DNA of 39,449 nt, taken from NCBI GenBank assembly GCA_903881565.1, contig CAIRTR010000220.1, forward strand, positions 1 to 39,449. The letters run 5' to 3'. Below the pieces are notes generated by a model. It was not told the DNA's origin, did no database searches, and saw nothing but the letters and a program-made list of their open reading frames with translations. Source of the DNA: Oligoflexia bacterium (GTDB lineage: Bacteria; Bdellovibrionota; UBA1018). The translations under genes and the position numbers were made by a program. Below are positions 1-39,449 of the stretch, piece by piece; within the stretch, counting starts at the first letter, position 1, and the number at the start of each line of letters is the position of its first letter.

Positions 1-140
1 TCACGACGCGCATGAGGAGTTTCCTAACACTTCTATTCTGATCTTAATATTGCCACTAGAATAAGTATCCCTTAAAGGCTGACGCCCTTACTCGGTAAGC
101 ACACTGTGAGGGACCAGTTTCAAAGACGCAAATCAAAAAA

Positions 141-333
141 ATGAAAATCGTTTGGACAGACGAGGCCCGCGAGAGGTTTCCCCGACTCTGGGCGCATTGT
201 GCCTGAGTTTGCCGCTGAAGAATTCAGGGAATTAATTGAAGCGGGTTATCGGATTGTTTATCGGGTGAAAAAGGGCGCGATTGAAATCGAAACCGTCTAC
301 GAGCCGCGCCGGCTTTTTCCCAGGGCAGAATAG
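141..333 (+). pseudogene. Remnant of a ParE/RelE-type toxin gene
   Basis: An ATG at 141 begins a peptide starting MKIVWTDEARERF, the usual opening of ParE-family toxins. It runs into a stop after 21 codons. From 178 a different frame reads F-P-D-S-G-R-I-V-P-E-F and continues through GYRIVYRV and a final EPRRLF to the stop at 331-333. That is the second half of the same family. The roughly 40 residues that normally lie between these parts (the helical hairpin) are missing, so the gene has lost an internal segment and its frame. No antitoxin gene is visible in bases 1-140, where I see nothing else. The family call is from motif recognition only. The fragment is probably non-functional. Confidence 0.6.
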
Positions 334-334
334 C

Positions 335-745
335 CTAAGTTATCCCCTTAGCCTTCAAGTGGGCCACATATTTTTTGTCCTCGCCAAGAATGTGGCCTTG
401 AAGCCAGTCCTTCAAAAAGTTCCGAGTTTCAATGGTCAGGACTTTGTTGCCCTCTTTGAATTGCTCAGCCAAAGCGAGAGCCTTTTTGACAAAACTATCG
501 TGAATAACCTTGTGGCTCTCGAGCTCAGGATACTGAGCTTGTGCAAGCAGGCCTTCTTCGTAGGTAAAATGCTCTTGGGCGTATTGTGCCATCCCGTCCA
601 GAATCCCCGCGAGCACCTCTTCGGATTTTTCTGCCTTCATTGCCTCATGAAGGGTGTTGATCATCCCCACGAGCTTCTGATGTTGCGCATCGATAGATGG
701 AATTCCGAGACTGTACTTTTCACTCCAAGAAAAAAGCGCCATCAT
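335..745 (-). CDS. Bacteriohemerythrin
   Basis: A 136-residue single-domain protein of the hemerythrin family, which binds O2 at a non-heme di-iron site in the cytoplasm. All seven expected ligands are present with family spacing: H22, H59, E63, H78, H82, H118 and D123, in motifs AQHQKL, EHFTYEE, HKVIHD and GHILGED. The longer reading frame could start at 799, but a GGAG lies four bases before the ATG at 745, so I chose 745. An O2-binding protein suits a microaerophile and is common in magnetotactic and other motile bacteria. It could supply or sense oxygen. Its stop is two bases from the ParE remnant, with opposite orientation. Confidence 0.88.
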   Translation of the reverse strand: MMALFSWSEKYSLGIPSIDAQHQKLVGMINTLHEAMKAEKSEEVLAGILDGMAQYAQEHFTYEEGLLAQAQYPELESHKVIHDSFVKKALALAEQFKEGNKVLTIETRNFLKDWLQGHILGEDKKYVAHLKAKGIT

Positions 746-770
746 TGGTCTCCGTTTCTTCTTTGTACTC

Positions 771-1298
771 CTAGCAATTCGCGAAAAGCAGCTCGACACT
801 CAATAAAGAGCCGGGCTTGACCGCAATCGTAACCGCCCCCTTGGAGATGAGAACAGGCTGCAAGCGCTTTCCAGACAAGGTCAGCAGATAGGCCTGGTTT
901 GGTGGCAAGGGTGTCCGCAAAACGGCGCAAAGCTCCTTTGAGGTTGGATTGTAGAAACGAACTTTGGCGCTGGCGTTGTCTTTGTTCTGCTCGACGAGAC
1001 TGAGTACCATTTCGGCGGGTTCCAAGGTGCATTCAAAAGCAGGCGCAGCCGCTTTGGGTGCGGGAGTCGGAGCAACAAAAGTAGGCATGGCTTCGATTGG
1101 GGCGGGTACCCTCCGAGCCGCGGGGGGCGCTGCGGGGCGCACTTCGAGCACCTCGCGCGTTTCGGTGACCCGGGCGTGGGCGGGTGCATCTGGAATAAAA
1201 TCATTGGGATTGAACTTCGCCGTCATTTCTTCGTCAAAAATGGAGAGCTCGGCTTTTACCCGGGTTTTTCGTGGTCTCGTGATCGTTTCGTTTTTCAT
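771..1298 (-). CDS. Hypothetical protein, translationally coupled to parA
   Basis: A 175-residue protein that I do not recognise. It has a basic N terminus, an acidic stretch, a Pro/Ala-rich linker at about residues 50-90, and a C-terminal part (about 90-175) with alternating hydrophobic residues typical of a small beta domain. There is no signal peptide, membrane segment or helix-turn-helix, so it is not a standard ParB. Its ATG overlaps the parA stop by four bases, which implies co-translation. By position it could be the ParA partner or cargo adaptor, but that is inference only. Confidence 0.7.
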   Translation of the reverse strand: MKNETITRPRKTRVKAELSIFDEEMTAKFNPNDFIPDAPAHARVTETREVLEVRPAAPPAARRVPAPIEAMPTFVAPTPAPKAAAPAFECTLEPAEMVLSLVEQNKDNASAKVRFYNPTSKELCAVLRTPLPPNQAYLLTLSGKRLQPVLISKGAVTIAVKPGSLLSVELLFANC

Positions 1299-2182
1299 AG
1301 ACTCATCTCCCTTGCAGGTGAGGGTGCATAAGACATTTGTGCGATCGGGCGCGCCGAAGTGGCGGCGATCTTTGTGACAAGGGCTTGAATGTCGCTCGCA
1401 AGTTTTCGATAGTCTTCTCGCGCTTTGGTCTTTGGGAAAGCCTCCGTAATCAGCTTGCGCTTAACCTGCGCAGTCTTGATCTTCGAATCAACTCGGATGG
1501 GATCAAAAACGATTCCGCCACTCATCAGATCCGCATCGGCCATGCGCTGAAGATCATCAAGGATGGTCATGTCAAGGTTTCGACGTTGGTCGTACATCGT
1601 CGGGACCACACCAAGCACTTTGCAGGGGCTGAGGTTTTTTGCCCGGAAATGGTTTCGAAGGTTCTCTAAAAAGAACATCGTGTTCTTCACTCCCACGACC
1701 GACAAAAGATCGGTCGTGCAGGGGATCACGCAATAATCGGCATACATCGCGATATTTGCGGAGATCAGGGAGAGGGCAGGGGGGGAGTCGATGATGACGT
1801 AGTCGTAGTCCTCATCAAAGGGTTTCATCATTTTACTTAAAATGAGTTCGCTGTCCGCATCATTTGAAAATGTTTTTTCAAAGTCACGCATCATCCGGCC
1901 ACCCGATAAAATGACATCAATCTGAGGTCTTACCGTCAGTTTCACCTTTGAGGGAGGGGCGTTTTCGATGAGGATCGAAGCGATCCCGCCGTCGGCATCG
2001 GTTGACTTGATTCCGAAGAGGGTTTTGACGTTGGCTTGCTCATCGCAATCTAAGATGAGCACTTTGGCGGTAGGATTATCCGCGGCCAGGCTGTCGGCTA
2101 GCGCAACGGCCGTCGTGGTTTTGGCGACTCCGCCCTTATGGCAAAGCACTGAGATAACGGTTGGCCTTCTTGTGTCGGTCAT
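1295..2182 (-). CDS. parA: ParA/MinD-family partition ATPase
   Basis: A 295-residue ParA-family ATPase, which positions plasmids, chromosomes or protein complexes through ATP-dependent dimerisation on DNA. It has a deviant Walker A motif (HKGGVAKTTT) near residue 15 with the signature lysine, and a Walker B region (YVIIDSPPAL) near residue 120. An ATG at 2200 is possible, but the ATG at 2182 follows a GGAGG-type ribosome site, so I chose 2182. No parB follows; the next gene is a coupled unknown. The upstream 455-base gap carries inverted repeats that may be its operator or a centromere-like site. It could belong to an integrated plasmid or act in positioning organelles or chemoreceptors. Confidence 0.88.
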   Translation of the reverse strand: MTDTRRPTVISVLCHKGGVAKTTTAVALADSLAADNPTAKVLILDCDEQANVKTLFGIKSTDADGGIASILIENAPPSKVKLTVRPQIDVILSGGRMMRDFEKTFSNDADSELILSKMMKPFDEDYDYVIIDSPPALSLISANIAMYADYCVIPCTTDLLSVVGVKNTMFFLENLRNHFRAKNLSPCKVLGVVPTMYDQRRNLDMTILDDLQRMADADLMSGGIVFDPIRVDSKIKTAQVKRKLITEAFPKTKAREDYRKLASDIQALVTKIAATSARPIAQMSYAPSPAREMSL

Positions 2183-2408
2183 TTTGATTCTCGCCTCCAT
2201 GCGTGAATTAACTTCTTGTCAAAATTGTATCGTAGGCAAAAATTTCCGCAAGGGCCAATGGGGGAGGAGTGAAAAGAAATTGGTAGGGGAACGATGTGTG
2301 GGCGATGTGTGACCGCGCAGCGGGTATGGCTATGGTCGTTGTGAGGTTGTCGCAGCATAGTGCGCCATTGGGGCCTTAGCTCCGGTTGCGACTTAACATG
2401 TGAGTTAC

Positions 2409-2481
2409 AACTTCTCAGATACCGAAGTTACGACCTCACCCTACCCCAGGATAGCCCCATAACTTCGTTATCTGAGAAGTT
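2409..2481. repeat. Pair of inverted 22-base dyads upstream of parA
   Basis: Bases 2409-2430 and 2460-2481 are inverted copies of one 22-base unit, with 21 of 22 positions matching and a 29-base loop between them. Each copy is itself a dyad: AACTTC, nine bases, GAAGTT. In the right copy the dyad extends to TAACTTC/GAAGTTA. The site lies about 230 bases upstream of the parA start. A dyad within an inverted pair suits binding of a dimeric protein, such as an operator or a parS-like site. It could also be a tyrosine-recombinase site. No function is shown. Confidence 0.6.
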
Positions 2482-2522
2482 AGATGCTCCCTTTCGAACG
2501 GTGGGTGATAAAGTCTTGATAT

Positions 2523-2615
2523 GCACTGATTTTTTCTTACGAGGGATCAGCGAATCAGTGCTAGCGGTGCCGTTTTGTTTGACATTCTCGCGGTGGCGGC
2601 GCGAATTTGCGAGAA
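2523..2615. repeat. Two short inverted repeats in the parA upstream gap
   Basis: GCACTGATT at 2523-2531 is mirrored by AATCAGTGC at 2553-2561. TTCTCGC at 2585-2591 is mirrored by GCGAGAA at 2609-2615. Neither is followed by a run of T on either strand, so they are weak terminator candidates. They add to the dyad content of the 2183-2637 gap, in which I see no convincing gene. Confidence 0.4.
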
Positions 2616-2637
2616 GAAAAGTGGGGCAATGCGAAAC

Positions 2638-2976
2638 CTAAGCCGCCTCTTCTTCGCTATTTTTCTTCCTCTTTTTGGGGGTTTTCTTTCGGGATTCCAA
2701 TCCTAAGTTTTCCCAGTTCTTCTTAAGATGACAAGAGACCCTGCCGTTTCTCACCGCTAGATCAACCCGAATGTTTGAGAATACTAGAAACTGATCATCT
2801 TTTTTCTCGTCAACATCATCGAATTGGACTGCCAAGAGTTCCCCTGTGGCGGAAAAAAAACCAACCCCATCTTCATTGTCGGCCTCGATCGCATTTCCAT
2901 ATGGGCCTGGGTACCAATAGATTGAGAGGGGGGCTGAGCCATCAAGTGGGCGAAAAAATATTTCTGGATTTTTCAT
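2638..2976 (-). CDS. Hypothetical protein with basic C-terminal tail
   Basis: A 112-residue protein that I do not recognise. Residues 1-85 look like a small beta-rich domain (motifs IYWYPGPYG, VGFFSATGELLAVQFDD, NIRVDLAVRNGRVSCHL). The last 25 residues are Lys/Glu-rich. It has no signal peptide or membrane segment. Its ATG overlaps the stop of the upstream small gene by four bases, so the two form a translational pair on the minus strand. The beta part loosely recalls short proteins of the DUF2283 kind, but I would not assign it. Confidence 0.6.
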   Translation of the reverse strand: MKNPEIFFRPLDGSAPLSIYWYPGPYGNAIEADNEDGVGFFSATGELLAVQFDDVDEKKDDQFLVFSNIRVDLAVRNGRVSCHLKKNWENLGLESRKKTPKKRKKNSEEEAA

Positions 2977-3134
2977 AACTTCACCTTTTTGAGATGCTCA
3001 ATCAGCTCCAAAAGGATGTCGGTAGGGATATTTGGAAAATGTTTCTTTGTGTGAATTTCAAGCTCGTCTTCACATACAACGACACGGTCGCCCGTCACTG
3101 CGGTAATTACTGCTAGAACTTTTCGATGGGTCAT
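2973..3134 (-). CDS. Small hypothetical protein, 53 residues
   Basis: A 53-residue protein starting MTHRKVLAVITAV. I chose the ATG at 3134 because an AGGGAAG-like ribosome site precedes it; a GTG at 3155 in the same frame lacks one. It contains a short strand-rich part (GDRVVVCEDELEIH) and an amphipathic C-terminal helix (ILLELIEHLKKVKL). The stop overlaps the start of the next gene (2976) by four bases. The function is unknown. Confidence 0.5.
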   Translation of the reverse strand: MTHRKVLAVITAVTGDRVVVCEDELEIHTKKHFPNIPTDILLELIEHLKKVKL

Positions 3135-3224
3135 TCTCGGATCTTCCCTCGCCACTGTCTATAAAGTACCATGGGATTGGGCGGATTTGAGAACAATGAG
3201 GGGAGGTGCTGCGAACCTCTCGGC

Positions 3225-3401
3225 TTAACCCGTAGCTTTGGCGGCTTCTTGATAGCCTTCCAAGAAGGATTCTTTCATCTTCTCGCCTACAGTTTCAATC
3301 TTTTCGCCGAGCTTTCCGAGATCAAGCCAGCCCTTCTTGTGAAGAAGATAAGCGCCACCTGCAATAACCACAACCCCAGCTACAAAACCTAAAGTGTTCA
3401 T
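3225..3401 (-). CDS. Small single-helix membrane protein, 58 residues
   Basis: This reading frame begins at an ATG just downstream of a near-perfect AGGAGGATT ribosome site. It encodes 58 residues: one N-terminal hydrophobic helix (LGFVAGVVVIAGGAYLL, residues 4-20), a short basic turn, then a charged amphipathic helix rich in Lys and Glu to the end. The layout resembles small YtxH-like membrane proteins. It points away from the mam operon and shares the 302-base intergenic region with it, so it could be co-regulated. The role is unknown. The ribosome site and composition make the gene credible. Confidence 0.65.
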   Translation of the reverse strand: MNTLGFVAGVVVIAGGAYLLHKKGWLDLGKLGEKIETVGEKMKESFLEGYQEAAKATG

Positions 3402-3703
3402 ATGAATCCTCCTGTGAGTTCTATGATTAAGAATTTACCATACTCTTTTGCTTATTGGCAAATCGCGTTGCGCAAAAAATGGCGAGATTTATCCGATCGA
3501 GCGTCGTGCTACGCGTTAAATAGGGGGGGGTATGACGCCTTGCTTCGTCCTAAATCCGGCGCTGAAAATAATAAGACAAATATAAATACTCCTTTATAGA
3601 TAAACAAAAAATGTCGAAGTATCATCTATATAACGAAGTACCATCCGAAGCTGTTGAGTCGGCATTGACCCCAAGGGTTGATGGTTGAATAAAGGGAGGC
3701 AAA
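3402..3703. promoter_or_regulatory. Divergent intergenic region upstream of the mam operon
   Basis: This 302-base gap separates the 58-residue membrane protein gene (minus strand) from the first gene of the long plus-strand run. It contains no convincing gene. An A+T-rich stretch at about 3567-3635 is the likeliest promoter zone for the plus-strand operon, but no clear -35/-10 pair stands out. A tandem repeat inside it is listed separately. A G-run lies at about 3523-3530. Confidence 0.45.
3615..3645. repeat. Tandem 12-base direct repeat before the mam operon
   Basis: CGAAGTATCATC at 3615-3626 recurs as CGAAGTACCATC at 3634-3645: 11 of 12 bases, with a 19-base period and TATATAA between the copies. 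It lies 59 bases before the start of the first operon gene. Direct repeats spaced near two helical turns are typical of response-regulator or activator sites. No protein can be assigned to it from sequence alone. Confidence 0.45.
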
Positions 3704-4315
3704 TTGCCATTCTTGCACGGCGGAAAAAACAAGCGGCTGAACACGAAAATGTTGGCTGTGGTGAGTTATTTATTTCTAATTTTCGCTGCCGGCTTTGCGC
3801 CAATCGCTTTTGCCGAAACTCCGCACGATTGTATTTGCCCCTATGACGAAACGATTCTCGCAAGTCCCGGCACACAAAGTTGTGGCCAGATCAGCTGTCC
3901 CGCTTGCGGGCATCTCATGGTGCGCGCACTTTATGTGGGTGGAAAACCAGACGGAGTTTTTCAAAATAAAAATAATATCGAGCAACCCGCGGGAATTCTA
4001 GGTGTGCCCGGCATCGTGGAACAACAGCCGCTTCCTGCAGCACTTCCGATTGCGGTAGCGCCGCCCGCTGCGGACAAGCCCAATGCGGTTAATACGATCA
4101 CTTATACCAATACCATCGCAGGAATTATCGAAGTGAGTTGTTCGAAATGTCATAGCGGGCCACTTCGTAATTTGATGACCTACGAAAACGTAAAAGTTTA
4201 CGTGGATAATAACCTTTTGTCGATGTTGGTTCGCCTGGGTGGACCGATGAATCGTTTTGCTGGAAAAGATGCGCCGGTGATTATTGATTGGGCTAAGAAC
4301 GGCGCGCCTAGATGA
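3704..4315 (+). CDS. Exported c-type cytochrome with CXXC motifs, mam operon gene
   Basis: A 203-residue exported protein. A TTG start is chosen because GGGAGG lies four bases upstream; the next ATG (3749) has no ribosome site. Hydrophobic residues at about 17-36 form a signal peptide or anchor ending near AFAETP. The N-terminal half has Cys pairs (CICPYD, CGQISCPACGHLM) resembling zinc-ribbon or rubredoxin-like knuckles. The C-terminal half has one heme-c site, CSKCH, followed by a possible axial Met in GGPMNRFAG, as in monoheme class I cytochromes. It opens the magnetosome operon, so a role in electron transfer to or from iron is inferred. The CPxCGxxM motif recurs in two later genes of the operon. 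Confidence 0.75.
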   Translation: MPFLHGGKNKRLNTKMLAVVSYLFLIFAAGFAPIAFAETPHDCICPYDETILASPGTQSCGQISCPACGHLMVRALYVGGKPDGVFQNKNNIEQPAGILGVPGIVEQQPLPAALPIAVAPPAADKPNAVNTITYTNTIAGIIEVSCSKCHSGPLRNLMTYENVKVYVDNNLLSMLVRLGGPMNRFAGKDAPVIIDWAKNGAPR

Positions 4316-4344
4316 AAACCGCTACAAGAAGAAGGGGCTGACAC

Positions 4345-4551
4345 ATGGAGATGATTGATAACGTGATGGGCATGAGTATCAAACGCAAGGTCCACCTTAT
4401 TGTAGGGATCGTGGCCCTGGTCTTGGGCGTCTATGGCGTGTATGACGAATATTTTAACGTCATCGATTTTTTGAAGGGCGCTTCACCTCTTATTTTTATC
4501 GCCGTGGGTGTGGTGGCGCTGGTGGCAGGGCTGACCAAGAAGATTCACTGA
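4345..4551 (+). CDS. mamI: MamI-like magnetosome membrane protein (copy 1)
   Basis: A 68-residue protein with two predicted membrane helices (about residues 16-34 and 45-63) joined by a short acidic loop containing YDEY. The size, the two helices and the GASPLIF segment before the second helix match MamI, which in Magnetospirillum is needed to form the magnetosome membrane. An AGAAGGGG ribosome site lies seven bases before the ATG. The next gene is a second protein of the same design starting five bases downstream. The assignment depends on the mam neighbourhood, because proteins this small give weak similarity. Confidence 0.7.
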   Translation: MEMIDNVMGMSIKRKVHLIVGIVALVLGVYGVYDEYFNVIDFLKGASPLIFIAVGVVALVAGLTKKIH

Positions 4552-4555
4552 ATAT

Positions 4556-4750
4556 ATGATTCAAATAGTAATTGGTTCTACATTTATTGGCTTGGGACTT
4601 TGGGGGGTTGTTGATGAGTGGTATTACCTCAAAGATTTGATTAGTGGCGCGGCCCCTGTTGCGATGATTTTGTTTGGGCTCATTGCAATATGGGTAGCGA
4701 TTATTGGAGACAACTTAGAAACGGAGACAGCAAAACATGACGACGAATGA
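4556..4750 (+). CDS. mamI: MamI-like magnetosome membrane protein (copy 2)
   Basis: A 64-residue protein with two helices (about residues 3-18 and 34-51), a loop with GVVDEWYYL and a GAAPVAMILFGLIA segment, then a short acidic tail. It has the same architecture as the gene just upstream and is closer to MamI in the G-L-W-G-V-V-D-E-W pattern of the first helix end. It starts five bases after the upstream stop, and its own ribosome site is poor, which suggests translational coupling. Its end overlaps the mamA-like start by 14 bases. The tandem arrangement suggests duplication followed by divergence. Confidence 0.72.
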   Translation: MIQIVIGSTFIGLGLWGVVDEWYYLKDLISGAAPVAMILFGLIAIWVAIIGDNLETETAKHDDE

Positions 4751-5510
4751 TTCAAAGATGAACGAAAACGAAAAGAAAATTGACCTGGATCAACCCGAGC
4801 CAAAGTCTAAAAAGAAGCGGGACACAGAGGGTAAGTCTGAAGGCAAGTCCGAAAAAAGCATGGATAAGACCTCTTTTGTCGTTGGATTCGACTACTTTGT
4901 GCACGTGACGATGTTGATGGCCGGAAAACTGTTGGCGAAGACGGTTGAGGGTTATAACAATATTTTCTCCATCGATCAAAAAGACAAAACGCAGATTCAC
5001 GAGAATCTTGGCAAAAAATATCTGAAGCGTGGCGAGTACGAAAAAGCCATCGATGCGTTTGAGAATGTCATGAAGCAGGGGACCAAATCGCCGCAGATTT
5101 TCTATTTAGCGGGCAAAGCCTATTTCAAAAACAATCAGCTTGAAAAAGCGATTGAATGCTTTGAGAAGACCCTGGTTCTGGTTCCTAACAATAAGGATGC
5201 GCTTTCGCAGTTGGGTTCAACCTACCTGCGCGCCAAAGATTATGACAAATGCCTTAAAGTTTTAGGTGAGGCAGCAGAGGTAAATCCTGGGGATAGCGAG
5301 CTCTTTTACAAGATGGGGATCGCCCATGACAAAAAAGGTGAGCTCGATAAGGCGATTCCGGAGTTTAGGAAAGCCATTGAGCTGAAGCCCGATGTCGCAA
5401 AGTATTATCAGCATCTTGGATTCGTGCTTCAAGCGTCAGGGGACGCGACAGAAGCCGGCAAGTGCTTCAAGAAGGTTCTAGAGCTTGAGAGCAGCGAGGA
5501 GCTCGATTAA
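4737..5510 (+). CDS. mamA: MamA-like TPR protein
   Basis: A 257-residue TPR protein. Residues 1-45 are highly charged and Lys-rich, 46-70 are moderately hydrophobic, and about 86-253 form five tetratricopeptide repeats with the expected G-Y-A-P spacing (for example LGKKYLKRGEYEKAIDAF). MamA is the abundant TPR protein that coats magnetosomes and acts as a scaffold; the Magnetospirillum protein has about 217 residues and similar repeats. The longer Lys-rich N terminus is a difference. It overlaps the upstream mamI-like gene by 14 bases and abuts the mamQ-like gene by one base. TPR proteins are common, so the name rests on both fold and context. Confidence 0.8.
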   Translation: MTTNDSKMNENEKKIDLDQPEPKSKKKRDTEGKSEGKSEKSMDKTSFVVGFDYFVHVTMLMAGKLLAKTVEGYNNIFSIDQKDKTQIHENLGKKYLKRGEYEKAIDAFENVMKQGTKSPQIFYLAGKAYFKNNQLEKAIECFEKTLVLVPNNKDALSQLGSTYLRAKDYDKCLKVLGEAAEVNPGDSELFYKMGIAHDKKGELDKAIPEFRKAIELKPDVAKYYQHLGFVLQASGDATEAGKCFKKVLELESSEELD

Positions 5511-6250
5511 TGCCCGGGCGAGTAAGGCACATCATTCGGAAGATTTCGCGGGATAAAGAGGATAAAATAGATCTCGAGGATTCTGACGATGAATCCCAGG
5601 GATCTGTGGACTCAGAAGCATACGACGAGCATGGAAACCCGCGCGAAGGCATTTATGCCGTCGCCTGGCGGCTGGGCTATGTCTTGCGAAAATGGTGGGT
5701 GCTGGTTTCGTGTACCTTTATCCTCGCGATCTCGGTCTACTATTACAATAATTTTTGGTTTCTTCGCTCTTATGCCCATAGAGACGCCGCTTCGGTGAAC
5801 GTCTATATGCAAATGAGACGGGATCTTTCGGCCAATCTGGAAAAATCCGTCATGGCCTATGCCCAACATGAAAGGGATATTTTCAAAAACGTAATGGAAT
5901 TCCGCACGATGATGGTCGGGATGAGCCCGGATATGAAAAAGGCCTTAGTCGAAAAGAGTGATAAAAAATCCAGCGAGCTTATGGGTAAGTTTTTCGGGAT
6001 CGCCGAGCAGTACCCGGATCTCAAGCTCAGTGCTGAGTTTCATTTTCTGATCGCGACCATTGAGAGTGCGGAAAAAGAACTCGCAGCGGCGCGGGTAAGG
6101 TACAACGTGAGCGTTGATAATTATACCACGGCGCTGGCGACGGTACCGGGTAACTTTTTTGCGGTGGCCTTTCGTTTTAAACCGTTGCCGTACTTTGAAC
6201 CTTCGACCAGTGCGACTGAATTTGCGCCCTTGGATTTTAACCCGAAATAG
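5510..6250 (+). CDS. mamQ: MamQ-like LemA-family protein
   Basis: A 246-residue LemA-family protein. An acidic cytoplasmic N terminus (1-55) precedes one membrane helix (about 61-80), followed by a helical LemA domain (about 89-232). The diagnostic C-terminal motif is present: YNVSVDNYTTAL, then VPGNFFAVAFRFKPLPYFE. MamQ is the LemA-type protein required for magnetosome membrane formation in Magnetospirillum. A GAGGAG ribosome site lies eight bases before the ATG, which overlaps the mamA stop by one base. LemA proteins also exist outside magnetosomes, but the position between mamA-like and CDF genes supports MamQ. Confidence 0.82.
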   Translation: MPGRVRHIIRKISRDKEDKIDLEDSDDESQGSVDSEAYDEHGNPREGIYAVAWRLGYVLRKWWVLVSCTFILAISVYYYNNFWFLRSYAHRDAASVNVYMQMRRDLSANLEKSVMAYAQHERDIFKNVMEFRTMMVGMSPDMKKALVEKSDKKSSELMGKFFGIAEQYPDLKLSAEFHFLIATIESAEKELAAARVRYNVSVDNYTTALATVPGNFFAVAFRFKPLPYFEPSTSATEFAPLDFNPK

Positions 6251-6289
6251 ATACAGCTCGAAAAGCTGTGGAGAGAGGGAGCTCGAAAC

Positions 6290-6760
6290 GTGAAAGCAGT
6301 CTTCAAAACCTCAGACATGAGACTCAAAGTGATTCTTTTGATCGCTTTTGTCGTGTTTTGCGTTTTGTTCGCCTTTTGGAGCGACTACAACCTAGCGACT
6401 GGGTCGGGAAACCTTTGCATGCTGCTCTTTATCGCGGCCCAATCCTATCTCCCTGCCAAGCATCTGCGCCTGTGGTTCATGCTCAAGGACGATATCTTTT
6501 TTGCAAAGTTCCTGCGTGTTCACTGTTGGCTGAACGTCGCGGGGTTCATCGCCATGTGCATCCATTGCTATGTCACTCATTGGCATAACAACTGGCTGTG
6601 GGTCGGCCTGATTATTATGGGGTGGCTGACTTTCGGGGGTGCGATTTTGCGATTTAAATACCCACCCAATGTTCGCAAAGGTCTTTATTTTCTTCATACC
6701 CAGATGTTCATGTTCATCGCTTTGTGTTTTGCGCTGTTGAAGGGGCACTATGTTTTCTAA
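6290..6760 (+). CDS. His-rich membrane protein, possible b-type cytochrome or ferric reductase-like
   Basis: A 156-residue integral membrane protein with four or five predicted helices. Histidines within or at the ends of helices (H78, H92, H97, H99, H136, H153), with pairs 14 and 17 residues apart, resemble the bis-heme arrangement of ferric-reductase-like or YedZ-like cytochrome b proteins. In Magnetospirillum, MamZ carries a ferric-reductase-like domain in the magnetosome membrane; this could be a stand-alone analogue. The start is a GTG at 6290 with AGGGAGC upstream. No FAD or NAD domain is attached, so if it is a reductase it needs another electron donor. The heme assignment is inferred. 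Confidence 0.6.
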   Translation: MKAVFKTSDMRLKVILLIAFVVFCVLFAFWSDYNLATGSGNLCMLLFIAAQSYLPAKHLRLWFMLKDDIFFAKFLRVHCWLNVAGFIAMCIHCYVTHWHNNWLWVGLIIMGWLTFGGAILRFKYPPNVRKGLYFLHTQMFMFIALCFALLKGHYVF

Positions 6761-6790
6761 GAAGTATTCTAAGAAGAAGGAGAGCTCGGA

Positions 6791-6931
6791 ATGTTAGCTT
6801 TGCTGTTATTGATCGCGGTTTTTGTAGGGATTTTCTTGGTTTATAAAAAACAGGTCGCTTTAGAAGAGCGGCTTAATGCGCAGGATCGTGAGACGCGTGA
6901 GTCGGATGATCCTTATAAGAAGCAGAAATAG
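6791..6931 (+). CDS. Small single-helix membrane protein, 46 residues
   Basis: A short gene between the cytochrome b-like and CDF genes. The ATG follows an AAGGAG site six bases upstream. The protein has one hydrophobic helix (LALLLLIAVFVGIFLVY, residues 2-18) and a charged tail rich in Glu, Arg and Lys. The layout resembles small cytochrome-oxidase accessory proteins such as CcoQ, but no family can be named. Its place after the b-type protein suggests a small subunit or stabiliser of it. Confidence 0.55.
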   Translation: MLALLLLIAVFVGIFLVYKKQVALEERLNAQDRETRESDDPYKKQK

Positions 6932-6945
6932 ACGGGAATAAGACC

Positions 6946-8022
6946 ATGGATGGATCCCCAAAAGATACTCAAGACGAGACCGAGAACGACGCGCTGATCG
7001 AATCGGCTGAATTGTCCGAAACGAGCGAAGCGCCAGCGGCAGGTGAGTGCTGTCAGCATCAAAAAGCGGGTTGTGAGAAGACCTGTCAAAAAGATTGCGG
7101 CCAGAAAGCCGGTCACTATGATGCGGACGGCCGGTATATTCCGCCTCAGAAGTGCCATAAGTGTTTGAGTTATGTTGCCACGGTCAACGTGGCCGGAAAT
7201 ATTTTTCTCGTTGCGATCAAGGCTTATCTCGGGATTGTCGGGGGATCCAAGGCCCTTTTTGCTGATGCCATTCACTCTTTGGGCGATTTGCTCGCAAGTT
7301 TCATGATGTTTATTGCGCTGAAGGTGGCCGATCGGCCGCAAGGCAAGGACTACCCCTATGGACGCGGTAAAGTCGAATACATTGCGGCTCTTTTGATTGC
7401 CGCATTTTTGGTGGTCTTGGGTGTTTTCATTTTAATCGATGGTATCCGCGATCTGGTCAGTGGCCGCTATGTAGCACCGCACTTTGTGACGGCGTGGGGG
7501 GCGTTGATTTCGATTATCGTCAACGAGATCATGGCGCGCCAGGGGCAATGCGTGGACGTGCGGTTCAATAAACCCTCAGTCGCGGCCGTGGCCTTGGAGA
7601 GTCGAGTCGATACGTATTCTTCTGCAGCGGTTTTGGTAGGGATTATTGGCGCAAAAGTTTCGTTTCCGGTGATCGATTCGATTTTTGCCGTGATCGTGGC
7701 GGTGATTATTTTGAAGTCAGCCGCGGATATGTTGGTTGAATCCGTCACCAAGCTTATGGATGTTTCGATGGATGGCGAGAAGATCGAGACGATTCGAGAA
7801 GTTGTGATGGGGATTCCGGGCGTCTCAGGTGTTGAGCATGTGCGGACTCGGGAGCTGGGTTCGAAAGCCGAAGTCGATGTGATCGTATTTGTGGATAAGA
7901 CACTTAAAGTGGCCCAGTTCGATGAACTTAAAAAGGCCGTATCGCAAGCCGTGCGATCAAAACTTGAATTTGACGGCGAAATCAGTGTGCGACTCAAACC
8001 ATTCTTAGGGGCTGAATCATGA
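6946..8022 (+). CDS. mamB: MamB/MamM-type cation diffusion facilitator with Cys-rich N terminus
   Basis: A 358-residue CDF transporter, which would move divalent iron into the magnetosome lumen in exchange for protons. Residues 1-73 are an unusual acidic extension carrying a Cys/His cluster (C35, C36, H38, C43, C47, C51, H57, C70, C73). Six membrane helices follow (about 75-270), then a cytoplasmic metal-sensing domain (about 275-352). Ligand positions in helix 2 are H110 and D114 (ADAIHSLGD) and in helix 5 E218 and D222 (ESRVD), so the transport site looks intact. It overlaps the next gene by four bases. Whether it is the MamB or the MamM orthologue cannot be settled without a tree. Confidence 0.82.
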   Translation: MDGSPKDTQDETENDALIESAELSETSEAPAAGECCQHQKAGCEKTCQKDCGQKAGHYDADGRYIPPQKCHKCLSYVATVNVAGNIFLVAIKAYLGIVGGSKALFADAIHSLGDLLASFMMFIALKVADRPQGKDYPYGRGKVEYIAALLIAAFLVVLGVFILIDGIRDLVSGRYVAPHFVTAWGALISIIVNEIMARQGQCVDVRFNKPSVAAVALESRVDTYSSAAVLVGIIGAKVSFPVIDSIFAVIVAVIILKSAADMLVESVTKLMDVSMDGEKIETIREVVMGIPGVSGVEHVRTRELGSKAEVDVIVFVDKTLKVAQFDELKKAVSQAVRSKLEFDGEISVRLKPFLGAES

Positions 8023-9287
8023 GCAAAGACCTGAATAAAAAGTTTTGTCAGCAGGAGCTGCGACCGCTGTTGGTAACCCTGGTCGCAGTGGTTCTTCTCA
8101 CCGTGGGGTGGATCACCTACCACGAGATTCAAATGAAGCGAGACCCGGCCTATGCGGCCCGGTATCATCGGGCGCTTCATCATCCGAAAACGAAGGAGGC
8201 GGGCGCGCAAGTGGCCGTGGGAACTCCCGTTGCCGTGCAAGGCCAAGTGGTGGCGGCAGCCAATGGGGGAATTCCTCCGATTAAATTAAGTGATGTCGTA
8301 ACCCATCCAAACTTCGGACAAGACTGCGCCAAATGTCACCAGGTGATCGGGCCCAAGAGTCGCGCGCCGATTGAGGGGGGGACGATTCCGATTACGGCGA
8401 ATATGCCCCATCCTTATTGGGGACCTTGCAATGTGTGCCATAAGGTCGTTGATGCCGCAGGAAAACCCGTTGCACTGAAGACAATTGATCCCCGAAGTAT
8501 TTTCGGCCTGGAGTTAATTGAAGCAGATGCGACTTTGACCACGAAACTGAATCTTCCCGATAAAAAGGGTCCGATCATCACCAAAGTGCTTCCCGGAAGT
8601 TTAGCCGAAGATCTCGGAATGCAAAATGGTGACATGTTCTTCACCGTGGATAATCGCAAAGTGGAAACGATTGCCGAGCTTGAGCGCGCACTGGGCGCAT
8701 TTGCGGCAGGCGATGTGGTTCGCCTGAGTGTATGGCGCGAGCGGCGCGAGAAGATCTTTAGATTGGCAATCCCTGATATCGCAGCCCAAGCGGCTGAAGG
8801 CGTTCCCAATGGCGCGCTGCCTGGCCAGCCCATCGCTGCGATGACCGTTGCCCAAGTGGATCCTAATACGGCAGTGGCGGATCCGACGCCGGATTCAACA
8901 ATCGTTGCAATCGCGGCGGTCGGCAAAGATGTGAATGCGGTTGTGGCTAATGATCTGGGAACTTCACCTTATTTTGTGATCGTGGATCTCAAGCGCAATT
9001 CGTACAAAGTCGTGCAGAATGCGGGTGGAACCGGACCTCAAGTGGTTCAGGATTTGATGGATATGGGGGTTGAAGCAGTCATTTGCGGCTATATCGGGCA
9101 AGGGGCCGCGGCCAGTCTCACCTCCTTGGGGATCAAAATGTATCCAGGCGTGAGCGGCGATGTGAAGGGTGCCATAGGTGCTTTCAAGCAAGGAACCTTG
9201 AGGGAAGCAACGACGAGTAATGCTCAAGGCGGGCTGGGTACCGCTCCTATTGCTCCCGTCGGTCCCGGGAGAAGGAGAACACTTTGA
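8019..9287 (+). CDS. MamP/MamE-type magnetochrome-PDZ protein with NifX-like C terminus
   Basis: A 422-residue protein. One N-terminal membrane anchor (about 14-33) is followed by a magnetochrome domain with two heme-c sites, CAKCH (103-107) and CNVCH (137-141), the second preceded by the typical PHPYWGPC. A PDZ domain spans about 165-250. The C-terminal domain (about 295-395) has the pattern of the NifX/NafY/NifB-C dinitrogenase iron-molybdenum cofactor family (SPYFVIVDL, then VEAVICGYIGQGA and GIKMYPG). Magnetochrome occurs essentially only in magnetosome proteins (MamP, MamE, MamT, MamX), where it handles iron redox. The fused NifX-like domain could bind iron or an Fe-S cluster. It is coupled by four-base overlaps to both neighbours. 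Confidence 0.82.
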   Translation: MSKDLNKKFCQQELRPLLVTLVAVVLLTVGWITYHEIQMKRDPAYAARYHRALHHPKTKEAGAQVAVGTPVAVQGQVVAAANGGIPPIKLSDVVTHPNFGQDCAKCHQVIGPKSRAPIEGGTIPITANMPHPYWGPCNVCHKVVDAAGKPVALKTIDPRSIFGLELIEADATLTTKLNLPDKKGPIITKVLPGSLAEDLGMQNGDMFFTVDNRKVETIAELERALGAFAAGDVVRLSVWRERREKIFRLAIPDIAAQAAEGVPNGALPGQPIAAMTVAQVDPNTAVADPTPDSTIVAIAAVGKDVNAVVANDLGTSPYFVIVDLKRNSYKVVQNAGGTGPQVVQDLMDMGVEAVICGYIGQGAAASLTSLGIKMYPGVSGDVKGAIGAFKQGTLREATTSNAQGGLGTAPIAPVGPGRRRTL

Positions 9288-10885
9288 GTAACCAAAACAG
9301 TAATGAATCAAATAGTGTTTGGAAAAATCTCGACGTACGAACCCTTCTGATCGTCACGCTCTCAATCACGGTTGTGATTGGGTCGCTCCTGTATTTTGTC
9401 GATAAGCCCAACGCCAAAAGAAACGAAGAGACTCCGATTCAGATTGCCGCGAATCAGCCTGTCGGTGCGGTCAACGGAGGCCCGATTTGGTTGGGCGCCG
9501 ATGTTGAAGACATCACGCCGGACATGGTGACGAAGCTTGAACTGCATGCCGCTCAAGGCGTGTACGTTCAAAAAGTGCAGCGAGACTCTCCCGCAGAGAT
9601 GGCGGGCCTTAAAAGAGACGATGTGATCACGAGTGTGGACGCGACCAAAATCACGAGCGTTGCAGAATTGGCTGCCTTGCTTGAAGCAAAAAAAGACGGG
9701 GATCGAATCAAGATCAGGGTCATGCGTAACGATGCCAAGCAGTCGCTCAACGTCAAACTGTCCCTAAAGATCACCCAAGACAAAATTAAACAAAAAATGA
9801 CCGCAAAAGTCGTGGCCGCGAACATGGATGCGGACGCCTGGATCGGGATCGATGTGCAGTCTTTGGATACCGTAATGATACGTCAGCTGAAACTTCCGGA
9901 TTCGCGCGGCGTGATTGTCTCGCATGTTTTTCCGGGGGGGCCTGCGGGACAAAGTGGGTTAGTTCGGGGCGACATTATTCGTAATATCGACAAGACTCCG
10001 GTCAATGACCGGATTGCCTTGTCCGAGTTTTTGCTCAATAAGAAACCAGGAGATAGCCTCAAGCTTGACGTTTATCGAAACGGCAATGCACTCGAAGTGC
10101 TCGTAACGGCGTCGAGTATGCCGGTTGCGGCTGTGGGCGAACCCCCGGCGTTGCCCGGTGCGGACATTGAGGTTGAAGCGAGTTGGTTGGGCCTAACCGT
10201 GGTTCCACTGGATCCTTTAGAAGCTAAAGAATTGGGATTGCCCTCGGGCACGAAGGGTATTGCGGTGGATGGAATTTCGATTGGCCCTGCATTTAATGCG
10301 GGCTTTCAGGCGGGCGACATCATAGTCGCGGTCAACGGAATGCCAACCACGACCTTAAGACAGTTTGCAGAAGCGACCGAAGGTGCCAAGGGTGCGATGG
10401 TTGATGTTTGGCGCGGAGGCCGGCATCGCTTCGTGACGATCGCGACTCCGGGATTGGATCGTCAGGGCAATCAGTTGCCGAATTCTGCGGCGGCCTCTCA
10501 GGTGGCGCAGATGCTGCCCGTGGATAACGGCATGAAATACGTGGCTGTTGCGTCGATGAGCTCCGGAGCTTCGTCTCAGGTGTCTCCCATGTTTTCAAAG
10601 AGTCCTTATTTTCAGATCGTTGATTTAAAATCCAATGCCATCACGACGCTTCTTAATCCAAACACGGATGCCACCGGGATTATTACAGCTAAGTGGCTTT
10701 TGAAGAATCATGTCGACGCGGTGATTGCAGGCCGTATTGGGCCCAGGGCTTTTGATGCCTTGGCGGGAGCAAAAGTTGCGATTTATGCGGGAACCTTTGG
10801 ATCATTAGCAGATGTGGTGCAAGCGTTTCGCGAAGGAAAGTTAAAGCCAAGCGTGGCGGTGTTGGGTTCGGCTGAAAAGAGGTGA
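9284..10885 (+). CDS. Triple-PDZ protein with NifX-like C-terminal domain
   Basis: A 533-residue membrane-anchored protein. One helix (about 20-38) is followed by three PDZ domains (about 68-162, 184-276 and 299-388), each with a recognisable carboxylate-binding region and an AGxxxGD-type core (AGLKRDD, SGLVRGD, AGFQAGD). A C-terminal NifX-like domain follows (about 417-521; SPYFQIVDL, VDAVIAGRIGP). It has neither a protease domain nor CXXCH. Together with the upstream magnetochrome-PDZ gene and the downstream protease gene it appears to hold one part of a divided MamE. PDZ domains would sort or recruit proteins at the magnetosome. The NifX-like domain repeats that of the upstream gene, so the two are probably related by duplication. 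Confidence 0.8.
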   Translation: MSNQNSNESNSVWKNLDVRTLLIVTLSITVVIGSLLYFVDKPNAKRNEETPIQIAANQPVGAVNGGPIWLGADVEDITPDMVTKLELHAAQGVYVQKVQRDSPAEMAGLKRDDVITSVDATKITSVAELAALLEAKKDGDRIKIRVMRNDAKQSLNVKLSLKITQDKIKQKMTAKVVAANMDADAWIGIDVQSLDTVMIRQLKLPDSRGVIVSHVFPGGPAGQSGLVRGDIIRNIDKTPVNDRIALSEFLLNKKPGDSLKLDVYRNGNALEVLVTASSMPVAAVGEPPALPGADIEVEASWLGLTVVPLDPLEAKELGLPSGTKGIAVDGISIGPAFNAGFQAGDIIVAVNGMPTTTLRQFAEATEGAKGAMVDVWRGGRHRFVTIATPGLDRQGNQLPNSAAASQVAQMLPVDNGMKYVAVASMSSGASSQVSPMFSKSPYFQIVDLKSNAITTLLNPNTDATGIITAKWLLKNHVDAVIAGRIGPRAFDALAGAKVAIYAGTFGSLADVVQAFREGKLKPSVAVLGSAEKR

Positions 10886-10889
10886 TCTT

Positions 10890-11627
10890 TTGATTCGTGG
10901 ATGGAGTCGCGCATTTTTGCTGATTTTGAGTTTGTCTTCGCAATTTGGCGCGTCCTCCGTTTATGCGGGGCCGAAAGCCGTGGGGATCAAGACCAAAGAA
11001 GCGGTTGCGGCGATTAGGCCTGCCACGGTCAGTATCAGGGCCCTTCGTGGCAATGGGGGCGCTTTTTATCAAAGTATCGGTTCAGGAGTTTTGGTTTCAG
11101 AGGATGGCTATATTTTGACTAATGATCATGTGGTGGGCGATTCGCAAAGTATTGAGGTAACGGTTTGGAAAGCGAAGGAACAAAAATACATCGGGCGCCT
11201 CGTGCATTCAGATAAGAAACGCGATCTGGCGTTGATTCGAATCAGGCCGCGTAATGGCGAGCGGTTCGCAATGGCCAAGTTTGCCAAGCTTAATGAGCCG
11301 TTGAGAGTACGCACCGGCGATCGGGTTCTCGCGATCGGCAACCCCTTTGGTCTGGGGCACACCGTTACGAGTGGGATCGTGGGGAACACGTCCAGATCGC
11401 TTTCGGTCGGGACATTAAATTATGAAGGCCTGATTCAAACGGATGCGCCGATCAATCAGGGAAACAGCGGGGGACCTTTGGTTAACCTGCGCGGCGAAGT
11501 TGTAGGAATCAATACCGCGATTTTAGCGGTGAATACGGAGAGTGGAGCGTTTTCAGGGCAGGGATTTGCGATTCCAATGGATGTGGCAATGGGCTTTGCG
11601 GCCGAGGTGATGCGTGGCGGGATTTGA
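10890..11627 (+). CDS. mamE: MamE-type trypsin-like (HtrA/Deg) serine protease, no PDZ
   Basis: A 245-residue exported protease of the HtrA family. A signal peptide (residues 1-26, ending VYAGP) precedes a trypsin-like domain with an intact triad: H80 (TNDHVVG), D112 (RDLALI) and S193 (GNSGGP). The PDZ and heme domains of classical MamE are absent and lie in the two genes upstream. MamE processes magnetosome proteins and is required for crystal growth in Magnetospirillum. The start is a TTG at 10890 preceded by AGAGGTGA. The next gene begins 14 bases before this one ends. It would act in the periplasm or magnetosome lumen. Confidence 0.8.
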   Translation: MIRGWSRAFLLILSLSSQFGASSVYAGPKAVGIKTKEAVAAIRPATVSIRALRGNGGAFYQSIGSGVLVSEDGYILTNDHVVGDSQSIEVTVWKAKEQKYIGRLVHSDKKRDLALIRIRPRNGERFAMAKFAKLNEPLRVRTGDRVLAIGNPFGLGHTVTSGIVGNTSRSLSVGTLNYEGLIQTDAPINQGNSGGPLVNLRGEVVGINTAILAVNTESGAFSGQGFAIPMDVAMGFAAEVMRGGI

Positions 11628-12594
11628 TAAGATAAAAGACTTTCGACTTACGAAAGAGAACATCGCGCAATCCGCGACTTGGGTTTTCTTACTCAAGTTT
11701 CTTGTGGTCGCGTTCGTGGCAGGATTTTTCGTAAGAGCGATGTGGCCGGCTAAGCCTGTTCCGCGCTCGAGTGCCCGGATGCCGGTTGTGGTCGGCGAGG
11801 GGGAGCAGCAGCTGGAACCGCAGCTGGAGCCGCAAATGGAACCTCGTATGGAACCGAGGCTGGAACCTCGAATGGAGCCCGCCGTGGAACCCCAAGGTGT
11901 TGCGCTGCAAGTGCCGCAACCCGGTGACGGCGGCGCGATTGACGAAAGCCTGCACCAGGTTGTGAGCCTGGTTCGGCCTGCCGTAATCAAGATTATTGTG
12001 GTGCCTAATCAAAGAACTGGGACCGACCCCAATACCGGCATCAAGATGGGTGATCCCTTCGTGATGAATTCGAATCTGGCCGTGGGCTCCGGCGTGATCA
12101 TCGATTCGAAGGGTTTGTTCATCACCACGAAGCATGTGGTTGGCGATAATAATAATTTGCAGGTGGTTCTCTACCGCGCGGGTCAAAATCAATTTACGGC
12201 GCGCATTGTGGCGCGAGATCCTGATTCACCGCTGGTGATTGGAAAGATTCGTTCTACTGAAAAGTTTCCGTTTGCCCGAATGGCGAATTCTGATCGTCTG
12301 CGCACGGGCGATGTCGTGATGGCAGTCGGTAATCCTTTTTCACTCTCCGGCACGGTCACCTCCGGGATTGTCAGTGGCAAAAAGGATGTGACCGTAAATG
12401 GCCTGCTGGTGCAAGGGGCCATTCAAACCGATGCCACGATTAACGATGGCAATTCGGGCGGGCCGCTCGTGAATGTAGATGGTGAAGTGGTCGGGATCAC
12501 ATTCGCTTCTTATGTGCAGGGCGGGAATTTTACAGGGATTGGTTTTGCGGTTCCCATTAACTTTGCCAAAGAGGCTTGGGGAACGGCTCCTTAA
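11614..12594 (+). CDS. mamO: MamO-like membrane-anchored degenerate serine protease
   Basis: A 326-residue trypsin-like protein. It has an N-terminal helix (about 22-40), a Glu-Pro repeat linker (67-94) and a protease fold (about 110-320). The catalytic His (H174, TTKHVVG) and Ser (S281, GNSGGP) are kept, but where an Asp is expected (family pattern DLAxL) the sequence reads SPLVIGK, with Pro at 206. D202 and D204 lie nearby. Loss of a triad residue fits MamO, a pseudoprotease in Magnetospirillum that promotes mineral nucleation. The start is a GTG with GAGGTGA upstream, overlapping the protease gene by 14 bases. Rescue by D204 cannot be excluded, so inactivity is inferred. Confidence 0.78.
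   Translation: MAGFDKIKDFRLTKENIAQSATWVFLLKFLVVAFVAGFFVRAMWPAKPVPRSSARMPVVVGEGEQQLEPQLEPQMEPRMEPRLEPRMEPAVEPQGVALQVPQPGDGGAIDESLHQVVSLVRPAVIKIIVVPNQRTGTDPNTGIKMGDPFVMNSNLAVGSGVIIDSKGLFITTKHVVGDNNNLQVVLYRAGQNQFTARIVARDPDSPLVIGKIRSTEKFPFARMANSDRLRTGDVVMAVGNPFSLSGTVTSGIVSGKKDVTVNGLLVQGAIQTDATINDGNSGGPLVNVDGEVVGITFASYVQGGNFTGIGFAVPINFAKEAWGTAP
11812..11895 (+). repeat. Glu-Pro tetrapeptide repeat in the MamO-like linker
   Basis: Seven copies of a 12-base unit encode [Leu/Met/Val]-Glu-Pro-[Gln/Arg/Ala] at residues 67-94. The unit is a degenerate tandem repeat in DNA as well as protein, so copy number could vary between strains. It should form a stiff, extended spacer between the membrane anchor and the protease domain. 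Confidence 0.8.
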
Positions 12595-12644
12595 AATTTA
12601 TGGGAAAGTTGTGAGAAATTTGTGAAATATGAGGGAGACAGAGC

Positions 12645-13058
12645 ATGAAACAAGATGAATCAACAACACCGTCGGATTCGCTATTAGCCGTGAAGGGTAA
12701 AACTGGACTGTGGTTGATCGTGGTTTTCGTCGTTACTCTCTTGAGTACCGGGCTTTATGTCACGATCAATGGCTACGATAAGTGGAAAGGCGATATGAAG
12801 GATGCGGCCGTTTACTTGCAGGCCGCGGCCGGCGCACCCGCACCCGCTCCTGCTGGAGCGCCCCAGGCGAATACCGTAGATCGTGTTTTGCAAATTCTTC
12901 AGCCTGTTCCCGTTGCCAAGAAGAACGTCGTTACAAAGCAGGCGGGGCAATATGTCTGTCCGGTCTGTGGTGCAACGGGTTTACCGGATTATGCCGTCAA
13001 TGGCGATCCGGTCTGCCAGGTTTGCCGACATAAAATGGAAGTCATTTATGTCAAATAG
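12645..13058 (+). CDS. Membrane-anchored CXXC protein, mam operon
   Basis: A 137-residue protein with one helix (about 21-40), a Pro/Ala-rich linker (61-75) and a C-terminal knuckle pair, CPVCG (105-109) and CQVCRHKM (124-131), as in zinc-ribbon or rubredoxin-like folds. CQVCRH is not a heme site because the His is one residue too far. The four Cys would hold Zn or Fe on the lumen side. The CPVCG and C..C..KM pattern matches the next gene and the first gene of the operon, so these look like a family. The function is unknown; iron binding or redox is plausible from context. Confidence 0.7.
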   Translation: MKQDESTTPSDSLLAVKGKTGLWLIVVFVVTLLSTGLYVTINGYDKWKGDMKDAAVYLQAAAGAPAPAPAGAPQANTVDRVLQILQPVPVAKKNVVTKQAGQYVCPVCGATGLPDYAVNGDPVCQVCRHKMEVIYVK

Positions 13059-13500
13059 CGGGTCAAATAATGGCCTAGATAATGGGCCAAATAGCGGCTC
13101 CGATAGCACAAAGATCTGGGGCATCTTAGGCCTCATCGGTCTTGTGGTCGTGTTGGCCGTGAGCTTTGTGCTTTCGGGAAGCAAGAGAACCATAAACGCC
13201 GATGATTTGCGAAAAGGGCATCACCCCGTGGATGGCCCCGCTGATGGTAAAGGGGATCCACTAGGGGATCCAAGAGGTGACAAAGTCGCGTTCACGCAAA
13301 ACATCATCCCCCAGCGCTCTGTCGAAGGCTCTGTGGTCTGTGACAAAGATCATACCCACGGCTATCCCGTGTGTGGGAGCTGTAAGAAGATCATGCAACC
13401 CCTTGGTAACGGCTTATTTGTTTGCCCGGAATGTGGAAAAATCGGCCTCCCCATTTGTCCTGTGTGTGGAGAGCTAATGCATTCAGTGGCTAAACCGTGA
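13048..13500 (+). CDS. Membrane-anchored CXXC-rich protein, paralogue of the upstream gene
   Basis: A 150-residue protein. The open frame extends further upstream, but that part lies inside the preceding gene; I chose the ATG at 13048, which follows GGAAG and gives an 11-base overlap. An Asn/Ser/Gly-rich N terminus (2-20) precedes one helix (about 23-43). A linker with repeated Gly-Asp-Pro follows, then seven Cys in a C-terminal region (C98, C109, C112, C126, C129, C137, C140; motifs CGSC, CPECG, CPVCGELM). This looks like two stacked metal knuckles. It resembles the upstream gene and the operon's first gene. Metal binding is inferred; no catalytic motif is seen. Confidence 0.68.
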   Translation: MSNSGSNNGLDNGPNSGSDSTKIWGILGLIGLVVVLAVSFVLSGSKRTINADDLRKGHHPVDGPADGKGDPLGDPRGDKVAFTQNIIPQRSVEGSVVCDKDHTHGYPVCGSCKKIMQPLGNGLFVCPECGKIGLPICPVCGELMHSVAKP

Positions 13501-13531
13501 ACATTTTGGAAGATTAGAGGAGATGACTTAG

Positions 13532-13801
13532 ATGGTAAAAAAAGTTTTCTACATTATCGGCATATTTCTCCTCATTCTTTTTGTCGTGCAGAACTCCTCG
13601 CACGTTCCGGTGGTGTTTCTCACCGGGAAGGCACACTTTAGGAGCATCTTCTTAATCTTCTCGTGTTTTGCCGCCGGATTTTTGTCTGGTTACTATTTTG
13701 TGTTTCGCAAAGAAGAGGTGTTTTTTGAACGGATTCGTCACCTCAAAAAACTCTTGGAAAAAGAGCGACGCAAGAACCAGAAGCGGCCAGAAGTGGAATG
13801 A
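13532..13801 (+). CDS. mamL: MamL-like LapA-type membrane protein
   Basis: An 89-residue protein with two helices (about 4-20 and 36-56). The VVQNSSHVPVVFL segment after the first helix is typical of the LapA (DUF1049) family, and the C-terminal tail is strongly basic (KKLLEKERRKNQK). MamL of Magnetospirillum is a LapA-like two-helix protein with a positively charged tail, needed for membrane invagination. A GAGGAG site precedes the ATG. LapA-like proteins are widespread, so the MamL label depends on the operon. The next gene begins four bases after the stop. Confidence 0.72.
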   Translation: MVKKVFYIIGIFLLILFVVQNSSHVPVVFLTGKAHFRSIFLIFSCFAAGFLSGYYFVFRKEEVFFERIRHLKKLLEKERRKNQKRPEVE

Positions 13802-13804
13802 CGA

Positions 13805-14500
13805 ATGAGTGAGAGCCTTGAGGATCAGGACACAGGTTTTCTCTCTGGGCTGAATGAGAAACTCGCCGCCAGCGTGCGTGGCGTCTACCGCGGGATTTCA
13901 CATGATGAGATTGTTTCAGAAACGCTCACGGTGAGCGCTAAAAATCCCGAGTGGAGTCAGCGCAAGCGGGCTAAGAGTGTGGTCAATACCTGCATCAAGC
14001 AGTGTGGGGGCGCGGGTTTGACCGCCGCCAGTGTTTCGATGATTCCCGGTATTGGCGTGGGCATCGCCTATGGGAGCATCATCCCCGAAGAATTGTATGT
14101 GCTGCGCTCGTTATTTGTCATGGTTCTTCGGATCGGAAACATTTATGGTTTTTCGCCTGAAGCGGTGGGGTTTGAAGTCGCGCTTGCCTTGGTGGGGCGC
14201 GAAGAATTGGCCAATCCTGATCTTGGAAAAACAATGAGGACCTCGCTTGGAACTTCAATGCTGCGAAAAACCGCGACGAAGACGGCGGACCGCATGGTAT
14301 CGAAGGTTTTGGCAGGGAGATTAGTGGCCGGGGTTGAAGAAGGGGTAATTAGACGAACTCTGGTTTCGAGCACTTTGCTCAAGGGGGTCGTCAAACGGCT
14401 CCCGCTACTGGGGCTCGCCATTGGAAGTGGAATGAACATTTACGCGGCCGATAGTGTCGGTCGTCGTGCGATTCGTTATTTTGCGAGGGAAACCGTATGA
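13805..14500 (+). CDS. EcsC-like protein in the mam operon
   Basis: A 231-residue protein whose central part (about 55-115: a Gly/Ala-rich pair of hydrophobic segments, then ELYVLRSLFVMVLRIGNIYGF) resembles the EcsC family, whose role is poorly known. A second hydrophobic segment lies near 195-212. It is not a standard mam gene. It is coupled on both sides: four bases after the mamL-like stop and a four-base overlap with the following CDF. Association with the magnetosome membrane is inferred from position and hydrophobicity. The EcsC assignment is from pattern only. Confidence 0.55.
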   Translation: MSESLEDQDTGFLSGLNEKLAASVRGVYRGISHDEIVSETLTVSAKNPEWSQRKRAKSVVNTCIKQCGGAGLTAASVSMIPGIGVGIAYGSIIPEELYVLRSLFVMVLRIGNIYGFSPEAVGFEVALALVGREELANPDLGKTMRTSLGTSMLRKTATKTADRMVSKVLAGRLVAGVEEGVIRRTLVSSTLLKGVVKRLPLLGLAIGSGMNIYAADSVGRRAIRYFARETV

Positions 14501-15366
14501 AACAGCCGCAATGTCAAGAATGTGCAGTCAAAGCCGCCTGGATTGGGGTGGGCATCAGTTTTGTTTTAGCACTGATGAAATACTATATCGGGTGGGTTGG
14601 AGGATCAGCAGGCGTCATGGCCGCCGCGATTCATTCGACGGTATGTCTGGTTTCATCAGCCTCGATTCTTTTTACCCAATATTTTGCGGGCCGGAAACCC
14701 GATGAGCGTTATCCCTACGGTTATGGAAAAATCGAGTTTGTAGCCTCTGCTTTGGTGAACACTTCAATCCTGGTCGTGATGTCACTTTTCTTGGTCTCCA
14801 ATGTGAGAGCGCTTTTAGAAGAGTTGCATCATGTTCCCCACGTGACCGCGGCGGTGGTGGCGGCGACTTCGGTGATCGCAAATGAATTTCTGTTTCGGTA
14901 TTTTAGGTGTGTGGGCTCTGAGATGAACTCTCCCACGATCATGTCCGCCGCCTGGGCGGTTCGAACGGATGCCCTGACATCGTTGGTTGTGCTTCTGGCC
15001 ATCATTGGTACCAGCCTGGGCATTCAACACCTGGACCCAGTGGTGGCAATTTGTATCATATTGATTTTATTTAAGATTGTCGGCGAAAATCTTATTCACG
15101 CGGTGCAGGGGTTAATGGATTATTCGTTGGACGATGGTTTGCCATTGCGCATTAAAATCTTGCTAAAACAGATCCCAGAGATTATAGACATACCAAGTTT
15201 GAAAACCCGTTCGATGGGTCAAGTTTGCAAAATTGACCTTGAACTTAAAGTGGCGCCGGAGTTGACGGCGGAGGAGACGGGGCAGTTGGAGCAGAAAGTG
15301 TGTCGGCTGATTCGGGCCAAGGAACAACGAATCGGCGATATCACAGTTGGGTTTGTCGGCGTTTAG
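14497..15366 (+). CDS. mamM: MamB/MamM-type cation diffusion facilitator with altered metal site
   Basis: A 289-residue CDF protein: six helices (about 12-210) and a cytoplasmic C-terminal domain (about 215-287). It begins with the short Cys pair CQEC seen in MamB, and has ERYPYGYGKIEF and CVGSEMNSP, which are MamB/MamM-like. At the transport site helix 2 reads H46-S-T-V-C50 where family members have Asp at 50, and helix 5 reads A154-V-R-T-D158 where His or Asp is expected at the first position. Only part of the site remains. In Magnetospirillum MamB and MamM form a heterodimer, so this copy may be structural or regulatory. The MamB or MamM identity is unsettled. Confidence 0.8.
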   Translation: MKQPQCQECAVKAAWIGVGISFVLALMKYYIGWVGGSAGVMAAAIHSTVCLVSSASILFTQYFAGRKPDERYPYGYGKIEFVASALVNTSILVVMSLFLVSNVRALLEELHHVPHVTAAVVAATSVIANEFLFRYFRCVGSEMNSPTIMSAAWAVRTDALTSLVVLLAIIGTSLGIQHLDPVVAICIILILFKIVGENLIHAVQGLMDYSLDDGLPLRIKILLKQIPEIIDIPSLKTRSMGQVCKIDLELKVAPELTAEETGQLEQKVCRLIRAKEQRIGDITVGFVGV

Positions 15367-15390
15367 CGAATTTACCTATTTGGAGCGGCA

Positions 15391-15855
15391 ATGGCATTTA
15401 TCAGAGATTGCAAAGTCTGCGAATTTCGTGGCTACAGCCCTGAACTCTGCAAGATGCATCGGCGTCATATGGCGGTTGCCGATAAGCTTGCCAAGACCAA
15501 AAAACGCAGGCTCGCGACGTTTGATAAAAAAGAAGCCATTGCCATTCTTGAGCGTGAAGCGCGAGAAAAGCTGTTTCGTGACGCTAGCTATTCTGCAGCC
15601 GTGGGCGCCGTTATTGGATCGAGCAGTGGGTTTGCAGGCGTGGCGTTGGCAGGGGGGGCCCTGGCGGCCATTGCTTCACCGCTGATGGTGGGGGCTGCGA
15701 TTGCGGGCGCGGGGATTGCCACTGCGATGCAATTAGGGAAGCGATCGAAAAAAGGAACTGCGGTCGCATCTTGCGAAGGGGACTGCTCTTTGTCATCCGT
15801 TTTTGGTTCGTGTGGGAAAAAGCGGGTTCCTGAGGTTCAGCTAGAAAATTATTGA
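15391..15855 (+). CDS. Cys/His-headed Gly-rich membrane protein, mam operon
   Basis: A 154-residue protein. The N terminus carries a Cys/His cluster (C7, C10, C20, H23, H26; CKVCEFRGY then CKMHRRHM) that could bind a metal ion. A charged helix (about 28-68) follows, then a long Gly/Ala-rich hydrophobic region (about 70-112) that could form two helices. The tail has three Cys. Gly-rich hydrophobic stretches occur in crystal-associated proteins such as MamD, MamG and Mms6, but composition alone is weak evidence. GGAGCGG precedes the ATG. It is the first of two Gly-rich proteins after the CDF gene. Function unknown. Confidence 0.65.
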   Translation: MAFIRDCKVCEFRGYSPELCKMHRRHMAVADKLAKTKKRRLATFDKKEAIAILEREAREKLFRDASYSAAVGAVIGSSSGFAGVALAGGALAAIASPLMVGAAIAGAGIATAMQLGKRSKKGTAVASCEGDCSLSSVFGSCGKKRVPEVQLENY

Positions 15856-15898
15856 AGTGATGTGGGTAGTAACAGAAGACTAACAAGGGGAGTATTCA

Positions 15899-16231
15899 AT
15901 GAGCGGAAGTACATTTGAGACCGAAAATTTTGAAATTAAATCCAATAAAGGCAACGGCACGGCAGGCGCAGAAATCGATTTAGAGAAGTCGATCAACACT
16001 GAAGACGCGCTTCTGCTCGGGGCCAAGACCATGGCCGGCATCGGGATTGGCTTTGTCGTGGTAACTCTTGGCGCAACAGGCGTGGGCGCTTTGCTTGAGG
16101 CGACAATTATTCCTACCGTGCTTGCAAAAGTTGCGGGCGCAATCGCAGGCGGCGGAGTCGGGTTATCCAAGGGAATTTCGGATAATCGCAAAGACAAATC
16201 ACGCCGTAAGCGCTCTGTACATTTTGCTTAA
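15899..16231 (+). CDS. Small Gly-rich membrane protein, possible MamC-like
   Basis: A 110-residue protein. A polar N terminus (1-35) precedes two Gly/Ala-rich hydrophobic segments (about 39-62 and 70-92) and a basic C-terminal tail (NRKDKSRRKRS). An NTEDALLLGAKTMAG stretch before the first helix and the size recall MamC (Mms13), which controls crystal size, but the match may only reflect composition. AAGGGGAG lies before the ATG. The function is not established; its place at the end of the mam genes supports a magnetosome membrane role. Confidence 0.6.
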   Translation: MSGSTFETENFEIKSNKGNGTAGAEIDLEKSINTEDALLLGAKTMAGIGIGFVVVTLGATGVGALLEATIIPTVLAKVAGAIAGGGVGLSKGISDNRKDKSRRKRSVHFA

Positions 16232-16255
16232 TATCAGGCTCCTTGAAGGAGCTTG

Positions 16256-16831
16256 ATGAGCTTAATCATGGCGGGATCTCCGAAAAATAAAATGAAATGC
16301 AGCACCGAGAAGTGCGCCTGCATGTTGCCTTGCGGGCGAAAAAAAACCCGTTGTGAGGGGCAGGAGAAGGCCAAGCAATCCAAGTGGCGAGAGACTTTAG
16401 AAGCCTACATCGCTAAAGCGGACTTGAAACACTCCAAGCAGCGGTTCCAGATCGCGGAACTCATTGTCTCATCAGGGGTTCACTTGGATGCCAAGGGCAT
16501 CTTGGAGCGGGTTCGGAAAAAGTATCCCGAAATCGGCGCCGCGACCGTTTACCGAAACATCAAGACTCTTTGTGACGCCGAAATTCTTCATGAGTCCATG
16601 CGCGATCCCAGCGGTCACATGGTCTATGAGCTGAACACCGGCGAAGATCATCACGATCATATTGTCTGCAAAGACTGTGGTGAGATTTTTGAATTCAACA
16701 GCGAAAAACTTGAAGTGTTGCAGGAGTCGCTCGCCAAGGAGATGGGGTTTGAAGTGGTTCAGCATCGGCATGTGATTTATGCAAAATGTCTGTTTAAAGA
16801 ACGCGCTTTGCACGCTGAGAAAAAGAAATGA
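16256..16831 (+). CDS. fur: Fur-family metal-dependent regulator with Cys-rich N terminus
   Basis: A 191-residue Fur-family repressor, which binds DNA when loaded with metal. Residues 1-35 are an extension with five Cys (C15, C20, C22, C26, C33) not present in standard Fur. A winged helix (about 45-125; ATVYRNIKTL) is followed by the metal and dimer domain with DHHDHIVCKDCGEIFEF (C138, C141). The second C-terminal CxxC of many Fur proteins is absent; only C178 remains. The ATG at 16256 lies four bases after GAAGGAG; a TTG just before it is possible. It ends the mam operon and overlaps the receiver gene by four bases, so it probably controls iron or magnetosome genes. It could also be a PerR-like sensor. 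Confidence 0.85.
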   Translation: MSLIMAGSPKNKMKCSTEKCACMLPCGRKKTRCEGQEKAKQSKWRETLEAYIAKADLKHSKQRFQIAELIVSSGVHLDAKGILERVRKKYPEIGAATVYRNIKTLCDAEILHESMRDPSGHMVYELNTGEDHHDHIVCKDCGEIFEFNSEKLEVLQESLAKEMGFEVVQHRHVIYAKCLFKERALHAEKKK

Positions 16832-17202
16832 GTCCCGTTAAAATCTTGGTCATCGACGATGAGGATTCTGTTCGTATCCCCTTGATGAAGCTTTTGTCAT
16901 TGGAGGGTTATGAAGTAAGCGGCGCCGTCAATGGCGCTGAAGGCCTGGACGCGTTTAAACAGTTGGCTCCTCAAGTCGTCGTCTCAGATATCCGGATGCC
17001 CATATTCGACGGCATAGAGGTACTGACCAGGATAATGGAAAGCGCACCTGCGACGATCGTGATTATGATCACAGGGTATGGGGATGATGGTTTCCATGAT
17101 TTGGTTTTGAAGTTGGGTGCTCGAGATTATTTTGAAAAGCCCGTAGCCTATGAGGAGTTGCTGTCGGCGATCAAAGATGAGCTTGGCTCGGTTGACGGCT
17201 GA
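16828..17202 (+). CDS. Single-domain response regulator (CheY-like receiver)
   Basis: A 124-residue receiver domain with acidic residues near the start (DDED), a phospho-acceptor Asp in VVSDIRMP, a Thr in MITGYG and a Lys in FEKPV. It has no output domain. The ATG overlaps the fur stop by four bases, so it is co-translated with the regulator. It could link a sensor kinase to magnetosome expression or to motility. Its 3' end overlaps the convergent CDF gene by 55 bases. Confidence 0.85.
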   Translation: MSPVKILVIDDEDSVRIPLMKLLSLEGYEVSGAVNGAEGLDAFKQLAPQVVVSDIRMPIFDGIEVLTRIMESAPATIVIMITGYGDDGFHDLVLKLGARDYFEKPVAYEELLSAIKDELGSVDG

Positions 17203-17867
17203 TCGCCGCAAGCGCACCCACAGCCCCCTGAAAAATCAGGGCGTCTTGCGGCACGCACCGTCTCCCAACCTTCTTTTGCAATGAGCAGCGCCAAACCAAG
17301 TCCCGCAATCGAATCTATCCACCAAAGCGCCGGAAACTCGAGAAAAACCAAACTCCCAAAGAACAAGATGATCGAGAGTTTAATGCAAGCCAGGGAGCAT
17401 GCCGCGTCTTTCATGACCGTGGCACTGTTTAAAATGCGCGCGGCTTTTGTTTTGGCCTTCCAAAGAAAAAACATAAAACTCAAACTCACGACTGAAATCA
17501 CCAGGCCCGAAAGCGTGGTCGAAGGATGGGATCCACTCTTGAGCTGCAGTGCGGAGGCCAGGGCGGTAAGAAGTGCCAAGAGAATAAATAAGGCACCGAT
17601 GCCCAACGTGGCTTGGCGTTCGCGCTTGATTGATAAGATGGATAGTCCTTCTTTTTGCTCTGCTTCGCCCCTGAAGCGCCACAAAACTAAAGCTGCTGAT
17701 GCAACTTCAATGAGGCTATCGGCACCAAAGCCTGCTAACGCAACGGACTCATCGTTAATGCCAAAACCAATCGATACAGCTCCTTCGAGCAGGTTGTACC
17801 CAATGGTGAAGCAAGCCAAGTAGAGGGTCCAGCGAATCCAAGAGGTTTGGGTTGAGGTTAGTGACAT
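17148..17867 (-). CDS. Short CDF-family cation transporter, Cys-rich tail
   Basis: A 239-residue CDF-type transporter of the short class that lacks the cytoplasmic metal-sensing domain. Six helices span about 12-205, with acidic residues in GFGADSLIEV and MKDAACS. The C-terminal tail contains GGCGCACGD, a Cys cluster able to bind metal. It is the last gene of the feo run and overlaps the FeoB-associated gene by 10 bases. The substrate is probably iron, zinc or manganese, and the feo context favours iron efflux or balance. It is not close in motif to the two MamB/M-type proteins. Confidence 0.78.
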   Translation of the reverse strand: MSLTSTQTSWIRWTLYLACFTIGYNLLEGAVSIGFGINDESVALAGFGADSLIEVASAALVLWRFRGEAEQKEGLSILSIKRERQATLGIGALFILLALLTALASALQLKSGSHPSTTLSGLVISVVSLSFMFFLWKAKTKAARILNSATVMKDAACSLACIKLSIILFFGSLVFLEFPALWWIDSIAGLGLALLIAKEGWETVRAARRPDFSGGCGCACGDQPSTEPSSSLIADSNSS

Positions 17868-18061
17868 TGCGACTTTAGCTTCTGGGATGCGATCGCTTGA
17901 GCCGGACCGCAGCCGCTACAGCCACCGCAGCCGGGCTTGGCGTTACCCTGATTTTTTGAGAACATCCCATTTAGAATTCCCAAGAACTTCTTTCCAAAAA
18001 AGAAGGTGGTTCCTCCCAAAAGAACGATGACAATAGCGGATTCAAATATGTTCCCAGTCAT
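17858..18061 (-). CDS. FeoB-associated Cys-rich membrane protein
   Basis: A 67-residue protein: one N-terminal helix (about 6-24, FESAIVIVLLGGTTFFFG), then a short tail with CGGCSGCG and a final Cys. This is the pattern of the FeoB-associated Cys-rich membrane family. I chose the ATG that overlaps the feoB stop as ATGA; the open frame runs further upstream only inside feoB. It probably assists FeoB in ferrous iron transfer at the inner membrane. Confidence 0.8.
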   Translation of the reverse strand: MTGNIFESAIVIVLLGGTTFFFGKKFLGILNGMFSKNQGNAKPGCGGCSGCGPAQAIASQKLKSQCH

Positions 18062-20244
18062 ACAAAGAACCCCGAAATCGTATAAAATGAGAATGAAATG
18101 AAATAGGCGATGGCCGTGAGCCCTCCAAATTGAAGAAACGCCCACCCCCAACGGCCCGATTCTCGGCGGGTGATGGCAACGGTAGCCATACAAGGAGTGG
18201 CAATCAGCATGAAGAGAATCAGCGAGAATCCAACCCGCGTTGAATACATTCCTTTTAAGGCGGTTTGTAAGTCGGCCGTATCTTTCGTGTCACCGCCCAA
18301 CGCATACATGACGCCCATTTGCGCTACAAAAACTTCTTTTGCCGCAAAGGCGCCCAAAATCCCCACGCCAATTTTCCAATCAAAACCCAAAGGCTTAATC
18401 AAGGGTTCGATAAAGTGACCTACGCGGCCCGAGGCGGAGAAAACGAGTGATTCAGAATTCCGCCGTAATTCGATTTGCTCAGGCGTGAGCCAATTCGCTT
18501 TGTCAGCTTCGGAAACTGTGGCAGGGATAGTGGCACCCGTTGCAAGCGTGTGAATTTGGCCCTTGGCTACGGCTGCATCAATATCAAATTCATGTTTTTG
18601 CGGGTAGCGCGTGAGCACCCACATCAGAATTGAGACGGCTAAGATGATTGTTCCAGCTTTTTGCAGATACAGCCAGGCGCGCTCGACCATGCGGTTGAAC
18701 ACAGCCTTGAGCGTGGGCAATCGATAAGGGGGTAGCTCCATGACAAAAGGAGCATCTTCGCCCTTGAGAACGGTGTTGCGAAGCAGAAATGCGAGCACGA
18801 AGGCTAACGCGATTCCGATCATGTAGATCAGCCAGAGAACGCCTGCCCGATGGGGAGCCGCGAAAAAAGCAGGCACAAGCAACATCCAGATGGGGAGCCT
18901 TGCGCCACAAGACATCAGCGGTAGTACCAGCATGGTGGTCAATCGGTCGCGCTCGTTCTCCAACGTTCGTGTGGCCATGATGGCGGGAACGCTGCACCCG
19001 AAACCACTCATGAGCGGAATAAAGCTGCGCCCATGTAAGCCAAAAAGGTGCATCATGCGATCCATAAGGAAGGCCGCTCTCGCCATGTAGCCCGTGTCTT
19101 CAAGGAACGCGAGGCACATGAAAAGTAAGAGAATGTTGGGCAAGAATGTAATCACGCCGCCGACGCCTGCGATAATTCCGTCAACGAGCAAGGATCGTAG
19201 AATGGAATCAGAGCCCACAGGCCATAAGCCTGAGATCGATTTTCCGAGCAGATCGGCGCCCGCTTTAATCCAATCCATCGGTAATTCGCCGCCTTTAAAC
19301 GTAATCCAAAATACGGCGTACATGATGATGGCAAAGAAGGGGAGCCCCAGGAGGCGGTGACTCAGCACTGAATCAATGCGGTCGGAAACGATTCGGGCAT
19401 TTTCGACAGGTTGACGGGTGATGACTTCGCGAAGAAGTCCATCGACGAAGCCGTAGTATTGGGCCATTACAAAAAGTGCAATATCCTGACCTGTTTCAGA
19501 CTCGATATCGGCCCGAAGTTTAACGGCTAATGTAAGAGCGGCCTCTGCTCCCTGCGCTCGCAGACTTTGGACGGTTGCGGGGTCATCGAGCAATAATCGC
19601 ATTGCGAGCCAGGCGTTTACTTCAGAATTCGTTTGCTGGGTGACCGAAAGTTTTTCAGTGATGCGTTTAATGGCGATCGTTAAGCGATCGCCCAGTACAA
19701 GGCGAGACTGAGGAGCGCGATTAGCAGCGGCCTTCACGACGGCCGCTTTGAGCGCGTCCATCCCGATACCCCGATGGGCGACGGTTTCAATAATGGGGAA
19801 ACCCAAGAGCTTCGCAAACTGTTTGAGGTCCAGTTCCTGTCCCGATTTTTTTGCTTCATCGGACATGTTGAGACAAAGAACGATATTCGCTCCCAGCTGC
19901 ATGAGCTGACACACAAAAACAAGACTTCGATTAAGGGTCGTTGAATCAATGACCGCGATCACGACGTCAAACCCACCCTTGAGCAGCTCGACTTGCGCAA
20001 TCTGTTCTTCGGGCGAGTAGCCATTCAGACTATAGGTGCCCGGTAGATCCAGAACACTGCACGAAGTTGAACCCACTTTGTATTCGCCTTCACGCTTTTC
20101 AACCGTGACGCCAGGATAATTGCCCACGTGCTGGCGCAAGCCTGTGAGGGCGTTAAAAATAGAGGTTTTTCCAGAATTGGGATTCCCCGCAAGGGCGATT
20201 TTAATGGGCTTGGGGGAGGGGGATTTATTGAGATCTTGTTCCAT
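18058..20244 (-). CDS. feoB: FeoB ferrous iron transporter
   Basis: A 728-residue FeoB, the main bacterial Fe(II) importer of the inner membrane. The N-terminal GTPase has G1 (GNPNSGKTS, residues 20-28), G3 (DLPGTYSL, 66-73) and G4 (NMSD). It is followed by the helical GDI region and a C-terminal transport domain with Gate motifs (GFGCSVPAIMATRT, and a second region with TPCMATVAI). The length is normal. It follows the DtxR-FeoA fusion by 47 bases and overlaps the Cys-rich helper. Magnetotactic bacteria often keep an extra FeoB near the magnetosome genes, which supports a role in supplying magnetite iron. It may instead be the housekeeping copy. Confidence 0.95.
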   Translation of the reverse strand: MEQDLNKSPSPKPIKIALAGNPNSGKTSIFNALTGLRQHVGNYPGVTVEKREGEYKVGSTSCSVLDLPGTYSLNGYSPEEQIAQVELLKGGFDVVIAVIDSTTLNRSLVFVCQLMQLGANIVLCLNMSDEAKKSGQELDLKQFAKLLGFPIIETVAHRGIGMDALKAAVVKAAANRAPQSRLVLGDRLTIAIKRITEKLSVTQQTNSEVNAWLAMRLLLDDPATVQSLRAQGAEAALTLAVKLRADIESETGQDIALFVMAQYYGFVDGLLREVITRQPVENARIVSDRIDSVLSHRLLGLPFFAIIMYAVFWITFKGGELPMDWIKAGADLLGKSISGLWPVGSDSILRSLLVDGIIAGVGGVITFLPNILLLFMCLAFLEDTGYMARAAFLMDRMMHLFGLHGRSFIPLMSGFGCSVPAIMATRTLENERDRLTTMLVLPLMSCGARLPIWMLLVPAFFAAPHRAGVLWLIYMIGIALAFVLAFLLRNTVLKGEDAPFVMELPPYRLPTLKAVFNRMVERAWLYLQKAGTIILAVSILMWVLTRYPQKHEFDIDAAVAKGQIHTLATGATIPATVSEADKANWLTPEQIELRRNSESLVFSASGRVGHFIEPLIKPLGFDWKIGVGILGAFAAKEVFVAQMGVMYALGGDTKDTADLQTALKGMYSTRVGFSLILFMLIATPCMATVAITRRESGRWGWAFLQFGGLTAIAYFISFSFYTISGFFV

Positions 20245-20257
20245 GTTCGACTTCTTT

Positions 20258-20280
20258 CTAGTTTCTTGCCTAGTTTCTTG
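20258..20280. repeat. Short tandem repeat before feoB
   Basis: CTAGTTTCTTGC at 20258-20269 is followed directly by CTAGTTTCTTG at 20270-20280. It sits in the 47-base gap between the DtxR-FeoA and feoB genes, next to the feoB ribosome site. It is probably a local duplication. Any regulatory effect is unknown. Confidence 0.6.
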
Positions 20281-20291
20281 ATCTATTTTTC

Positions 20292-20993
20292 TTATTGGAG
20301 TTTTTCGTGGGTGACAATGATGGCTTCAGATTCTTTGCGACGTAACGAGATCTGGCCGCCTTGAAGTCTAACCCAGATCGGATCGCCAGCCGGCGCTCGG
20401 CGCTCTACTTTGATGAGGGTGTCCGGCATAATGCCCATATCCAGGAGTCGTTGTCTGATAGCGCCGCGCCCCCGAACTTCTTTTACAATCGCACGTTGTC
20501 CGGCTTTCAAATCTGCAACCGTTAAATCATTGCCTGTTTGTTTGGCGTCTACGAATTTGCGAAAGTCTACGGCAATCTTGCTGCCTTCGGGAGTGTTTCG
20601 AACGAACTCAATAAATTTTTCCACGTGATCCATCCCTTCGGCGTTAAGTGAGTGCTCCATGGCGCAGGCATTGGCTTCAGCGATCGCAGGGGGCATCGCG
20701 AGGATCTCTTCAAAAAGTCTCAAAAGTAAGCGGTGGCGCGAGAAGGTGCGGATCGCGGTTTTTTCGCCTTCAGCGGTGAGGGCTAGAGCGTCGGAAGGCG
20801 TAACTTGAATTAGGCCTAGGTCCTTGAGCTGAGCCAAAGCAGCTGAAACGTCTTTTAGGTTCGCTTCGCGCGCGCGCGCAATGTCTTTGGTGCTTGCCGC
20901 TTGGCCGTCGCGCAAAAGCAAGAAAAGGGTTTCCAGCGTATCTTCAAGACCGCTTGGCAGTGGTGTGGCTTCAGTGTTTTGGGTGGCATTCAT
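20292..20993 (-). CDS. DtxR-family regulator fused to a FeoA domain
   Basis: A 233-residue protein. A winged helix (about 15-78) and a DtxR/MntR-type dimer domain (about 84-130) with the conserved C-x-x-E-H pattern (C110, E113, H114) are followed by a FeoA/SH3-like domain (about 156-231; RQRLLDMGIMPD, VRLQGGQISLRR). DtxR-type proteins repress genes when bound to Fe or Mn. Here the fused FeoA domain could also act on FeoB directly. It is the first gene of the feo set and a Fur-box-like site lies about 65 bases upstream. No separate feoA gene is present, so this protein probably supplies that function as well as autoregulation. Confidence 0.87.
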   Translation of the reverse strand: MNATQNTEATPLPSGLEDTLETLFLLLRDGQAASTKDIARAREANLKDVSAALAQLKDLGLIQVTPSDALALTAEGEKTAIRTFSRHRLLLRLFEEILAMPPAIAEANACAMEHSLNAEGMDHVEKFIEFVRNTPEGSKIAVDFRKFVDAKQTGNDLTVADLKAGQRAIVKEVRGRGAIRQRLLDMGIMPDTLIKVERRAPAGDPIWVRLQGGQISLRRKESEAIIVTHEKLQ

Positions 20994-21053
20994 GTGAAAT
21001 AGGACCTCCGAATAGGTGAGTTAATTGTAGCGGAATCGTCGCCAAAAGACAAG

Positions 21054-21078
21054 GATAATGAGAACCGGTATCATAATT
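21054..21078. promoter_or_regulatory. Fur-box-like site upstream of the DtxR-FeoA/feoB genes
   Basis: The core TGAGAAC-C-GGTATCA (21059-21073) fits a 7-1-7 Fur-type dyad, flanked by GATAA on the left and TAATT on the right. It is nearly the same as the site at 24399. It lies about 60 bases before the DtxR-FeoA start and overlaps the stop of the gene at 21071. A role in iron repression of feo is likely but untested. Confidence 0.55.
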
Positions 21079-21358
21079 GGACTTTTTCCCAAATCAGCAC
21101 GACATCTGGGGAAATGGTAAGATCCAAAACCCCTGAGATTCCCCCTGAGATTCCAAAGGAGACATGGGGTGCGATATTCAGAAAGAACTCTTTGAATTCC
21201 CACTCACAAGCTTCCGGGGAGGCCGTCTGGGCCGAAAACGCATGATCGGCATTCTCGATGAGCTCCTTGAAGTGGTGGCTCAAGGCTGGGAGGCTCTCTG
21301 CTTGCGAGAGGGCAGGAGTAAAGAGTGAAAAAAGAATCAGAATCAGAGGAGTGCGCAT
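21071..21358 (-). CDS. Small exported protein of unknown function
   Basis: A 95-residue protein with a clear signal peptide (MRTPLILILFSLFTPALSQA, cleavage near residue 20) and a short mature part ending in a Gly/Ser-rich strand pair (SFGISGGISGVLDLTISPDVVLIW). AAAGGAA precedes the ATG. The C-terminal pattern resembles the ends of two other genes in the same run (21379 and 22872). The function is unknown. It follows the lipoprotein gene by 20 bases and precedes the Fur-box-like site. Confidence 0.65.
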   Translation of the reverse strand: MRTPLILILFSLFTPALSQAESLPALSHHFKELIENADHAFSAQTASPEACEWEFKEFFLNIAPHVSFGISGGISGVLDLTISPDVVLIWEKVQL

Positions 21359-21378
21359 TTGAAAATTTCCTTTCCCAA

Positions 21379-22836
21379 CTAAAAACTATTGTTCGCAAAA
21401 ACAAGCTCGACAATGCCTTGTCCGCTTGCCGTGACGAGTCCTAGGGCGCCAGAAATGGAGGCATCGTATTCGGTAGAGATTTCGGAGATTTTCCATTTGC
21501 CCACTTTGGCTTGAGCCGCACCTTTAGCAAAGAAGGCGCCGATTCGAACGGCTTTGCTCAAGCCCTTTCGGAGACGTGAGCGGTCAATCTTGTAAACGAC
21601 CTTATCAGGAATCGCTTGAGAGTTTGAGGCGATGACGTTGAATGGGATTCCCAACCTTTTTACCGTATCGAGGGTGTGTGCCGCCGGCGCATTGTCGATC
21701 ATCAGAATGGGGGCATTGTCATTCGTGTCTGAGTTTTCGGTAGGGAGCGTTTGTGCTTTTACAAAATTTGGCGTGATTGGGCCCAGCTTTGTCAGCGAGG
21801 AGTTCAGGTTGGCGGCAAAAGTCTGCAGAGGGTTGCCTTGAACTGCCTCTTGGACGCCCTCTTGGCGCGCAAATTCAATGCTGCCCGCAACGGAGGTCAG
21901 GGCTTTGGCGATACCGACTTCGCCGCCGCTGGTAATGGCCAGTCCAATGCGGATTCCCCCAAGACTGAATCCGCTGGCTTGAACTTCATCAATGGCGGGT
22001 TGAATCGCATTGAGATCGTGGGCGACAGTGGTCACGAACTGTTCGAGATTTTCACTTAGTGGATCCGAAGAGGGGGCCGGATCTTGAGCTGCTGGATCGC
22101 TGTCCGTAGAGTTTTTATCCCAGTCAAATCTTAAGCTGATCGTCGCTCCCAAGGCCCCAAAGGGCAGAACATCGCCGGAGCCGTCAAAACCCATTTCGAG
22201 CCTGAACTTCTGGGCGACCCACTTTGATTTTAAACTATGGAGGTCATAAAGACGGGCTGCGACGGCTTTGAAGCGCTCGCCAATGCGAAGGACGTTTCTT
22301 CTGAATTTTGGTTCATTTCGGATGAGTTTCGAGGACAGGGCACTTTGAATCATGGGCTCCAATTGGTGATCCAGGTCAGCAGAGCTGGGGTTTCCCTTGA
22401 GGATGAGGGCTGATGGTTTATCTTGTTGTGCAGTAATTGAGTCGGTCGAGTTATTTTGGTTTTGCTCTTGCGCAGGCATCCAAAGCGTCTGCACGGCTGC
22501 TGTGCCTGCAAAAAGGAGAGGACCCAAAAGTCCATCCGCAGTGAGGCCTAGTCGCATTTGCACGGCACTTAAACGCCATGGGACCTGATCTTCAACAGAA
22601 GAGGCGGCACCCGAGCCGTCTTGGGTGGCTTCATCAAGAATATCTGAGTGGAGATCAAAATTCCCTTTAACGTTATCTGTGAGGTCTTTGCTTGCAGCCG
22701 AGGGAGTCTCGGAGCTCTCGTTGTTGGGCAAGTTATACCAATCCGATGGGATCAAAGACGAAGGCTTTGAGGGGCGGCACCCGGCAAGGCCTGAAGACAC
22801 GAGTGTGAGTACAATTAATAGATTTCTGGTTTTCAT
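21379..22836 (-). CDS. Large lipoprotein of unknown function
   Basis: A 485-residue lipoprotein: the signal peptide ends in LAGC, so it should be lipid-anchored. I used the ATG at 22836, six bases after AAGGAG; an in-frame TTG six bases earlier would sit on the ribosome site. The mature protein has acidic, Ser-rich linkers (about 30-60 and 240-260) and strand-rich parts (GALGATISLRFDWD, GGIRIGLAITSGGEVG, SISGALGLVTASGQG). It may be an outer-membrane-associated or surface protein. It lies in a run with an OprB-like porin under a Fur-box-like site, which suggests an envelope role under low iron. Confidence 0.7.
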   Translation of the reverse strand: MKTRNLLIVLTLVSSGLAGCRPSKPSSLIPSDWYNLPNNESSETPSAASKDLTDNVKGNFDLHSDILDEATQDGSGAASSVEDQVPWRLSAVQMRLGLTADGLLGPLLFAGTAAVQTLWMPAQEQNQNNSTDSITAQQDKPSALILKGNPSSADLDHQLEPMIQSALSSKLIRNEPKFRRNVLRIGERFKAVAARLYDLHSLKSKWVAQKFRLEMGFDGSGDVLPFGALGATISLRFDWDKNSTDSDPAAQDPAPSSDPLSENLEQFVTTVAHDLNAIQPAIDEVQASGFSLGGIRIGLAITSGGEVGIAKALTSVAGSIEFARQEGVQEAVQGNPLQTFAANLNSSLTKLGPITPNFVKAQTLPTENSDTNDNAPILMIDNAPAAHTLDTVKRLGIPFNVIASNSQAIPDKVVYKIDRSRLRKGLSKAVRIGAFFAKGAAQAKVGKWKISEISTEYDASISGALGLVTASGQGIVELVFANNSF

Positions 22837-22871
22837 GGGCAACTCCTTATTAAAAAGGCTATTAAAAAAGG

Positions 22872-23237
22872 CTAAGGCAAAATCGGGCTGCAGCTGTTTG
22901 AGTAGATCAAGCGAATCGTCTTTTGCGCACTCACACTTGCGATCTCACCCAAGCCTGCCGCGAGAGTTACTGAGATCCCAATTCCCACTGTTCTTAACAT
23001 CCAATCGCCGGAGGATTTAGCGCTCAAGGATTTGAGCGCTGATCCATGCACGGAGCCAATCACTTGCTTGAGCGCATCACGATAAACCGTTTCCGGTACG
23101 CTCACACTGGTTGTTTGCTTGTTTTTATCCAAACCCACAAGATGAAGTTCGCTGGCGAGAGCCAGGGTTGGCACAAGACAAGCGGCAGATAAAACTGCAA
23201 AACACCGGGTAATTGCTCGAAATTTGAATTGCTTCAT
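22872..23237 (-). CDS. Small exported protein of unknown function
   Basis: A 121-residue protein with a signal peptide (ends LALASEL, near residue 29). The ATG at 23237 is chosen because it gives a proper signal sequence; the longer frame runs into the porin gene. The C-terminal part (VGIGISVTLAAGLGEIASVS then IRLIY) shares a Gly/Ser strand pattern with the two exported proteins downstream. Two Cys are absent apart from one near the end (SNSCSP). It starts two bases after the porin gene stops. Function unknown. Confidence 0.65.
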   Translation of the reverse strand: MKQFKFRAITRCFAVLSAACLVPTLALASELHLVGLDKNKQTTSVSVPETVYRDALKQVIGSVHGSALKSLSAKSSGDWMLRTVGIGISVTLAAGLGEIASVSAQKTIRLIYSNSCSPILP

Positions 23238-23239
23238 GA

Positions 23240-24349
23240 CTAGAACACCACCTGCAAGCGTACGGCTCTGACGAGTGCGGTTGCGGCTGTTGAATCCATT
23301 CCCGGATTGAGGATCCATTGGACATCGGGTTGTACACTAAACCAGGGTTTGAGTTTTACGAGATAAGTGAGTTCGAGGGCCGTTTCGCGTGCCAACTCTT
23401 CGCCTTCTTCGCCAACGCCCTTGGCCTGCGCAATAGCAAAACCCAGTTGATCTTCATCGCGCATCGCAATGGCGCCCGTGTAGTTCAAGCCCGTAGCCCA
23501 AGAACTGGAAACGGATCCACGATCACTGAGTCCGGCTCTGACAAAGGCGCTCAAGCCTCGAGGGGCGATCGAAGTGGGGGAGTAGATCTTTTGATTGGCC
23601 AGAAAATAGGCGCCGCGCGTGCGATTCTGCGCGGTGTACCCCCAGGCCGCCAAAGCGTAACGGCCGTCGAGGTCATGGATTTTTTGAGCATGAGCGAGTT
23701 CGAGGATTCCTAAGCCGCCATCTTCGGAGACCCAAGGCGTGCCTCCAGGATTGCCGTCATACATCGCGGTGGAGATTTCCCAATCACTGATGGGGCGAAC
23801 CCGCGCGCGAACGGCCATTCCGGGTTCTGGAAAAATCGAAGGTCCGTTTACGCCCGTGTGTGAGAGGTCGGGTCCGACGCCAAAGGAGCTGTTTAAGAAT
23901 ATTCTTGAAGCATCTGTTGAATAGAACTCTGAATTCAGATCGTGGATGCCGGCAAGCAGAGAGAATGCGCCATCGGCAAACTCCTTTTGGAGCCAAGCCT
24001 GGTAGACTCTGGCGGCCTTGGGCGCGTCGATGTTGCTAGACACCTGCGTGTCGCCCACGGATTCACTTAAAGAATCGCCGTGTATGCCGACCCCTTGTAC
24101 ATAAGCGCTCAAGCCGCTGAGGTGGGGGAGTGAACTGAGATCAAAGCGGGCATCGATGAGCAGGTTTCCCGTGAAATTCAATTTGCGATCAAGCCCTCCT
24201 TGGAGCGCGCCACTGGTTTCGAAGGCATACGAGAGGCTCAAAGCGTAGGGCTTGTCACTCGCAGCGGTGGCGGTCTCCATTATTGCATCGGCGTTCGCAT
24301 GTATTGATGCGATGAGGAGACAGCTTGAGATGAATTTTAGATTGGGCAT
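23240..24349 (-). CDS. OprB-family porin
   Basis: A 369-residue outer-membrane beta-barrel protein of the OprB (carbohydrate-selective porin) type. A signal peptide of about 21 residues is followed by repeated amphipathic strands and family motifs (ARVYQAWLQKEF, LNSEFYSTDASRIFLNSSFG, PGMAVRARVRP) and a C-terminal aromatic residue (VRLQVVF), as expected for barrel assembly. The ATG at 24349 has AAGGAT upstream; an earlier in-frame start lacks one. A Fur-box-like site about 55 bases upstream suggests iron control, so uptake of an iron complex rather than sugar is possible. It is the first gene of the minus-strand run that ends at the short CDF. Confidence 0.82.
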   Translation of the reverse strand: MPNLKFISSCLLIASIHANADAIMETATAASDKPYALSLSYAFETSGALQGGLDRKLNFTGNLLIDARFDLSSLPHLSGLSAYVQGVGIHGDSLSESVGDTQVSSNIDAPKAARVYQAWLQKEFADGAFSLLAGIHDLNSEFYSTDASRIFLNSSFGVGPDLSHTGVNGPSIFPEPGMAVRARVRPISDWEISTAMYDGNPGGTPWVSEDGGLGILELAHAQKIHDLDGRYALAAWGYTAQNRTRGAYFLANQKIYSPTSIAPRGLSAFVRAGLSDRGSVSSSWATGLNYTGAIAMRDEDQLGFAIAQAKGVGEEGEELARETALELTYLVKLKPWFSVQPDVQWILNPGMDSTAATALVRAVRLQVVF

Positions 24350-24398
24350 TTGATCCTTTCTAGTCATGGGTGGCATCAAAGTGTTTTGTTTTGGCGTT

Positions 24399-24423
24399 GA
24401 TAATGAGAACGCTTATCATTATT
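24399..24423. promoter_or_regulatory. Fur-box-like site between divergent porin and helical-protein genes
   Basis: GATAATGAGAAC-G-CTTATCATTATT, with a 7-1-7 core TGAGAAC-G-CTTATCA (24404-24418) and a 6-6-1-6 reading of Fur hexamers. It lies 50 bases before the porin start and 140 bases before the plus-strand gene at 24563, so it could serve either. It matches the site at 21054 over the left 12 bases exactly. Confidence 0.65.
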
Positions 24424-24562
24424 GGGGTGGCCAAAGTCAACCTATTTTTGCGGGCCGGTGCGATAAGGGCGAAAAAGGGTGTAGACCCTGCAGGTTTAGG
24501 TCTTATTGTTTGCAACTTGGATTTCATTTCAATTACGCTAGAGGAGCTTGCTCGGAGGATTT

Positions 24563-24994
24563 ATGAAACCCATTCTCGATTTGATCGTATTTTTGGAAAA
24601 CGACTTGGCTGAATGCTATCGCACGCTCGGGCTAAAGCAGCAAACTTTGAGCTCGACCGAGATCTTCGAAAGGCTTCGCCTAGAGACCGAAGGGCACGCC
24701 GCAGCGATTCAAAAGATGGCCGATCTGATTCAAGAAAAGACGTTGAACTCTCAGGCTATTTTAGGAGTTCACAAAAATTTAAAAGAGATTTTGATTTCAA
24801 AAATTCGTCCGGGTCTTGATGATCATGAGTTGACGGCAGAGCTTGCGAAGGTCGAGGAGGGCGTTTCTCATATTTATTCTGCATTAGCGGAGTTCGCCAA
24901 AGTGCAGGCGTTATCCTATGATAAAATTGCTAAGGCAGTTGCTGACCTCGCTTTGCAGGAGTTGCGTCATCGAGATACGCTTTTGAAGTTATAG
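24563..24994 (+). CDS. Small all-helical protein, possibly ferritin-like
   Basis: A 143-residue protein predicted to be four helices, without signal peptide or membrane segment. Glu and His occur at positions suggestive of a ferritin-like fold: E12 and E17 in the first helix, E41-T-E-G-H45 in the second, paired Glu near residue 97 in the third and ELRH (E133, H136) in the last. Only the last shows the exact ExxH spacing, so a di-iron site is uncertain. CGGAGGAT precedes the ATG at 24563. It shares its upstream region with a Fur-box-like site, which makes an iron-storage or handling role attractive but unproven. Confidence 0.6.
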   Translation: MKPILDLIVFLENDLAECYRTLGLKQQTLSSTEIFERLRLETEGHAAAIQKMADLIQEKTLNSQAILGVHKNLKEILISKIRPGLDDHELTAELAKVEEGVSHIYSALAEFAKVQALSYDKIAKAVADLALQELRHRDTLLKL

Positions 24995-25025
24995 GGCAAG
25001 AAAATGCGCTGTTTTCGGAAAAACC

Positions 25026-25051
25026 ATGTATAATCTCTATTAACTATACAT
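25026..25051 (+). promoter_or_regulatory. Possible promoter with inverted repeat before the PAS sensor gene
   Basis: A TATAAT -10 match lies at 25029-25034 within an inverted repeat (ATGTATA at 25026-25032 and TATACAT at 25045-25051). No good -35 is visible at the right distance. It ends 15 bases before the ATG at 25067, where TTGGAG acts as ribosome site. The repeat could be an operator overlapping the -10 region. Confidence 0.4.
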
Positions 25052-25066
25052 TGGAGCAACCAAACC

Positions 25067-26164
25067 ATGCCGATAGAGCACTCCTTGAATTCGAAATCTA
25101 AGAACGCAATTCGCGCGGGCTTTGCACTCTCGCTGCTCGCGGTGGTGATTGCCGGCTGGTACGTGAGTGGTCACCAGGAGCGCGCACATGAGGCTGCGCT
25201 TCGGGATCGAGTGGCGGGCTTGGCAAAAGTCGTCGCAGCCATGGGCAGCGCGGAGAATTTAAAAAGATTGGTTTTTCCTCGGGCCGGTGCCGCACCCGAT
25301 ATGGCGCTTTTGGATTATCATAAACGATTGACCAAGCTCGCCAGCGCAATCTGTGATGCTGACGCAGACATTCTACGTGTTCGTTTTTTTGCGAAACCGC
25401 CGAAAGGCGAGATTCTTGTTGTTCTGGATGCGGCCTCAGGTCGTCATGCGAATGACGGAAGTAAGTTAGGCGCTCCTTATCCTGATGCGCCTTTGGGCCT
25501 TCAGCAGGCTTTTGCCGAAAGTAAGGTGAAAACACTTGTTTCAATGGACAAGGGTGAGGCCAAGGTTTCAGGCTTTGCTCCCCTCATGGGAGCCGCTGCA
25601 CCCACCGGTATCGTTGTGGGCCTCGAAGTCGATGCCACGGCTTGGCGGCACGGAGTGCAGGTCGCGCGTTGGATCGCCAAGGGTGTGACCCTCTTTTTTG
25701 CGCTGCTGCTCGTGGCCTTATTCTGGATCGTGCAGCGACCCGCGCGCGCGGCGGTAGAGGAGCAGCTTATTGCCGGCGCTCGAGTTGAAACCCCGGAACC
25801 TATGAGTGCACCGGAGCGCCTTGAAGCTGCGGCGCCTGCCGCAGTTGACACGGAAAAATTCGCGCTTCTCATCATAAGCGCCAAAGGGGAGATCGTTGAA
25901 TGCAACCCCGAATTTGTAGCTTTGTGGAATGTTCCGCTCGATTTGCTCACCCAAAAAGAATATGCGCCTGTCCTAAAATGGATCACCAGTCAAATAGGGG
26001 ATCCAGAGGCGTTTTTGAAGCAAATCGAATCCGCAGGCTCGGCAATGGGGGCTGAGGACTTTAGCAAAGTGAAGCTCAAAGACGGCCGCGTGCTGGAATA
26101 TCTCTCTATGCTCGAAAAGTCCGAGGCGGGAACGTCGTGGATTTTAAAATTCAGGAAAGATTAA
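25067..26164 (+). CDS. Membrane PAS-domain sensor protein without kinase domain
   Basis: A 365-residue protein. Two helices (about 17-35 and 205-225) flank an extracytoplasmic sensor region (about 36-203), followed by an Ala/Pro-rich linker and a PAS domain (about 262-362; ISAKGEIVECNPEFVALW). It has no histidine kinase, cyclase or methyl-accepting domain, so it must act through a partner. The neighbouring receiver at 26172 on the opposite strand is a candidate. The first gene after the divergent Fur-box region, but not obviously iron-linked. Confidence 0.7.
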   Translation: MPIEHSLNSKSKNAIRAGFALSLLAVVIAGWYVSGHQERAHEAALRDRVAGLAKVVAAMGSAENLKRLVFPRAGAAPDMALLDYHKRLTKLASAICDADADILRVRFFAKPPKGEILVVLDAASGRHANDGSKLGAPYPDAPLGLQQAFAESKVKTLVSMDKGEAKVSGFAPLMGAAAPTGIVVGLEVDATAWRHGVQVARWIAKGVTLFFALLLVALFWIVQRPARAAVEEQLIAGARVETPEPMSAPERLEAAAPAAVDTEKFALLIISAKGEIVECNPEFVALWNVPLDLLTQKEYAPVLKWITSQIGDPEAFLKQIESAGSAMGAEDFSKVKLKDGRVLEYLSMLEKSEAGTSWILKFRKD

Positions 26165-26171
26165 TCGCCAA

Positions 26172-26576
26172 TCAAGGGTGAATCTTCGCCCAGATTTCCT
26201 TTAATTTTTTATCAAACGATTCAGCGGTGGCCGGTTTTACAATATAGTTATTTGCGCCAGATTTTAGCGCCTTTATTATTTGAGGAGCATCTTCGTTGCC
26301 GGTCAACATCAAAAAGGGGAGACCATTGAAGCTAGCGCTTGCGCGGATTTTTCTGAGTAACTCCAGACCATCCAAAACGGGCATGTTCCAATCGCAGATA
26401 ACGAGCTCGATCGGTTTTCCTGCCTCCAATTGGGAACATAACGAGTCATAGGCCACGGCGCCATTGGGGGCCTCAAAGAAGGTCGTGAACCCCAGCTGTT
26501 TGAGGTGAAGTTCTGAGATGCGACGCTCTGTAGACATGTCATCGACTAATAAGATGCGAGTCGTGCTTGGAAACAT
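26172..26576 (-). CDS. Single-domain response regulator (CheY-like receiver)
   Basis: A 134-residue receiver with DD near residues 12-13 (LLVDDMS), phospho-acceptor Asp in VICDWNMPVLDG, a Thr in MLTGNE and Lys in IVKPA. No output domain. The CDWNMP form is frequent in stand-alone receivers of delta- and bdellovibrio-type genomes. It is convergent with the PAS sensor gene, with seven bases between the stops. Confidence 0.85.
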   Translation of the reverse strand: MFPSTTRILLVDDMSTERRISELHLKQLGFTTFFEAPNGAVAYDSLCSQLEAGKPIELVICDWNMPVLDGLELLRKIRASASFNGLPFLMLTGNEDAPQIIKALKSGANNYIVKPATAESFDKKLKEIWAKIHP

Positions 26577-26618
26577 GGTTACTTATGATAGCTCTCGCCC
26601 GATTGAAAGCAATAGCAA

Positions 26619-26648
26619 TTGTCAGCCATGGCATGTCAGGGTTACAAT
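26619..26648 (+). promoter_or_regulatory. Candidate sigma-70 promoter, possibly leaderless
   Basis: TTGTCA (26619-26624) and TACAAT (26643-26648) are separated by 18 bases. The expected transcription start is at or within a few bases of the ATG at 26654, and no ribosome site precedes that ATG. If real, the transporter mRNA would be leaderless, or translation begins at an internal Met. Confidence 0.45.
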
Positions 26649-26653
26649 AGGTT

Positions 26654-28045
26654 ATGGAACTTAAGCCCCCCGATATTAAAGAAGTCGCACCAGGCGATGA
26701 AGTGTCTGATCTGCTTGCTCAAATCATGGCCAACCGCAAGGCCAAGGCTACTCGAAGCGTCAAAGTCATGAGCAAAAAACAAACGGCCGCGATGAACAAA
26801 AATCTGTTTGGCGGGATCGTGGGGAATGTTCTTGAGTGGTTTGATTTCGCAGTTTTCGGATTCTTCGCTCCGATCATTGGGGAGAAGTTTTTCCCTTCAG
26901 ACGACCCTATGGATTCACTGCTGAGCGCGTTCAGCGTTTTCGCGGCTGCGTTTCTCGTGCGCCCTATCGGGGGAATTATTTTTGGTTACATCGGAGATCA
27001 ATTGGGGCGCCAGAAGGCGCTTCAGATCTCAGTGATGATGATGGCGATTCCGACTTTTCTCATTGGTTGTTTACCCACTCATGCCGAGATCGGTTCGCTT
27101 GCGCCTGTTCTTCTTATCTTGCTTCGAATTTTGCAGGGCCTTTCGGTGGGCGGAGAATTGATTGGCTCGATCGCCTATGTTGCTGAAACTGCGCCGGCGG
27201 GGCAGCGAGGATATTTCAGCAGTTGGACTTTTGCGAGCTGCTACACCGGGATCATGTTGGGTTCCTTGAGTGCCGTGGCCCTTGGCGCTCTCTTGGGTCC
27301 CGAAGTGATGTCGGACTGGGGTTGGCGCTTGCCGTTTCTTTTTGGGATCGTTATTGGGTTTGTAGGCATCTGGATGCGCACGGAACTTGAAGAAACACCC
27401 GTGTTTGAAAAGATGAAGGCCGAAGGCAAATTGGGCGGCAATCCCTTGCGTGATGCGCTTGAGCTTGCGCCTGGCGGAATTTTTCACGCTTCGATGCTCG
27501 TTATTCTAGTGGGCGGTGGGTTTTACCTGCTGTTTGTCTGGTGGCCGACGCTGCTGAGTCGTTACGTTCATCCGCATGTGCCGTACGCGATGGCGCTCAA
27601 TACTTTTTGCATGATGCTACTCATTCTCATGATCCCTTTAACGGGGCGACTCTCAGATCGGTTGGGGCGAAAGCATCTTCTGGTGCTGAGCTCTGCTGCG
27701 ATGGCGCTGCTGAGTCTACCTCTTTTCATGCTCGTGGAACAGGGAGGGTTTGTTCCCGTTCTGATCGCCCAATTGTGTTTTACGGTGATAATGGCGTTTT
27801 TCCTGGGGCCGATTCCTGCAACTTTGGTTGAGATGTTTCCTGCACGCATTCGTTATAGTGCGATCGGGTTGGGCTACAATATTTCGCTATGTATTTTCGG
27901 GGGGACCGCGCCCCTGTTTGCGACGTGGCTTGTCAAAACTTATCATACCGTTTACGCGCCTGCGCTCTATCTGGTTTTGCTCTCGGGACTCAATCTTTTG
28001 GCTGCTTTGAAGCTGCCTGAGAACACGCATAAGCGGGCATTATAA
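26654..28045 (+). CDS. MHS-family (MFS) transporter
   Basis: A 463-residue major facilitator of the metabolite:H+ symporter family, recognised by GNVLEWFDFAVFGFFAP in the first helix, GYIGDQLGRQKAL in the first loop and SVGGELIGSIAYVAE. Twelve helices are expected from about residue 48. Relatives carry proline, betaine, shikimate, citrate or dicarboxylates. The N-terminal 45 residues are polar and longer than usual, so the true start may be the Met at 26726 or 26768. It lies outside the mam operon and its motifs are MHS-type, so I do not call it MamH. Confidence 0.85.
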   Translation: MELKPPDIKEVAPGDEVSDLLAQIMANRKAKATRSVKVMSKKQTAAMNKNLFGGIVGNVLEWFDFAVFGFFAPIIGEKFFPSDDPMDSLLSAFSVFAAAFLVRPIGGIIFGYIGDQLGRQKALQISVMMMAIPTFLIGCLPTHAEIGSLAPVLLILLRILQGLSVGGELIGSIAYVAETAPAGQRGYFSSWTFASCYTGIMLGSLSAVALGALLGPEVMSDWGWRLPFLFGIVIGFVGIWMRTELEETPVFEKMKAEGKLGGNPLRDALELAPGGIFHASMLVILVGGGFYLLFVWWPTLLSRYVHPHVPYAMALNTFCMMLLILMIPLTGRLSDRLGRKHLLVLSSAAMALLSLPLFMLVEQGGFVPVLIAQLCFTVIMAFFLGPIPATLVEMFPARIRYSAIGLGYNISLCIFGGTAPLFATWLVKTYHTVYAPALYLVLLSGLNLLAALKLPENTHKRAL

Positions 28046-28104
28046 TTTTTGTGTGAAAATTAGCGCGTTAATAGTAAGTCAATGCCCTGAGAGAGAGGGG
28101 CATC

Positions 28105-28317
28105 ATGGGTGTTGGAGTTTTAGTCGTATTTGCGTGCGCGATACCTGCAAAGATTTTGGCCAATAAGAACAAGGCAAAAAAGAATCAAGCTGAGAAGAGC
28201 AAGGCCGAGACAAGCGAGGGGGAAACGCGGCCTTTGGTTACCCTCGCCAAAGCGGGGATTCATGGCCGTAGAGCGCTTCCGCGAAGACGCTCGATGATGG
28301 TGGGTCCGATCTGTTAG
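28105..28317 (+). CDS. Small Lys-rich protein, doubtful
   Basis: A 70-residue reading frame with a GAGAGAGGGG site before the ATG, a hydrophobic N terminus (VGVLVVFACAIPA), a Lys/Glu-rich middle and an end reading VTLAKAGIHGRRALPRRR. That last phrase resembles translations of dispersed intergenic repeats found in many proteobacteria, so the 3' part may be a repeat rather than evolved coding sequence. The stop overlaps the convergent DnaJ gene by four bases. Uncertain. Confidence 0.35.
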   Translation: MGVGVLVVFACAIPAKILANKNKAKKNQAEKSKAETSEGETRPLVTLAKAGIHGRRALPRRRSMMVGPIC

Positions 28318-29051
28318 GTTTTTAGGCGGCGAAACGCTTTATTGATTTCGAGGAAGTGATTATGCGCCTTCTGCTGAACTTCAGCCGTTTGTGTCGCAAA
28401 TCGGTCCGGATGATAAAGACCTGCCATCTTGCGATAAGCTTTGTGGATTTGCTCGGACGTCGCTGATTTGTCGATGCCGAGAATCTCGTAAAAACTGTTT
28501 TTGTCTATGATAGATGCGTTGGGCGCAATCGTGCTAAACAGTCGATCAAAAGCCTGGGGCGTGACCCCCATTTGAGCGGCAATCCAACGAAGTCCTGCGA
28601 TCTCGTCGCTCTCAATCACTCCGTCGACATGGAAAAAGACGATGAGTAATTTTAACAACTCCTGCTTACTCTCTAAGGGAAGCGTGCGACGTACGAGTTT
28701 GCACATCTGCTCGATTTGCTGAGCTTGCAGCGCATCTGAAAGCCGTTTTTGGCTCGTGATGATCTCAGAGAGTTTGTCGGCGATGTCTTCGGGGAGAACG
28801 TTCTTGAATCGTCTTTTGATTTTTTCAGCACTCGGCAACTTGTGGTCAGGAGTGCTTAGGCGCAGGAGATAGACGCTGAACGTGAGAAAACAATAAAAGG
28901 TGAGACCTTGGGTGAGGGCACTGGCGAGTGTTTTTCGGATCTTGCCCAACTGATCGGCTGCGCGTTTTCCGTGGCCAATCATGCGCCCGGAGCGATGGGC
29001 GATTTCGTAAAAGATTCCTTTTAGGAGTTCGGTTTTTTTGTGGGTTGGCAT
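28314..29051 (-). CDS. TerB-like/DnaJ-domain protein
   Basis: A 245-residue protein. The N-terminal part has a short hydrophobic segment (about 47-64). The middle (about 115-165, LLKLLIVFFHVDGVIESDEIAGL) matches the TerB-type helical domain, and the C terminus (about 178-243) is a J domain with YEILGIDKSATSEQIHKAYRK and the HPD motif (LYHPDRF). This is the order seen in DjlA, a membrane J protein that stimulates DnaK. No ribosome site is obvious before the ATG. Probably a co-chaperone. Confidence 0.8.
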   Translation of the reverse strand: MPTHKKTELLKGIFYEIAHRSGRMIGHGKRAADQLGKIRKTLASALTQGLTFYCFLTFSVYLLRLSTPDHKLPSAEKIKRRFKNVLPEDIADKLSEIITSQKRLSDALQAQQIEQMCKLVRRTLPLESKQELLKLLIVFFHVDGVIESDEIAGLRWIAAQMGVTPQAFDRLFSTIAPNASIIDKNSFYEILGIDKSATSEQIHKAYRKMAGLYHPDRFATQTAEVQQKAHNHFLEINKAFRRLKT

Positions 29052-29206
29052 TGGAGTGTTTCAATAGCAGGACGGAGGGGGCACAGCAATCTCATTTGTG
29101 AGCCGCGGGTTGGGTCGCGGGTTGAGGTGTTTGGGGTGTTTGGTTTTTTGCAAAAATTTGCTTGCGAAAACTCGTGTAAAGCGCCATAAAGAAGCCTAAA
29201 TTCGCT

Positions 29207-29226
29207 AATAAAGTGCGCACTTTATT
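29207..29226. repeat. Perfect 20-base palindrome upstream of the HNH gene
   Basis: AATAAAGTGCGCACTTTATT reads the same on both strands. It lies 91 bases before the HNH gene start, in a 266-base gap that also has short direct repeats (GCGGGTTG and GTGTTTGG, each twice, at about 29102-29146). A perfect palindrome with no loop is more like an operator for a dimeric protein than a terminator. Confidence 0.6.
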
Positions 29227-29317
29227 TACACCGTTTTTCACTTATTACACTTGCCGCGCACTTTCATGATTCACGTTGTTGTCCTTTGTCGCGCCCAAAA
29301 TCATGAAAGGAAAATCG

Positions 29318-30128
29318 ATGTCCAATACTACGCTCGCCCACCAAATCCACATTCGTGCGCTGGAACTCAGTGCCACTTACAAAAAAACTGAAGGGGATCT
29401 GCTCGAGGTCCTCGAACAAGTCGATCGGCATCGTATTTATCTCAAGCACGGGCACTCATGCCTTTTTCTTTATGTCGTGCGTGAGTTGGGACTCTCCGAG
29501 AGCGTGGCGTATAACCTCATCACGGTCTGCCGCAAAGCGCGTGAAGTGCCCGAACTCAGAGCCCTCATTGGCCAGGGCGCGATCACGCTATCGAATGCCC
29601 GAAAAATTGCGCCTGTTATAACGGTTCAAAACAAAGCCCTGTGGCTGGAAAAAGCGGCGTCGCTCTCTCAACGTGCGCTCGAAAAAGAGATTATAAAGGT
29701 AAGACCGCAAGAAGCCACCCCCGAAGGCGCGAGTTACGTCACTGAGGATCGCGTTCGCCTGGAAGTGGGGCTCTTTGAAACGGACATGCTAAACCTGAGG
29801 CGCGTGCAGGATCTTTTGAGTCAGGCGAAGGGAAAGTCTGTGACACTTGAAGAGGTGATTGTACACATGACGGGAGATCATAAAGAAAGGAAAACAGGCA
29901 AAACCTGTAGCGATACAGGCGAATCTTCTCCATCAAGTGCGGCTGCGGGACCAGGGTAGGTGTACACACACCCCCAAAAAAGGGCAGCGCTGCAATCAGA
30001 GCCGTTTTATTGAAATCCATCATAAAATCCCCGTCAGCCAAGGAGGACAAAACACGCTGGAAAACCTCACAACCCTATGTCGTTTGCACCACGATTGGAT
30101 TCATGAGGGGAAGCCTCAAAAGATTTGA
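29318..30128 (+). pseudogene. HNH endonuclease family gene split by a frameshift
   Basis: The first frame (29318-29959) encodes a helical region (RALELSATYKKTEGDLLEVL, then YVVRELGLSESVAYNLITVC) and ends in a low-complexity tail and stop. The next frame continues, without its own ribosome site, as HQVRLRDQGRCTH, then IEIHHKIPVSQGGQNTLENL and CRLHHDWIHEG to 30128, which is an HNH nuclease domain with its Cys and His metal ligands. Joined, the two give a normal HNH endonuclease of a type common in bdellovibrio-like genomes. The shift falls near 29880-29897, in A-rich sequence, so a sequencing error, a real mutation or programmed frameshifting are all possible. AAAGGAAAA precedes the ATG. Confidence 0.75.
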
Positions 30129-30209
30129 CAAATACGCTGATTCCCAACAAGATCTGACGCAAGCCGCCGGCTCAAAGGGGGCTAATGTCATTTTCTGGGG
30201 GATCGTCAC

Positions 30210-31070
30210 ATGTTCAAATTCCGCATTATAACTTTCGCAATCTTGATCTCGCTACTCGCTGGGCTAAGCGGGTGCCTCAAGAACTCTGGCCCCTGGACTC
30301 ACGGACTCGCCTTTGATCGCGTCCTGATCATCGTACTTGAAAACACGGACTACAGCGCTGCTAGCGCCGATCCCTATCTGAGTTCCCTGGCCGCCCAAGG
30401 CGCTTCTTTTTCTAATTTTCGCGGAAACTTTCATCCTTCTTACGCTAACTATCTTGCGATGGTTGGAGGAAAATATTTTGGTACCGTTTTCGACAAGCAA
30501 AAAGATATCGATGCACCGACCATTGCCGATCTGCTTGAGGCCAGGGGCCTCACTTGGAAAAACTACGCGCAAGACTATCCCGGAAATTGTTTTTTAGACG
30601 CGTCTCAGGGCAATTATGCTCGTAAGCATGTGCCATTTTTGAGTTTCAAAAACATTCAAACCTCGCCCGCTCGTTGCGCAAACGTCGTCTCAGCCGATCA
30701 GTTTCCAATCGATGTAAGTGAAGGCAAAGTCCCCAATTATGCCTTCTATTCACCTAATCTCATCAACGATGCCCACGACACGGACCTTGCAACCGCTTCA
30801 AGTTGGCTTAAAGGTTTTTTAGAACCGTTATTGAACGATGAGAAATTCATGGAGCGCACTCTCATTGAGATCACTTTTGACGAATCGAAGACTTACCTCA
30901 ACAATCATATCTACACTGTTTTTCTGGGGCCCATGGTAAAACCGGGCTTTATTGAAACCGCGAAAACCAGCCATTATTCTGTTTTGCGGACCTTTGAAGA
31001 AAATTTTGGGATCGGAAATTTGGGTAACGAAGACAAAGAAGCTTCACCGATTCAGACGATCTGGAAGTAA
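30210..31070 (+). CDS. Lipoprotein of the phosphoesterase (acid phosphatase-like) family
   Basis: A 286-residue lipoprotein (lipobox LSGC, Cys near residue 22). The mature part opens with FDRVLIIVLENTDYSA and has FHPSYANYLAMVGGKYFG and ITFDESKTYLNNHIYTVF, which fit the phosphoesterase family that includes acid phosphatase AcpA and phospholipase C-like enzymes. Likely metal ligands are E48/N49-type residues at the start and the D-E of FDES. A GGGGGAT site precedes the ATG. It would act at the cell surface or periplasm, hydrolysing phosphate esters. The exact substrate is unknown. Confidence 0.75.
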   Translation: MFKFRIITFAILISLLAGLSGCLKNSGPWTHGLAFDRVLIIVLENTDYSAASADPYLSSLAAQGASFSNFRGNFHPSYANYLAMVGGKYFGTVFDKQKDIDAPTIADLLEARGLTWKNYAQDYPGNCFLDASQGNYARKHVPFLSFKNIQTSPARCANVVSADQFPIDVSEGKVPNYAFYSPNLINDAHDTDLATASSWLKGFLEPLLNDEKFMERTLIEITFDESKTYLNNHIYTVFLGPMVKPGFIETAKTSHYSVLRTFEENFGIGNLGNEDKEASPIQTIWK

Positions 31071-31127
31071 AAAGAAGTAAAAAGAAAACTTCAGGTCGCC
31101 CGTCAAAAAACCGATACGCCTTTTAGA

Positions 31128-32213
31128 ATGAAGTGGCTGTTTATTTTGCTCGCCGCCCTGCAGCCGCTTATAGCCTTGGCGCAAGATTGTGACCCTCATA
31201 CTCAGCTCGATAAGCAAAACGCTGCAATGCTCACCGCAGCCTCTAAAATCGATATAGAGTGGAAGCCTTCGGACTGTCAAATTAAGCCCGATCCCGGAAA
31301 TGTGCAAATTGAAGGCAGCGTTCCGGAAACCCAGTATCAGTTAAGCGGAAATATTTGCTATGATACGCGCTGTTTTGCTGTCGATCCGAAAATAGATGTG
31401 CATCTTAAAGAAACGATTCAAGAGTCAATGAGTTGCATCAAAAACCTAACCTCGGAGAAGTTACAGAGGCTTGTTGAAAAGAAGATTCGTGGCAAGGACC
31501 TGGCGTCGGATGAGATCGAACAAATTCGACAATCAGTTCCGGCGAGAACCGCTCTTCAACTTCAGGCTATTAACCGGCTGGATTCACGATTTGCCGATGT
31601 TTTTAATGAGAATGGGCAAAACTGGGCAGCGGTCATTCCTCCTGTCATGCGGGTTACGAACGCGGATAAAGCGTTTATAAAGAACTCCCTTCAAGATCCC
31701 TCTCCCTTGAGGATCTCCTGCTTTCCGCTTGGTACTAAATTTAGTTATTCGCGAAAATTAGGCAAAGTGTTCATCACGGAACCCATCGAGGTTCTTCCCA
31801 CTTTTGGAACCGCGGCCGAAGCCTCCAGCCCTGGAATGCCGCTCTGGCCATCGATTAATCTTCATCCTGTCGGCTATTCCATGAAGAGCGGGTCACCCCC
31901 AGCCATCAAGTCGATCTTGCTTCATGAGATGATGCACCTTCTGGGGTATAACCATCGTGATCTCCAATCGGCAGAACCCGAAACGCACGCGACGCTTCCC
32001 TTGTTTTCTGCCTGTCAAGTTTGCTGTTTCCCAGAGGGCCTCAAAGAGCGGCAGCGTATTCGCCCGGTCTGCAATACGAAGGGGAAGGGGAGTCTCCAAG
32101 CGATGGCCTGCAGTCTGTGCGCAGGCGAGAAAACGGTGCCGGAGTTTCGGAAAATCGAGCAGAGTTATGAAGAAATGATGGGGCAGTGTTACATCATCGG
32201 AAATTCGTTGTGA
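31128..32213 (+). CDS. Exported metzincin-like zinc protease
   Basis: A 361-residue exported protein with a signal peptide ending near residue 18 (IALAQDC). Residues 266-276 read HEMMHLLGYNH, the full HExxHxxGxxH zinc motif of metzincins, with H266, H270 and H276 as ligands and E267 catalytic. The protein has many Cys, including a C-terminal cluster, consistent with disulfides outside the cytoplasm. I see no further family domain. It could degrade host, prey or matrix proteins or process surface proteins. No strong ribosome site is visible before the ATG. Confidence 0.75.
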   Translation: MKWLFILLAALQPLIALAQDCDPHTQLDKQNAAMLTAASKIDIEWKPSDCQIKPDPGNVQIEGSVPETQYQLSGNICYDTRCFAVDPKIDVHLKETIQESMSCIKNLTSEKLQRLVEKKIRGKDLASDEIEQIRQSVPARTALQLQAINRLDSRFADVFNENGQNWAAVIPPVMRVTNADKAFIKNSLQDPSPLRISCFPLGTKFSYSRKLGKVFITEPIEVLPTFGTAAEASSPGMPLWPSINLHPVGYSMKSGSPPAIKSILLHEMMHLLGYNHRDLQSAEPETHATLPLFSACQVCCFPEGLKERQRIRPVCNTKGKGSLQAMACSLCAGEKTVPEFRKIEQSYEEMMGQCYIIGNSL

Positions 32214-32276
32214 CCGTTTCCTCTTGGTCAATAGTTTGACTCTCATGCTGGCGTTTCATTGTTCCGATACGCTGAT

Positions 32277-33872
32277 GTGAAGCGCACTTCAAAACTCACA
32301 ACAAAATCGAGCCTTTTTGCGATAGCAGTTCTGCTCGCCATTGCCTCTCCCTTCGGATTGCGCGCTGAAATTACCCCTGATAAAACCGACAAAACAGACA
32401 AATACGCCGAGAGCCGCGAAGCGCTGGTACCGGACTATGCAAATAACTTCTCCCCTGCGGTGCGAGCCGAACAAAATCGAATTTTGGACGAAGTTTTATC
32501 CCACGGAAAATCCGCAGCGCAACCCCGGATTGTGTATTCAAGTGGAGGAACCGGTTCCGGCAAATCCCGTGTCCTAAGAATGTTGCAAGAGCAGGGCCTT
32601 ATCCCCAAAAGCGACTTCCTGGTGATTGATCCTGACGCCATTAAGGAACTCATGCCGCTCTACCATCACGGCCTCAAAGCAGGGGATGGCGGAGCGGCTG
32701 ATTCGGTTCACGAAGAGTCGGCTTATCTCTCTCGTGTCGCCTTCATCGAAGCCTTAAAAATGCGCAAAAACATTATCCTGGATACGACTTTAGCTAAGAC
32801 CGACTTTTTCATACGGTTGATGCAAAAAGTGAGGAAAGAGTTCCCCGAGTACGCCCAAACCATCCTGATGGTCGAAACTCACGCCACAATCGCCCAATTA
32901 AGAACTATGCAGAGGGCTCAGGAAACCGGACGGCATGTGGCCGACCAGGTGGACTCTGTCATCACGGTTGAAAACAACGTCCATCCGGTTCTCAAATCGA
33001 TTCAGCTTGGGAGTGAAATTCAATATTTTTTACAACAAGGTACTCGTGTGCCGATTCCGAGTGGGCCGGTGAGGGAGGCCTTAAGCATTCGGGGGCCACC
33101 TCCTGATCCTTACCTGAAACACGTTGTTTTTGATCTGGATTGGACCCTTCTTTATGATGTGACGGGCACCCCCGCCAGCCATTCACCCAAAGCCATAAGC
33201 GCTTCGGGTCATACCTATCGCGTCTCCGATCATACGACGGAGGTGATTGAGGATCTGATAAAAGATCCCAACGTTCGCGTTTCATTTTTCAGTGCGGCAA
33301 GTGATGTGCGCAATGTTTCTGTCTTAAAGCAAATCAAGCTACGAGACGGACGAAGCTTGTATGATGTTGCCTACCGGGTGCTTTCCAGCCCGCAGATGGT
33401 TGATACGGTGCCTGAAGAAGCCAGGAAGAGTCTCAAATATTCGGAACGGTTCAAAAAGGATCTGAGTCGGATCTCACCCCATATTGAGAACGTCATTATT
33501 TTTGAAGATATCCCGACTTTTACGATGCCCAATCAACGAAGGAACGTTTTGTTTCTCGGGAAAACCTACCGTGACTATGATACCTACGCAGAGGCTGAGG
33601 CGTTTCGCAAAGCAAACCCGAGTGATCTTTTTACCCCTCCAGATCAGGCCGAATATCATCGCGAGCGTAACAAGATTGTCCGCGGCTACAACATTGTCAA
33701 AGAAGCTCTTGCAGAAGGAGATGCCTCCGGTGTGCCTTTTTCAGAGCGAGTAGCCAGGCGCTTGAGCGAGCCGGTTGAGGATCATATCGCGCGCGGCCTT
33801 GTTCGTCTAAAGCATTCGGGCTGCGGGCGAGGAGCGATGCGAGAGGCTCTGGAGTCGCTCCTCGCAAAGTAG
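32277..33872 (+). CDS. Exported zeta-toxin-like kinase fused to a HAD-like domain
   Basis: A 531-residue protein. A GTG at 32277 gives a typical signal peptide (basic start, then LFAIAVLLAIASPFGLRAE); a TTG at 32259 is an alternative. Residues about 55-255 resemble zeta-toxin or polynucleotide-kinase-like ATPases: P-loop GGTGSGKS near 90-97, VIDPDAIKELMP, and NIILDTTLA. Residues about 280-430 look like a HAD-superfamily phosphatase with the DxD motif (VFDLDWTLLYD) and a motif II-like FFSAASD, as in kinase-phosphatase fusions. Zeta toxins phosphorylate UDP-GlcNAc and normally stay in the cytoplasm; a signal peptide on an ATP-dependent kinase is unusual. No antitoxin gene is adjacent. Function unknown. 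Confidence 0.7.
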   Translation: MKRTSKLTTKSSLFAIAVLLAIASPFGLRAEITPDKTDKTDKYAESREALVPDYANNFSPAVRAEQNRILDEVLSHGKSAAQPRIVYSSGGTGSGKSRVLRMLQEQGLIPKSDFLVIDPDAIKELMPLYHHGLKAGDGGAADSVHEESAYLSRVAFIEALKMRKNIILDTTLAKTDFFIRLMQKVRKEFPEYAQTILMVETHATIAQLRTMQRAQETGRHVADQVDSVITVENNVHPVLKSIQLGSEIQYFLQQGTRVPIPSGPVREALSIRGPPPDPYLKHVVFDLDWTLLYDVTGTPASHSPKAISASGHTYRVSDHTTEVIEDLIKDPNVRVSFFSAASDVRNVSVLKQIKLRDGRSLYDVAYRVLSSPQMVDTVPEEARKSLKYSERFKKDLSRISPHIENVIIFEDIPTFTMPNQRRNVLFLGKTYRDYDTYAEAEAFRKANPSDLFTPPDQAEYHRERNKIVRGYNIVKEALAEGDASGVPFSERVARRLSEPVEDHIARGLVRLKHSGCGRGAMREALESLLAK

Positions 33873-33951
33873 GGATGGCGCTATTTTCGGATATGTTAAT
33901 ATGGCGTTGCCCATCTTGGGCGTCTTTGATCCCGGCTTACGAGATTCGGGT

Positions 33952-35016
33952 CTACTCGTTTTTGGGCTCAAGGTTAGTCGCTAGAAAAGTTTTCACGTAG
34001 TTCTCGTATTCGGCAGATTTATTTTTGAGGACCAGCGCCGTTTTTTTGACCACTTCTGCAATGCGCGTGTGCATCGCCGCGATTTCTGGGATCTCGGGAT
34101 CAGTCGGGTGTTTAGCTTTGAGCAGGTCCAAGTTGAGGACGGCAATCGCCAAGGGATTGTTGATCTGATGATTGTACATCTCGATCATGGCGTGAACTAC
34201 ACCCATTTCTCGGCCTCTTGCCAAGGTTTCTGCTTGACGGGATATGGTGAGTTGAGTCTGAATTCGGTGGGCCGCCACATCGAATTGAATCGGCTTGGTG
34301 ATGTAGTCATTTGCGCGAAAGCTGAGCGACTCCACTACATCCGAGCCATCCGATTTTGAGCTTACCATGATGACCGGTAACGCCACTTCTGAGTACTTGC
34401 TGCGAATCAGCTGTAGGGCTTGATTGCCGCCCATATCAGGCATCAGGTTGTCGAGCAAAATCAGATGAGGGTGTTCGGCGGCGATCGTCTCGAGGCAAGA
34501 TACGGCGCTACTTAATGCAACGACCTCAAATCCGCTCTTCGTCAGCATCGCTGACAATAATTCTCGGTCTACTTGATTGTCGTCTATAATAAGGGCTTTA
34601 GCCTTATTGTGGTTCGCTCCGGCAGATGCTTTTTGTTTAGATACTTCAGTGAGAACCTCTCGAATTTGAGCCGCATTAAACGGCTTGCCGACAAAACCAT
34701 CAACTCCGCAATCAAAAGCGAGGGCCCTTTGCTCGTCTGCCACTTCAGCCGTCAACATCACGACGGGGATTTTCGAGAGTTTTTCATCCGCTCTAATTTT
34801 TCTCAGGAGTTCAAGCCCATTCATTTCGGGCATCATCCAATCGCAAAGAATAGCGTCAAAACCATGACCGCCCTTTTGCAGCTCCTCCCAGGCGAGGACA
34901 CCGTTCGCCGCTGCCACCACGTTTTTAAAGCCTAATTGCTGCAAAATCATCAAAAGCAACGCGCGCATGGAGGCGCTGTCTTCAACGACGAGAAATTTAG
35001 AATCGGGTGCAAACAT
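33952..35016 (-). CDS. Dual-receiver protein with histidine-containing C-terminal region
   Basis: A 354-residue protein. Receiver 1 (about 5-125) has the phospho-acceptor Asp in LCDWMMPEMNG, and receiver 2 (about 138-255) has it in LLDNLMPDMGG. The C-terminal part (about 270-340) is helical with YNHQINNPLAI, which resembles the HisKA H-box (H-x-x-N-P), but no ATPase domain follows. It may pass phosphate between a kinase and other receivers, or dimerise with one. It is divergent from the kinase gene at 35112, with 95 bases between, which suggests joint action. Confidence 0.8.
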   Translation of the reverse strand: MFAPDSKFLVVEDSASMRALLLMILQQLGFKNVVAAANGVLAWEELQKGGHGFDAILCDWMMPEMNGLELLRKIRADEKLSKIPVVMLTAEVADEQRALAFDCGVDGFVGKPFNAAQIREVLTEVSKQKASAGANHNKAKALIIDDNQVDRELLSAMLTKSGFEVVALSSAVSCLETIAAEHPHLILLDNLMPDMGGNQALQLIRSKYSEVALPVIMVSSKSDGSDVVESLSFRANDYITKPIQFDVAAHRIQTQLTISRQAETLARGREMGVVHAMIEMYNHQINNPLAIAVLNLDLLKAKHPTDPEIPEIAAMHTRIAEVVKKTALVLKNKSAEYENYVKTFLATNLEPKNE

Positions 35017-35111
35017 AAAGCGGGACCCTCATCCTCAATGATATAGGGAGAACCCCTAAAGAGAAACTTCCAAATGCCGAAAAGGCTAATGAGGATGAAG
35101 CCATTCAGCTT

Positions 35112-36281
35112 ATGACCAATAGCGAAAACAAAGACCTTGAAGTGCTCCTGAATGACCTCGGTTTCCCTATAGACAAACTCCACAAATTTGTGGTGGACGG
35201 CATGTCCGAGGGGATCTGGGTGACGAACGCCGAAGGCAACACGGTTTACGCCAATAGCAATTTTTCAAAAATGCTCAAAACGCCCCTCAACGAACTCTCT
35301 CAAAAACATTTGGTCGAAGTCATTTTGTTTGATGACAAGACCCCGGCCGAGATGTTTCTTAGCCCGACGACCCTGGATGCGCAAAGGCGCGTGGATATTC
35401 AACTCTGTCAGAAGGGCGGCACCGCCCTTTGGGTGATGATGGGAATGAACCCGATGTTTGGCAAGCGCTCCGAGTTCCTGGGTTCGATCTTTATGGTGAT
35501 GGATATCTCAGAAATCAAGAGCGCGGAACTTGCGCTCAAAAAAAATCGAGATCAGCTCTTTGAGACCTCGAAGTTGGCCAGCCTGGGCGAGATGTCTGCC
35601 GGCATGGCCCACGAGATGAATCAACCGATGGCGGGCATCACGCTCGCGGTGGCGACGATCAAGAAACTAAAGGAAAAAAACCTTTTGACGGATGCGGAAC
35701 TGGAGAGTGCCCTCACGGACATTCTGGCCTCCGTTAAACGATGTACCAAAGTGATCAATCACGTGCGCGCGTTTGCGAGGCAGGAAACTCAAAACTTCGC
35801 ACTTATCAATGTCAACGAAACGCTCTCCTCAGCGCTGATGTTAATGAAACAATCGCTGAAACTCTCCGGAATCGAAGTCGTGCAAGACTTAAGTGTGGTT
35901 CTGCCCGAGATCAGCGGAGAACCTTTCCAGCTCGAACAAGTCTGGATCAATTCCTTGTCTAACGCCAAAGATGCACTGGACGAAAGGGCGCTTGCGAGCG
36001 GCGACGTTCACTATCGCAAGAGGCTTGCCATCACCTCAAAAGTCGAGGGGGACACTGTCCTTGTGGAGTTTACGGATAACGGCATTGGGATGTCCGAAGC
36101 CGTGCGGAAGAAAATTTTTCAGCCGTTCTTCACCACGAAAGCGCCCGGAAAAGGTACGGGTTTAGGGATGTCGATCGTGCACGGAATTCTTGAATCCCAT
36201 AAAGCAAGTATCGAAGTCAAAAGTCAGCCGAAGAAGGGAACGACCTTCTCGATCCGGTTACCGGTCCCCACTTCAAAATAG
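35112..36281 (+). CDS. Soluble PAS-domain histidine kinase
   Basis: A 389-residue kinase with no membrane helix. A PAS domain (about 22-140; MSEGIWVTNAEGNTVYAN) is followed by a HisKA domain with the phospho-acceptor His in MAHEMNQPMAG and an ATPase domain with N box (NSLSNAKDALDE), G1 (DNGIGM) and G2 (GKGTGLGMSI). It is complete. Likely partner: the divergent dual-receiver gene. The signal is unknown; a soluble PAS domain could sense redox or a bound ligand. A very similar ATPase region occurs in the partial kinase at the right edge. Confidence 0.88.
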   Translation: MTNSENKDLEVLLNDLGFPIDKLHKFVVDGMSEGIWVTNAEGNTVYANSNFSKMLKTPLNELSQKHLVEVILFDDKTPAEMFLSPTTLDAQRRVDIQLCQKGGTALWVMMGMNPMFGKRSEFLGSIFMVMDISEIKSAELALKKNRDQLFETSKLASLGEMSAGMAHEMNQPMAGITLAVATIKKLKEKNLLTDAELESALTDILASVKRCTKVINHVRAFARQETQNFALINVNETLSSALMLMKQSLKLSGIEVVQDLSVVLPEISGEPFQLEQVWINSLSNAKDALDERALASGDVHYRKRLAITSKVEGDTVLVEFTDNGIGMSEAVRKKIFQPFFTTKAPGKGTGLGMSIVHGILESHKASIEVKSQPKKGTTFSIRLPVPTSK

Positions 36282-36380
36282 CCGGAATGCCGGACTTGCC
36301 CCCAGGGATGATCTTCCATTTTGCATCCAGCCGCAAATGCGAGCTTGGTGAAAAACACCGGACCGCCTATATTAGAAGTA

Positions 36381-38675
36381 ATGCTTAAAGCCAAGGGGAC
36401 GCAAAAATACAGCATCATGTTTAGTCTGATGCTCGGGATTTTGGCAGTGTTTGCGGTGTTCACTTTGTTTTTTGGCGTGCTCCTTGTTGATCATCGAACC
36501 AAGGACTTAATCAAAGCTGCGGACGAAAAGCTCCTGATTGCAGCCGAGCTGACCCGCGAGATCTTTGGGGCGGATTATCATGACCGGATCGTTGATGAAA
36601 AATCGATTTCCAAAAAAGAGTTTGCGGACCTGGTGGCCAGAAACGACGAGCTTTGTCGACGCTTGAATCTACAGTACCTCTGGAGTGTTCTGCTGGTGGG
36701 GGATCGCATCGTTTTTACCTCCGCCACCCATTCGGATGTCCGCAATCCTCAATCGCATGTGGCCTCTTTTTTTGAGCCGCACCAAGACCCCGATGCCTTT
36801 GCGGGGGCGATTCATGCGCTCCTTAAACCCTCGTTCAGTTCTTTTAAGAATGAGTGGGGCGAAGGACGGATGGTCCTTGTTGCTAGAAAAGACGTCCATG
36901 GACGAACTTATATTTTCGGCGCGAGTGTCCAACTGCGCGAGTTCAATAGCTTGATTCTAAGGAGTGTTCTCACGACTGCTGGCATCGCCCTGGCGATCTT
37001 CGGGGTGGCGTGCCTGCTGGTGCTGCTCTGGGTGCGTTCCTTGACGGCTCCGATTGCGCTGTTAACTTTGGCCGCTCAGCGGATTGCCGAAGGGGATCTC
37101 GATGGCCCCATGCCTTCTGCTAGTACGCGCGAGATTTTGGCCCTTTCGGACTCCTTTAACGAAATGCGAAAACGTCTCAAAGAGACCCTGGGTCGCGTGG
37201 TGGAGAGCGAACGGCATTTGCGCACCGTGATCCTGGCAAGCCCCATCGCTTTGTGGGAGATCGATCGAGACGCAACCTTGCTTCTGGCAGAAGGTCGGGC
37301 ATTTGCGCAGCTCGGGCTGAAGTTGGGAGATGGGGTAGGGCAGTCCCTATTTGAGTTGCATAACGACAACGCGGAGGTTCTTGCAAGTATCTCTCGTGGC
37401 CTCGCGGGGAAAGAGTTTAGTGACGAATGCTATCTGAGGGGGCGTTATTGGATCAACCATTACGTTCCTATTCGTGACCCTAAAGGAGAAGTCTCAGGGC
37501 TCGTTGGGGTCTCTGTGGACATCAGTGAACGAAAAAGTGCCGAGATTGCGCTGAAAAAGACCACAGAGCAATACGCCCTTCTCTTCGGGACAATGCAACA
37601 AGGGGTGGTGTTTCAAGAACAAGAGGGGCCGATCAGCTCCATGAACCCGGCTGCGGTCGGTATTCTCGGGTTCAGTCCAGCAGAGTTCTTGGGCAAAACT
37701 TCGGAGAATCTGGAAACGGTTACTCGCAAAGAAAACGGCGAGCCGTTTCCGGGGGCTGAGCATCCGTCGATGGTCGCCCTTAAAACGGGAAAAGTTGTGC
37801 GTGACGTCGTCATGCAAGTCTATAATCCGCGTGTAAAAGAGTATCGGTGGATCAATGTGACCGCCGTTCCTCTTTTCTTGGAGCAAGCGAAGGTCCCTCA
37901 TCAAGTCTTCACGGTTTTTAGCGATATCACGGCAAGAGTTTTGATGGAACAGGAACTGCGAATCGCCCAAGAAACCTCTGAACAAGCCTATCGCGCCAAG
38001 AGCCAGTTCTTGGATATCGCGGCCCATGAGTTGCGGACGCCGGTTACCGCGATGTCGCTCTTGCTGCAATTGGCCCAAAAACAGTTTGATCAAGGCCGCG
38101 CGGTGGAGGCTCCTATCTTGCTGCAGCTTTCCCGGCAGATGGATCGTCTTGCTTGTCTTGTCGTTGATTTGTTGGATGTCTCGCGCCTTGAGCGCGGCAG
38201 CGTAACATTAAGGAGAGAACCTACTGATCTGATCGCCTTGGTGAGTGAGTCGCTGAATACTTTTGCGCTGCTTGCGCCCACTCGGCCCATCGCATTCGTA
38301 AAACCCGCGCAGCCTCTCAAAATTGAGCTCGACCCTGTACGAATCAGTCAGGTGCTTTCCAATCTTCTTGAAAACGCGATCCGATACACTAAAGAGAATG
38401 TGGCAATTGAGGTGTCTCTCGAAACTAACGAAGAGCGAATTCGGGTGTCCGTAAAAGATCACGGCGCGGGGATTTCAGAAAAAGAGCAAGCTGAGCTTTT
38501 TAAACCCATGTTTAGGGGCGTTTCGGATGAAGTGGTGCGCTCCAGTGGTCTGGGGCTTGGTCTGTTTGTTTGTCGGGAGGTCATGAGACTTCACGGGGGG
38601 ACGATCGGGGTGAGCAGCAGAATGGGCCAAGGCAGTATCTTTTATTTTGAATTGCCAAGAAAGGGTCACGGCTAA
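36381..38675 (+). CDS. Membrane sensor histidine kinase (HAMP-PAS-PAS-HisKA)
   Basis: A 764-residue kinase. Two helices (about 12-37 and 193-217) flank an extracytoplasmic sensor domain; HAMP follows (about 220-270), then two PAS regions (about 285-400 and 410-535), a HisKA domain with the His in DIAAHELRTPVTAM and an ATPase domain with NLLENAIRYTKEN, DHGAGIS and GLGLGLFVC. The ATG at 36381 is chosen since it starts just before a good first helix; a TTG 60 bases earlier is possible. The next gene, three bases downstream, is a receiver, so the pair is probably a cognate system. Confidence 0.87.
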   Translation: MLKAKGTQKYSIMFSLMLGILAVFAVFTLFFGVLLVDHRTKDLIKAADEKLLIAAELTREIFGADYHDRIVDEKSISKKEFADLVARNDELCRRLNLQYLWSVLLVGDRIVFTSATHSDVRNPQSHVASFFEPHQDPDAFAGAIHALLKPSFSSFKNEWGEGRMVLVARKDVHGRTYIFGASVQLREFNSLILRSVLTTAGIALAIFGVACLLVLLWVRSLTAPIALLTLAAQRIAEGDLDGPMPSASTREILALSDSFNEMRKRLKETLGRVVESERHLRTVILASPIALWEIDRDATLLLAEGRAFAQLGLKLGDGVGQSLFELHNDNAEVLASISRGLAGKEFSDECYLRGRYWINHYVPIRDPKGEVSGLVGVSVDISERKSAEIALKKTTEQYALLFGTMQQGVVFQEQEGPISSMNPAAVGILGFSPAEFLGKTSENLETVTRKENGEPFPGAEHPSMVALKTGKVVRDVVMQVYNPRVKEYRWINVTAVPLFLEQAKVPHQVFTVFSDITARVLMEQELRIAQETSEQAYRAKSQFLDIAAHELRTPVTAMSLLLQLAQKQFDQGRAVEAPILLQLSRQMDRLACLVVDLLDVSRLERGSVTLRREPTDLIALVSESLNTFALLAPTRPIAFVKPAQPLKIELDPVRISQVLSNLLENAIRYTKENVAIEVSLETNEERIRVSVKDHGAGISEKEQAELFKPMFRGVSDEVVRSSGLGLGLFVCREVMRLHGGTIGVSSRMGQGSIFYFELPRKGHG

Positions 38676-38678
38676 GGG

Positions 38679-39086
38679 ATGACCCCTTCAGGAAAGAAAA
38701 CAATTCTTATTGTCGAGGATGACGAAGGCATTGGCGCCACGCTGAAAATTTTTCTCGAAACAGAAGCCTATGAAGTGGTTCTTGCGAATAACGGCTTAGT
38801 GGCCTTAGAACTCCTATGCACGTGTGAGTTCCCGAGTCTCATCCTGCTTGACATGAAAATGCCGATCATGAATGGTTGGGAATTTGCGGCGGCGTTTCGC
38901 GCTAAATATGGCAAGCAGGTTCCTATGGTGGTCATGACCGCTGCTGCCGATGCTGAACAAAGGGCAAGGGAGGTCGAGGCAGTCGATTGGTTGGAAAAAC
39001 CTTTTCGGTTTGCGGAGCTTCTGCAGAAGATTAAGAAGATCCTGGACTCTTCTTCGCTTCCGGCAGGAGAGGGATCCTCACCGTGA
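38679..39086 (+). CDS. Single-domain response regulator, partner of the upstream kinase
   Basis: A 135-residue receiver with acidic pocket (IVEDDEG), phospho-acceptor Asp in LLDMKMPIMNG, Thr in VMTAAA and Lys in WLEKPF. It starts three bases after the kinase stop and no output domain follows. Its 3' end overlaps the convergent partial kinase at 39031 by 56 bases. Probably phosphorylated by the HAMP-PAS kinase; its output is unknown. Confidence 0.85.
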   Translation: MTPSGKKTILIVEDDEGIGATLKIFLETEAYEVVLANNGLVALELLCTCEFPSLILLDMKMPIMNGWEFAAAFRAKYGKQVPMVVMTAAADAEQRAREVEAVDWLEKPFRFAELLQKIKKILDSSSLPAGEGSSP

Positions 39087-39449
39087 TCGTCGTCCCTCTT
39101 TTGGGCTCACTTTGAACGTCAATGGCCGCACGATGGGCCGTTAGAATCCCATAGAGGATTGACATCCCCAGGCCTGTTCCTTTACCCACGGGTTTAGTCG
39201 TGAAGAACGGTTCAAATATTTTTTTTTGAATCTCTTCGGTCATGCCAATGCCGTTATCGGATACTTCAACGAGAATACTCTCGCCCTGTATTTTGGAGCT
39301 GATCGAGAGCTTCATGGTATAAGGGGTTTGAGAGGCTCTTGATTCATTTGCCATCTCGTCAAGCGCGTCGCGAGCGTTTCCCAGCATATTGATCCAGACC
39401 TGCTCCAACTGAGAGGCGTCACCGTGCGCCCACATGTTCTGCGTACAGA
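39031..39449 (-). CDS. Partial histidine kinase, cut by the right edge
   Basis: The C-terminal part of a sensor kinase: N box (NMLGNARDALDE), G1 (DNGIGM), F box (FEPFFTTK) and G2 (GKGTGLGMSI). The frame is open through base 39449, so the N-terminal half with its HisKA and sensor domains lies outside. The ATPase domain is very like that of the kinase at 35112, which suggests a recent paralogue pair. Confidence 0.85.
   Translation of the reverse strand, partial: CTQNMWAHGDASQLEQVWINMLGNARDALDEMANESRASQTPYTMKLSISSKIQGESILVEVSDNGIGMTEEIQKKIFEPFFTTKPVGKGTGLGMSILYGILTAHRAAIDVQSEPKRGTTITVRIPLLPEAKKSPGSS

Follow-up and report, generated by a model that had tools for sequence, protein, structure and literature searches.

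Magnetotactic members of the Bdellovibrionota lacking mamK were published in April 2026, with magnetite chains in their cells, and mamK is reported to be absent from all magnetosome gene clusters (MGCs) of the phylum (Bergot et al. 2026, PMC13200544). That account did not settle which protein takes the place of MamK, but proposed Mad28 as a candidate (PMC13200544). Desulfovibrio magneticus RS-1 provides a second point of reference, as its FmpB protein combines magnetochrome, PDZ, and NifX domains (PMC4287615). We analyzed a window of 39,449 nucleotides (the whole stretch of DNA taken from contig CAIRTR010000220.1, here C220, of genome G000), for which a preliminary description had proposed an MGC of about 20 tightly packed genes on one strand at positions 3704-17202. 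The coordinates and strand were correct: 21 genes are packed on the + strand; neighboring genes overlap by a few bases in several places, and gaps are shorter than 200 bases. These genes, and three flanking genes on the − strand, are as follows.

3704..4315 (+), CXXC protein containing a single CXXCH motif (CSKCH); first gene of syntenic MGCs; 53-67% identity in G206/G143; Haem_bd weak, 0.1
4345..4551 (+), MamI copy 1; NCBIfam MamI 4.6e-15
4556..4750 (+), MamI copy 2; NCBIfam MamI 2.2e-15
4737..5510 (+), MamA (TPR); NCBIfam MamA 4.9e-57, 192.7 bits
5510..6250 (+), MamQ (LemA family); NCBIfam MamQ 1.3e-19, LemA 7.2e-31
6290..6760 (+), small membrane protein with several helices; lies between mamQ and mamB, the mad2 position
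6791..6931 (+), 46-aa protein with one helix, resembling MamL only in its position; 48-67% identity in G206/G143
6946..8022 (+), MamB (CDF transporter); NCBIfam MamB 1.1e-69
8019..9287 (+), FmpB/MamP-like, magnetochrome (two CXXCH) + PDZ + NifX; PF18509 3.3e-9, PF02579 1.6e-15
9284..10885 (+), MamE-Cter/FmpA-like, three PDZ + NifX; PF13180 9.6e-42, PF02579 4.3e-15
10890..11627 (+), MamE-Nter-like trypsin-type protease, H-D-S triad intact; PF13365 1.2e-31
11614..12594 (+), MamO-like pseudoprotease, catalytic Asp lost; PF13365 9.2e-28
12645..13058 (+), membrane-anchored, two CXXC motifs, rubredoxin- or zinc-ribbon-like; weak Zn-ribbon matches; homologues in the other MGC genomes
13048..13500 (+), membrane anchor plus two Cys-rich units; weak Zn-ribbon matches; 46-68% identity in G206/G143
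13532..13801 (+), MamL-like, LapA domain; PF06305 2.3e-6; position conserved in relatives
13805..14500 (+), EcsC-like protein; PF12787 0.0044, below cut-off
14497..15366 (+), MamM-like second CDF transporter; NCBIfam MamB 6.6e-59, MamM 2.1e-58
15391..15855 (+), glycine-zipper membrane protein; homologues in 6/6 other MGC genomes checked
15899..16231 (+), glycine-zipper membrane protein; homologues in other MGC genomes; MamC model hardly matched (0.59)
16253..16831 (+), Fur-type regulator; PF01475 3.2e-32
16828..17202 (+), response-regulator receiver; comparable receivers at the edge of the G143 MGC
17148..17867 (−), third, divergent CDF transporter; PF01545 2.7e-7; 76% identity beside the MGC in G143
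18058..20244 (−), first copy of FeoB; 83% identity at the same place in G143
20292..20993 (−), FeoA-domain regulator; 69% identity at the same place in G143

HMM searches bore out the proposed magnetosome identity, giving matches to MamI, MamA, MamQ, and MamB/MamM, and magnetochrome is present. Magnetosome models in NCBIfam were the top or near-top family matches for both MamI copies, MamA, and MamQ, and both CDF transporters within the operon scored best with the MamB/MamM models; the transporter at 14497, which carries HxxxC in the membrane metal site, scored 83 bits with FieF versus 200 with MamB. The scores of all magnetosome HMMs in the window fell below the NCBI equivalog cut-offs, as expected because the lineage lies far from the well-studied ones. 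MamA, MamB, MamE, MamI, MamM, and MamQ are encoded together with a magnetochrome protein, the content of a mamAB-type operon, and the cluster belongs with the mad type, since it keeps the gene order of that type, including FmpB and a membrane protein where mad2 is expected. The gene order of 3704-17202 is common to six other genomes of the phylum. These gene-level data confirm the region as a real magnetosome gene cluster. Earlier definitions counted mamK among the core genes, but its absence does not bar membership, because all Bdellovibrionota MGCs have been reported without it (PMC13200544). The host is an uncultured relative of the predatory bdellovibrios; its named relatives are Oligoflexia/Bdellovibrionales MAGs, and its placement in the same family as 'Oligoflexia bacterium LJ_bin-4497' agrees with the host type suggested earlier.

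Both CXXCH motifs of the FmpB/MamP-like protein and the H-D-S triad of the MamE-Nter-like protein are kept in 7/7 genomes. The protein encoded at 11614 has a trypsin-like domain with a lost triad and lies beside an intact MamE, as characterizes a MamO pseudoprotease; Asp is lost in this genome, G143, and G206, and in G206 and family f15 Ala or Asn takes the place of Ser. Both trypsin-domain proteins (10890 and 11614) scored higher with the MamE HMM than with the MamO HMM. The protein at 6290 had no family match but is conserved in six MGC genomes (44-90% identity), with H78, H92, H136, and H153 invariant in all six, and on the basis of these histidines we hypothesize that it could be a haem-b membrane protein. 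Its AlphaFold model was poor (pLDDT 56), a Foldseek search with this model gave no match below E 0.79, and when profiles were compared, neither MsrQ, a cytochrome b561, nor any PDB entry matched. Among the Mam-like proteins listed in the preliminary description, MamI, MamA, MamQ, MamB/M, MamE, and MamO held up; MamL did so only in part, as the 46-aa gene at 6791 had no HMM support as MamL and the gene at 13532 fell just under the cut-off of LapA_dom (27.8 bits against 28). The claim of an unusual gene set did not stand, since the CXXC/zinc-ribbon, NifX-tailed PDZ, and multi-helix proteins recur in most or all of the phylum's MGC genomes that were checked, and the magnetochrome-PDZ-NifX architecture is that of RS-1 FmpB (PMC4287615). 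Only the weakly matched EcsC-like gene is restricted, being confined to this genome and G143, with no match in the remaining five MGC genomes.

The cluster is spread over four pieces: besides the window, three contigs of this genome (C257, C61, and C168) carry a further module; the four were linked by binning and by synteny with G143 only. The additional contigs encode a Mad28-like actin, ParA, a second FeoB (on C257), a third MamI, HEAT and coiled-coil proteins, TauE, and ferredoxin, and matching content is found on MGC contigs of G143, G206, and G251. The genome holds the chain and iron module of mad-type clusters: HEAT (mad23), coiled coils, ATPases, Mad28-like, FeoAB (mad17/30), TauE, and ferredoxin, the mad numbers being assigned by position, size, and domain rather than by comparison with reference mad sequences.

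The earlier statement that mamK is missing held for the window as well as for the entire assembly, in which a search with the MamK model NF040964 found only MreB and weaker actin-like proteins, but it was incomplete. The best match was MreB at 79 bits, with the Mad28-like protein at 21.6 bits, compared to a MamK threshold of >400 bits. Searches of the genome with the MamK model and at the DNA level led to C257 and C61; the MreB_Mbl model alone missed the Mad28-like protein. The idea that the genome has no actin for chain assembly is rejected in view of the actin-type genes outside C220. By definition, Mad28 is of actin type, has a mass of about 43 kDa, is encoded in the mad block, and differs from both MamK and MreB. 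The C257 Mad28-like protein (383 aa) matches Pfam Volactin (PF25216) at 1.7e-71 over the whole model, and its gene is followed by PilZ-type and ParA genes; within the phylum it occurs in MGC genomes only. Two further candidate actin-type proteins are encoded, the highly conserved ActA (409 aa; MreB-like_C above cut-off; 64-93% identical across families) and the divergent ActB (330 aa). Actin motifs are intact in the actin-type proteins, and all three proteins occur in exactly the same 8/369 genomes of the phylum. Profile comparison gave 85% for ActA with ActB and no match of either with the Mad28-like protein, and searches of solved structures with ActA and ActB gave no convincing relatives. 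We tentatively propose, at somewhat less than even odds, that the magnetosome chains of Bdellovibrionota are supported, without MamK, by a skeleton of three actin-type proteins (Mad28-like, ActA, and ActB, with AAA, ParA, and coiled-coil proteins alongside), the whole apparatus moving between lineages as a unit. The perfect co-occurrence of the two added candidates makes the question of MamK replacement testable in a mamK mutant.

We also compared cluster and host divergence, using RpoB (with MreB) as the host proxy. Between this genome and a distant family, where RpoB identity is 64%, cluster proteins show the same degree of similarity as they do inside another family whose RpoB identity is 79%. 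The ratio of MGC to RpoB distance was 0.72 for G000-G206, 1.06 for G000-G143, and 2.2-3.6 within family f15. As the cluster proteins are too similar for the host distance, these data suggest lateral transfer, such that the clusters of the host's family (f1) and of the distant family f13 would have a more recent common ancestor than their hosts. Slow evolution of magnetosome genes after vertical descent could also make the f1 and f13 clusters alike, and is consistent with a branching order that is the same in the RpoB and concatenated-cluster trees, as well as with the G000-G143 ratio, which likewise lies below the f15 range. We consider slow evolution unlikely, though a serious alternative, because the G000-G206 cluster distance is too short even at the f1 rate (0.63 versus about 0.93 expected), ActA identity amounts to 85-88% at an RpoB identity of 64-65%, and only 2 f1 genomes among those searched carry the cluster, so that vertical descent needs many losses. 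Given the shared branching order, the case for transfer is built on the distances and on the patchy distribution rather than on tree topology. Sideways spread of magnetotaxis inside the phylum, as suggested by the distances, bears on whether loss or gain lies behind that distribution.

A potential concern is that the CDF, HtrA, LemA, and TPR families are widespread outside magnetosomes, and that a general vesicle, iron-efflux, or membrane-stress set might merely resemble an MGC. This we regard as next to impossible, because MamI, MamA, and MamQ were top matches by a wide margin, magnetochrome matches above cut-off were found in MGC genomes of the phylum only (0/14 control genomes), the order matches published Desulfobacterota clusters (PMC7951924), and MamI, magnetochrome, and the common gene order together contradict it. 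Decay of the cluster to a silent remnant whose magnetosome use has been lost is very improbable; family support is weak for several small genes (6791, 13805), but every core gene is an open frame, the catalytic triad of MamE is intact, as are the two haem motifs and the motifs of the actins, the full further module is present, and the cluster proteins compared are 64-93% identical to those of G143.

We favor, at a probability of about 0.92, the reading that the window holds the mamAB-type core of a mad-type (deep-branching) cluster, its remainder lying on three other contigs and without MamK; lateral transfer is the best explanation of its likeness to the cluster of the distant family. From homology, MamI, MamL, MamQ, and MamB would bend the inner membrane into a vesicle coated by MamA; MamB and MamM would import iron, with FeoB/FeoA loading the cell. 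MamE would process other proteins, the MamO-like pseudoprotease may aid nucleation, the magnetochrome and Cys-rich proteins would set the iron redox state, and Fur would couple the cluster to iron supply. Chain positioning without MamK would fall to the Mad28-like actin and the other two actin-type proteins, together with ParA, HEAT, and coiled-coil proteins. For this uncultured species, we infer expression, mineral, and magnetotaxis from the genes alone.

The cluster shares with the Magnetospirillum mamAB operon the core functions of MamA, B, E, I, L, M, O, and Q but has no MamK, with MamE split into protease and PDZ proteins, NifX tails, and no mms genes seen in the window. The Mad28-like protein, which matches the full model of Volactin, the Haloferax volcanii actin homologue, differs from it by an N-terminal extension. 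The gene order is closely similar to that of the Desulfovibrio (Solidesulfovibrio) magneticus RS-1 and FSS-1 clusters (PMC4287615, PMC7951924): mamI/mamA, mamQ, mad2, mamB, mamP-like (FmpB), and mamE-Cter, continuing with two protease-type proteins, further mad genes, mamL, and mamM; RS-1 has MamK plus Mad28, whereas this genome lacks MamK and has extra actin-type genes. The MGCs of Bergot et al. 2026 (PMC13200544), from class UBA1018/Bdellonasia and others, share a mamAB-type operon with mad genes, FeoAB, a Mad28-like actin, no MamK, and nearby two-component gene runs and toxin-antitoxin genes; here, in contrast, the EcsC-like gene and fur lie inside the operon. ActA and ActB are found in other MGC genomes too but are unmentioned in the main text of that study (PMC13200544). 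The lineage can still fairly be called a sparsely sampled branch, although the group was already imaged and described in 2026 (PMC13200544). The cluster is a further example of the type described then, to which the two actin-type proteins and the signs of transfer are candidate additions.

Positions 3704–17202 of the window (contig C220, 39,449 bases, from an assembly of 4.56 Mb in 323 contigs, 98.75% complete) carry 21 packed genes on the + strand, many with overlapping ends, which confirms the compact single-strand cluster of the preliminary description. In an HMM search, the best NCBIfam match was MamI for each of the genes starting at 4345 and 4556, MamA for 4737, MamQ for 5510, and MamB/MamM for both CDF proteins, with the general CDF families far lower. 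The proteins encoded at 10890 and 11614 are trypsin-type, the MamE model outscoring the MamO model for each. Gene 8019 encodes magnetochrome, PDZ and NifX domains, and gene 9284 three PDZ domains and one NifX domain. The MamI-, MamA-, MamQ-, MamB/M-, MamE-, MamO-like and magnetochrome genes recognized earlier are thereby supported, with every magnetosome model scoring below its curated equivalog cut-off. Chance is excluded as the cause of the co-occurrence of such genes within one operon. The cluster is a genuine magnetosome cluster and is probably functional.

The same-family relative G143 is recorded as 'Oligoflexia bacterium LJ_bin-4497' and G206, from a different family of the phylum, as 'uncultured Bdellovibrionales bacterium Kiruna_bin-06382'; these relatives place the host with the Bdellovibrionota/Oligoflexia type, as had been supposed, and its description as a sparsely sampled branch is retained. 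Bergot et al. screened 772 public Bdellovibrionota genomes and found magnetosome genes in 21, from four classes, with mamK in none of the 21 and mad28 in every assembled cluster; magnetite chains were imaged inside class UBA1018 cells (PMC13200544).

The reported lack of mamK holds for the whole assembly, in which the MamK model matched MreB at 79 bits and otherwise nothing above 25 bits, but it was an incomplete account, as actin-type genes lie on other contigs. A weak MamK-model match led to a Mad28-like actin on contig C257, and contigs C61 and C168 were found by use of G143 DNA:

C257 (11 kb): Mad28-like actin, PilZ-type protein, ParA, FeoA/FeoB, third MamI gene
C61: HEAT, coiled-coil, AAA and receiver proteins, two more actin-type genes (ActA, ActB)
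C168: TauE, ferredoxin

G143 carries the C257 block on its magnetosome contig, and the magnetosome contigs of G206 and G251 carry most of it. To judge from the contents of these contigs, the cluster is complete, though split among four contigs. Toxin-antitoxin genes, known from Bdellovibrionota clusters (PMC13200544), lie beside the Mad28-like actin on C257 (HipB/HipA-like, L085:2101–3688, +; HigA/HigB-like, 6690–7317, −), and a Fic/Doc gene directly follows the mamAB block of G143 (L019:3451–3837). Runs of two-component genes adjoin the cluster pieces (window 33952–39435; L100:1–5606; L085:1–1781), as reported for other Bdellovibrionota clusters. Two distinct FeoB/FeoA pairs (window 17148–20993, −; L085:8023–10654, −) accompany the cluster in the window's genome and G143, a third CDF transporter lying beside one pair.

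The C257 actin matched Pfam Volactin (1.7e-71) and is probably Mad28, by its length of 383 aa (the RS-1 protein has 42.6 kDa) and its place before ParA. ActA (409 aa) matched MreB-like_C over the cut-off; ActB (330 aa) matched it weakly (0.025), and profile comparison aligned ActB with ActA (85%). In the alignments of all three, actin-superfamily motifs of the phosphate and adenosine types can be read. Each occurs in the identical 8 of 369 phylum genomes, these being the seven cluster genomes studied and G306, which belongs to the genus of G261. PMC13200544 discusses Mad28 in its main text and does not mention the other two there. A second ActA-like gene is present in G164 (C37:44897–46009), in a frame of 685 residues that scores 293 bits against the ActA profile, and G206 has a second full-length MreB paralogue (C4:54146–55120, 402.7 bits) in addition to its main MreB.

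The His-Asp-Ser triad of the MamE-type protease is intact in all seven genomes. In the MamO-type protein, Asp is lost in the window, G143 and G206, and Ala or Asn stands in place of Ser in G206 and in family f15; such losses mark a pseudoprotease and resemble those of Magnetospirillum MamO. Both CXXCH motifs of the magnetochrome protein FmpB (8019) are invariant. The small membrane protein 6290, at the mad2 position, has four histidines invariant across six genomes; its H92 and G152 are 60 residues apart, close to the 61 between H101 and G162 of RS-1 Mad2, where the mutants H101Y and G162S are non-magnetic (PMC4287615). The histidines and mutant sites would fit a haem-type membrane protein, for which fold and family comparisons of 6290 gave no support. 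In the MamM-like transporter (14497–15366), a metal site in the membrane reads HxxxC, with Cys at the position that is usually Asp in CDF proteins; f15 relatives also show erosion of this site, and MamB retains HxxxD. A locus in G261 (C66; L030:8972–11348) with a magnetochrome/PDZ protein, a MamQ-like protein and a glycine-zipper gene is possibly a second partial magnetosome set, and G306 has a similar magnetochrome frame (C4:8722–8784). Weak sub-cut-off magnetochrome matches in genomes without the cluster's actins (G161:C57, G104:C1, G230:C5, G360:C70) are probably other multihaem proteins.

Between the window's genome and G206, identity is 64% for RpoB and 76% for MreB, 52–73% for cluster proteins and 88% for ActA; within f15, cluster proteins are 45–75% identical between genomes whose identity is 79% for RpoB and 91% for MreB. 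Cluster tree distance divided by RpoB tree distance gives a ratio of 0.72 for the former pair, 2.2–3.6 within f15 and 1.7–2.2 between groups. Because actin searches of the 369 genomes found just two carriers in family f1 (the window's genome and G143), these ratios are best read as lateral transfer between the lineages of f1 and f13 (the family of G206), or acquisition by both from a shared donor, with a probability of about 0.75. Slow evolution in these lineages could also produce the likeness, and it stays a rival since the RpoB and cluster trees have identical branching order. An MFS transporter gene (26654–28045) lies near the cluster also in G143, G206 and G251; in contrast to the cluster genes, its G206 and G251 copies are about equally similar (66–67%).

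The cluster type itself is already known, and interest centers on the two candidate new magnetosome actins and on the probable lateral transfer. The gene order (CXXC-mamI-mamI-mamA-mamQ-(6290)-mamB-FmpB-PDZ/NifX-MamE-MamO-CXXC-CXXC-mamL-mamM-glycine zippers) recurs in full or almost in full in six more phylum genomes (G143, G206, and G164, G251, G259 and G261 of f15). It closely resembles the published order of the Desulfobacterota cluster of FSS-1 (PMC7951924), and FmpB of RS-1 has the same magnetochrome, PDZ and NifX architecture as 8019 (PMC4287615). The members earlier called non-standard are therefore standard for mad-type clusters, the exception being the weakly EcsC-like 13805, limited to the window's genome and G143 among the cluster genomes compared.
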